Assembly (NCBI RefSeq): GCF_000189635.1
Contig: NW_002476317.1
Span: 620,001-684,000 of the forward strand
Reading direction: 5' to 3'
Length of the DNA: 64,000 nt
Origin: Tetrahymena thermophila SB210
Lineage: Eukaryota > Ciliophora > Oligohymenophorea > Hymenostomatida > Tetrahymenidae
Both the position numbers and the translations under genes were made by a program. This document shows positions 1 to 64,000 of this stretch, piece after piece. The notes under the pieces were generated by a model. It saw nothing but the letters and a program-made list of their open reading frames with translations. It did no database searches and was not told the origin of the DNA. Each line of letters begins with the position of its first letter. Position 1 is the stretch's first letter.

Positions 1-2398
1 ATATTTTTCTTTTTTATAGACTCATTTTTTACCTTTTTTGTCTTATATGATTCTATTTTGCATTATTTGTACAGCTTATTCACATAATTTAAGTATTTAT
101 TAGTTTCTTCACTTACAGCTTGATTTGCTAATTTATCCATGCACTTATTGAAAGCATCTTGGCTTACCTTTTTGAGCTTGCCAATTTAAGAAACAGACTT
201 GGAAGTTCTTATTTTTGGTAATTTTTATTAATCTTGTTACTAATATTCTTTATTTATAGGCGTTTATTCTAATACTGTATCTATGCTTTAGGATTACTTA
301 TTCTGAAAGTTAACTTTTTTAGAAATAGTTTGAACTAATTAAAGATCCTGTAGTTCATTATTCATAGCTTTGCTGCTTGAATACTTGCTTAAAGTAGGAG
401 TATCTAATTATAATGGCATTTTTTAAAGTTATTGATTATCTTTAAAACTACTATGGACACTTAAGAGAGGAGGAGTCTTAATCTTTTCATTACTAATTTA
501 TTCTATAGATTAAGAATCTCTTTACTTTTGGAACTGTTAACTCAAAAAATTAATTGAATTTAATAAACTTTTTCTTTTTTATTGAGAACTCTTTTTTACT
601 ATATTGCTATTATCTATCAAATCTAATTGCTATTCAAAAAAATCATGTTTGTCTCTGCATTATTCTAATCTGCTTTCAACTTTTTTCAATATTTCTTCTT
701 TGCTAAGCTTATTTTAAGTTTCTGAAATAATACTATACTCTCTAAGATATTAATAGAATTCTTTAGAATATAATTAATTTTGCAATTCTTGATTTGAACC
801 TAAATTAGAATATAATTCATTCTAGCTTTTTTCTGAACTTGAGTTATTTTCTAATGATTTAAGCACTTCGTTTGTATCAGCAAGTTAAATTTACTAGAAA
901 GATTAAGTCGGTTTTTCATTTTTTTCGTTATTAATTGCTTTCATAGATTTTATTTGTTATTAATTACTAGCCTTTTATGTATCTGATTGATCTAAATTTG
1001 TAAGCTCATTTCTCTATCTATTAGAGCTAATTTGAGGTAAAAATAACTGTTATTCATTTCGCTAAGGTGATCCTAAAGTTATATTTTCTTTTGGTAGCTT
1101 ATTTTATTTTAGCTATTCAAATAGCTAATCCCAAGTTTCTGATTTAAAGTAATATTCTAGATTCTCAGTAATAGGATTAAAGTAAAAGTCATACAAGTGC
1201 TGTAGAACATCCTTTTTTTTAAAAATATAAATTTTACTAAAAATTTAAATAGTAAAATAATTTGTTTAATCTAACTTAAAGATTTTAAATAGAAAAATGT
1301 TACTTTTTAGAAATATGTTTCAAGTATATCTAAATGCTTTGCTTGATAAATAGGAACAAGTTTTAAATCAAGGCTTTTATGCATCATGCCAGTATGTGAT
1401 AGTTAAGAAGTAGTCGTTTTTGAACCAGCACTGATAGTGTTAAGAAACATATCTTCCATTTTGTTACCTAACTTTTCTTTATATCTTTCAGATTAATTAT
1501 AAGGAATAAATATATCTTAAGGTTTTGGTTTTCTTTTTATCTCTTTGGTTTTTTGTATTTATTTTTTGAGCATTTCAGCATCGTTATTTTATAGAATTTT
1601 ATCCATTCTAAGTCGCATAGAATAGTCTCTACCAAAAATAACTCTAAAAAACTTCAAAACATGAGAATTAATTTAAAGAAGGCGAGCATTCTCTTCATCT
1701 TTAAAATAATTTGAAACTAAGGTTTCTATCTTCTATCTCAATTCATCTCTCTAACTTAAAAGTGTTATGAGAGTCTTTTATTTTTCCCATAACTTGTTAT
1801 TTATTTCACCAACTTTTTATTTCATATACTCTTAGTGCTTTTATTATTCTTTTGGGTCATGAGTAACCTTGATAGAATTTATTAACTAAAGACTCCTTTA
1901 TACATTTTCCATAGACTATTAAGTAATTTATCTTTATTATTTTCTAATTTTATTATCCTCAACCTCCAGTTCCTCCTCGTATCTTGATCTTACTTATTCT
2001 TTTTGAAATTATTGTATTTCTTCATTTATGAGAATTATATCATTTACAAGTTTTTTAGGTAAAATGATCTTTTTACTGCTACTTTTTCTAGCACTTTAAT
2101 TATTATCATATTCATAAGCAGCTTCGAGTTCTTTTTAAGTTTATTCTAATTATAATCTACTTTTTTCGAGTAATTTATCTTTGTTCTTCTTTCTCTACAT
2201 CTAATTAATAACTCTATTTTGCTTTTCTTTGTCTACTATATTATCATAATTATGGTTATTATCACATGAAGGAGTGTATCCTCTTGAGATATGTACCCTG
2301 ACAACAGGATCTTTCATAGCTTCTGTACGGATAACATATCTACCACTACTGCTATGTTCTACTTTATGTCTAATATCACTTTTATCTTTTCCTTTCAT
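1..2398 (-). CDS. Coiled-coil protein, C-terminus beyond window (partial)
   Basis: Not recognised. The start is the ATG at 2398 (MKGKDKSD...). Exon 1 is 1304-2398 (365 codons); a 92-bp intron lies at 1212-1303 (donor GTAAC, acceptor AG before GATGTT). Exon 2 runs from 1211 to the window edge without an in-frame TGA, so at least 768 residues are encoded and the C-terminus is missing. Residues of about 70-260 are Lys/Glu/Gln-rich and look like long coiled coil; one stretch reads RYEEELEVEDNKIRK. Around the splice junction is a more globular segment (LVPIYQAKHLDILETYF, then DVLQHLYDFYFNPITENLEY). The distal part is Asn/Gln/Ser-rich. Many Gln codons are TAA or TAG, which fixes the frame. A structural or cytoskeletal role is a guess from composition only. 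Confidence 0.75.
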
Positions 2399-3208
2399 TA
2401 TTAATTATTCTACTAAAATAAAAAATACGGTTTAATTTTTTATTGTAAAAGCAAATTAAATAAACAATATTGATAATTATAAGATTTATTTAGTTAATTC
2501 AACTAAATATTTTACTATAATAAATTAATCAATTTCAAAATAATTTTTTAGTAAGAAATTTGTTTTAGTTAAATAACTTTTATGATGTGATTTCTACCTA
2601 GAACAAGCAAGCAATTTATATCAAAAAAAAAGAATTTAATCTGGAGTTGTAAAAATTTATAAATTCAGATTAATATTTTATAAAAATGAGTCTTATAAAT
2701 GCTACATTTAATTAATTAGTATTTTAAACTCAATATTTTTGTTTTTGATGTAATAAAAATACTTATTACAAAAAAAAAAGCTTAATAATAAGTTATTCTT
2801 AAAATTTATAATATAAAAAATTGTGTTTGATTTATAAATTCTTTTAAAAAAATGTTAGTTTGTTTTTTTAATTAAATTTTTGACTAAAAAAAATTAAAAA
2901 ATTTTATTAATTTTTTGATTATTTTTTTGAATCAAATTATATCCAATTAATATATTATAATGATTTAATAACTTTTAAATTTAATTTTTATGAAAAATGT
3001 TTCAATAAAATAGTTTTTAATAAGAAAAATTTTACCAATCTCTTTAAATTCTTATTTTAAAACAGTTTAATAAACAATAAAAAATTGATTTAATTTACAA
3101 TAGAGAAGTTATTAGAATTTTAAATATATGATTTTGACAAAACAAGTAAAGTTTTTGTTTAAAAATAATTTATGCCATTTAAGAATATGCTTTTTACTTT
3201 TTGTAATA
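2399..3208. other. AT-rich intergenic region
   Basis: About 0.8 kb of very AT-rich DNA between two minus-strand genes. It should hold the 5' flank of the coiled-coil gene and the 3' flank of the ankyrin gene. No coding, tRNA or structured RNA signal was seen. Confidence 0.6.
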
Positions 3209-4358
3209 TCATAAATAGTATTTACAAATTTCATAAAATTCATTTTTATTTAACATAGATAAAATTATTGATGGCTTTTCACTATCTTCAACAATTTTAT
3301 GCTCTTAGCTTTCAATCTTCTTTACATATATTTCTTAATAAGTCCTTGCTAAACATAATTTTTTCTTATTTTCAATTCCTAATTAATATAAAAAATGTTT
3401 TTTTATATTTAAAATTGGCTATTAAAATACTTTTCAATGTTAACTTGCATTTTTCTAAGAATTCAAGTTAAGCAGCTCCTAATTTGAACTTGTTAGATTT
3501 ACTGTTAATTTCCTATTATATAGTTAGTGAGTGTAAATAATAAAAAATAGTCTTTTAATGATGGATAATAAATACATCAATTATTTCAATAGAAGATCCC
3601 TTTTATATCAAGTGCCATGCCATTTTATACTTTTCTCTCTACAAGACAAAATATAACGGATTCACAGGATATCCCTATTTATAAATTTAATAATATTAAA
3701 TAGCTTGATATTTAAATTATTTACATGATGGAATACTGTTTTATTTAAATCTGCATTGAAGGAGCATAATAAATCTACTACTTTTTAATTGCTCCAGTTT
3801 GATGCCATTAGAATTGGAGTCCTGCCTGATTAATCTAAACAATTAATGTTTGCACCTTTTTCAAGTAAATATTTGATTGCTTCTATGCCTTATTATTCCT
3901 AATTATTGCATAATCCTACTGCACAATGGAGAAGATGTAAATTTTGCTTTTGATGTAAAAATATGTTATAATGAACTAGATTTATCTGAAATCTTTATTA
4001 CAAAATCTTGCAAATTAGGATCTATTTAATTTTCTTCTATATGTTTCTTAAATTCTGCTATTTACCCTTTAGTTAACAATTAAAACGCTTATCTTTCAAT
4101 AGGAGTCTATTTATTAAAATATAGTTGATATGTTTATCCTAATTCACTTAATATTATATACTAGCTTTTTATATTTGTTTGCTCTAAATTTGAAAAATAA
4201 TAGTGTCGATAGCAATAGAATAACTATGGCTATTAAGAACTAATAGATATCCATCTAAAAAATAATCGCCTCTATAAATATCCCCATTCAATATTAATTA
4301 TGAATTTTTTTTTATTAAACAATTATTTATTTACAAATAAATATTGAATAAATTTCAT
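3209..4358 (-). CDS. Small ankyrin-repeat protein, 330 aa
   Basis: Four exons: 4002-4358, 3725-3946, 3431-3674 and 3209-3378, with introns of 55, 50 and 52 bp. Phases agree and the total is 331 codons. The first ATG after an in-frame TGA is at 4358. Ankyrin-type helices span about residues 75-240: the junction of exons 1 and 2 reads IDPNLQDF then QNLHLLHCAVG, and the next repeat has IKYLLEKGANINCLDQSGRTP, the classic loop-helix pattern. A degenerate repeat follows (SFNADLNKTVFHHGYPVNPL). The last about 90 residues are Lys/Glu-rich (CLARTYQEIYVKKIE). Ankyrin repeats bind protein partners; the partner here is unknown. Without splicing the frame breaks exactly inside the second repeat, which supports the introns. 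Exons 3 and 4 rest on composition and phase more than on homology. Confidence 0.78.
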
Positions 4359-4711
4359 CAAAAATTTTAATCACCATAATTTTTAACTAAAATTTATTCC
4401 TACAAGGAAAATTTAAGAAATTTTTAAATAAAAAAAACATAATTTTTCTTAAGCGTCAAATTTTTTTATAGAAATTAATCACCATTTAAGTCTATTTAAA
4501 GCTTTTAATTTGATAAATATTATTATTATTATGTCATATCTTAGTAAAAAATTTCAATCACTATTTTTATAAATTATCAAATATTTCACTTTGCTCTACT
4601 ATAAAAATTTTTGTAATTGATTTACAAATTCTTTTACACATTAAAATAAAAAATAAATATAAATAAGCATTTTGTTGTTATATAACACAATTTAAAGTTA
4701 TTAAAAGTAAA

Positions 4712-5170
4712 ATGGTTGAAGTACTAGAATATCTTTATATAGGCGATAAAATAGACGCATATAGAGAGGATACTCTAAATACACTCAATATTAAATACAT
4801 AGTTAATTGTGCCTATGAAGTAGAAAATAAATTTGAAAAGAAAAAAAATAAACCATTTAAATACTTTTCAATCAAAGCAAATGAAAGCGGAAGATTTAAA
4901 TTAATAAATTACTTTAAGAGCTCTGGATTATTTATAGATAAAGCTAGAAAATAAAAGGAAGGAGTTTTGGTTCATTGTGCATATGGAAGAAATAGAAGCG
5001 CCACTATAATTATTGCATACTTGATGCAGTATAATAAAATGAATCTTTAAGAAGCTCATAGCTTTCTTGAAGAAAAAAGACCAGAAATAATGATATAAGA
5101 ATGTAATGTTTAGCAGCTTATAAAATTTGAAAAGCAGCTATAAGGATAAACATGCTGTCAAATATTTTGA
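4712..5170 (+). CDS. Dual-specificity protein phosphatase, 152 aa
   Basis: Single-exon gene of 153 codons ending in TGA. It opens with the typical small-DUSP start (VLEYLYIGDKIDAY) and contains the P-loop HCAYGRNRSAT at residues 88-98, i.e. the HC-x5-R signature with Cys89 as nucleophile and Arg95 binding phosphate, followed by Ser96. A hydrophobic strand (GVLVH) precedes the loop and a helix (LMQYNKMNLQEAHSFL) follows, as in the family, and the length is that of an atypical DUSP with no extra domain. Expected reaction: dephosphorylation of Tyr and/or Ser/Thr in a cytosolic or nuclear protein, possibly a MAP kinase. Oddity: where DUSPs usually have the general-acid Asp, this one reads ANES with Glu58. 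The family call is firm; the substrate is unknown. Confidence 0.93.
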
Positions 5171-5269
5171 ACTAATATTTTAAATTAAAAGAACAAGTAA
5201 TTACAACAAATGTAAAAAATTCTTTTCAAGCAAGAACACTAAAATTTTAATCTAGAATTTTTAACTGAT

Positions 5270-5587
5270 ATGAATTGTTATTTGCTAAAAAAAGAAGAAT
5301 TATTTATTTAATTAATTCCTTCGTTTGATGTCTTTATCATTGGTAAAAAGTATTATAAAAATAATAACGAAATTAATAAAATAAAATTGAAAATATTAGA
5401 TTATGGATTGAAAATATATTTATTTATAAGCCAATTGATTGGAGTACATAAGTGCAATTAATTTAAGATAAAGTAAATATACTAGATTTTGCTATAAGAA
5501 ATTCTATTGTATACTTATTACATAGTTTCATTAAGTATTAATCGATTAATTGATTATTAAAGAATTATTTTTTTTCACTAAAAGTGA
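5270..5587 (+). CDS. Weak ORF downstream of the DUSP, 105 codons
   Basis: An ORF of 106 codons in the ciliate code starts at the ATG at 5270 (MNCYLLKKEELFIQ) and ends at TGA 5585-5587. It encodes an Ile/Lys/Leu/Tyr-rich product with no recognisable domain. In DNA this AT-rich, a TGA-free stretch of this size can occur by chance, and the second half is indistinguishable from intergenic sequence. Kept only as a possibility; it may instead be 3' UTR of the phosphatase gene. Confidence 0.15.
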
Positions 5588-5609
5588 AAGTTATTAAACA
5601 AGAACTTAT

Positions 5610-5715
5610 TAATTAATTATTTATTTATTTGTTTACTTGCCTTCTATTTAAATATATTTACAATTATGTTAATTCATTAATTATTTATTCATTCATTTAT
5701 TTATTTATTTTTGGT
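5610..5715. repeat. ATTT/TTAT-type simple repeat tract
   Basis: A run of imperfect 4-bp steps (ATTT, TTAT, ATTC, GTTT) between the 3' ends of the phosphatase and the convergent kinase gene. Such tracts are common in ciliate intergenic DNA. No function is implied. Confidence 0.6.
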
Positions 5716-5822
5716 TATTATTTTATATAATTAATTATTACTGTTGCTGATTGTTCTTTAAACTAACTAACTAACTTTTAACTTTCAAGATTATTATTAT
5801 TTATAAAAGATTCAATATTTTT

Positions 5823-8029
5823 TCAAGGAAGTAAATTGAACCCAAAAATGCTGATCTTGTTGTTGACTTTATCAAGATGCACTTTTACACAAGAATGTTC
5901 TGATTTCTACAAATGAAGTTAATCGAAAAAGACTTCTTATCCTTTTTAGTGTTTCTTTTTATTTTCAATAACATCTAAAATATATTCTGCAGAAACAATA
6001 TATGGTCTATATTATTCAAGTTCTTGTGATGATTGTTTATTGCCTATTATATTTTTTATGCTACTTAGTATTTCTTTTGAAACTTTATTTCCTAGACTAC
6101 TTATAAAATCATCAACTCTTTGCTTATCTTAATCTGTAAATTCGTTGAGAGAAGCATCCTTTTAGAATATAAAGGAAACCTCTTTGTCGTTCTTTAATTA
6201 CTCAATGTAATTTGCATTGCGAATATACTAAAGGAACTCATCAACGAACACTTTATAAAATTCTTATTCTTTTTTAATTGTCTGGGAGAGAGCCTTCAAT
6301 TCTTTTGCATTGCTAAATAGATCTTTGTTTGCATTTTCATTTTCATTAAGTTCTATCAAGAGTTGCTACATGTCTAACTTCACTGAAGCAGCTATGCACA
6401 ATATCAATTTTTAGTAATCCAACTACTAGTTATTCATGAATTGAGTGTTCTTTTTAATTTTGCTGAATAGATCAACACAAACAAAATGCTTAAAAGCAAC
6501 CTATTAACGGTTATTGTTAATCATCATAAATATTTTTTTAACTTCATACTACCTGTTATTAGCTACTCCAATCTATCCATTAACTAAATTATTAGTAGGG
6601 AGGCTTGCTTATCGCTTAATATTTGCATTATTTATAGGATTTTAGGTAGCAGGAACCACAACTTTTTAGGCAGCTTAATTATTATTATCAAAAATAGATT
6701 TCTTGAGTTATTTATTAGGTTAAGATATATTATTATTACTTGTTGCAGGTTGCATTATATTTGCAGCTGATCCTAGTTTTAATGGGAATGCATTTTCTTT
6801 GTTGGAAATACTAGGGCCAAATGGGTTAGGGATATTTCTGTTCTAGGCATCATATTAATCAAACATTTTAAACAATTCATCCCAAGAGATTCTGTCTTTT
6901 TCTTCTATTACTAAAGTTCTACGTAATATCTCTTCACTTATTGTTTATAGCTTAACGTTTTTTCTAAGTTTGAATGGTTATCTCATTATATTGTTGAGAA
7001 GTTCTCTTTCATCACGAGCCTTCCAAGGCACATCCTAATATACCATTTCATGGAAAATGACACCGATAGACCATATATCACTTTTAAGACCGTAAGCTTT
7101 ACGGGCTAAAATCTATGGAGCCATATAAAGAGGAGAACCTACACAACTTCTTAATAGCTAGGCAGAAGAATAGTCAACATACTTAGCAAAACCAAAGTCT
7201 GCAATTTTAAAAACTTAGTCATTAATTAAGATATTTGCTGGCTTTAAGTCTCTATGAATGACATTATGCTTAACTAATTCTTTAAATCCTAATTTATTAA
7301 TAATTAAAAAATTATTTTAATATTTAGATAATATATTTTTCTTTGTATTTTAATACAGTTAAAAAATGAAATATTTATTGATTTTAAATTAAATAACTTT
7401 TCTCAAAATACTACTAAAGTTGTTATTTTATTGTTGAAAATTCTAAACAAAATATTAAACATTTGCTTTTAATAGAATTTATTAATTCAAACTAGGATAT
7501 ATAATCTTGCTTGCTTGCTTGCTTCTTTCTTCATTCAATTATAAGCTATCAAAATTCAAATAAATGAAATACCTTCAACTATATCTCTGAGTACATGCAA
7601 AGCTTGATTTTCTGTTAATCTCTTATTCTAGATTAAGAAACGCAGATCTTTATCTTTACAAAACTCAGTTATTATATATAATGATCGTTAAGTTGTGATT
7701 AAATCAATAAACTTAACAATATTTTTATGATTGAATCGCTTGAGAATTTCAATTTCACTAATTATAGAGTTTCTTAAATAATTATCATTCTAAAACTGTC
7801 TAATATCTAATTTTTTAATTGCTACTGTTTACTGTGTATTCTTCTCGACACCTTCATAAACTTTTCCATAAGCTCCTTCACCTAAGCAATGTCTCAGATT
7901 ATATGAATAATTTCCAATAATCTTTACTTATCCGTTTTAATTGCTAACTCCGTTTATAGATTGCTAGTTAGGGTTATTTAATATATTAGCTCCGCCAATT
8001 TAAATGTTTGGCATAGAAAACTGGTACAT
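5823..8029 (-). CDS. Protein kinase, ULK/ATG1-like, 640 aa
   Basis: Two exons, 7573-8029 and 5823-7288, joined across a 284-bp intron; the sum is 641 codons and the splice falls between GTT GAA G and GA TTT. Start is the ATG at 8029. The kinase domain spans about residues 42-300: Gly loop GEGAYGKV (50-57), VAIK with Lys72, a Glu-bearing helix (SEIEIL), HRDLKPAN (164-171) and DFG (183-185). The activation segment ends VGSPLYMAPQ, so the usual APE Glu is Gln (a TAG codon). The WSIGVIFHEM...PWKARDE stretch resembles the many ULK-type kinases of ciliates. The C-terminal 330 residues are Asn/Gln-rich then helical, with no domain I recognise. Expected to phosphorylate Ser/Thr in the cytosol. The ULK assignment is by resemblance; a link to autophagy is not shown. 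Confidence 0.92.
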
Positions 8030-9607
8030 TTTAAATAATGCTTTGAGAGAATCAGTTTGCAGAATATTTAGTTTTTTACTATATTTAAAACTAGTTGAGT
8101 TAACTAACTAACTATCTATTTTTTTTGCTCACAGCAATCAATTTGTTTTTTTGCTTTATATTATTATCATATAATTTGGATGTGTTAATAAGAAATACAA
8201 GAAAGAGTTAGTACTTAATCAAAGAAATCAAAAAATTAACTTTCATAGAATTCAAAAACCTTTTGAAATTCTTAACAAGATTTTCAAAATATCCATCATT
8301 CTTATCAAAAACATAAATGAAGTAATAATAAGAAAGAAAAAAGAATAGCTATAGATAAATCAAGGAAATACATAAATTATTCATTCTTTTCAAAACAATC
8401 ACTTATCATATTTTTGAATGACTCTTTTTTAAATAAATATAAGAAAGGTTAATTAAATCCTTGGTTTTGATTGGTTGATTGGCAAAGAGGGGTTTATAAA
8501 ATTTAAAATATAATTAATGGGTATTACTATATACTTTCTAAATTTTGTAAAATTAAAAACCAAGCATTTTTACTTCGAGTTATAGTTATAAAAAATCTCT
8601 TTATTATGCTAATAAAAATTGTATAAAAAATACTATCTAAAATTTTTATAAAGTTCAGATAATTTTTTATTTCTATTATTAAAAATACTAGTAATAATGA
8701 AAAAAATATATAATTACTAAATTAAATTCATTAAAAAATTATATTATAAATTAATCATTATTTAGGATAAGTTGTGTATTAAATAAATGAAATCTTTATT
8801 AAAAATAATTAATTTGTAATTATGATTTAAAAAACATCTTATTAATATTTTTTGATACAATATTTTTAATAATTTTATAGAATATCCTTCATTCATTTTT
8901 AATTTTTAATAAGAATAATACAAAATTATTTTAAAATGTTAAGAATAAATTATTTTATATTTTGGAAAACAAATTTATTAAAATTATTTATAATGAAATA
9001 AACAAAAATTTACTAATGTATATTTTAAAAAAGCTATTAAAATTCAGCCTTTAAAAATAAAAAAATTTTTAGGAGGGAGTCACTAATTTATTTTTGAAAT
9101 TTTATCAACTAGGTCATATAAAACAATTATTGTTGAAAATTTTATAAAAATAAATACATTTAAGTGATAATAAACAGTTTAATAGGTGAAAAAAAATTAT
9201 TTTGCTAATTAATATTTTAAAAATGTAATTATAAAAGTGATTGAATTTAATAATAAAAATTAATTAGTTGTGGTTATTTGATAAAATTATTAATAGAAAA
9301 TTAAAAATTTAGGAATATTAGTAATAATAAATATTTTAATATGTTAAAAAGAAATTGGATGCTGCTAACTTAAAATAATTTACAATTTATTAAATTTAAA
9401 TATTTTTATATAATTCTTTTATAATTATCGCTTAGTACTTTAAAGATTGAATTAAGTTAAAAAGCTAATTTATGTTTGAATCCTAACGTTTTATAAAAAT
9501 AATTCTCTTTTTCAAAAAGAATATAACTTTTATATTAGATATTCAAAATGAAAATTAATCCATCTTTAAAATTTCAGTATTAAAATAATCCTCATTCATT
9601 TGTTCAT
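8030..9607. other. AT-rich intergenic region, 5' flank of the kinase gene
   Basis: About 1.6 kb with no convincing ORF. The first about 400 bp next to the kinase start are slightly less AT-rich and probably hold promoter and 5' UTR. A short Gly/Glu-like purine patch near 9070 is the only compositional break. No RNA gene was seen. Confidence 0.55.
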
Positions 9608-10120
9608 TCATTCATTCTCTTGCTTGCTATAAATAACTACATCATTTTTGAAATGATATAGATCTTTTATAAAAGCTGCTCTAATCTATTCATTAAGTGA
9701 GTCATTCAATTCTACCTATCCTATTTACTAAGATTCTTGAGATATTTCAAGTTATTCTTGAGTTAAGTTAGAATTTTCAAAATTTCTATTTTCTAAATTA
9801 TTCTCTTAATTATTTGATTAAGTTCTTTCTTAATCTTAAATGTTAGAATTGTCATGATATTCGCCATTCTTAATTGATTTATTTAAAGTTACTTCATAGT
9901 TAAAATTAGAATTGTAAGTGAAATTAGTGGGATGATTCGAATGTTGGTTACTAGATGGGGTTAAATTTTCGTTTTAAAAGTTTTCTTTGCTTTAGCATTT
10001 ATTAGATTTTTAGTATTAAATTTGGTTTTTGTTAGAAGAAGGATAATTTTAAATATAGTTTTTATATGAATTATCTTCTGTAATTTAGTTCTAACTTAAG
10101 TTATTAGGATCAGCATCCAT
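9608..10120 (-). CDS. Q/N-rich hypothetical protein, 170 aa
   Basis: Single ORF of 171 codons from the ATG at 10120 (MDADPNNLSQNQITED) to TGA at 9608-9610, which lies in a (TTCA)n run. The product is mostly Asn, Gln, Ser and Glu, with a more ordered C-terminus (LNDSLNEQIRAAFIKDLYHF). Gln is frequently TAA/TAG, so the frame is used in ciliate fashion and the reading is unlikely to be chance. No domain is recognised. The ATG sits only 10 bp after the proposed stop of the PAP2 gene on the same strand, so one of the two models may be wrong: this ORF could be a separate gene whose promoter overlaps the PAP2 3' end, or a downstream part of the same transcript. The same frame stays open upstream through an ATG in the last PAP2 exon. 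Confidence 0.5.
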
Positions 10121-10130
10121 AATTTAACAT

Positions 10131-11995
10131 TCAATTACACTTAGGTGAGTTTGTGAGATCCTGTTATGAATCTTCATCGGACTACTACTTTAGAAGTCTA
10201 TGTTTGCATTAAAATGAATGATTCTTCTTATTTATATATTTTATTATAATTTTCAAAAGAAAATAAGATTAATCTTACAATTTTTTTATTTTTTTATTTT
10301 TTAAGTGGTAAAAATTTAGTAAAAGAATAAAAATTTTAATTCTGCTTTAATAATTAAATCACAAAGATATTTATTCAAACTTGTAAGATTATTTAGAAGT
10401 AAATAAATTTATATTTTTTAATATTTTATTTTGAAAATATTTCTCAAATTTGTTTTAAATAAAAAATTTAAATGAATTTTTATTAATATTAAGTCATTTA
10501 TTTACTTTTAATCAACTGGATAAGAAGATTTTTCTGTTGAGTAGGAATGCAAGTCTGAATCGATTTTCAAAAAATCTCCTTTAATTTCAAGTTAAAAGCG
10601 ATGAAGCAGTTTAGGACTTAGATAAATAACTAAGAAAGCACATATGAATCCAATTATATTTAGTTAAAAGAAAAACCTGGAATAGGTAGCATCAGCACTT
10701 ATGAAATGGAAAATAAGCAAAAAAGTTCCAAATATTGATCCTGGGGCTATTGCTATCAAAAACAATCTCTTGATTATCATTATATACGAAATTTGGGATT
10801 AGAATTAGCCATATATATTGCAATTTTCTATGCTTCCTTAAGTGAATATGATTCCAAATAAAAATCCAAAACTAACACCAAAAATTCCTCCATCAATAAA
10901 GCATTTATTGTATAGATATTTATTAGATATACTATCAATATCATTAGTATCACAAGCAGTTTCTATTCTACCATTCCAAATGTCATTAGATGTTTCATAA
11001 GTAGTCTTAACTCCTTCAAAAGCTCCTATAAAAATTCCAATTACCATGATGTATAGAGCCAAGCAAAAGAATGCATATTTTTTAACTTTTTTTTTTGGTA
11101 GGACAGCCAATTTTATAATGAATCTATTAATTTGTTTAAAAACAATTATTCTGAAAATTAAAAAAATAAATAAAGCATATATCCATCCTAAGAGAACTTG
11201 GTTAACTCCGTGCACACCCAAATGAATTCTAGTGAATCCTACCCAAATTATGAAAATACCGTATATTATACAAGCCCACCAATATTTTTTATGGAATTGA
11301 TTACCTAAAGAACTTATTCCATAAATTGCTGCAAAACAATTCAGCATAGCATGGCCACTTGGATTTCCATATTCAGCTGCACACTCTTTTCCTTGAATCT
11401 AATCATATACCATATAGGGTCTAGGATCGTTATAAATAAGCTTAAGTAAATTAAATAAAGCTGCTGTAAAAGCAAATACTATTATATAGTTAAAAGTGTA
11501 AATGCGATTTTAGCCCCAAATTACAACACAAGCTATAACTAAACCAGTAACTACGAATGAAGAATCGCTTATAATCATGGAGAGTGTATATAAAAATTCA
11601 GTATTTATAGACCATTTTTAAATACTTATAATAAAGGATTAAGAAGCATTTTTAGCAAACATTTCTCTAGTAAAAATATCTTAGAATATGTAAATTGCAC
11701 ACAAACCAGTTAAAATAAGTGTGATAATAAATCCTCTTTTAGATTAGCTTGAAAAGCTTTCATCATTATCATTATCTTAATCTAAACAATCATCCTCTTT
11801 TTAAGTTTTGATGGAGTTTACAGTATTTATGCCTTTGTTTTAACCCTGCTACTAGTTTGTCTGATTGGCTTTATTCATACTATGTAAATTAGAAGAATTG
11901 TTGTTATGAATATTTTAATCATCAAAATTATTTTCTTCTTAATCATCTTACTCGCTATTTATTGGCTCCTAAATTGAACTTTTATTTGCATCCAT
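10131..11995 (-). CDS. Membrane PAP2-family phosphatase, 518 aa
   Basis: Exon 1 is 10506-11995. A 308-bp AT-rich intron (GTAAAT...ACATAG, 10198-10505) leads to a 67-bp last exon encoding an acidic tail (LLKQQSDEDSQQDLTNS). The sum is 519 codons. An Asn/Gln/Asp-rich cytosolic N-terminus (about 1-90) precedes several membrane spans. The three PAP2 motifs are present: K-x6-RP at 185-193 (KLIYNDPRP), PSGH at 212-215, and R-x5-H-x3 at 256-266 (RIHLGVHGVNQ). The usual final Asp is Gln266, as in the glucose-6-phosphatase branch; His262 would be the nucleophile. Likely hydrolyses a phospholipid or sugar phosphate at an internal membrane; substrate unknown. If the intron is not removed, the frame runs on to TGA at 10253-10255, giving about 580 residues. 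Confidence 0.87.
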
Positions 11996-14011
11996 TTATT
12001 AAGTCTTATTAAGCTTCACTTAAATATCTATTTTTTAAGATTAGAATTTAAAACATTTTATAATTTAAAATTTTTTTTATTTGTAAAGACTTCTCATTCA
12101 TCTAAATGAATTTTTAAATGAGTGTCATAACTAAAAATAAAATTTTGCGCATATTTTTAGTTAGTAATTTGCAAATCCTTGTTGACAAATCCTAACAAAA
12201 ATACACATATAATGATTAAAATAAATACAATAGAGAAGGAAATAGGTATAAAATGATAAAAACACTCTTACTTTCTATTAAAGCGAAGGGCTTAAAATGA
12301 GTAAAAGCAATTTAAAATGGCAAATTTTTGTAAAAAAATAATATTGAAAATATAAATTTACATTTAGAAGGATTATGCTATAGTTTATCTTTCAATCCAA
12401 TTATCTATTTATCTATATTCTTATTAAGATAATTTATTTTGTAAAATTTTCAATTATAACATTCTTACCTAATTACTACCTTATCAAAATTTTTCTTTTT
12501 AAGCTATTTTACTATTTAATTTTTCACCAAAAGAATTTGTTTTTAGTATTTTGTGATTAAAATACATATCTTAAAGTTATTAAAATGATTATTTTTGTAC
12601 TATAAACTATTTCCTTTATTTTTTTAGCTTTTACTTAAGACTTTCAAAAAAAAGACAACCAAACATATCTTTTTACCTTTATATTATGCCTAAATTAATC
12701 AAACAAGCATTAATCCAGATTACATATATTTCAATCTATTCTGATATAACCTTATATCCTTATTTTTATAGATATAATATGTCTGATTATGTAAGCATTA
12801 TTTAAAATTAAGAAAATACTTTTTATTATTTTTTATTTAAAAAAATTTATTAAGGGTTTTTAAAGTAATATCATTTGGCTATTTATTTTTCTAATTTATT
12901 TATTAATCATTTAGCATATGTTTTTAAGAAAATAGTGTTTATTTTTCATCTGTAGGGAGTAATCCAAATAAACACCAATCTAGTTGGTTCAATTATTATT
13001 AAGCACATTCTAATATTAATCAATTTAAAATAAGCAACAAAATTATTTAGTTAAGTAAAATCAATAAGATATTTTATATATTTAAAATAAATATAATATT
13101 TAGAATAGAAAATATCCATTTTTAAATTTATGAAATTATAATTGACACATTTTAAAAATTGTTTAGCAAAAATCACATTTAATCACAAATTGAAATTTAT
13201 TTTTGTGGCCAGATTTATGAAAAAAAATTTTTATTGTACATATCTTTTTATAAAAAATAATAAAAAGCAATTAAAATATGATTGAAAATTACACATATAA
13301 ACATTCTGGCCTACATTTAAAACAAAAATAAGCATAATCCCTATCAGTTTTTAAATAATAAACTAATTATTCTTTATGAATTAAATTTAAATTAATATTA
13401 TTCCAAATATCTAAAATAATTTAAGATAATAAAAGCAGTTTTTTCGATTAAAGTAAGTGTTTTTTTACTTATTTTTTAATAAATATAAGAATTTTTGCTG
13501 AAAAAACTTAACTATTCAAGTGATAAATTATATTTCAATACAAAATTGAAAATAACATAATCTACATGAGTAAACCTCTCCTTTTTTCTTTTTATTTTAA
13601 AAGGAATCATATTTTTTATTTAATCCATGAATTTTAAATGTTTGTATTTTTAAAAATCTAATATTTTAAGGTAAAGAAGATTGCTAAAAAATTTAACGAT
13701 ATCCAAATTTAGCAAAATTACATTTTTAATATTTTACTTGAATTTATTGATTTAATTAATATTTTTGCTATAAAATATTGGTTGTTTACAAATATATGCA
13801 GGATTAAGAATTGTTACACATATTTTAGAGTCATTTTACTAATTGAAAATTAAAAGAATTAACAATATTGTATTTTTATAATTATTTTTGGTTCAAAGCA
13901 TGAATTTAAAAAAGGACCAACTTTTTTTTTTTAATAATTATTTAATTTATAAAATAAAAAAAACGTAATAAATATCCTAAGTATCAAAATTATTCTTCAA
14001 AATTTAAAAAG
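11996..14011. other. AT-rich intergenic region between divergent genes
   Basis: About 2 kb separating the PAP2 gene (-) from the first large surface protein (+), so both promoters should lie here. A hydrophobic reading frame from an ATG at 12585 and a downstream frame after CTGTAG near 12957 were examined and not accepted. No tRNA or clear ncRNA was seen. Confidence 0.5.
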
Positions 14012-17000
14012 ATGATAAGAGTTTTATCATATCTATTACTTTTTTTGATTTCTCAGTATTTGCAAGTTAAAGGATAGGTTAATAATTGCTTATTTTACGT
14101 ATAATAAACAAAATAATGCCTTCTTTGTGATTCGGGATATTAAATATCTTCATCTTAGCTTAATATATGTGAAAAAATATAAAAATGCCAATTAAACTAG
14201 TTTAATCAAACTAATAATTAGTGTTCTGATTCATGTTTGGGCTAGTAGGAGGTTTAATACGATAGATAATAATAGTAAATTAATTGTGTTGATATTGTTT
14301 ATTGTCCTGTTTTGATCCCTATCTAAGACTAACTTATTGACTAAAAAGTTGGAATATTCTATTATTTAGATAAATAGTTCTAGGTCATCTTTGCTGGTAA
14401 TTTAAATGGAATAAATATAATTGATATTGAAAGCGGAAATAATCAGTTTACTATATCTTACTAAAATATAAATGAATCAACCGGATAACTATTCTATTAC
14501 GAGTATTATGAAAGTAGTATGATTATCTCAACAACTAACTAATAAAGATTGTATCTTGTTTATACTAAGGTTAGATTGACTCCTAGCTCTTAAGTGATAG
14601 ACTTTTATCAAAATAATCAAATATTATTGAATTTTTTTGTTAATTGGGACTCAAGTTAGATTTAAATAATTTGTATTTTCAATGGGGAATTAGTAATATT
14701 CAACTATAATTTCTAATCTTAATAGAAATAAAATCCGATCTAAATTAATCCATCTAATTTAAATATCTTTTCATTTGCAAATGCTATTTTCTATTCCTCT
14801 ACAAGTATCATTATAGAAGCTATCAAAGATAGTTCATCTTAAACAATAAACGCAATTTACTTATAAATACAAGATCAAAATAATTTTAGCCCTTAAGCCT
14901 TTTGTCAATATAGCAAAAATACATTTACACCTGTTTTTAGTCCTAGTACCTAAGAAATTTTATTTTACTCAGTTAGCGGATTAAAAATTTCTAATTTGAA
15001 GAGCTGCTCTGACTTTTTGAGTATTATTAACTTTAAAAATATTAGATAGGTTCTAACTAACGATCAAAAAGGATTTTTAATAATAATAAGCGATTCATCA
15101 ATATATGGTTTTCCTTTTGATTAAAATCTTGGAATACAAGATATTAACAATAAACTAAATCAGTAATTACTTTTAGATAACTCATTATTAGAAATATCTT
15201 TTTGCATAGATTACACTTAAACAAATTCTTAGCTGTCAATTATTTGCTTTAATGAAGCTAAAAGTTAATTAATTTACTTACAAATCAATGAAAATAATTA
15301 ATTTCAAAAATTTGGTACATTTACTTTTACTGATAATATTCTTCTTTTTACTGCATAAAAACAAGCTATTCTGCTCTCCACTTAATAATAATATATCTTT
15401 GCTCAAGGCATCTCCACATTTTTAAATGACTATACTCAAAGCAGTTGTACTTATCAAATCTCAGATTAAGGTTTAAATTCTTAGACTTAATAACTGAGTT
15501 CAAAAGTGATAATTATTGCTAATACTATGCAAAGTTAAAATTTCATTTAGTAAATAAAATTAATAGTTAATTATTAATAAGACATCTCCAATCTTGAAAA
15601 TATAAATCAAATAAAAAATTTGAAAGGTGTTCAATATTTTTAATTAAAATCTAAAGGATCTGATTATATTTCTAACCTACAATCATGGATTTAAAATATG
15701 CAATATCCTTCTTTAGTCTTAAATCTAAATAATATTACATTTAGTCAAAACATTACTATTGGAAATTCAAGTCACTTAAATTCAGTATTTATTTCAAAAC
15801 TTTCTATTTCTTAACAAATTAATAGTATTTCTATTGGCTTCATAAATTTAGACTTGATTGTCTTTGATGAAGTTGTAATTTATGGTAGTTAAATATCTAA
15901 TAGTTTTGTTTTTCAATTAAAAAATTGCTCGAATGTAATAATTAAAAACATGAAAATCTTATCAACTACATTTTAAGATGGCCTAAGTGGGCTATTTTAA
16001 ATAATCTCATCTAATTAGATTTATTTAAGGAATTTGTAAATAGTTAATTGCAATGTGAATTCTTAATCGCTCATATAAATCACTAAACCAAAATATATTT
16101 AAATTTAAAACTCGTACTTTTACAATAATACAAATTAGAACGGTTAGGTAATCTATTATAGTAGCTAACCAAGCTTAATTAATATTTAAGGATCTGATAG
16201 ATTAGAATTAATTAATTTACAGTCTATTCAAAACAATAATGTAACAACAATAAATATGCTTTAATCATACTACAATGATGAAGGAGATAAAGTTATTAAT
16301 GAAAAAAGCATAGCTATCTTTTAAAACATAACAGTAAATAATAATACGGCTTATTAAAATTCATAGATGTCAATTCAATCAATGTACTTTTTTGGAGATT
16401 CATTAAATTTTTAAAATAATACAAGTTTTCACTCTAATGGAACTTTTTATTTAGAGAATGCTGATATTTTTATTTAAAAATCGAACTTTTTGAATAACCA
16501 AGCATTTTCAGGAGGAGCCATATTTTTCAATATAACCAAATTTACTTAGATTGTATAATGCATTTTTAAAAATAACAATGCAACTGCTACTGGTGGAGCA
16601 GTACTTTTACTGAGTTCTTAAGCCATTTTGAACAACACGCTTATCTAATCCAACTATGCTATGATTGGTGGAGGTATAAGAATAGAGCAAGGAAAGTTAT
16701 TTTATGTTTAATATGATACAAAAACAAAAATAATCAACAACAAGGCTTAGCTTTATGGTTAAAACATAGTATCTCGACTTGCAAAAAGAGAGCTTTATGT
16801 TAACAATCAGCTTATGACTGAACTAAACTAAGAAATAGTAGCTTATTTAAATACCTAAATTTCTTAATATGAGGAATACTTTAGGATAATGAAAGCATTT
16901 TTGACATAAGATTTAAGAAGTGGGTCATAAATCTATATTTTAGTAAAGTTGTATGATGTTGACGGATCACTGTTCGTTTATGATCCAAATAAGATAAGCT

Positions 17001-19795
17001 AATATCCAAGCAAAATATAACATGAACTGAGAGCTATTAGTGGTGTATTAACTTCTTATGTAGTATCTATTATAGGTGAGATATAGCTTTCAAAATTTTA
17101 TCTAAGTGAAGGAGGTATACGCTCTGATGCCTTAACAATATTTGGAAGCCCTGGATAGAAGAGTCCAATATTTTTAGTAGAAAATTTTATTGAGTTTACC
17201 TATAACTAAAGCTAAGTAAAAAGAATGAGACATTTACAATCACAAATTCTTCAAACTAATTCTTAATTTTTTTCTGATACTATAAACTGTAATCAAAATT
17301 AAAATTTAGGGTAAGCGAAAGAAAATTAAACAAATTTAATTCATTCTTAAAAATTAAACGATTTTTATCTTAAAATTGCTAATAACGAAGGAAAAATAAC
17401 TTTACTTGAAAATTTTTCATATCTTAACCAGAAAAATTCAAGAAAAAGACTGCTGTCAGATGTTGAAACGATTTCTGCAATTTTAAGTTCTTAAGACGTA
17501 CTAGCGACAGGATTAGTAATAGATTTTAAGCCATGCTAAATAGGAGAAATATCAAAGGTCATAAACAAAGATTTAGGAATCGTTGAGTGCCTTCCCTGTC
17601 CAATTAATTCATATAGCCTATTTAGCAATTAAACTGAGTGTCAAAAATGCCCAGACTCAGCTTAAGTTTGTTAAAACTCAACAATATTGCTGAAAGATGG
17701 ATATTGGAGATAAAATAAATCATCTGATGAAATTTACTCTTGTGATAAAACAATCCCAACATGCTTAGAGTTTACTTAAAAAAACATAGGCAAGCAATGC
17801 AAAGAAGGTAGATTTTTACAAATAAATTATTAATTATTTGTTAATTTATTAATTTCTTTTATTTATTTCAAATAGGATCAATTGGACCTTTGTGTTAAGG
17901 ATGTGACATTCATGGAGATCACTGGGGCAAAAAATATTCTATTTCGAGTCTTAAGGATGGTTGTGCTGAGTGTGATGGGTAGAGTAGCTAAATCTCATTT
18001 CTAATTGTACTATTTTGTTTAACTACTTTTTATTTATTATTTGGAATATATATGGCTATTAAAAATAATATTCATCATTCTACAGCATACTATTTAAGGA
18101 TGATGGGAATAGCTCCCATTTCTAGAAGTTCAACTAAAGACGAAAGCAGCTAGTACATTAAACTTATGACCCATTTTTTACAAATTGTAGCAGTAATTAA
18201 CTCTGTATCTATTCAAATGCCTAATGTTATTAATTTTGTTCCTAGTTTTACTGGTAATCCTGCTTCTTCTTTAATATTGTCAGGTAACTGTCTTGTTTCC
18301 TAAATAGGATTTACAGATATAATGAGAATTAGAGTCATACAATCAGCTTTTCTCCCATTAGTTTATTGCTTAAGTGTGATAGCTATCTACTGCATTCTAT
18401 GCTTCATACGAATAATTAAAAATTTTTAAAGGCAGTTTATATTCACAACTATTATTTTTTTGATAATTTTCTTCTAACCGGATTCTGTGATGTTCTTACT
18501 ATCAGCAGTAGGATGTAAGAAGTTAGGAAATAGCTTATATTTGATTGCAGATGCAAATTACGAGTGTTATACCACTTATGAATATAAAGTATTTTTGTAT
18601 TATGTTACACTACCATCTCTGGCAATTTGGCTTCTAGGACCTTTATCAATTCTTTACTTTTTGAGAAAAAGAAAGAACAAGTTAAACATGATTTCAACAA
18701 AAAAGTTGTTTGGCTATTTATATTTAGAGTATAAACCAAATTGCTATTATTTTGAATTTGTTAGAAGTTGCTTCAAAATGATTATAGTTTCAATTTACAC
18801 TTTGTCTAACTCATCAGGTTCTTTTAATTTGAATTTAATTGCAATAATAATCTCTCTATACATAATAATCTCAAACAAAATTAAACCCTTCCTTAGTTTA
18901 TTTTTATTTCATGTGGATACTATTACTCATTGCGTTCTGCTTTTTGGGGTAATACTTTCAATACTCCATATTAATTTCGAATAGGACAAAGGTAAAATTT
19001 TTATTTTTTATAAAAATATCTTTTAAAAATTCTATTTAAATTTATAATCTAAATAGATTCTTCTTACTACATCGCAATAGTTGTAACAAGTCTGAATATA
19101 TTTTATGTTTCTACCATGGTATTACTTATAGCTTCTTTGAAGGTAAGATAATACACTTTTTTGGTATCTACTATGTAAAGCAAAATTGGCTTCATTTTAC
19201 CCCTCCTTAAGAAAATTAAAATAGCATCCCACGAATAAAAGATGAAAACTTTGCTGAGATGGAAGTTTGTGAAAAGAAACATTCATAATATTATGTTATA
19301 TAAATTTAATTATGAGAATATCAAAAGAATTCCAAGTAAATTTTTCCTTTTTTTGAAATAAATTTTTTTAATGTAATTATATATTAATTAGATTAAAAGA
19401 CCATCTGTTCTACAGAATAGCAGCTAAAAAATTAAAACCACTTAACAACAGGACCAAATAATTAAGATAACCAATAATTAAATAAAAAAGATATATCAAT
19501 TGAAAAAAATAAACTTCTATTAATAGAAACTCCAAGAGTGATTTAGTCTATAGAAAATTGCATTCAAGAGGTAAACATTCAGAGAAACAATAGATGCAGT
19601 ATTCATTCAAAAAATAATGATAAAAACAGTTTTGAGATATTTTCAGTTGCTTGCTCTGAGATAAATATCAATTAATAATCAAACTATGCTGATTTTGACA
19701 ATTATTAATTACCTGTTTTTTAAAAATTTATCTCTTAAAAAAATGTTCTTATGGCCTCTCAAAACTAGATTAATTTGCATGCGCCATAAAAATGA
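14012..19795 (+). CDS. Large beta-helix/multipass surface protein A, 1,864 aa
   Basis: Exons 14012-17807, 17876-18991, 19057-19335 and 19392-19795 (introns 68, 65 and 56 bp) sum to 1,865 codons. A signal peptide (MIRVLSYLLLFLISQYLQ) and a short Cys-rich segment begin a long extracellular region. At about residues 830-890 are Gly-Gly-Ala repeats with preceding F-x-x-N (SGGAIFF, TGGAVLL, IGGGIRIE), the pattern of chlamydial polymorphic membrane protein repeats, which fold as a beta-helix. A Cys-rich stalk follows from about residue 1193 (CLPCPINSY, CQKCPDS, GPLCQGCD), then about 8-9 hydrophobic spans and a Gln/Asn-rich cytosolic tail of about 150 residues. Probably a plasma-membrane adhesin or receptor; the ligand is unknown. 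It is the tandem paralogue of the gene at 20373, with introns at matching positions. Confidence 0.85.
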
Positions 19796-20372
19796 ATAAA
19801 AAGACCACTTAATTAATAACTAAAAAAAAACCTTAAATACTAAAAATCAATTATAAATATTATGTTTCTTGTTTTGATTTTAAAATTCTTAATAAATTAA
19901 ATAGATTATTATTTGTACAATAACAGTATTCTAATTTTATTTAAGTTTTTTTAAGTATTGCTTACTTTTCTCAAATTTTATTTATTTATTTATCAAATAA
20001 TTCTTTTGATTTTGATGTTTTATTTTATAGAGTAGTTCAAATTTTTTTTTGAATCATGGTTGATTTTAATTTTTTTCTTTAGTAATAATTTTTAATTATA
20101 ATACTAACTATCCTTACACCTCATTTTCTTTACAAATTTTTAGAAGATTAGTGATCTTAAATTAAATTGTAAGATAAAATAATAAATCATAAAAGGATTC
20201 TTGTTTTTGTAAAATTGTATCAACGTTACATGATACCCTATTTGTATTTCAAAAAAAATATAATTTACATTAATATAAATTGAGGTAGAAAAAATTAATT
20301 AATTAAGACATTCTAATAAGTTTATTTAGAAAAAAGAGATTAAAAACCAGTTGCTAACTAAAAAAAAGCAAA
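19796..20372. other. AT-rich spacer between the tandem paralogues
   Basis: About 0.58 kb between the stop of paralogue A and the start of paralogue B. It should carry the 3' UTR of A and the promoter of B. No ORF or structured element was seen. Confidence 0.55.
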
Positions 20373-23300
20373 ATGATATTCAAGCTAATATTACTTATAA
20401 GCTTAATAGATATATTAATAGCAGATTGTTCAAGTGATGCAAACTGCTTATTTTGTTCTAAAACATCTGTAAGCTGTCTAATGTGTTAATAAGGCTTCAC
20501 AATTAATAGCTCAAATATATGCGCTCCAAGCAGTACTTGCTAATATTATTAATTTAGTAGCTCTGATTAGACGCAGTGTTTAAATTAGTGCCCTTCTACA
20601 TAAATTGACTTCCTTAATTCATCATTGCAGTCTAATTAATGCTAAATAAAAAATTTATGCCCATAATAGTACAGCATTTCTTCAACTGATAATATTATTA
20701 GTATAACTCCTGGTGTCATTTATATGTAAGGTCAAGCGATTCCCGTAAACTAAATCTAAACGCAATACTTTTTAGATATTGTTTCTATAGATACAAATAT
20801 GTCAATAGTAAAGCTAACTTCGAACATATCTAACGATTTAATAACAGGATTTAAAGTTAATGGCAACTAATCTTTAGGTTCATGCATAGTTGTGTGGTTT
20901 CAATCTTCCTAATTAATAGCTTATAGTCTTTAAAATAGCAATTAATAAACTATTGTACTTCAAAATATAGTTGCAGAAAATAATTAAATATTAGATGCTA
21001 TTGTTGATATAAGTAGTACTAATGGATTTAATATTAATTTGATTGCAAAGCAAACTCCATTAAAACAATTAAGTTATATAAATATTTTAGTTAATGGATT
21101 AGTATAAAATATTATCAGTACTTGGAGCTATACTGGAAAATTTGGAAATGTTATCAAATTGTTTTACATAAACAGCTCGCTAATTATTTCTCTAGGTGTT
21201 AACTCCTCTCAGAAATTCTAATCTTTTAGCCTTCAACTTACAAATGGCTAATTAGTAGAGCAAGATCTCTGCACTTTAAATTCAGTAGCAACCCCTGCAC
21301 CAAAAATTTTGCTTTTAAAGTAAAATAGCGAAATACTTTATTTCGCTTCTGGAAATATATATTCTTCTAGCTTTGTTACTTGTTACAGTTAGCAAATATC
21401 GGATTAGAGTAATGTTTTATCATTAGTTTTAGATGAAAGCGCTTAAAAGTGTTTTTCAATTTCAGCAAATGCCATCAACTCATATCAATATACTCAAGCA
21501 TTAGGTGCTTAGAGTCTATCTTAAATCCCATAGGTAACAATTAATAATTTAAATTAAAATATTGTGGCTTGCTCATCGGTTGGTTTAATTTAATCTTAAA
21601 GTTAGTAACAAAATTTTATGTTAATATGCAATAATTCTTAAAATAACATATTGTCACTATTAACTTACAATTTCCAGAGCAATGTAGTAAATATTTCTAA
21701 TCTGTTTAATAACAACTTTCCTGTAGTAAATCTGATATACGCGCAGCCATTAGCTACTTTGGTATTGTAAGGAGCCTAGCAAATAAGATCATTTGTAGGA
21801 TTATAGCCAGTAGCAATAGCTTTATAAACATCACCTAATTAAGGCTGTATTTTTTTGCTTTAGAGTTAATTTGAGTAATCATCTAATCTTCAAAAATTAA
21901 GGATAAATACGATATAGAGCTCTTTGAGCAACTAAATATCTAGTGATTAAAAGTTAATCTATTAAGTTATTAATAATATTAATTACAATTCTTAGCTTGA
22001 TTAAATTACAAATATCAGGTAATTATAAATTGTGGGTACATAATAATCAAATCCTATTATTATTAATGCTCTTAGCCTAATTGGATTCAAATTCAAATCA
22101 TTAAAACTGATGGGAATTAATTTACAGCTCTAAGCTAACTCTGAGCCAGTTACCATAAATTAGTCTCAAGTTAATGAATTTATTTTAGATACAATAATTT
22201 TCAATAGTATAGCTTAAAACTCAACTCTAATAATTCAAAATAAGAATTCAGTTATTATCAGACAAGCTTATTTTCATAATTTTACACTAATTAACAGTAC
22301 TTTGATAACATTTATTAACTGTAATCAAATTTTTTTTGGCAGCATAAGCATATATAATGTAACATTATCTGATTAATATAGCTCTTTATTTAAAATAATC
22401 TAATCGACCTAGGTTACATTTAATAACACGAATATCACACTGTCTAATTTAAATATTTAGCCTATGATTATAATTTCTGGATGTTAGTAAGTCAATATCC
22501 AAAACGTTATCACAGCTGGAAATTACTTTATGAATAAGTTAATATTTGGCAAACTATTTTTAATTTAAGGACCTAATTCTATTTACATTAGTAATTTAAT
22601 TATCAAAAGTAATATGAATGTCCAGACATTGTAGATTGTTCCTTATTTTAATAATTCACAAAATCAATTCATTACTAATTAACAAGTATAAGTTGTAGCA
22701 GCTAATGTAATAATAAGAGATAATCTTGGAATTTTCGGTTAATAAATCTATGTCAGCTCAAATTCTGCATTCTTCTCTAAAGTTTCTGCATTCAACAATT
22801 CTTAACAAGCGGCTAATGGGACAATCTATTTTACTTAAAATTTTGTATAAATATAAGATTCTAATTTCACAAACAATACTGCGTATGGGGGCGGAGGCAT
22901 ATATTTCAATTAAACCCAGTTTGCATAGCTAATAAATTGCTAATTAATTAATAATTCCGCTAATGCTGCTGGAGGAGCAATTCTAATTTCTAAAGGACCA
23001 ATACTTTTAAATAAAACAATAATTTAATCTAATAAAGCGTATATTGGGGGAGGAGTAAGAATAGAAAGCGGTTTTTTGTCATATCTTTAATATGATTAAT
23101 AAACAATCATGTCAAATAACATAGCTCTTTTATTTGGTGATGACGTTGCTTCTAGATTACAAACATTTAAAATATTTATAAATGGGAACTAAGTTAATGA
23201 AATTAACTAAAGCGAATTCTTGAAGCTTCAAAGTTATTTCTTCTAGTAGGCTTAAGTTAACATTTAAAATGCATACTATGCTAGCAACATAAGAAGTGGG

Positions 23301-26116
23301 TAAAAACTAGATATTTTAGTACAAGTTTTTGATTAATCAGGAAAAATTTTGATAATAGACCCAAAAATAAGTTATCCCCCAACTATAGCTCTTGAAATAA
23401 ATTAACTAGGAGGAGTTTTAAAATCTTATATAATAACTTTCATAGGTGAAAACTTCATTACAGATTATTGCCAAGATAGATAAGGTTTTTGCTTAACTAG
23501 CGATCTGACAGTATAAGGTATCCCAGGTAAAGTTTTACCTTTAGTTTTGCTAGAGAATTTTATAGAAAAACCATTAAGGCAGTCTTCTAGAATCCTGGAG
23601 TATTTTGAAGGATTATAAGAATAAATCAAAATAATTTAATCACCACAAAAAATCTTAAAAAAACGAAATTTAATTAATTTTACATCCCTACTCGGATTAC
23701 TAACCTCAAGTTATACAAGTATAATAGCAATATAATTATAATTTAGAGACTGCATTAAAGGTGAAATATTAAAAGAAATCAATTCATAAAACAATATAAC
23801 TGAATGCCTTCCTTGCCCTCTAAATTCATACACATTAACAAATAATGATACACAATGCTTAAAATGCCCAGATTCTGCATATCTTTGCTAAAATTACACA
23901 ATACTTTTGAAAGATGGATACTGGAGATAAAAAAATGATACCGACGAAATTTATTAATGCAGAGAAGATTTAGGAAGCTGCTTATTTGAGAGCACCTAAT
24001 AAACTTGCAAGAAAGGTAAATTTAAAATTTATAGCTAAATGATAAAAAATATTTTTATAATCGAGATTTGATTTATAAATTTATTCACACATTTTATGAT
24101 AAAATAATTAAAAATTTAATTAAAAGATTTTTCTTGATTTTAAATTGGAATTTTAACACAAAAATATAAATTTAAAAATATGTTAATATATTTTGTTAAT
24201 TCAGTTTTTTATATTAATTAGGATATGTTGGACCACTTTGCTAAGGATGTGACCTCTGGGGAGAATAATGGGGATTTTCATTTACTTAAAAAGGTATAAA
24301 TGGTGCTTGCTATTAATGTGACAACTAGTAAAAATAAGTGCTTTATAACTGCCTAATCTTTATCTTTACAACTTTTTATTTAGTGTTTGGAGTTAATAAT
24401 GTAATTGATAATAATAATATACACTCCCTTGCCTACTATATTAGAATTCTTAAGCTTGCTAGTATTTCAAAGAGCTCTTTAAGGGATGAAAGCAGCTAAT
24501 ATATAAAACTTCTCATACACTATCTTTAACTTTTAGCTGTACTGAATTCTATTAGTTTACAACTACCAGATTTTGTTACAGTTGTCCCTAAATTTACTGG
24601 TAATCCTAACACATCATTTATCCTTTCTTCGAATTGTTTTCTTTAATAGTTAAATTATAAAAATATTATGCAACTTAGAGTTCTACAATCCTCATTACTT
24701 CCATTGATTTACTGTTTTGTAGTAATGATTCTGTATATAATTTATAAATTAATAAAATGTCAAAAAATATAAAAATAATTTTTCTATACCACATTTGTAT
24801 TTCTTGTCATGTTCTTTTAGCCAGATAGCATAATGTTCCTCCTAAGTTCAATAGGGTGCTAAAATTTAGGAAAAATAAAATCTCTCATTGCAGATGCAAA
24901 CTTTGAATGCTATAAAGATTCTTCATACCATGAGTTCTTATACTTTTATACTATCCCTGCTTTTTTAATATGGTGCTTATTTCCTGTAATTTTCTTAATT
25001 TTGTTAAGCAGAAGAAGAAATAAATTGCATCTAATAGTAACAAAGTAAATGTATGGATATCTTTACTTAGAATACAAAGAAAAATACTACTACTTTGAAT
25101 TTTTCCGCTGTGCTATTAGGATTATTATTGTAGTTTTTTAAACACTAGTGAATTCTGATTAGTAGTTTAAATTAAATTGTGTTACTCTTTTGTTATTTTT
25201 CTACTTAATAGTTTCAGTTAAGATTCTTCCTTACTAGAATATCTAAGTATTTAGAGTAGATGTTATGTCTCATGTAGTGCTGATTATAATTGTTTTATTT
25301 AATATGATTTCGGCTACTTTAGGTACTTCCTCAAGTAATTTAATTTATTTCACTATAAATTTATCTTTCTTATGATTTTTTTTTGAAAAAAGGTTTTAAT
25401 GATATCATTCAAATGTTAACTGTAATTACAAATGTTGGTTATTTTTTAGTAATGATATGCATAATAGCATTTTTGAAAATTAATAACTTCAATTCTGCTT
25501 TTCTTAAACTATTAATATTTATGAAAAAGAACTTTGCAAAGTTCATTCCATGTTTAAAAAAATCAAACTTGCTTTCAAGTAATTATTTTAGGGTTCTTAA
25601 AAGATGGAAATTACTAAGAAATAATAGATAATATTTAGTATAAAAGTATTTCTAGGAGCAGCTCAACAATCATTTTGCAACAGGTATGAAAGTCTATTTT
25701 TAACTTTAAATTAAAGAATTTTTTTTAAATTAGCAAAATTAATTAATACTAAAAGAGAAATTGAACATCAAAGTACAATTTAAGCACCTGTCTCTATAGT
25801 AATCAAAGATTAAAAACCTTCAAATTTTGTTAATAGTCCAAATCAACAATCAACACCTCTTATTTAATCTTTTCCTTAATAATCTGAAAGAAGAATTTTA
25901 GAGAATAATAACAATTTAATTAAAGGAAATCAAGAATAAGATTTAGATATTTATAGTTCAGGATTTTTATCCTAAAACTTAGATGCTGAAAAAGCTAATT
26001 TAGAAATAGAAATGTACTCAGTTCCTGTTTCATCTAAATTTATATTTGATAAAAATAATCTGGTTAGATAAGCTTTTAATAGTGCTAAGTAAATTAATCC
26101 AGAAACTCAAAAATGA
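20373..26116 (+). CDS. Large beta-helix/multipass surface protein B, 1,805 aa
   Basis: Exons 20373-24015, 24222-25322, 25393-25683 and 25734-26116 (introns 206, 70 and 50 bp) sum to 1,806 codons. The order matches paralogue A: signal peptide (MIFKLILLISLIDILIADC), Cys-rich start (CSSDANCLFCS), a long Asn/Ser/Gln-rich beta region, PMP-like repeats at about 839-892 (GGGGIYF, AGGAILI, GGGVRIE), a Cys stalk (CLPCPLNSY, CLKCPDSA, GPLCQGCD), then about 8 membrane spans and a tail of about 200 residues. The membrane part is closest to A: both contain SSQYIKL, FTGNP, FFQPDS and IADAN-ECY. The N-terminal halves differ far more, so the ectodomain evolves faster than the membrane anchor. Function is inferred to be surface recognition or adhesion. 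Confidence 0.85.
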
Positions 26117-26610
26117 AAATGAATTACTTTTTTTTATATTTATTGTTTTCTTTTATTAAATTTTGTAGCTTTTATATAAATAAAATATATTTATTGTTAA
26201 TTGGCGTTAATATCTTTGATAATTTATTGATAAGTTTAATTAAAAATTTTAATTTTTTAACAAAGTCTTTTAGTAAAAGAACGTGCATGTTTAATGCCAA
26301 TAAAATAAAATGTAAATTTAATTAAAGAAATTTAATTACATTTCAAGATATTTATATGTTATTTAGTAAAATTATATACAAATAAAATCAAAGGAAAATC
26401 GTAAATTTCGTTAAGATTAATAATCAAAAATATATTCATAACATTTTATCAATAATTTTTATTACGTTTAAACAAAAAGAAAATAATCAAATAAAAAAAT
26501 CAATTAATAATTTGAATGGTTTTACATAAAATAAAATTTTATATTTTTACCAACTAAATATACTACTTTATAAAATAAAATAATGCATTAAGATAAAAAT
26601 ATTTAATTTA
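26117..26610. other. AT-rich intergenic region between convergent genes
   Basis: About 0.5 kb holding the 3' ends of paralogue B (+) and the carbonic anhydrase gene (-). Open frames here are hydrophobic Phe/Ile/Leu/Lys strings typical of translated AT-rich DNA and are not accepted as coding. Confidence 0.55.
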
Positions 26611-27462
26611 TCAGAAAAATATTTTTAGTAATAAGAATATGGCAATATATGAGAAGGATATGATTGAAGAGCTGCAAAATTTTATATACTTAACTGTTCT
26701 ACCATTTAAAGGAACAGTTGTCCTATAGTTTCCGCTTTTGATCTCTCCACTTTAATTAAACCAAAGCTCTTTAAACTTATCTAAGGTTTTCTTTGATATT
26801 TTCACAGGATTTTTAAATACATGCCAATTTACAATCTCATCACAAGTTGGTGTAGTGAGAGAACCCTAGTATATATATGCCTTATTTTATTGGCTAAAAA
26901 CTAGGTTCAACATAGAGGTAAAATCAAGTTCAAACTTTGGTGATAAGTCGTTAACATTTTCACCTGCAAATTCATATTTTTTAAAAAGTTAAGTTTCTTC
27001 AGCTTCATTTTCTGTTTCTTACATGAAAATACCAAAAACTGCCAATTTTTTGGGCGTTTTTACTACGTTTTAGGTTACAATATGTAACTCTAAATCAAAG
27101 TGTTCGCCATCAATAGTATGCTCTGATAAAGAATGAAAGTGAAACTATATAGCTCTATAGGTAGCTTTTACTCCATAAGCATCTGCGAAATCGATTTCAA
27201 AGAAAGGAAGTGAGTTTCCTACCGAAGTTTAGAGAGTATGTCCGTTTTATAGGGTTTATGCGTTAAATTTCCCCATATACTAGAAATCAACATTATAGCA
27301 TTCAGGTGTATCATTTATAAGATAAGTTTCTATATTTATAGGAGATTATCTTTGCCCAGTTGTACAAGTAGCAGGCCAATCTGAACCATGCTAGTCATAA
27401 GTATATGAATAGCATAAATTTAAAATAATTAAATGAACTAAAATCAAATTGAAAATTTTCAT
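26611..27462 (-). CDS. Secreted or GPI-anchored alpha-carbonic anhydrase, 283 aa
   Basis: Single exon, 284 codons. A signal peptide (MKIFNLILVHLIILNLCYS) is followed by the full alpha-CA pattern: GSDWP, QRQSPINI (37-44), NGHTLQ with the proton-shuttle His at 75, QFHFHSLSEH giving zinc ligands His108 and His110, ELHIV giving the third ligand His127, and GSLTTPTC before VNWHVF in the substrate pocket. Cys33 and the Cys of TTPTC match the disulfide of extracellular isoforms. The last about 20 residues are hydrophobic after a Ser-rich site (CSSSIISFSY...), consistent with a GPI signal. It should interconvert CO2 and bicarbonate at the cell surface or in the secretory path. The frame is also open 88 codons upstream to ATGs at 27721-27726, but that would bury the signal peptide, so the ATG at 27462 is preferred. 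Confidence 0.95.
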
Positions 27463-28084
27463 TTCTTTATTTGAGTTTTATTCTTTCTTTTTTTTTTAGT
27501 AGAAATTTAGTATTAAATTAATTAATTATATAGGTAAATTTTTACTGCTTTGTTTTTAAATAAATTTCTGAACCTAATTTTTAAGTTATTGATTTAGTAT
27601 TTACTTCGATTTGTTAGCTTTACTTTTACTTTAACTAATTTTGCAGTAACTCATATTAATAAATTCTCCCAAATTATGCAGAAACTTGAACCTTAACCAT
27701 AAGGTTTTTTTTCCCTTCGTCATCATATAAAGTGCTGAGTTTGAAAAATAATAATATTTTTGTTTATTAAAAAAGCCAATTTGTCAAATATATTAATTTT
27801 ACTTTTATCAGTTTGTTTTTTTAAATTTATTTTTTCATATTCAACTTATTTATTTTTGAAGAAATAATCCATATAAAAATAAAATACATTAATATATTTG
27901 AGAATGAATACTTAGTTAGATATTTACATGACAAAAATAGAATATTAAATAAATTAAGAAACATTAAAATATAGTATTTTTTTAAAATACATTTGATTTT
28001 TTAAGAAATAATTAAATAAATAAATAAGTTAATACATTTTCGTTTTGTAAAATAAAAGTTTATTTTTTTTGCAAATTTGATATT
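27463..28084. other. Intergenic region upstream of the carbonic anhydrase gene
   Basis: About 0.6 kb. Positions 27650-27740 are less AT-rich and contain a small inverted repeat (ACCTTAACCATAAGGT). This may be 5' UTR or promoter of the carbonic anhydrase gene. The remainder is plain AT-rich DNA. Confidence 0.5.
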
Positions 28085-29404
28085 TCATTTGTAACCAAAG
28101 AAAAAGTCTCTAACAAATTTAGGAAGGAAGAAATAATTTTTGTGGATTCTGTCTAATTTGCTTTTTGTCTCAGGATCAAGCTCAGTAAGGTATTTCCTTT
28201 CATCTACAAAATCATAAACCTTTTTAAGAGCTATTTCTTTTTCATCTGGTTAGTTTAAAGCAAATTTTATGAGACCTAAAGCAACGCTCTGAGCTTCTTC
28301 GTCTCTATATATTTTTTAATATTCATCTTTTTCAGGAGTGTAAATATGAGTTTTTTCGAATTCTCCTTTGTCATTAATTTATATCATTCTCCATTGATTT
28401 CCATTGGTTTAAATAGCTCTACATACAGAAATTTAAGGGTCTCTAGCTTTCATATTCGTTAAAGCCCATATTGCAGCTCCTAGTAGCTCAGCTTAATTGA
28501 ATTTATCTTCCCATTCGCCGAGAGAGTTTTTTTCTTTACGAGCACGTAATATTGGAACTAATGGAACTTTGGTTTCTGCATCTCTATGATAAATTAAGAA
28601 ATCAATTCTGCCATGAAACGGGCAAGAGTTTGAGGGCTAGCATATATAATCATAATAATAGTCAAATCCGGTGTTTTTTAAGGCTTAAAATAAGAACGTA
28701 TCAATTAATTCAGCTTCGTCTTTAACATCAAATATTTTTTTCTTTTTAAACTATTTCATTTTAAGCTAAAATTCTCTTTCAGAAACGTCTTAATGCTAAA
28801 TATAAGGAGTCCATCTAAAAGGAGAGTGCAATTATAAATTCTTTGAATAAAGTGTATAAGAATGAATAAATCCATCATCCAGCTGCTAAAATGGAGGAAG
28901 TATACTTTTTTTAATTGATTATTACTGATATTAAAAGCGATTTTTATTTAAGTCACCTAAGGTTGTTGATTTAACTTTATCTTCAATTTAAAGAGAGCTA
29001 TTTTGACTTGAATATACATCTGGAGAAATATTATTTTAACTTTTTGCTTACTTATCATTCTACTGTTCATCTTAGAATACTTAATCCTATTCAATTTAAA
29101 TTTCCTCCTTTTACTCTTTGATAGAATCCTCCTATTGAGATTGCACTTCTGATATTGTTTACATTTGTATATTTTTTTTCTCACTTTCCATTTGCTTGGC
29201 TGATTATATATTATGGATTCCATAACTTTATAATTAATCCTTGGCTTCCTTAATTTTTTATTCAACTTCATTATCTTTTTTTTCATCCTTAAACTCGAAG
29301 GGACTATTATACTCTTCCTTCTTAAATATTTTGAAAATATGTTATTTTCTCTTATGATTCAAGCTATTATGAAACAAGCGAAGATGCTTTAAATTTTAGT
29401 TCAT
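28085..29404 (-). CDS. Unrecognised protein with mitochondrial-like N-terminus, 439 aa
   Basis: Single exon, 440 codons; the ATG at 29404 has an in-frame TGA just upstream (separated by one codon). The first about 29 residues (MNQNLKHLRLFHNSLNHKRK...) lack acidic residues and are rich in Arg, Lys, Leu and His, as in mitochondrial presequences. Residues of about 35-170 are Glu/Gln/Lys-rich linker. The C-terminal about 270 residues look globular: RWTPYLQHQDVSEREFQLK, PFHGRIDFLIYHRDAET, VPLVPILRARKEKN, QAELLGAAIWALTNMK, NGNQWRMIQIND and FVRDFFFGYK. The Arg-Ile-Asp-Phe strand, a later strand ending in Arg-Ala-Arg-Lys-Glu, and a Gln-bearing helix resemble the layout of PD-(D/E)XK nucleases, but this is only a pattern match. 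The neighbouring OXR1-like gene is on the same strand about 0.6 kb upstream. Confidence 0.8.
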
Positions 29405-30004
29405 ACTTCAAAGATGTTAAAAACTATGTCTTTCTATATATTATTATATGATAAAGTCTTTTTGTTAATCAAATAGAATTTTAAGAAAAGATATATTGTG
29501 TTTATTTATTTATTTAATTTATTTTCAAACAAAATATTTGTTAATTGATTGAATTTATGAAAGCATAAAATCTAAGAAATTACCATTATTTTCTGGAAAA
29601 ACTCAAGCAAGATTATCAAGTAACCTTGAAATATAATAGTGCATACATAAAATTTAAAATAGACAATATATATTTGTCTAATTTTTTTCATTAAAATGTT
29701 TTAAGAAAACTAAAAAAATTAAATTGTATAAATAAATATAGAATAGAGAAATACATAAATAGATTGATTGATAGATAGATAAGGATATATAATTCAAATT
29801 TGTGTTAATAAGTAAAATTTTTGTAATGTATTTTATAATTTATTAGAAAATTCGATAAAAATTGAAGGATTGAACGAAAGATTGATTGATTGATGCTGGC
29901 TGAACAGATTTAAGAAATACTAAAATTTAACTATTCTAGAAAGTTTTAATTTTCTGCATCTAATCTTCCATTTTAAAATTAAATTTAAAACTAAAATAGA
30001 TTTT
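29405..30004. other. AT-rich intergenic region
   Basis: About 0.6 kb between two minus-strand genes, with short GATT/GATA simple repeats near 29764-29785 and 29879-29895. No coding or RNA signal was seen. Confidence 0.55.
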
Positions 30005-32797
30005 TCACATGTCTATACCCCATATCTATTAATTATATTAATAATATTATTTTCAAATTAGCTAATATTATTTTAAACTTTACTTCTATGTTTTTTATTT
30101 TAAACTATTCTTTTCCATCAGAGCTTAGAATTTCATTATCAAATGTATCACATTTGTTAGTCTACCCTCTATATAGGTCACAATTTATAAATAATCCATA
30201 TTTTTCACCACAGCCAACTCCTAATCCATCTGAATTTGAGAAGATAAAATGCTAGTTTTTACCAGTAGGTTAAAAGGCTTTTATTTTTTATTCTTCTCCT
30301 TAAAATTTAAATAAAAAGCATTCTCCATTACCATAAAAAGCATGAGTAATATGAAGAGGGTCAGAAAGGTAAGCTCCAAATTTCTCTCCTTAAAAGGTTT
30401 AAACAACTAAAAATATTGGAGACTCCTCTTCACAATGTCTATACAGGCTATTAATAGAAAATAAGTTCAATATATTATTTTTATTTGTTAATTTTACGTC
30501 TAAAAACTCATGCCATGCTTCATGTTAGAGTATAGTAGTCTCCAATTTGTGTATCTAAACATAGAAGGTACATAATATATAATCTTAAAAATTTTTTTAA
30601 TTTTCAATTTAACTCTTACAAAAAATTATTATACCTGTAAAAACAATTCCTGGGTCAGTACATTGGAGTGCTCGAGCATCTTAGCACCAAATTCAAGAGT
30701 CAACCATTAATCTATAAAAAAATAATTATTTATTTAATGATAAAAAATTTATCCAAGCTAAGTTAACAAAATAAGAAATAGCTTTCAACATCTATTTATT
30801 ATTTTTCTTTTAAATATTTAAGTAAATAAATTAAAGTAAATTTTACTCATTTAATTTTATTCTGCTTCTTAGGTAGTAAGTTTTTTCTTTTGAACAATAT
30901 TTTCATATAAAATATCAAAAAATGGTAAAATAGTTAAGCTTTCTTGTTCAAATTCTTCATCACTTCCCTCTTTCTATTCTTCCTTTTCTTGGCTTTTATC
31001 TTCTTTTTCTTTGCTTTTCTCATGTGTAAGTGATTAAGTCATGTTAGTGTCTTGAGTTTTTGTATCGTTTAATAACATGCTTTCAAAGTCACTATTTGCT
31101 TTTGAAATAATTGGGTTGCTTTAACTTCTATTAAAATGTTTTTCTTCGCTGCTGCTTGTTTGGTCAGAGTTATTATTCGATTTTTGCAAATCAGCTTCAA
31201 GCTTTTATTCCTGTTTTTTCTTCTGTGTAATTCAATAAAAAATAATATAAAAATACTGTTTTTACTAAAAGTAGATTACTTAGTAGTTTTCAATATTTTT
31301 GTTAATGATTTCTACAACTTATTGAACTATTTACTACTTATCTTAATTACTTAAATCATTTCCTAAATGATCCTTTTCAAATACTCTGAAATACACTGTT
31401 GAAATTGATTTTTTCTCTTTTTTGAGCTATTTAAGACGATCTTTATATTTTTTATAGATATCTTTGTTTCCTATATGACTAAGAGATATTTGTAGGACAT
31501 ATTCTTTAGCATTTTCATTAGTTATTTCAGATGCTCTTGGAGGTAACACTAGAGCAGTAGACTCATTTATATCTTTAATATCTATACATGCTTAAAATTT
31601 AATCACTCTTTTCTCTAAATTTATTCAATAGAAATAAAAATTTGTGAGCTTTTGCTTAAAAAATTATCATTAATAAACTAACTTTGTAATTTCTGCATAT
31701 TAGTAGCATTTGAAAGGGACGGATCAAACATAATAACACTATCATTAATTGATAAGCAACCCATAATATTTCCATAGGGAGTACAGTAGTAGAAATGGAC
31801 TTTATTATAAAAAGTGAAATTTAAAGTTAATAATAGACTATGGTTTTTTTACATCTATGAATTTCTTAGTTTGAATCCATTCTGCTTTATAACGAAGCTT
31901 GAGGTTCTTTTTTTAATGACAAAGCTTTTCTTCTATTCATTTAGTATGTATCATCAATAGTACTATCTTCTGTAGATTAGCTTTAGCAGAGTTCTTTAGG
32001 AAATTTAAGTTTCTAGGTTATGTTAAAAAAATTGAATTTAATCATCTAATATAAAGAAATTACCATTCCTGGAAATACAGTATCAGAAACATCATTTATA
32101 AGCTTGATTTTTTATTCACTAAAATAGTAATTTTGAAAAAAAGTTGACATATGCTAAACAAATTAAAATATATTAATTTACGATATATTAAATTTTATAG
32201 ATAGCCCTATAAGTGTATCTTAATTTGTAGTTGTGTAAAAAATATATTTCGATTCATCATCTTCTTATTTTTGATCGCTTGGATTTGCCCCTATACTTTT
32301 AAATTGCTCACTATTTCTCGTTATACTTGAGCTATTAACATTCATACTCTAACTTCTCTTCTTTAATAATTAAGGAGATTGATTTTCTATCTCTTCTTCT
32401 TCGACTTTACCTATAAACTGTTTTACCCTAGGCATATTTTCATTTTCTTAAATTTCGAAATTAATGACTTCATATCTTATATTATCATCTGAAGGATTCC
32501 CTTATGAATTATTGCTCTATTTTCTTGATCCTTTATTACTGGAATTTCCGTTGCTATTGCTACCCTAAAATTAAAAAGTAAAATAATTAATTGTTTATTC
32601 ATAACTTGAATTATTATAGATTTATTTTAAGTTTAAGCTATTTCTTATCTTAAAAATAATTATTCATGACTAGATTGATAAATTTTGAAGCTAAAGATAA
32701 ATAATTGCTATCACAGTAATGAATAATATTGTAGAAAAATATTTTAAAAATAGCTAATTACTCCAAAGCTAAGCAAGTTCTTAAAAGCATTCAGCAT
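30005..32797 (-). CDS. OXR1/NCOA7-type LysM-TLDc protein, 676 aa
   Basis: Ten exons: 32762-32797, 32182-32564, 32064-32118, 31853-32012, 31683-31799, 31280-31614, 30847-31222, 30635-30711, 30084-30554 and 30005-30025. All phases close at 677 codons. A LysM domain (about 118-165) is built across two introns: YTTTNQDTLIGLSIKFNIS, EQKIKLINDVSDTVFPGM, then KLKFP. A GRAM-like segment lies at about 205-260 (CTPYGNIMGCLSINDSVIMFDP). An acidic/Lys-rich linker leads to a TLDc domain (about 490-676): INSLYRHCEE, FGAYLSDPL, FYGNGECFLFKF, GLGVGCGEKYGLFINCDLYRG and, through a 21-bp last exon, NIEIWGIDM. This is the architecture of OXR1/NCOA7. The family protects against oxidative damage and binds the V-ATPase. 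That role here is by family only. Confidence 0.92.
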
Positions 32798-34084
32798 TCA
32801 ATGAAATGGGTTTAAAGTTTTTTTTAAAACTAAAAATGATCACTTTTATGCTAAGTTTATTATTTGTTTTCTATAAAACTAATTAAAATAATAATAATAA
32901 TTATTCTAAAAAAAGTGTTTGATGATGAGATATTTATTATAATAATCATAAAATAGATAATAAGAATTATTTAAGTCATGATTATATAAATAGGTATCAG
33001 TAATACAACAAACAACCCTATAATCTTAATAAAATAAGATTTTTGATCTTTTGAAATAAAAATAAGGTCATTTCACAAAGTCTCTACCTTAATTAATTAA
33101 TTATAATTTACACTAAATTAAAAATTAGTAAAATAAAATGCTAAATATTTTTTGTTTTATTACCTAGCTACCAACTTATCTTATTTATAACCATCTTCCA
33201 CAATTATTTTATAAAGTAAAAATTTTAAATCTTAAACAAATATAGATAGATAATTTTAGAAGATTTAAATAAAATTATTTACTTTTAATATCTTTTTTTC
33301 TAAAAATTAAATTAGATTAAAAAATATCATTTAAAATAATTTATAATTGGATTAAACTAAAATTAAGATTGAATAAATTTTTGTTAAATAATTTGAGAGT
33401 TAAACTTATTAAAATTATTATAGCAAATTAATTATTAAATAGTTTTTTAAAAATTTATATATGCAGTTTACTTTTTTACAAAAATTGTTATTCAAGTGAT
33501 GATGGAATAAATAAAATCTATTTTTAAATATTGCTAACAAATAAATAAATATTATTTTTATTTGAATTTAAAACTTTAAATAAAAAGTTGTATGTATGTC
33601 TAACTAACTTTATCTTTCTAAATTTAAATTAACATTTTTTTAATTATTAAAAAAAAAAAAAAATTATGATAAATGATAAATAGAGATTATACTTATACAA
33701 TCAATTAAAACGTTAACTTTTTTCAAAGAAATCCTTTCTTACTTGGATATTTAATTAAATTAAATAATTAAATAATTTTGTGGCTATTCAAAAAATCAAA
33801 TTGAATGGTTTGAGTAAAAGAGATTTGTTTTAATAGAAAAATATTGGTGATTTATGAACCCTAGATTTATTAAATAAATTAATTAGTTAATTAATTGATT
33901 GATGCTTGTAAAATTAATATAAAAGTAGAAAAAAGTATATTTATTAAAAAACTAAATAAATTTGTTATTGAAAATTAGTTATAGCCAAAGTTTGATATTT
34001 ATTGAACAGAAAAACAACACCATAATTTAAATTTCTATTTATTTATTAGCATAATCAATCAGCGATACCAATTAGTCATTAAGG
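32798..34084. other. AT-rich intergenic region between divergent genes
   Basis: About 1.3 kb carrying the promoters of the OXR1-like gene (-) and the giant surface protein (+). It includes a run of about 14 A near 33650 and TTAA-type palindromes near 33740-33900. A possible short exon (33130-33205, minus) was tested and did not fit in phase. Confidence 0.5.
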
Positions 34085-37000
34085 ATGATATTAGCAATCC
34101 ATAAAAGCATTTTAATATATCTGGTTTTTCTTTTCAGCCATATTAACTTCTTAAAAGGTAATATTGCATATACGATGATTACTTATGAATAATACATGCA
34201 TAGCATTATATACATATAAAAGTGTTAGAGATAGATGAATAAATATATTTTATTTTAAGTTTTGCGAAAATTGATTAATTTTTTTAATTATTTTTTGTAG
34301 GATAAGCTGTTACATTCACTAGTTAATCTCCAGTTGTTTTAAATACAGGTCCTGCTACTTTATAATGTACTCTAACATCTTAATTTGCCAACAGTTAGTC
34401 TCCATTTAAAGCTATATTCTATTGGGTATATTCATAGTATGCATTCACTATAGCTGAATAAATTTATTTTTCAAACAATCTTGTGGTTATTTCATAAAAA
34501 ACTTAATCTCCTTTGAGTGCCTCTTACTTCTTAGGAAGAATTGAAATAAGTTTTTCAAGCTAAGATATTGACCTCACCAGTGGTGTTTATTCTGTTACAT
34601 TTAGGTTCACTAACTTTAAGAACCCGTTTTCAACTAGAGTATTCGTATGCATACTACTTTATTTTGATAAAAATATTTAGATTTATATTGATTATTATTT
34701 AAATTTAAAGATTAAGCAAATTCAATCATTTTTTTAAATTAAAGGGTGGCTTTTAGCTCTACCTGATAAGTGCAAATGGTTAACAATTATAAAATACAAA
34801 TATAAGCCTATCGGCGTTAACATAAGAAGTAAATTAAATATTTGTTTAATATTGAGATATATCAAAGTTAAATTAATAAAAAATAAATAACTATTTAGAT
34901 AACAAGGAGCACAGCAGTCTAAGTAGTTGGAAATTGTTAAATTAATAGCAATTGTAATTTACTTCTTTAATTTACAACAACAGTTTCAATCGATAAATAA
35001 ATTTGTGCAATTATTGTGAATATTGGGTAAGGAAAAAGCTATTAATTAACTTAAATTAACAACTAAGATGGTGCTTTAGTCTAATTAAGTGATGGTGTTT
35101 ACCTTTTACCTAATATATTTAAAAATTTTCCAACAGATTACTAATCATCTAAGCAGCTTAGTTTTAATTTAGTAATGTCAGGATTCACATATGCTTAGAC
35201 AGTTTAATTTACTGCTACTATTGTAGAAAATGCTTTAAATTATCCAAAAATGGAGACTATTCCTTTTACTTTAGTTGTACAACCTCTGCAAATTCAATCT
35301 AGTGCTTCTATATCTATACCAAATACCAGCTCCAAACTTGTAGGTAAATATAAAGTTATTCAACATTCAATTAAATATAAAAAATTAATTATAGGTGAGA
35401 ACAGCATTTATTTAATAGATTTTACTCTCTCTTTGGGATTTTAGAAGGATTATACCCTTATTGTTGGTTTTGACTCAAGTTTAATTTCCATAAACGATTT
35501 AACAGCAACTAATGTTTATGACATAGGTGGAGTTTCAAATGTTTTAATAGCTACAACTCCAGTTTTAGATAATTCTAATTCTATTATTAAACTTACTTAA
35601 AGCAATTATGATTAAACTGCAAGCTATCCAAAAAAATAACTTAGAATACAGATTAGTGTGAAAAATCCATTATCAACATAAAGTTAGCTTCACTTCAGCA
35701 TTTCTACAGCATTTACATCTAATACTTAATAAGTTTTAGAAAGATTAGATGCCTCTCTTAACATCGTTCTTTAGCCAAATGTATTAAGTTCCTTAACAAT
35801 CACACCATAAAATCTAATAGTAGGATAACTCTCAGTTTATGATATTAAATTTACTGTTAAAACTTAAATTCCTTAAGGAGGTATGATTAAAATTTATTTT
35901 CCTCCTGACACTAGTTTTCCATTTTACAAAGCTGGAGGTACATAAGCAGGATCTCTAAATACTGTCCAGCCTGTTACTGGTAATATTTCTCCTCAAGCAA
36001 CTATCAGTCTAGATTCTTTTCCTTGCAATCCAACTAATGGATGTATTGCTTCTATTAATAATGCGATTTTGACTACTATTACAGGTGGTTCTGTTGTAGA
36101 ATTTACATTAAATTTTATTAGAAACTTATTTTCAACAAAACCTGCATTCATAAATGTAGCAACATTTGACCAAAATAATTTGCAAATAGATTCTAGATAA
36201 ACTTAATTTTAAATGCAAACACCAAATAAATTTAATTTTGTATAAATTAAATAATAAACAAGTATTGTGGGCTAGTCATCTTACTATGACTTCAATATAC
36301 AGTTCAATACAACTCATTATAATGGATATATACTATTTATAACATATCCTTAATAAATTTAGCCTAATATTCAGAATGTAAATGGTTTAACATGTACAGG
36401 TTTAGAGGGATTAATTTAGGATTTGGGTGTTCCTGACCAAAGCTGTGTGGTTACAAATGTTAATGGAGTCAATAAAATCTAGATAATTTTATAGTTTTTA
36501 GATGCAAATAACCCCTCAAGAAGTATTAAAATTAGAGTAAGTTCATTCACTAACTATTTCCTAGCAAACTAAAATTTTTAATTTGGGTTGGAAACAGTTA
36601 TAAAAGAAAGTGCAGGAAACAATTAATTTAATATATTTTATGTCGAAAGCCTATTCAATGATCCAACCTTATAAGTAACTATGACTACAAATGTATTTTA
36701 ATCCTTACTTGTAAGTACATCACCTGGCATTATGAATTAAAATAATGATATTACTGTTAACATAACCCCAAACACAGTTCCATAATCAAATAGTTTGACA
36801 TTTTACATCAAATTTTAACTTTCTCCTTTGTTAAATGTGAACTCAAATTAATGTGCTAATTATTTTATTCCTCCTTCTAACACTGTAGCAAGTTCCTGCT
36901 CTTTTTCTAGCAATACATTCTCAATTGCTTTCTCAGTATTATATTTTTAAATTTGCTTTCATTAATTAAAATTTATTTCCAAACTAAAGATTTTAGGAAC

Positions 37001-40000
37001 TGGCAATATGAAATTTGTACTCAAATAGGTTAACTATCCTTTTAATACAAATACATAAGCATTTATTACAGTTACCACTTACTCAACTGATTTAAACAAT
37101 AATATATATCCGATGGATTATTAAGTAGCTGTTGTACCTTTAAGTTGTCAAGGATTGTGCTAAACATGTATCTCTGCTTAATCCTCTCAGTGTCTTAGCT
37201 GTTATAGTGGTTTTTACCTTGATGGATAGACTTGTGTGACATAATGTCCTCCAAATAAATATCCAGTAAATTTTATTTTTAAATCTTTTTAATAATAGTA
37301 TTACAATTTACTAGATTTAATCAGGAAATATTTGGAAGTGTGAAGCATGTATAAATAATTGCTAAACATGCCAATTAGACGCAACAAATAATTATTAATG
37401 TTTAACTTGTATTGCAAATTATGTATAGACTGCCTATGATACATGTTCCAGTAACTGTCTACCTGGAACTTTTAAAAATTAATAAAATCCTCCTTCTTGC
37501 GATAAGTGTAGTACGAGTTGCTACGAATGTGTGAATGCAAACAATAATTGTACAAGCTGTAACACATAAATTACAAAAAAATATTTGTTTAAGAATTAAT
37601 GCTTAAGTAGTTGTCCCATAGGGTAAATTTTTTATCTAATAATTTTAGATTTATTTTTTTGTGAATAATAAATAAAAGAACCTATCCTAATAACCTCCTA
37701 GGAACCTGCTCTCAGTGTCATTCTAATTGTACTTAGTGTACTGATTATACTGTATGCTAAGCATGTTAATTAGACTTTAAATATTTAGTTAATAATTTTT
37801 GTTATAGTACTTGCCCTAACACAACTGTAAAGAATAGCTAAGATCAGTGTGTGCCATGCACTAATAATTGCTTAACATGCTAACTAACAACTGATAATTG
37901 TACTTCGTGTAATAGTGGATATTATTTAGTAGGTTCGGTTTGTAGTGCTACATGTCCTCTTGGTTAAGTAGGCATATCAGGAATTTGCGTATCTTGCACC
38001 CCTCCCTGTACAGCTTGTAAAAATATTCAAACTTCATGCACTAAATGTGACTAAAGTAAATTTATTTTTATTGCCCTAAAACAAAAACTCACTTCATATT
38101 TTTTTTCCATTTGCTTTTAGATACATATTTAACTGGAGATTCCTGTGTTTAATAAGCTTAATGTCCATCCGGAACTTATGGCGATAACTCTTTGAGGTCG
38201 TGTGTGAGTTGTAAAAATAATTGTCTTACTTGCTCTGATGAAATAACTTGTAAATCCTGCAACTAAAATTCATCATTTAATAAATTTTATAATGGATAAT
38301 GCTTGCAAGCATGTCCTTCATCTACTTATTTAGATAATCCTACAAACATTTGCAAACCATGTGCTCCAGGCTGTTTGTAATGCTCATTGACTTCTTGTTC
38401 CTAGTAATAATAAACAATACTTAAGCTTAACAAAAATTAATAACAATTTATTTATTTATTATAAAGGTGTGATCTCAACTCATAGTATCCAATTCTTATT
38501 AATGGCTAATGTTTACAGAATTGCCCGAGTAACATTCCTATTTATACTAGCTATGGATGCTAACCATGCTCATCTAAATGCCTAACTTGCTAAAATAGTG
38601 TGGACTACTGCTTAAAGTGTTCTTCAGGTATGTCATCTTTGAACGGAGATTGTCTCTCTACATGCCCTTAAGGTTAGTTTATTAAATAATTATTCTCAAT
38701 ATAATTTTAATTTATTTCAGGAATAATTGCATACTATGTTTAAAATTAGGATATATATCTGTATTAGGAGTTTGCTAAGAAGAAGGTACACCTGCCAGTA
38801 GCTTGATAATTTTACCTTTTTTTATTGGATCAGTTGCAATAGCAATGGTGCTTGCTTTTTATTTCTATTGGAATAGAGATATGCTTTACTCTTCTAATTT
38901 TATAGCTGTATTTTCTCTTTTAGAATTAGGAGCGTGGCTCTTTTATATAGGTGTGTTTGCTTAATTTAAAGGAAATCACACAGAAACCTAGTACTCTCTT
39001 TCAAAATCTTTATATGCTTTCTTGTTTGGTATTTTGGCTTATATTTTAATGAATATAGCATTTTTTATCTACTTTAGAAAAATTGTTTTTTAAGATACTC
39101 GCTTTAGGACTTGGCTAACATAGAAATCTAACAATAGTGTTTATAAGGGTTTATCATACTTTGGATTGGTTCTTTCATTCAAAATGAATAGACTTTTATA
39201 TGGAAGATTATGCAGTTTATCTTATTTTTCAGCAGAATTTAATGACAATTAGACCATTTTCAAACCAACTAATATATTTTCAGTAGCATCTTTGATATTA
39301 AACAATCTTCCTATATTTATTAGTGCATGTATGACACTTGACACAATTTAGGCTACTTAAAAAGACTCTTAGCTTTATATAAATGGGATAGAAGTTATTC
39401 TTATGAATATTTTTATGTTTATATTAGTTTTATTAGATTTCCACAAGCCATAAAACTATTTTAATAGGCATAAAGTACAGAAATCTTAGAGTCGAGTTTA
39501 TGTTGATGATAGTGGATATGGAATGATGGGATTAAATGAAAATTAAAGTGTAGATTATAAACATATGATGGATAATTACCATTAGTTTTCAAGAATTAAA
39601 AGTCCAACAAGTATGGACTAGAGTGCATTAAATTCAGCAAAGATTAATTCTGGCTTATAAACACCGTAAGGAGCTGCAAATCCTTTTAATTAAAATAAGA
39701 ATAGATCTAAAATATTTGATGAAAATGGGAATGTAATACATGAAGAAGATAATGATGATGATGAAAATCTTGACTCAGAAGCAAAAAATAAAAATAAAAA
39801 ATAAAATCATGGAATTGATTCTGACTAATAGTCAATAGATATCGAAAACGTTTCTAAAGATTTAGAAAATACTAAGAAAAAGATTCTTGAGTAAGAAGAT
39901 ATTTCTAATTAAAATATCGGAACTAAAAATAGTGAATTAGGAGGTTAAGCTTCATCTCAAGATGGTCAAGATATTGAAGCACAGAAAAATAATAAGTTGC

Positions 40001-42701
40001 TATCTTCTACAGATACTTTTAATGGATAAAATTTAATTGCTAACAAAATTGGAATAGCTGCTGTTGATAATGAGGATAAAAAAAGTTAAAATTTGAATGA
40101 AGGAGACTAATTAAATGAATAATAAAAACTATAAAACGAGAATGAAAACAAACAAAACAAGAATTAACTTTCTTAAAATGATTAAAATGGTTAAATCTAG
40201 AATAATAAATCAAATGGAGATGAAGAGAATAAATTAGATTAAGCTAATAATAATAAAGATATTGATAAAAATAGTTTGAAATAATAAGATGCTTAAAATT
40301 AAATTAAAAGAGGAAGATAAACAAACAGCAATGCTTCTTAAAGAAAAAGCAGCAATATTAAAGGAGATTAAGATATTTCAAAAACACTGAAGTCATAAAA
40401 ATCAAGTAGCTCAATCAAAAATAATTCTCCTGCTAAAAGGAACAAAAGTCTTTAAAGTCAACCTGACTAAGATCCTGAAAAGAGCAATTTGGAAAACGCA
40501 AATGCTTCCTCTAAATCTATTCAGTAAATAAATATTATTTTTTTTTAATTTGAATTAAAGTATTTTTTTAATTAAAAAGGAGATCAAGCTCAGCAAAAAA
40601 ACCACTAGATAAAAATGATGAAGGCTTTATGAGCGGTAAGGAATGTCATCATCTTTTAAGAGTTTACGAAAGAAGCACGTCTTAAGCTTCAAAATCTAAA
40701 AATGGGTAGCAAAGCCCCTCAAGAAAATAAAGCCTAAATAATAGCCAATTTTAGGCATCTTCAAGGAATCCTAGAGATACTATTGCAGGTTCAAAAAATA
40801 AAAAAATGAAAAATCAGAAGAGTTTAAAGGAGGGAGAAAATGATTACGAATAGAATGATTCAAATAACACCAACTAGGATGGAAACTATAATCCAATGAT
40901 TTTTACTTATTAAAAATAAAGAAGCTAGCTAGATAGCTCTAATGCATCTAACATGATATTAAGTCCTTCGAATGACAGTAATTTATAAAACTAAGATGAT
41001 TAGAGAAAGTCACATAACGCTCAAATAGAAAATTAATTAGATAATAAAAATTTAAACAACAACACATCTCTAAATAAATTAAAAAGATAAATCAATTAGA
41101 GTAGCTCAAATTTAATAGAAAATCAATAATAAAATTCAAAAAGTTAGAATCTATTTGATGCTCCTGATAAGAACTAAAATGATAATACCAAAAATAATAA
41201 TAATTTATTTGAAAACTCTAGCAACATTGTAACGAGTTAAATTATAGACTAAGATGAAGAAGCAAACCAAATTTAAGGTAAAAATTTGTAAAATCCCTTA
41301 GAAAACACTAAATAAATTACATAAACCACAAATTAGTAAGAATAATCAATTTAGCAATAATAACAATTTAAAGACCCTCAAAGTTAAAAAGAAGGCATTC
41401 TGAGCTTTTAAAACCAAATTAATAATCAGAAACCTTTCACACCAGGATAAGAAATTCCAGTTGATTTAGAAGAGGAGGATGACAGTAGTGCTGATGGTGG
41501 ATTATTTAATTAAGATTAAAAGAAAAAGAGGAAAATAGATCCTGAAGATGTTGGTGAATACTTTAATGAATCATAAGGATCTATGGTGCAAGATACACCA
41601 TCTAATTATAATGAGTAGAATATGAGGTTTGCTATAACTAATTAAGGAATTATAGATGCTCATATGAAATTAAAGAAAAGAAATGAAGAAATAGTTATTC
41701 CAATTCAATCTTAACTTAATAATAATACATAAGAATCTTAAGAGAGCAATAATAATTTAGAAAAATATAAAAAGAAAAATCCTTCCAAAAAGAATGGATT
41801 AAATAAAACTAAAAAAAATTCTTAGAAAGCAGTTAAATAAATAAAAAAAGGCCCAAGTACAATAGAATACAGTGAAAATAATGTTATAAATATGTAAGAA
41901 AATGAAAATAATATCTATAAAACAATAGATTAAGGTTAGCTGAATAAAGATTTATAGAAATATAAAAATACTTAATCTAGCAGTAATTCTATAAACAATA
42001 ATGGTAAATTTTAGCTGAACTCATTAGACCCAAGAACTTTATCTCCCAAAGTAGTCAGGAACGCTTTAAAAAATAACTTTAATAAATAAAATAGTAATAA
42101 TAATTTCATGGCAGAAAACAGCAATTTAACTTCTCCAGATCAATAAATTCATATTAACTATAATGATGAAGAGCCAGAAGAAATATCATATAGATAAAAA
42201 TAGAATAAGTTTGAAAGCTAAACTATCAATGTATTTATGAAAAATGGATAGCAATCTCCATCAAATACAATAGGAGGAGCGAGTGATCTTAAGAAAAAGC
42301 CATCTCTTAGAAAAAATGTCTCAAAGAGTTTAAAAAGAAGCACAAAATAACTAGAAGATAATACTATTGATTATGGAGATAACAATCATAACAATCTTTA
42401 TGACATTCATTTTCCTGCAGTTGAAAATAATATCTAAGAATTTTCTGATTTTAATTCCATAGATTACAATGATATATAAGGATAGAATTCATAGTATGAT
42501 TCAGATAATTTTAGGCTTCCCTCATTACCTAAAACTAATCCTAGAATGGCTGATCTTGAAAAGATATATTTATAAAGATTGGAGAGTCTACCTAAAAGTA
42601 AAATTAATAATCATACTACAAATTAACCTCGCCATAAAAGTTTGCAAAAACCAAGAGGCAGCAATAAAAACTAAATAGATTAAGATTACAATGATCTATG
42701 A
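34085..42701 (+). CDS. Giant Cys-rich multipass surface protein with Q/N-rich tail, 2,654 aa
   Basis: Ten exons (34085-34157, 34301-34638, 34745-34828, 34899-37265, 37315-37622, 37679-38055, 38121-38403, 38467-38676, 38721-40523, 40580-42701) sum to 2,655 codons in phase. A signal peptide (MILAIHKSILIYLVFLFS) leads into about 900 residues of Thr/Ser/Val/Ile-rich beta-like sequence. From about 910 to 1365 come furin-like Cys repeats (CQGLCQTCIS, CKNNCLTCSD, CLTCQNS), then about six membrane spans (about 1370-1590, starting SLIILPFFIGSVAIAMV). A cytosolic tail of about 1,060 residues follows, dominated by Asn, Gln, Ser, Lys and acidic residues, with Gln mostly from TAA/TAG. Each Cys-repeat intron is 44-65 bp. 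It belongs with the large Cys-rich surface proteins expanded in ciliates. A role as receptor or adhesin is inferred from topology. Confidence 0.83.
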
Positions 42702-43357
42702 TAAAATAATAAAAGATTTATATTTAAAATTAATACTGTTTATTCAATATTGAATATCTAATAAATACATTAATACATAGATAAATAAATAAAATGTCAA
42801 TTATAAATAATATTTTTAGTCAGTAAATAAGTAAGCAATTTATTTATCTTTAAGTTATTTTTGTTTTATTTTTATTGATTATTTGTAAAGTTATTAATTT
42901 AAAATAGAAAATACTTTTAATTTAATTTATTGATTAAATATTTTTGTATATTTTTTTTATTTAAATTTTATGTTATAAATGCATATATATTAATATTATT
43001 TATTTGTCATATTTTTTTTATTAAAAATATTATTGCAAAATCATTAAAATCTTAGTTAACAAGATAGATTAATTTTACTATTTAGATTACATCTCATTTA
43101 GAAGATAAAATTAAATTATTCATAAATTAATAACTATTCTTATGATTTTTATGAGATTCTTTTGATTATTCCAAATAATTTGTAATTCTGAATTAGATAA
43201 TTTCCACTTGAATTAATGGCTTATATTCATTCTTAACATTCCAAATTTTTTATTATTTCTAAAATATCTTATATTCTACAGTAATTGAATCAATATAAAA
43301 TACAGATAAATAAAAAGTATTTATCTGTAATAAATATCAATCAATACAATATAGTAA
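42702..43357. other. AT-rich spacer between two co-oriented Q/N-rich genes
   Basis: About 0.66 kb of plain AT-rich DNA holding the 3' UTR of the giant surface gene and the promoter of the next gene. No ORF was accepted. Confidence 0.55.
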
Positions 43358-46132
43358 ATGGAAGTTCCATAATTCATACACTACAAATAGGCTGGACCTT
43401 AAAGGAGATTTTAAAAAATTCTTTAGACTCTCACATAGAGTAACAGTTCTAATAGCCTCCACTAAAGCCATAGCAGTAAATAAAGTAATAATTTAAATAA
43501 ACTACTCAATTTTTTATTGATTTAAACATATAAAGTATGATTTTTTTACTTAACTCAAGGATTAAATATTCATGAGGAGTTAATTAGACATTAAATTGAA
43601 TAAACAAAGGAAGATTGCAATAAATTTTATATGGCTATTCCTATTCCTAAAGATACAACTCATAATTAGGTTTTTCATAGAAATATAATATTAGATACCT
43701 CTAATTAAAGGAATGAAGATCTTATGAAGGCTCTTTAGCAATAGAAAGGTATTCAAATCAATAGCGAATAAAAGAGGTAAAAGGAAGATTAGCAAGATAT
43801 TTAAAATACAATAGTTTGCTCAAGTAAATAGCTAATTACAAACTAATCTATATCTTCTTTACCAATGATAACAGAACCTAATTAAGATAGTATTCAAAAA
43901 ACTTAAGAAAATGAATCATATTATGATCCTGGAATCAATTTAAAAGAATCTTCATAAATTTAGTAAAAGTCATAAATAGCAAATTATCAAAAGAATCGTA
44001 GTACCCAAAAAGGCAGCGGAGCTACATTACATGAAATTGTCAACAAATAGCTACAAGCCATAAGATAATCAAGAAGAAGTTTAAATAAAGATCTTTCATT
44101 CAACTCTATAAATTAAAATAGTTCTTGCTAAATAGATGATTAAAGTTCTAATTTATATTTTGCTAGTAATACTGATATTTACAGTAGCTAATCTAATATA
44201 TTTGTCAAATAGGATCTGTGCCAATAAGATCTGTCAGCACTCAATATTTAAGCTTTGCAAATTAGAATGAAAGAAGACAAAATCCCTTACCATTTATAAA
44301 ATTAATTGCCTTAATTGAATCTACAAAGCCAATTGAATAGCATCAATAGCTATAATCCTGTGAAATACAACCACACAAAATTATCTTAAATGTAGAACTA
44401 GCTAAAATCTAATAACCAATAAGTGAGCAATATTTTAGATTTGCATAAGGCTAAAAGAGAATCATCTAATTCACCTGTTAGCTATCTAAATACTTAAAAG
44501 GTATACAAGAAAAGAAATCAAAGCTTAAATCAAGGTAGTTATAATTAAAACTCATCTTCATTCATAAAAAATGAATAAAATCCTTTGTTTAGTTAAGTAA
44601 GCAAACAATTATTGCTTAATTAAATAAATTAAAACTAAATACTAAATAGAAGTAAGGCTAAAAAGGATTTTAGCCTTGACTCTAAAATACAAAGCTATAA
44701 CGTAGAAGAAGTCATACCAATTTCTAATCCTACATATTAACCAAACAAGTAGCAGGCATAAAAAATTACAGTAGTGAGGAAGTTAAACATCACCCAAACT
44801 ACTATCCATCAAATTTAAAATGCAGAGTGTTAGTGTTCTCAGAAAAAAAATATTATTGATAAAGATTCAGATGAAAATTAAGAAGATGAAAATAATTAAA
44901 AATTTTTAACTTAAAGAAGCAAAGAATCACTCAAGTAAGAAAGCCCTATAAAAAAAATATTAGTAAAAGATGATTCATAAGAAAGCAATCTTAATCAAAG
45001 TAATGCTTAAGAAAAAATTGAAGTATAAAATGCTACACAAAATAATACAAATATTAGTGAAAAGACAAATAAAATAAAAATACTTTAAAATCAAGGAAAT
45101 CATACACAATAAAAATCTCCTTCTAATATTTAAAATGGGTATTTTTCTATAGACGAATGTAAAAACTAAAAAATTATTTATTCGAATAAGAAAAAAAATT
45201 CTTTTAATTTCAACACACCTTCGAAGATTGACAAAAATTGTAAATCTATTATAAGTTCTGATTATGAAAATGAATCTGAAAATTCTTTAAATTCTCCATC
45301 ATTACCTCCAATACTTGTATGCACTTAATAAGAAATTATCAAAAAGCTATATAAGGCCAAGCCTAAAAGAAAAACAATCACTCAATAAGAAGAATAGGAA
45401 GGTTATGATTAATCTCAATAAAAGTCATCTAAAAGATAAAGTTAAGGACGTAACTCACTTAAAAAGTAGATAAGTAGATAATCATATACAAACTCTGGAT
45501 AGTCAAATTAAAATTTTGATAATTCTTTAATTTCCCACACAAACATTTAATTAAACTAGTAGGTGATTTCATAATAACAGTATGTGAATCTACCTTAAAT
45601 ACAAAATATGCAAACAAATCCAACACTATAGTAAAATAAATATATGCCTGAAATTTTAGAAGAGTTCAGTCAAAGCTCTCGATAAAATTATACAGATGGG
45701 AGAGTATCTTCTACTTATACAAAAATGGATATTAATAATAGCATTAGCATAAATAACGCTTCAAGATAATAAAAAAATTTCACTCCTGAAGAAATACAAT
45801 AATCTTAGAAAAGCAGTATTGAATTTAAGTAATTAATATAAGAACTTATTAAGGTTATTTGCGAATTTGAAATAATATCTGCAGATGAAACAGATCCTGT
45901 TTTAGAAAGTTACCTATATAATATGTTTGCTTAAAAGAATTAATTATAAAACTAGCTGTAATTAATAAATAGCAATGAATAGCTAATATCAAATACACAA
46001 GCTTTAATAAATATAGTAAAAATATTAATTAAATAACAGCATTTTATTTCATCATATCCATTTCATAAAGCAAAATTTGATTAAATAATATAAAAATGCG
46101 AAAAAAACATAAACAATTCCTGTAAAATTTGA
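43358..46132 (+). CDS. Q/N/S-rich protein of unknown function, 899 aa
   Basis: Exon 1 is 43358-43484, a 75-bp intron follows, and exon 2 is 43560-46132; total 900 codons. Two donors are possible in phase (GTAAATAAAG at 43477 or GTAATAATTT at 43485), differing by eight nucleotides and hence not both in frame with certainty; the second is used. The protein starts MEVPQFIHYKQAGPQRRF and is low-complexity throughout, rich in Asn, Gln, Ser and Lys with small basic clusters (KPKRKT, KAKRES). No membrane span is seen. The last about 120 residues look like ordered helices (IQELIKVICEFEIISADE, SYLYNMFAQKNQLQNQL, IVKILIKQQHF). No family is recognised. Composition resembles the cytosolic tail of the upstream giant protein, but no shared block was identified, so kinship is not claimed. 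Confidence 0.75.
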
Positions 46133-46829
46133 TATTAAAAACATCAATCAGATCCAAATAAACTAACTAACTAGCTAAATTAATTATATATATTAAATGT
46201 AAATTAATTATAATGTATATTACTTATTATAATATTAATTCATAAAAAATACCAATATAACCTTACTGTTACTATTAAAAAAAAAAAAAAAAAAAAATTT
46301 CATATTAATAATTAATTATTTAATAGTAGTATTGTGATTAGCATTTTAGCATCTAATGTTTTTTAAAGCAAATGTTTTTATTTTATTTTATTGTTTCTAA
46401 ACATTAAGGCTTGTAATAAAATTTTGAAAATAAAATTTTTTTTTTTCCTATTCAACAAAATTTGCAATTTTAGAAATTTTATTAAAGACAAAAAATATCT
46501 AATTGATTTTTTTAAATAGTAACTTAGGCAGTCATCAAAGAGAGGAAGAGATTTGGGTTCTATTTGTTTCTTATCAAAAAAAAAATTGTTAAAATATGCA
46601 TAATCTCAAAGACAATATTAATGTTATGATAATCTGTTCTGATATTTATTGAAAATATCCTGCTTGTCAATTTTATTTACTAAATAAGTAATTAATATTA
46701 GTGATTAATTAAGAATATTAACTTTATTAGAAAGAAAAGCTTTCTCATATTGTAATAAATAGTAAATTTTATTCTAACTTCAAAACTATTTAAAATTAAA
46801 GAAAATAAGCTTGATAGTTTACCAAAAAA
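46133..46829. other. AT-rich intergenic region with long A tract
   Basis: About 0.7 kb between two plus-strand genes; besides the A tract listed separately it shows no feature. It should contain the promoter of the RCR-type ligase gene. Confidence 0.55.
46277..46297. repeat. Homopolymer A tract of 21 bp
   Basis: An uninterrupted run of 21 A about 145 bp after the stop of the upstream Q/N-rich gene. Runs of this size are prone to length error in sequencing. Confidence 0.85.
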
Positions 46830-49348
46830 ATGATGAATAGTAGAAAGCCTCAAAAAGTTTTTAGCTGTTTTTGTGGGAATGGGGTTTCTTACGAAGAAGA
46901 AGCAAACCTTAAAAATCATATATAAAGATGTGAAAGGTATCAAAAAGAGTCACCTTTTTTTAGGTTTTTCTCATCTCTAGATTTGAAATAGCTACCAGAA
47001 GTGCATTTAGTTGCTATTAAGAGTGAATTCTTAACTTACGTTGATGCAGTAGTTTAAGAGTTGAATAATAGTAATAAAATAAATTCTCAATAGTTTGATA
47101 CATTTCTTTTCTTTTCTCTTTTTGAATTCATTTTAATCTTTTATTATAAAATAATTTTTAAATAATATTTTTTAATAAATTTAGAAGGATATATTTCTAA
47201 TTAATAACCTTCGGCTCCAGTTTTGGTGAATTAATTTATTAATAATAGTTAATTCGATCCTAGGATGCAGTCTAGTATGTTTAGCTCAAGAGTAGTAATT
47301 CCATAGAAGCATGTAAATTTCTAATTCTTAACTATTTAGGATACCATTAAAATAGAGAATAAATAATTGATTGATTAACAATTTTAAAATATATTAATGA
47401 TAAAAACTCTAAATAAATTTAAATAAATGAAATAGTTTATTACAAGTGATTAAGTTTAATGTTAAGGATGTAAAAAGTATTTTGACTCTAATTTTGATAG
47501 TGATAAAATCTACTACTTAAATATTTGCTTACATCCCTTTTGCAAAGGCTGTTTGATCAAACAGATAAATACTGATTTTATAAATAAGGGTGGAGTTTAA
47601 TGTCTAACATGCAACAGAGATATAGTAGAATACGATTACAATGTAAGAAAAAAATTTTTAGTTCATACCTTAAACATTAAAATTAATTGTATTATTAAAT
47701 ATATTTAGAATGTTATAGGAAAAGAAAAGTATGAATAGCTCGAACAGAAAATGATATAGAAGATGTATAATTTAGTTTCTTGTATTAAATGCAAAGCTTA
47801 ATTTGAATTTGTTTCAGGTTCAGCTGGATAAAATGTTAGAGATAATAATGGTCAACTATTGTCACCGTAATATATATATATACATAATAAAATTATTTAT
47901 TGAAGTTCTTAAGAATTAGAATCAAATTAAATTTTTTAAAAATTATATAATAGGTAACTACAGTAACACTATGCTGAAAATAGATTTGTATGCTAGAATT
48001 CAGAATGTAAGCAAGAATAATGTAGAAATTGCCAAGCATTCCCTTATCACTTAGGTTATAATTGTGAAAACTTTAGATAATTCAAATAATCAAAGTATTT
48101 AGATTTGAATAATTGAAAATTTCTTAATATCTATTTTAATTAATAATATAGGCGTTGTAGGTATTGCGATGAAACAATCACTCATATTAATACAAACTAG
48201 CCTTTAGCATTGTAGGACATTTGTTCTAAGGAAGAATGCTAATCAAAGAAAAAGTACACTTGCTAAAAAATAAATAATTGTAATCATCCTTGCTACGGTA
48301 TAAAGGATGAATTGAATTGTTTACCATGTCTTCATCCTGATTGTGCTAAAAATAATTCTGACTTAAGAGATAATGACAGTGATTAGTATTGTAATATTTG
48401 TTGGTCAGAAGGATTAGGAGCTGGTCCTTGTGTTTAGCTTGGATGTAAGCATATATTCCATTATGAATGTCTAAAAAAGAGACTTGATGTTAAGTAAGAA
48501 ATTTTTTTTCTATCTCATTTGGCAAGAAATAGAGGCATTTTTATCATTTCGATAATTAAAATAGAAGACAATAATCATAGTTTTTTTAAATTTTATTTCA
48601 TAATATTAAAGGTGGATATCTGCTCGTATTGTATTTAACTTTTGTTTTTGTCCTCTATGTAAACAATGGATGGAATTCTCTCTTGATTGTGACTTGAATA
48701 ACGAAATGCAAAAAATGCTTGCTCTCTATGAAAATATCAAGAAAAAATCTTTAGACAGATTAAAATTTGAAGAGAGATTAAAGGATGAAAAATTAAATGA
48801 CCCTAATTCTCCTTATTACCAATAACCTCAGGAATATGCGATGGCAATTTATGCATATTTTATGTGCTTTAAATGTAAAAAACCTTATTTTGGTGGTCTA
48901 AAAGATTGCTAAAGAGGTATGGACGAAGATAAAAGAGAATTCGATCCAAAGGAATTGATATGTGCAAACTGTTGTGAAATTCCTGTTGAAAATTGCCCCA
49001 AACATGGTAAAGATTATATCGAATTTAAGTGTAAATTTTGCTGTTCAGTTGCTTAGTGGTTCTGTTGGTAATAATTTAATTTTTTATTGAAATTCCTATT
49101 TTTAGAAATAAATAAATTAATTAAATAATTGATAAATAAAAAAAAGGGGAACTACACATTTCTGCGAGCCTTGCCATAAAAGGTAATGTAATGGTGATTA
49201 TGTATCTAAGTATCCAAAAGAAAAACTTCCTAAATGCGCAGGAGGTTCAAAATGTCCTGTTGGTGGAAGTCATAAACCAAATGGAGAAGAATCTGCTCTT
49301 GGTTGCTCGTTATGTAGAAATGCAAAAGACAATCAAAAAGAATTTTGA
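46830..49348 (+). CDS. RING-Cys-relay (MYCBP2-type) E3 ligase with RBR-like N-terminus, 665 aa
   Basis: Exons 46830-47070, 47185-47642, 47709-47866, 47954-48094, 48152-48493, 48612-49067 and 49147-49348 sum to 666 codons. Zinc-binding modules in order: a C-x-C...H...C finger (about 13-34), a RING0-like set (173-223: CQGCKKYF, CLHPFCKGC, CLTC), an IBR-like set (about 255-325: CIKCKAQFEF, NRFVCQNSEC, CRNCQAFPYHLGYNC), CRYC (335-338) with Cys/His pairs after it, then a RING at 413-463 (CNICWSEGLGAGPCVQLGC-KHIFHYEC, FCFCPLC). After a helix comes a tandem-cysteine domain (CFKCKKPYFGG, DPKELICANC, CPKHGKDYIEFKCKFCC, WGTTHFCEPCH, ALGCSLCRNA) closely matching the C-terminus of MYCBP2/Highwire. Cys546 and Cys598 align with the MYCBP2 relay cysteines 4520 and 4572. 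Expected to move ubiquitin by Cys relay to a hydroxyl or amine; the substrate is unknown. Confidence 0.93.
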
Positions 49349-50027
49349 AAATTAATTAATAAGCTACCAAAAAAAAATTTAAATGTTTTATGTAAATTTA
49401 AAAACTAAAATAAAATGCTTTTTTTTGTAAAAAATTTTAAAGTAATTCCTTATTTCATTTTTTTAAATAAAAATGTGAGAGTTTTTAATATTTCATTATT
49501 AAATTTAAAATTTAAAATTATAAATATATTAATGTATGTAATATTCTTATTTAGATGTTGATAAGTTTAATCAAAATATCTAAAGTTAATATTTAAATTA
49601 AATTAATCAAATTTTGCAAATTGCATATTAAATTTAAACATAAATATTATTATTAAAAGCTAGTTTATTGAATTAATCATGTAAAAACCTACACAATTAA
49701 AGTCATTTTTTAAATTAAGTGATTGAATACTTTATAAAAATTAAGAAGAGAATTAAAATTTCAATTTTTAAAAAGTAAAGAAAAATTGTGATAAATCCAT
49801 ATCAAAGATATTCAATTTTATCATATACAAAATTTAAATTTCACTTCTTTTTATTGATAACATTAAATTTGGTTTAAAATTGTATGATAAACTCTTATTT
49901 TGAGTTAAAAGTAAAAAATAATCTTTTGCTATAACTTGAAATAATAATTTGATAAGATAAACTTTTATTATTAACAAATAATTACTCTATAATATATGTT
50001 TTAGTTATAATTTAGTATTTAAATATT
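49349..50027. other. AT-rich intergenic region between convergent genes
   Basis: About 0.68 kb holding the 3' ends of the RCR-type ligase gene (+) and the coiled-coil gene (-). Nothing else was seen. Confidence 0.6.
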
Positions 50028-52787
50028 TCACATCATTTTTGGCAATTCCATTTATCTCTGTAGCTTTAGATTATAATCTATTTCTGCTTTTATAATCCCA
50101 AGTTCTTTTTTCTTAATTTATATTAAATAAGATTTAATTTATTTAATTTTTAATAATTAATAACTAAATTACAATATATAATTCTGATAGCTCTATATTT
50201 TTAGATAAATTAATGCTTGTATCTGTAAGCTTTTACAACTCTCCTTTTATATGATATTCTGAAATATTACTTTGCAATAAATTTTTATAAGTAATTTCTA
50301 GTTTTTGATGAAGTTGATTCATTTAGTTTGAGAGATCTTCATATTTCCTAATTGATTTATTTGAAAAAAAAATTTTGATTTCATATTTTATTCTCTAATT
50401 TACTTTATTCCATTGTTAATTATTTATAATAATTTTAAATTTAAATCTTCATCATGGCACTTTTTGTCAGGAGAATCATGAATTTTAAATAAGTGATTGC
50501 TGCTCATGCTATTATTAATAAGATCTAACTAATACTAATCTTTTTGGTATTTGTTGATGTTAGCAAAATCTTACATTTATAAATAAAAATCAATATAATT
50601 AAATAATTTAAAAATTGAAATACCTCCCATATTTTCTTAATTTAAATAGTTAAATTCATCAAACTATTCTTTCTTAAAGCTTAAAGATTAACGACTATTA
50701 GCCTGTAACTTACTAAACTCATTTTTTTAGTTCTATTAATTTTTCTAATGAAAAAATGTTTAAATAATGTTTTAATTTAAATTGAAAAAAAGTCATACTT
50801 GATTTTTGTTTTTGTAAAATAAACTAGAAAGATCATCATTTTCTTACATAGAAGCATTTTATTTTAAAGCCTTAATTTCAGCTTTTTATTTCAATATTAT
50901 ATTTTTAAGCTTTGGTAAAACAGTCTCAACTAAGAGAATTTTTCTATCTATCGATTAAACAAGAGGATTTATTGCGTTGCTTATTTATTCTTAAACTACA
51001 GCATAAGAAATTGTGCATATATATTGGATTATTTATTGTAACTATTAGCTTATATCTAGCTTTGAAATTATTTTTTTCATATCTTAACCTTTTGTTAAGT
51101 TAGCAGTTTCACTTAATTCATTAAAAATCAAGTAATTTTTCATTCCTAATAATGGAATGCTAGAATCTTACAGTATTCTTTAAAGTCCTCCAACTGCTCT
51201 ATTAAGCTAGGCTTCGATGAATTCTATACAATACCCAACAATTTCTATTTTTTAATTGCTCTCATCCTAAACTTGCTTAACTTTTTTTTGTAATTCAGGG
51301 ACTGTCATAGTACTTGTTTCTTCTATTCTACTGATATTATGCTCTAAATGTTCAACTTTGTATTCTGTTTATTTCAAAATATTCATTTAGCCTCTAAACT
51401 CCTTAAGTTGTTCAGTAATTAAAAGATTTTCTTATTCATATTCTAATATCTTATTTTACAGTTCTGAATTTATTTTGAGCTTTTTAATAGCAAATAAAAT
51501 AATTTAAAATAAAACCTAACATTTATTAATTTATTCTAATTAATTATTTACAATGTTAGAATAATTTTAGAAAAGATCTTCATTATATTTTATAGTTGCT
51601 GTCAGTCTTCTTTCTAACTCTCTTTTTTCTTCAATAAGTTGCTTTAAATAAAAAAAATTCTGAATTTAACAAGATTTTCATTATAATTTTATATTCTTAC
51701 AGTGTTATCGAAGTTATGCATAATGCTGCATATCTCTGATTCTCTCTGTGTCTCTCTATCCTTTAATTCCTAGATTTTTAATAAATTTGCTATCACTAAA
51801 TAACAATAAAATTTTAATAATTCTTACTTTTAATTTTTTCAAAGACATCTTCAATTTCTGCTTCATATTTTCATGCTATTTCTAATAGTTTTCAATTTAT
51901 TCTTTATTTCTTATATCCTAATCTTATAATTATTTTATGATTTTATTTGCTTCATTCAATTTAATTATGTTATCTTATAAATTCTTATTGCTTTAGTATA
52001 GTTTATCTTACAAATCGAGATCTATAGTGGTATTGTTTAGTGATTAATAAGCAATATCTCTAGTTGGTAAAGTAGTATTGATGGTGCAGTCTGCACATAA
52101 ACTTTTATTACGCTTTTTAATTAAATTGTTGCTAGATGGACCAATACTACATAAATTTGATTAATGGATAGTACTTTAGTTTTGCTATGGGAAGTTAATA
52201 AATGATTAAGAAAAATTTTATTAGTTTTAAGGAGTAGACGATGAATTAATAACACCATTAATTGCATTTGAATTAAACAATTAAATTTTATTATTAATTT
52301 ATTAAGTTAATTACTCCATTTATAAATCAGTTCTAAAGTGATTTATGATATCATAAGCTTTATTGAGTAGTGTTTCATTTTTTTAAAGTTGCTTTACGAG
52401 AGTTGTTTCATTAGAGCTGCTATTTATTTATTACTGATTGCACTAAGTATTATTAATATTTATACGCTGTTAGCTGCTGTTAGTAGGAGTAGTAGTTTTG
52501 TAAAATTTAGGTTCAGCTTCCTTAGGCTCAGTGGGTAAGTTATTTCCACCCAATGTATCCATAAAAGAGTACCTGCTTGAATCATTTAAATTTAAATTTT
52601 TGATAGTATGGTTTTAGGTAAATTCCTTATTAAATTCTTCAATCAGTGAATTTAAATGACTAAATTTATTTAAGCTTTTATTACTATTTTAATTTTAATG
52701 ATTGGTAGCCTCAGTTGAAACAATATCTGCAGAGGTAGGTAAATAAGCAGATGAAATAAAATACTAAGATTATTGTTGCTACTTCAT
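50028..52787 (-). CDS. Coiled-coil protein, about 811 aa
   Basis: Seven exons: 51828-52787, 51701-51769, 50799-51659, 50624-50744, 50404-50569, 50173-50347 and 50028-50111; introns are 41-61 bp and the total is 812 codons. The start is the ATG at 52787 (MKQQQQSQYFISSAYLP). Residues 1-250 are Asn/Gln/Ser-rich with a CADC pair near 225; from about 250 the sequence is a near-continuous coiled coil (QLQDQDIRNKEQIENYQ, ELKDRETQRESE, QLIEEKRELERRL, LEHNISRIEETS, KYEDLSNQMNQLHQKLE). A 36-bp AT-rich in-frame segment in the third exon (GTTTTATTT...AAAAAG, near 51480-51515) may be one more tiny intron. No family is recognised; such proteins in ciliates are often basal-body or cytoskeletal, which is only an inference. 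Confidence 0.75.
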
Positions 52788-53363
52788 ATTTTTAGAATAA
52801 TTTCAATTTATTAAAAGGAGAACCTATTATTTTATTAATTATTTTTATGCAATGAGCTTAATATTTATTAATAATTTATGCAAAATAAATTTTTTTTTGA
52901 ATTAAAATCAAAATTTTTTGCAGATCTTTTAATATTTGAATTCAAATAGCAAATTCTATCGGAATTAGTTAATTAATTATTAATTAACAGTAAAATTTGT
53001 TTTTAGTAATATTTTTTCAATTATGTAAATGAATAATTTGCATCTCAAATTTTTAACTAAATTTTTTAAAGCACTTCTAAAATTTGATGAATTTGAATAA
53101 ATAAAATAAAGAATCAATTAGATAATATATTTATATTGATTTTTAATTCTTTATTTTTTTTATTATAATAATTAAATATAATTAATTGCTAATTAATCAA
53201 TCACAAAGAATGAAATAATTTCTTATTTTGAGAAAATTTAAAAATAAAACTAGAATATTAAGTGAAAATTAAATTATTTTGTTGTATTTATTAATTAACT
53301 AAAATTACTAAGATTATTTATAATTAAGCAATTAGACAAAAAGAATTATAATAGTTAATTAAT
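52788..53363. other. AT-rich intergenic region between divergent genes
   Basis: About 0.58 kb with the promoters of the coiled-coil gene (-) and the U2AF gene (+). No other feature was seen. Confidence 0.55.
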
Positions 53364-55979
53364 ATGGCTTTATCTAAGAAAGATATCTATGGATATTTAT
53401 CAAGCTAAGTAATTTATATTTTAACATTAACAATTCTTATTTGACTCTTTATTAACAAAATTAAATTTTTTAGAATTCCCACTTTTTTATTAAATTTAAT
53501 TATTATAAACATATTCACTTATCAAACAATACTAAAAGCTTTATTTTAAGATATATAGATATGGATAGAAAATAGAATAAAAAGGAATACAAAGTAATTA
53601 AACTATTTTTATTTAAAAAGGATTCTATACTAAATAATCTACTCTATATGTTAAAGACATGATTATAAATTTAAATTTATGATTTAGACTTACTAATGGT
53701 TGATAAGTCATTTTTGAAAAATGTTTTTATAATAGAGATCAAGATCTAGAAGTGAAAAGAAGAGAAAGAAAGAAAAGAAGAGAAAGAATAAAGATAAGAA
53801 AAAAAAAGATAAGCATAGTAAGAAGTCAGATAGAAGATACTCAGAATCTAGAAGCAGTAGTGAAAGTAGCAGATCAAGTAGAAGCAATTCTCCTAATTAA
53901 TAAGGAGGTAATGATGATAACAAAATAAAAATCATTCCTTTATCATTTCCTAGTAGTGGAAAGCCATAGTAAGAAATTACAACTCCTACATCTGCACAAG
54001 GCGCTAGCACATCAAGTGCAATTCCATCTACTATACTTCAAATTGTAAATAAAGCGCAACAAAATGTATAAGCAGCAGTTGCATCAAATACAAATCCCTT
54101 GAGAGAAAAGAGAAATGCGTTTAGTTCACCACCAAAAAATACAGGTTCAAACGGATTTGGAGCTCCTGTCTCTGCTGGTGGATTAGAGATACCAGGTCTA
54201 GGAGGAATTAATATAGGATCAGCTGGAACTAGTGGATTTGATATTGGCATCCCAGGTTTAGGTGGATTAGGAGGTTTTGGCTTACCTTAAGATACTTAAA
54301 TTATTGGAAATAAAATCCCTCCTGCTCTTTAAAAGCAATACATACATGCACTGTAATTTAATAGAAACATTATTATTTATAAATTTCTATCAAAAATAGT
54401 TAAAATAGTTTTTATAAAACATCAAAACATTTTGATTAAAAAGAGGCACTCAATTTAACCAAATCTAATAAAATTTTTAGAGCATTTTTACTTTTTTTCT
54501 TAAAACAATTTAGATAGATCAAGTAAAATATTAAAATATTAAAATTTTTTATAAAATTATCAGGCGTGTTTATATTGGAAATATCCCTGACCCCGTAGAT
54601 GTAGAAGATGTTTGTAAATTTGTTTTTGAGCAGATGGCTAATGCTGGAGGATTATTAGAGCCAGGAAATCCAGTAAATAATTATATTTTTAACAATTGAA
54701 TATTTAATTAATAAATTTATTATGAATTAAAAAAGATTTAAAGCAAAAAGCATGATCCTATAAAAAAATTTATTTTCTTGTAGTTAAGATCTATTGAAGA
54801 AACATCTGCTTGTATGGAGCTAGATGGTATTATTTATGTAAATAGGTTTGTTTGCACATAAATGATCTTTAAATTTAAATATCTTTATTATAACAACTAT
54901 AAAGAAAGGAAAAAGTTTGAGATTCAGAAGACCAAAAGACTTTGGTGTTTTGTAAAAAGTAGAAGGTACTCGTCCTGTACCTACTTTAGATAAGACTAAA
55001 CTTAAGATTGTTTAAACATAAGTAGAAAATACTTACAATAAGGTAAAAATTAATTGCTTGCTAAAAAACTAATTATTTTTTTAATTTTAAATAGCTTTAA
55101 ATTATGAATTTGCCTGAAAATTTCAGCGAAGAGCATGTTATGCAACTATTATTAACTTATGGGTATGATTAGATCAATTATTTATTATTTATTAATGAAT
55201 TATATAAAATAGAGATCTAAAATCATTCCATTTGGCAGTTGATAAGATTACTAGTGAATCGAAGGGTTTTGCATTTTGTGAATTTATCACTGACAGATCA
55301 ACTGTAGAATGCTTGAATAAATTAAGTGGTTAATAGATATGTAATTCTTTTTTATTAAAAATTTTCTTTGTAAATAAGTGAATTAAATTTTTGAAATTAG
55401 TGAATAAAGTCATAAATGTCAAAAGATGTAATCCTTAACTTGCACCACAACATGAAGAACCGATTCTTTCACTTGACTAGTTATACAAAAATTTAGTTGA
55501 AAACGTTAATAAGACAATCATTGAATCTGGCTAAAAGGATATCTAAGAAGATTATTTAAAGAAAATGCTATCAATAAATGCTCCTAAATATGACGGGTTG
55601 ATTACAGAAGATGCAACAAATGTGTTAAAGTTGCATAATATTGTCAATAAGCAATTAATAGAGGAAGATGCGGAGTATCATTTTATTTTTAATGATTTGA
55701 AGACATAGCTCGATAGAATAGGAAGAACAAAATAAATTATAATTCCTAGAAAGAAAGACAAGTTCTTAGAAGGAATCGGATTTGTTTTTGTAGAATTTGA
55801 TAATGAAAGAACAAGCTAAATTGCAAGCTTTTTACTTTAGGTTTAACATTTTTAATTTAGTTTTATTTTATATTTAACTGGCTAATTGTTATTAAATATA
55901 GAAAATCAAGTACGATGGTAAAGATGTTAAAGCAGAGTTTTACAGTCCTTAATATTTTGCAGATAGAACATTCTATTGA
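53364..55979 (+). CDS. U2AF2: Splicing factor U2AF large subunit (U2AF65-like), about 558 aa
   Basis: Exons 53364-53408, 53736-54352, 54564-54672, 54784-54837, 54905-55042, 55095-55162, 55213-55340, 55401-55840 and 55902-55979 sum to 559 codons. Exon 2 encodes an Arg/Ser/Lys domain (RSRSRSEKKRKK, SESRSSSESSRSS) and a Gly-rich linker (GLGGINIG, GLGGLGGFG). RRM1 (from about 221) reads RVYIGNIPDPVDVEDV, LEPGNP, LRSIEETSACMELDG and KGKSLRFRRPKDF, the U2AF65 signature. RRM2 has KGFAFCEFITDRS; the C-terminal RRM3/UHM has GIGFVFVEFDNERTSQ and ends FADRTFY. It should bind polypyrimidine tracts at 3' splice sites and recruit U2 snRNP in the nucleus. The first exon is uncertain: a second ATG exon at 53562-53594 (MDRKQNKKEYK) also splices in phase to 53736. 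Confidence 0.9.
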
Positions 55980-57298
55980 AAACAATTAGCTTAATATTAT
56001 TTAAATATTGTTTAATATTTTTAAAAAAAGTGTATTATTAATTAATTAACTTGCTATTATTATTTTAGTAGTACAAAATAGATTTGAGAGGGAGATGTGC
56101 CTATCTATTAATATCTTGAAAGAACTTCTTCATATATTTTTTATAAAACATTTTTATTTTAATAAATTAATTAATTACTCTTATTCTTCAATTTTATTTA
56201 TTTTTTTTAGCAAGCTTTAGGACATAAATCTTACCAAATATGCCTCAATAATTTTTATTTTTCTTCCATTTAAACCTGTAAAAGTATCCAAATAATAAAT
56301 AAAAGTTTATTTAATAATTATTATTATTATTTTTTTCGGATAGAATTCGAAAATGAATGATGACTACAAACAACATCTTATTGATGAGAACTTTACAAAT
56401 AGCTATTTAGCCGATTGTTTAGAATAAAATATGTATTAAAATTGATATTCCAATATGAAAAGTTGGTAAAAATTGTTTTAAACTAATTCAACTAAAACAA
56501 ATATTTAAACATTTTTAAAAGAGAATTATTGTTTATAATTAAGTTATCGTTAATAGGCTCTAAAATAAGCATAATAACATTGTTCATTTTTCATGCTTCA
56601 GTTCATAAATATTTTTAATAAAATTAATTAAAAATAAAATTAAATAGAATCAAAGTCATGTTATTAATTTAAAATACTTAAAAGATTCTTAAAGTAGTTA
56701 TTCTAAATTTGTTTGTATGAAAAAATAAATGGTGAATTAACATATTTTACAATTTTTAATACATTTATCTTTTAATTAAAATACAAAATTATATAATAAA
56801 TTATATCAATAAAATTTAAGTTGTTTGTTAGAAACTAAATAAATTAAGGAAGTGTCAAGTTAAGTTGGAATTATCAGTAAAAAAACTAAATTAAGTATGG
56901 GTATTAATTTTATATCTTTTGATCATAAAACAAACAACTCCTACCTAACCTACACTTTTAACAGTAAATGATCTATCCATAAAAATTTATTAATTAAAAT
57001 TTATTTAACTCTATATCCAACCTTCTTGAAATATATTTGTTATTAAAGTAATTATTTATTTTTAAGATTTATTTCATTGTAAAATGCAGATATTAATTTA
57101 TTCAACAATATTTATCTGATATAGATTATTATAATAATAGCATTAAATATTCTTAAAATTAAAAATTAACAGGAATATAATTAAAAAATAAATAAATAAT
57201 TTAATTAACTCATCAAATATTAGTAGAAATAACTAAATTAATAAAAAATATCAACATAAATTCTACCTTCACAAAACTACATTAGCACTGGTCACGCT
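55980..57298. other. AT-rich intergenic region downstream of U2AF
   Basis: About 1.3 kb. Two islands stand out from the AT background: 56085-56125 (GATTTGAGAGGGAGATG then TGCC) and the short ORF at 56353-56445. Neither could be assigned to a known element. Confidence 0.45.
56353..56445 (+). CDS. Possible short ORF or orphan exon, 30 codons
   Basis: An ATG at 56353 opens 31 codons (MNDDYKQHLIDENFTN, ending before TGA 56443-56445). Base composition is clearly less AT-rich than its surroundings and the product is polar and protein-like, but it has no partner exon with convincing splice sites. It could be a micro-ORF, a remnant of a lost gene or one exon of an unmodelled gene. Confidence 0.2.
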
Positions 57299-60200
57299 AT
57301 GGACAAATCTCTCAGAAACAGGTTCATGCCTAAGATCTAATCCATCACTCTTATTTCATCTAAAGAAAAAAGAGTGAACCCTTCACGATCTTCATCAGTT
57401 GAACAAAAAAAACTAAGGTTCAATTAAAATATAAGGTATTAATTATTTCATCGCATTTCTTTTATGAAATTGTTACAAACAATACAAAAAATATCATATC
57501 AATAAGATTTTTAAAATAGACTTTAAATAATATGTAAATAATAGAATTTTTATGAATCTTTATATTAAATAGCTATTATTAGAGCTAAAATGATCACACA
57601 AATAACATTAGCAAGAACTACATTTCAAAGCAAGAGATGGAGAGTTTCGATTATTTGCAAAAAAATGCTAAATTTATTGAGTATAGTGATTACAACATTA
57701 TATGCGTTGGTCAGTAAATAATAGCTATTTCCTACTTCTACCCTGAGGACTATCCTGAATAGATGAAAGAGAAATTTGATCAAAGACTAGAAGAAACTAA
57801 ATTAACTATTAAGAGAAGATTTCCTTTTGTTCAACTTCTACTTAAGCCTATGGAAAACTCTGCAGAGACTTCTTATGGAAGAGAAAAGCCTAACAAACCT
57901 TTCTTCGAAGTACAAACTTGTTCTTATATTACTAACTAAGGAATTTAGAAAAGTATTTTATCTTCTATGGCACTTAATGGTCAACTTCCTAAGGTTTCTT
58001 CAATCATAAATAATTTATGTAAATTAATTCTGATTTTTATTTATAAATAGTAATTAATTTTTTATAATAAATATAGAGAGAACTTTAAGAAATGTCGATT
58101 TAGTTGTATAATTGGATTGTTTCTTAAAGAATGTCCAATTAATAGGACCTAATAGACAAAATTAATCTCTTCTAGAGGGATTGCAAGTATCATTAAAATA
58201 AAAAACAGATGAGCTACTCCCTGTAAGTATCTATAAAGATGGAAAACTTAATACTAGCAAGATTTTAGATGAATGTGGAAGCTCCTAGTTCCTATCAAAA
58301 ATAAATATACCTTCAGGCGAGAATTTGTCATTAAACAATTCTTTGTGCCGCTCCTCAAGATGTAATTAAAATTAGAAAGTTTAAATTTTTATATATTCAT
58401 TTTTATTATTTTCAGCAATAAGCCAAAAGCATTTGAATTTGTCTTAGTCAAGAAGTACTAAATCAATTACATTCAGCTAAAGAAGCTCAAAGCTAATTTC
58501 TTAGACATCAATCTTCTTAGGAACAAAATCAAGTTCTAAATATGACTCTAAAAGTGTTAGAAGCAATTAAAATGAATCTATGATAAGCTAAAAAATGTTG
58601 AGCCCCATTGAAAAATTTACATCTCCCCTCAAAAAGAATCAACCAATAAAAGTTTTTTCTCTCAAAGCACAAACAAACAAAAGTGGTACTGCCTATTTAA
58701 AAAATATCCCACTTGATGTAGAAGATTACTAACTAGAAATATCAGGATCAAGAGAGCTGAAGTATTTCAAGCAGGTAAAACAAAATATAATATATTTTTA
58801 TAATAAATCTTTTAATTTCTTCTTTTAAAATGATATCAGCTAATTAACTTAAAATCTCTCTATGAGTAATAAAATGATGGAATCTTAACAGTTTACTATG
58901 ATTTGGAAAGGGAAGACCTTTGCTAAGGAAATATTAAGGTAAACTAAAACAAGACATTAATAAAAGACGCAATTATTAAAATTGGAAACCATGAATTTTG
59001 GAATCAATCGTCCTCATAAGAATGTAAATAATTTTTATAAAAATATTTTTAACTAAAAAAAATTAATTTAGAAAATAAAAATCTGTGGTACTAATAGATT
59101 GAGAGCGAAAATAATTAAAATTTCTATTCATTTTTTAGTCTTCCTGGTTCTTACTTTATTGAAATAAGCAAGGAAGGTTGCTACACAGAAAGAAAGTAGG
59201 TTCATTTTAAAAGAGGAACATTTGAGTTAACAGTGAATCTTGTATAGTCTACTCTTGTAAAACTTATTCTCAAAACAAAGAGCTTAATCACACAAGAACT
59301 TGTTGGAAATTTTATGCTGAAAGTTGTAGATGAATAAAATAATATCTTATGGAATTAAATGACTGATGAGACAGGTATTTCAATTATACAAATTTCTCTT
59401 ATGAAAAAGGTGAGAGTTTATGTCTAAAGAGAAAACTTTGTCAGCGTTTTCTAAGATATATACTTATCAGCTGAAATGCTTGATCACGATATTTTTGTTA
59501 TTCCTTAAAATGAAAATGTGAAAAACAGATTAGACATTCTCATTCATGAGCCTCATAATGAATTTAACTTAAATTACTAGTTACTATGTCCTGGGTTCAA
59601 TCCTGTTAATTAACATAACACTTCAAACGTGGTCTACGGAGCTAGCTATGACTTTATCAAATTCAAGAACGGAGGTAGACTTATTGGTATTTCAGTTTAG
59701 CAACTAAATGGAAAGAATTTTGAAATTGAAGCTTTTTCTATTCTATAAAAACCTAATGTAAAAGAATAACTTTCAAATTAGACTCCAATTTAACAAAAAA
59801 AGTAAAATAATAATTTTAAGTTTGAATGAATAAAATAAATATTTTATTTTAGTAAAAATTAGACTCCTTCTGACTCATAGAATAATGAAAATGATTTCAC
59901 TTTCTTAGATCTTTACTCTCGCACTGTGTGCTATCCAGATTCCACAAAGTAATAAAAATATGAAGAACATCAAAAGTTAGGAAGAAATTTCTGTAAAGCC
60001 GTACAAAGTGTAAACGGTTACTTTTATTCATAAAGATTAGCTACTACACCTTTGCAATATTAAAAGAATATCAAAGATTATGTCTATGTGAATGAATAGT
60101 TATTGAAGGTAATTTTATTTTAACCTTAAAATAATAAAGCATTTTATTTAAATTAAACAAGTATACTCCAGAAAAAAGTGCAAGAGTCTATGTTATCTAT

Positions 60201-60536
60201 AATAACACTTTGTTGGATATATCATATATCAATCAGAATATTTTTGTTTAGAAAAAATAAATAGGATACTTTGATTTCGCATAGAAGGCTTTTATAGACA
60301 GCTTGCAATCTTATATTAGTGAACCTTATAATTGCTAATCTAAATAAGTTTTGCATGAGAAAAAAGGCAATTTATAGTAAGTTAATCCATCAGAATATGC
60401 TACCAAGAAAAATATTGCAAGGCCATTCCAAATAGATAAAATTGCTTTAAAAGACTCAAGAGAAGCAAAGTTCTTCACACCTGTAAATAAAAACTAATAA
60501 AGGTAACAATAATCTGTCTTTAATAAAAGATATTGA
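57299..60536 (+). CDS. Unrecognised beta-rich protein, 919 aa
   Basis: Eight exons: 57299-57435, 57585-58018, 58077-58361, 58416-58774, 58840-59023, 59072-59801, 59853-60108 and 60162-60536 (introns 51-149 bp), totalling 920 codons. There is no signal peptide or membrane span. Residues of about 1-190 form a mixed domain (FDYLQKNAKFIEYSDYN, RRFPFVQLLLKPM). A Ser/Lys-rich linker follows (about 280-360), then beta-rich segments: GTAYLKNIPLDVEDYQLEI, DGILTVYYDLERED, LPGSYFIEISKEGCYTERK, FELTVNLVQSTLVKLILK and NGGRLIGISVQQLNGKNFE. The LPGSYFIEI...CYTERK stretch resembles carboxypeptidase-regulatory-like or Ig-like repeats, but no family is named with confidence. The C-terminus ends in Lys/Gln-rich sequence. 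The gene lies 1.3 kb downstream of U2AF on the same strand, with no sign of functional linkage. Confidence 0.78.
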
Positions 60537-61266
60537 ATATAATAAACTGAGCTTAATAAGCTCAAAAAATAAAATATATAAATATTAATAGAAGTTTTAT
60601 ATAAATATAATATTGTTTATTTGTTAATTTTATTTATTACTTACTTCTTAAAAATTTGTAATTATTACAATCATATTCTAAGTTGATTTACTGCTTACAA
60701 GTATATAGAATATGTAATTATTTTTATGTAGTCTATTTGTGACATATATTTTGTGTTGTCAATATAGAATTTTAAATTAAATTTTTAATAATTTTGCAGC
60801 TATTATAATTTCAATAATATTTTCATTTTATTTTTTAAGAAAATAAACAAATTAAATTTATATTTTATGGATTCATATTTAGTGCATACTTTTATTAAAA
60901 ATAAATAGAATAATTATGAAAATAATATTACATTAAATAAACTAAATTACTATGGAATATTTTTTTAAAATTTGAAAAACAAACGATTTTTTATTTTTTA
61001 TAAAAATATTAAATTAATTTTAATTTTTTTTTTTTTAAGAATTAAAAAAATTCATAATAAAGAAAATGTTGCGCTTAGTAGCATTTTCAAAATTAATTTT
61101 AACTAATGGCAAATAATACTAAATTTTTATTTTCCTTACTTTAAATACTGAAGCATTTATTCAAATTGTTATAAATATCCTTTAATAAAATTAAAATAAA
61201 AATCAAAGAAGCAAGAACTTTATCAGCATCTAAGGTAAAGACTCAAATATATTTAGATTATACTTA
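60537..61266. other. AT-rich intergenic region
   Basis: About 0.73 kb of plain AT-rich DNA between the beta-rich protein gene and the snoRNA-like element. A run of T at 61021-61037 is the only notable tract. Confidence 0.55.
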
Positions 61267-61267
61267 T

Positions 61268-61398
61268 CAAGCACTTTGCGAACTGGCTTCCTTTACGATA
61301 GGATTTACGGTTGGTTAGAGTGCGAAAGAAGACTATTCCTAACGTTATTATTGAGTAACTTTTCATAGTTGCTTGAAAATAAAACGTAAGGAACACCA
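61268..61398 (+). ncRNA. Candidate H/ACA box snoRNA
   Basis: About 130 nt with two hairpins, a hinge and a tail. Hairpin 1 has a lower stem GCACTTT/AGAGTGC (61271-61277 with 61317-61323) and an upper stem AACTG/CGGTT (61281-61285 with 61308-61312). The hinge has AGAAGA at 61327-61332, fitting the H box ANANNA. Hairpin 2 has a lower stem TCCTAACGTT/AACGTAAGGA (one A-A mismatch), an upper stem GAGTAACT/AGTTGCTT, and between them unpaired strands of about 6 and 8 nt, the shape of a pseudouridylation pocket. ACA lies at 61393-61395, directly after the stem and 3 nt from the proposed 3' end. Such RNAs guide pseudouridylation in the nucleolus with dyskerin. The target was not identified. The region is also distinctly less AT-rich than its flanks. 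Confidence 0.55.
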
Positions 61399-61577
61399 TA
61401 TCCAACATTTAGTTAGAATCTTATAATAATTAAATTTTTATTATTCAAAAAGATGTGAGTATACTATTATCCTTGTAACTTTTTTCAGTAATGAAGACAA
61501 GTTAAACTCGATTCACTTAAACTAAGCTTGATGAACCATAAAAAGAAAAGGTAACTAAATTTTCAATTATCTAAAAA

Positions 61578-61632
61578 GGCAGTTATGTGTACTTGCACTG
61601 ATATTGTGATTTGTAAGATTACGGAAACTGCC
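61578..61632 (+). ncRNA. 55-nt cloverleaf-like element, copy 1
   Basis: Begins GGCAGTT and ends AACTGCC, a perfect 7-bp terminal stem followed by A. Inside are GTGT/GCAC (4 bp, loop ACTT) and GTGAT/ATTAC (5 bp with one G-T, 7-nt loop TTGTAAG). The layout is a tRNA-like cloverleaf lacking one arm; the 7-nt loop reads like an anticodon loop with GTA. A nearly identical copy lies 303 bp downstream. It could be a small structured RNA, a truncated tRNA-like gene or a mobile remnant. No promoter box was recognised. Both strands are possible; plus is chosen by the tRNA analogy. Confidence 0.4.
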
Positions 61633-61880
61633 AAAAACAAATTAGATTATATAAAGAAATGTCTTATTCTAGTTAATCTGTTTTGGACTCTTTGTATACT
61701 CATATTTTTAGACTCTAAATATGTTTAATTATAAAATCTCATATTATTTTCTTAAATTAAAGCAACATAATTTTACAATGAAGACTTTACTTCCACATGT
61801 AGTTATTGCTTTCTAAATAGGCTAGAAATGAAAATAAATTTGTAAGTAAGATTATTTTGATTATTGCAACAACAAAAAAA

Positions 61881-61935
61881 GGCAGTTTTGTGTACTTGCA
61901 CTGATATTGTGATTTGTAAGATTACGGAAATTGCC
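61881..61935 (+). ncRNA. 55-nt cloverleaf-like element, copy 2
   Basis: Identical to copy 1 at 53 of 55 positions. One change (A to T) lies in the unpaired spacer after the first stem strand. The other (C to T) turns a G-C pair of the terminal stem into G-T, so the 7-bp stem GGCAGTT/AATTGCC is kept. Flanking sequence beyond an A-rich run on the 5' side does not match copy 1, so only the element itself is duplicated or conserved. Confidence 0.4.
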
Positions 61936-63514
61936 AATAAAAAATATGAATAGAAACTCTCCTTTAAAATACTTCATTATTTTAAAATCTGTCCATCCTA
62001 TTCACATTTTTTTAAATAAAAAAAAGCTATTTTTTTATTTAAATTAATTATAAATTCTAATAAAAAGGTTAAAAGGTAGACCTAAATTTATTTATCTTCT
62101 AATAGAAGAGATAAATTGCTTATTCAGATATTTACAGTCTATAATAATATTTAAAAAAATTCTGAGAAATCTCATAAAAATAATAACTAGAATTTATAAT
62201 AAAACAAATAAAATTAAAGTTTATAATTTAATATTTAAGAATATTTTAAAACTATTTTATTTGTATTTCTTTTAAATATATTACTTTTCTGTCTGTAATA
62301 ATTGATTGAAACTTACTTGTTTATCTAAAAATATAAAGTTAAATTTATAAAAAATGCTTTCTTATAATTATGAAATATATATAAATTATTCTACCTATAC
62401 AATAAAAACCTTTCTAAAATGAGCATGAATAGTAAGAAAAATTTTACCCAAGTTTACAGGTGCCCATTTTATAGAGGGATTTTATAATAAAAAAGTTAAA
62501 TTTATGATAAAAAATATATTCCATTTTTAATGAATACTCAGTTTTTAAGTGTTCCTAGTTAGACAGATTCTATTCTATTAATTTTGTATTATTATGAATT
62601 AAAAATTATTTACCTACAAATACTTTAGAAATAAAAATGTAATTTTAAGTAAAAAAAATAAAAATGAAATTACTTACTATATAAATTATTTTATTAAAAA
62701 TTACTAATGTTTTGAAATCTTCTTTAGCTGTTTTTATTTTTTAATTAGAATTAATATATATTTAGCTGTATAAATTGAAACCTGGAAGATTTACAACAAT
62801 CTGTCAAATATAAATATAAAATTTAAAAAAAATCATAATAATAAAATAATTTAATTTTAGTTTAGTATAAATATTGAGGTATTTAAGAATAAATAATACT
62901 TTGAGCATTGTATTTTTTATTTTTAATATTTTGAAAAAAAACACTATTTTTAATACTATCAACTATTTAATTATCATTAGTATTTTATGTAAGCTTTGAA
63001 TTTTAAATTAGGTAATATTTTGTTTATTAATTGCTACAAATATCAATTAGATATTTTGTAATTATTTATTAGAAAACTTTCTAACCTCTTTGAATTACTG
63101 ATATTTTATATTTTTTTAGAGTTTATCAGATTTGATAAAGCTTTAAAGATAATTTAATGCTTTAAAAAATAATGAATTTCGAATTATTTAATAATATTAT
63201 GGAAAGAATATACAGTTATTTTCATTTAAAAAATATGATTTATGTATAAAAATCACAAAAAAGTGCTTAGAATTTTTTAAGATTACAAAATTTAATTTTT
63301 TTTTTTCTATTTTAATTAAAAAATTTACATTATTTGAATTGTCTAATATAATAAATTCAATTTTAAAAAACACTTAAAATAGCATTTGTGTTTAATATAT
63401 CTATGTAAGTTAAAAATGTATAAATACATTCTGAATTTGATTAAAAATATAATTAATAAATACTTAAAATAATAACAATAAAACATTAAAAATTATTTAT
63501 AAACAAATATAAAA
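61936..63514. other. AT-rich intergenic region upstream of the tetraspanin-like gene
   Basis: About 1.6 kb of very AT-rich DNA. No further copy of the 55-nt element, no ORF and no tRNA was seen. The promoter of the downstream gene should be near the right end. Confidence 0.55.
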
Positions 63515-64000
63515 ATGAGCTTTAAATTTTTATAAAGATTAGTGGAAATCACTACTTTTATAATATTGCTACTAGGTATTTTCTGGATTGTATTTTCAGC
63601 TATCCTTTTTTCGAAAGATAAAGATGTTACAGATACCTCAAAGTATGACATATACAGAGGTGCTTTAGCCCTTGGTATTGCATTTGGTATTTTGCTTGTG
63701 ATATGGGCTATCATTGGATTAATAGGTGCTTGCAAGAAAAATAATTGCTTGTTAGGAACTTTTAATTTTGGTATTTTTATATTCCTTTTAGTATCAATCG
63801 CTATATTAGTTTTAAGCATTATTGTTGCTGCAAATTTACCTGATTATAAAGACGATAAAAATTGCACATAAAAGAGCCTTTTAATTGACCTAAAAAATCT
63901 CAATAATCAATCTTACTAAGCACTTTGCTAGAATAGTTGTCAATGCAATTTTAAGGGATCTTCAATCTAGGCTTTATAGTAAGGTATCATTAATTACAGT
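63515..64000 (+). CDS. Tetraspanin-like membrane protein (partial, 5' end)
   Basis: From the ATG at 63515 (MSFKFLQRLVEITTF) the frame is open to the window edge, 162 codons, with no TGA. Three hydrophobic spans occur early: about 11-31 (VEITTFIILLLGIFWIVFSAI), 50-70 (ALALGIAFGILLVIWAIIGLI) and 80-105 (FGIFIFLLVSIAILVLSIIVA). The short loop between the first two, the Gly-Ala-Cys-Lys turn after the second, and a Cys-bearing extracellular stretch after the third (LCQNSCQCNF) fit a tetraspanin cut off in its large extracellular loop. The diagnostic CCG motif is not yet visible; single Cys residues are. The family organises membrane protein complexes. A different small four-span family is possible until the C-terminus is seen. 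Confidence 0.7.

Follow-up and report, generated by a model that had tools for sequence, protein, structure and literature searches.

A compact Tetrahymena protein with a predicted RING-Cys-relay ubiquitin ligase module behind an RBR-type RING1-IBR front

Is the RING-Cys-relay (RCR) type of ubiquitin ligase confined to animals, or can it occur in a small protein joined to parts of another ligase class? This question is raised by a gene at positions 46830-49348 of the window, the whole 64-kb stretch of Tetrahymena DNA analysed here, which had been predicted to encode a small RCR ligase preceded by zinc modules of the RBR kind. MYCBP2 has been described as the first example of the class (PMC9527308), and one paper asks whether it is the lone E3 with non-lysine specificity (PMC6769291); in the passages reviewed, the only RCR ligases named were RPM-1 of worms and its orthologue MYCBP2, which is loosely termed 'RBR-like' in one table (PMC13008643). 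Among the open-access papers listed, judged by their titles and the beginnings of their abstracts, none concerned an RCR ligase outside animals or an RBR-RCR fusion, and open-access texts in which MYCBP2 and Tetrahymena occur together included, by title, nothing on ligases. The gene structure, homology, residue conservation and paralog described below, all read from the sequence, uphold the original prediction in its main point, and enzymes of this rare type are probably not restricted to animals.

The gene, whose features all lie on the + strand, runs from an ATG at 46830 to a TGA at 49348. Read in the ciliate nuclear code (table 6), it was modelled as eight exons encoding 624 aa with no stop or frame break; TAA and TAG account for 32 of the 46 Gln codons, and internal TGA is absent. 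The seven introns, whose splice sites are all predictions from sequence, are GT-AG introns with a GC content of 0.09-0.20, compared to 0.27-0.37 for the eight exons. Introns 1 (47071-47184, GC 0.12), 2 (47313-47435, GC 0.15) and 3 (47643-47708, GC 0.14) preserve the reading frame and contain no stop in the ciliate code, and can therefore be mistaken for coding sequence. Keeping 47313-47435 while removing the other six introns gave exactly 665 aa, the length originally predicted, and removing all seven gave 624 aa. This segment, with its GT...AG borders, preserved frame and GC of 0.146 against the exon range above, is very probably a seventh intron, indicating that the longer protein retained it; C505 and C557 in the 624-aa model are Cys546 and Cys598 of the original prediction. 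Introns 1 and 2 fall within a non-conserved linker where the paralog is uninformative, and the paralog has no insertion at the site of intron 3, supporting the removal of 47643-47708. The possibility of an intron read-through artefact was ruled out by this last observation together with the GC content of introns versus exons. The remaining introns are intron 4 (47867-47953), in which the reading frame hits a TGA and which splits the IBR; intron 5 (48095-48151), an AT-rich segment of 57 nt that separates the IBR from the zinc block preceding the RING; intron 6 (48494-48611), which splits the RCR RING; and intron 7 (49068-49146), which lies inside a Trp codon directly 3' of the catalytic Cys codon. 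The positions of introns 5 and 7 are common to the paralog.

Searching the genome with the RCR part revealed one other gene, at C212:663299-665651, encoding 694 aa; four candidates were scored and gave five matches, of which three belonged to this paralog. The modules of the paralog follow the same order as those of the window gene, and 51 of 54 Cys are kept. Identity between the two proteins was 17% (11/65) in the linker, 31% (16/52) in the N-terminal finger, 47% (36/77) in the pre-RING block, 50% (83/166) in RING1-IBR, 56% (108/193) in the tandem-cysteine (TC) domain and 70% (37/53) in the RING. Differences between the TC coding sequences were distributed over the three codon positions as 63/45/106, a third-position excess in keeping with purifying selection on a coding sequence. 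Two introns occupy the same place and phase in both genes, one after '..SK' (before RCRYC) and the other right after the second catalytic Cys. The same module order and the two shared intron positions indicate that the fusion is genuine and that it preceded the duplication.

Comparison of the window's ORFs with the 27 kb around the paralog listed 10 matches; nine fell within the RCR gene, including some on its opposite strand, and the tenth was weak, with 31% identity over 101 aa at E=5e-7. Elsewhere in the window, TtnuHACA8 (Rfam), an H/ACA snoRNA of Tetrahymena, occurs twice on the + strand, at 61578-61707 and 61881-62009; the two copies lie ~170 bases apart and of which one is strong (154.7 bits) and the other diverged (70.5 bits). 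The - strand carries a TLDc domain (29691-30692, E=1.1e-33), which occurs in proteins that bind the V-ATPase or confer oxidation resistance; a eukaryotic-type carbonic anhydrase (26614-27783, E=8e-46); a PAP2-superfamily protein (10256-12097); and a protein kinase (5826-7574). Two long ORFs on the + strand, 13904-18100 and 34767-37340, had weak ephrin-receptor-like and growth-factor-receptor-like matches below cut-off and perhaps encode ciliate surface proteins.

The C-terminal third of the protein had been proposed to match the catalytic end of MYCBP2, and this was borne out by a phmmer search against PDB chains, in which the MYCBP2 chains 5o6c_A (E=5.7e-69; the crystallised human RCR) and 6t7f_A (E=7.6e-69) matched over residues 366-617; the other eight of the ten matches listed were ordinary RINGs (E 0.06-0.28). 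The module consists of a RING (residues 372-422, 48390-48660), split by intron 6 and retaining the Ile of its CNIC motif, and the TC domain (residues 425-617, 48667-49324), split by intron 7. In a three-way alignment of 252 residues, the window protein was 47% identical to human MYCBP2 and 58% identical to the paralog. Both ciliate proteins were identical to human MYCBP2 at 28 of its 33 Cys/His columns, with the same five columns differing in each, and the CxIC Ile of the RING was kept in all three. As anticipated, RCC1 and PHR domains are lacking: Pfam returned weak RING matches and no MYCBP2 domain beyond them, and a search of NCBIfam returned no match up to E=1. Full-length MYCBP2 was not seen in the genome, where three PHR-domain matches (C327:7723-8145 and C382:60212-60773) and the RCR matches (C214 and C212) lie on separate contigs. 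Searches with two to six short peptide patterns each, which diverged relatives could escape, found no relatives of the RCR part in viral contigs or in bacterial and archaeal genomes.

One reading of this module is that RCR proteins of the MYCBP2 type are widespread and that the gene is merely their usual version in ciliates, which databases may already list as a generic RING protein. Its N-terminus would then be one lineage-specific attachment of several and would not inform the origin of either ligase class. We consider this reading quite plausible, if just short of probable, since the strong conservation of the RCR module suggests age and this genome, the one eukaryotic genome searched, holds two copies, whereas no paper on such a family was found in open-access text. 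It fits the mechanism proposed below and differs on novelty: the RCR family may already be familiar to specialists or sit unnamed in databases.

The residues that carry catalysis in MYCBP2 are conserved. C505 (48907-48909) aligns with the relay cysteine; C557 (49063-49065) with the second catalytic cysteine, human C4572; E520 (48952-48954) with the triad Glu, E4534; and H568 (49175-49177) with the catalytic His, H4583. These MYCBP2 residue numbers reportedly go back to Pao in 2018 and Mabbitt in 2020. The spacing between C505 and C557 is 52 residues, as in human MYCBP2, so that both the pairing and the spacing of the relay cysteines first proposed were confirmed by the alignment, and the His after CEPC is kept, as H568. 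The relay cysteine is numbered C4520 in MYCBP2 (PMC12664034), in which a Cys-His-Glu triad has been described (PMC9527308); the triad partners are H568 and E520 in the window protein and H and D in the paralog. From their alignment with the solved structure of MYCBP2, C505 and C557 are predicted not to be zinc ligands. AlphaFold, run on exon 7 alone as a single sequence, gave a pLDDT of 47.8 and a pTM of 0.40, too low for the model to be used. In addition to its Asp for the triad Glu, the paralog has Asp for the RING1 His, suggesting that these residues drift, and it keeps the first pocket Phe; the active-site positions that diverged thus differ between the two copies.

Conservation of the catalytic residues did not extend to the selectivity pocket. 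The three Phe of the MYCBP2 threonine pocket correspond to W558, F563 and Q571 in the window protein, a change at two of the three, and to F, F and V in the paralog. Both changes in the window protein, Trp directly after the second catalytic Cys and the replacement of a later Phe, had been foreseen. The pocket is a selectivity feature and is not known as a requirement for the relay; in MYCBP2, threonine preference has been tied to the three-Phe cluster (PMC6769291). Because two of the three are changed, acceptor selectivity would be altered relative to MYCBP2. It is possible, if rather doubtful, that the change goes further and that a rebuilt Phe pocket serves a relay ligase with an acceptor other than Thr/Ser, such as lysine, a sugar or a lipid hydroxyl. 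The F-to-W and F-to-Q replacements in the window gene and the F-to-V replacement beside a kept F in the paralog are consistent with such an acceptor, as is the reported tie between the cluster and threonine. However, the triad His and Glu and one Phe are kept, and acceptor preference is unreadable from sequence.

In front of the RCR module, the original prediction had placed RING0-like and IBR-like zinc modules. The RING0-like reading was dropped, as the N-terminus forms just one zinc finger of the CxC...HxxxC type (CxC-x14-H-x3-C by sequence, residues 13-34, 46866-46931), which has no Pfam match and whose ligands the paralog retains at a spacing of x15, and the module preceding the IBR is RING1. 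In this RBR-type RING1 (residues 132-182, 47460-47612), Gly replaces the Ile usually found in CxIC, and the IBR that follows (residues 217-282, 47781-48065, split by intron 4) reads CxxC-x37-C-x4-C-x4-C-x2-C-x5-H-x4-C. Pfam found no IBR at E<=1 in the whole protein and gave non-significant matches to fragments (IBR_1, E=0.22, for the window gene; IBR, E=0.73, for the paralog). The best Pfam match to the paralog IBR fragment was AZUL at E=0.0035, below cut-off (18 vs 23.8 bits), and neither gene was among the 73 IBR matches in the genome at E<=1. PDB sequence searches with RING1-IBR likewise yielded no RBR chain among the matches listed, the top ones being insignificant matches to the BRCA1 RING (E 0.026-0.19) and one to a phosphomannomutase (E=0.69). 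Recognition of the IBR required the comparison of one profile with another.

Since Pfam called no IBR, an RBR profile was built from 14 RBR segments, obtained from 30 loci supplied from the same genome, and compared by hhalign to a query profile of two sequences, the window gene and its paralog. The alignment had a probability of 97.6 (E=3.6e-12, score 80.3, 143 columns) and spanned RING1, the connecting helix and the IBR up to a C-x2-C where RING2 would begin. Composition shared within one genome may raise this score, and the shuffles used for comparison preserve composition: in 100 shuffles with Cys/His columns fixed, the best score was 35.6, compared to 80.3 for the real alignment, and none reached it. 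RING1 alone gave a probability of 92.2 and a score of 40.1, which none of 100 shuffles reached (maximum 35.3, probability 85.9), a small margin, as would be expected of a motif that consists mostly of ligands. The helix, IBR and C-x2-C alone gave a probability of 91.2 and a score of 43.3, again reached by none of 100 shuffles (maximum 27.6). The RBR-like IBR module expected in the front was thus recovered by profile-profile comparison.

The Cys-rich block between the IBR and the RCR RING (residues 294-356, 48156-48344) was unrecognisable as an RBR RING2. With the RBR profile thin in this region, as only a minority of its 14 rows extend through RING2, the post-IBR stretch matched at a probability of 0.14 and 97 of 100 shuffles scored equal or higher, and the block was rejected as a recognisable RING2. 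The pattern C-x2-C..C-x-H-x2-C occurred in the window protein at RING1 only, with no RING2/Rcat, so that neither profile nor pattern found the catalytic RING2 that had been reported missing. The block may resemble the stretch just before the MYCBP2 RING.

The RING1 sequence also bears on where an E2 would dock. In RBRs, the E2 is contacted by the RING1 residue that immediately precedes the second Cys. This residue is Gly in both ciliate copies (CQGC in the window gene, CNGC in the paralog); among the nine of 14 sampled RBR segments in which the start of RING1 was readable, it was Ile in seven, Leu in one and Val in one. From the replacement of this Ile by Gly in RING1 and its retention in the RCR RING, we infer that the E2 probably docks on the RCR RING and that the front has a different binding partner. 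Having neither a recognisable RING2 nor the E2-contact Ile, the front is most likely non-catalytic. That it might still dock an E2 or accept ubiquitin, giving two cooperating RINGs and a hybrid RBR-RCR catalysis, would agree with the retention of RING1 and IBR Cys/His ligands in the window gene, but is very unlikely given Gly for the CxIC Ile in both copies, Asp for the RING1 His in the paralog and a RING2 that was not found. The notion that two adjacent genes, one RBR-like and one RCR, were wrongly merged in a gene model predicted from sequence can be set aside as extremely improbable, because exon 48152-48493 starts just past the IBR and reaches into the RCR RING, with the 57-nt AT-rich intron as the sole gap, and because module order and the site of this intron are shared with the paralog. 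The two parts were accordingly found to form one gene, as the original prediction had assumed, on the evidence of this exon, the module order of the paralog and the two shared introns.

We propose, with good but not full confidence, that the protein is an RCR E3 that would act by relay catalysis and whose RBR-derived front is most likely no longer catalytic. The RCR RING would recruit E2~ubiquitin, and C505, on the mediator loop, would receive ubiquitin from the E2 and pass it to C557 within the same molecule. H568 and E520 would then help its transfer from C557 to an acceptor, most likely a hydroxyl, giving a putative ester linkage. The RING1-helix-IBR front may bind substrate or ubiquitin, replacing the large MYCBP2 scaffold.

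Comparison to known systems shows that the protein shares features with two ligase classes. Like the RCR of MYCBP2/PHR1/Highwire/RPM-1 (5o6c, 6t7f), it has a RING and a TC domain alignable over 252 residues, catalytic residues included. Unlike MYCBP2, it has 624 aa, an RBR RING1-IBR ahead of the RCR and two of three pocket Phe changed, and its Pfam matches are weak RING matches alone, with no RCC1, PHR or other MYCBP2 domain. The front shares with RBR E3s, as represented by the 14 same-genome segments, RING1, connecting helix and IBR in order and then the C-x2-C at the start of RING2; it differs in the RING2/Rcat that was not found and the Gly at the E2-contact Ile of RING1, and catalysis is expected at the RCR end. 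A third comparison is with HOIL-1, an RBR that carries a RING2 of its own. In the window protein, where no RING2 was found, a relay module follows the front instead. HOIL-1, which forms ester-linked ubiquitin, is otherwise similar in being a cysteine-based ligase with RBR parts and hydroxyl targets (PMC6613137, PMC11962058).

The fusion also suggests a scenario, unlikely on present evidence, in which RCR ligases arose when a RING-TC unit replaced the RING2 of an RBR ligase, with ciliates keeping a short ancestral form and animals moving the relay onto the PHR scaffold. If a RING-TC unit was indeed docked onto an RBR ligase, two cysteine-based classes of zinc ligase would share a history. As a small enzyme with natural pocket changes, the protein makes the link between pocket and acceptor testable. 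The 624-aa ciliate RCR protein and its paralog suggest that the relay is old and independent of the giant PHR scaffold or of neurons, and the ciliate gene raises the testable question of whether RCR ligases originated beside the RBR class.
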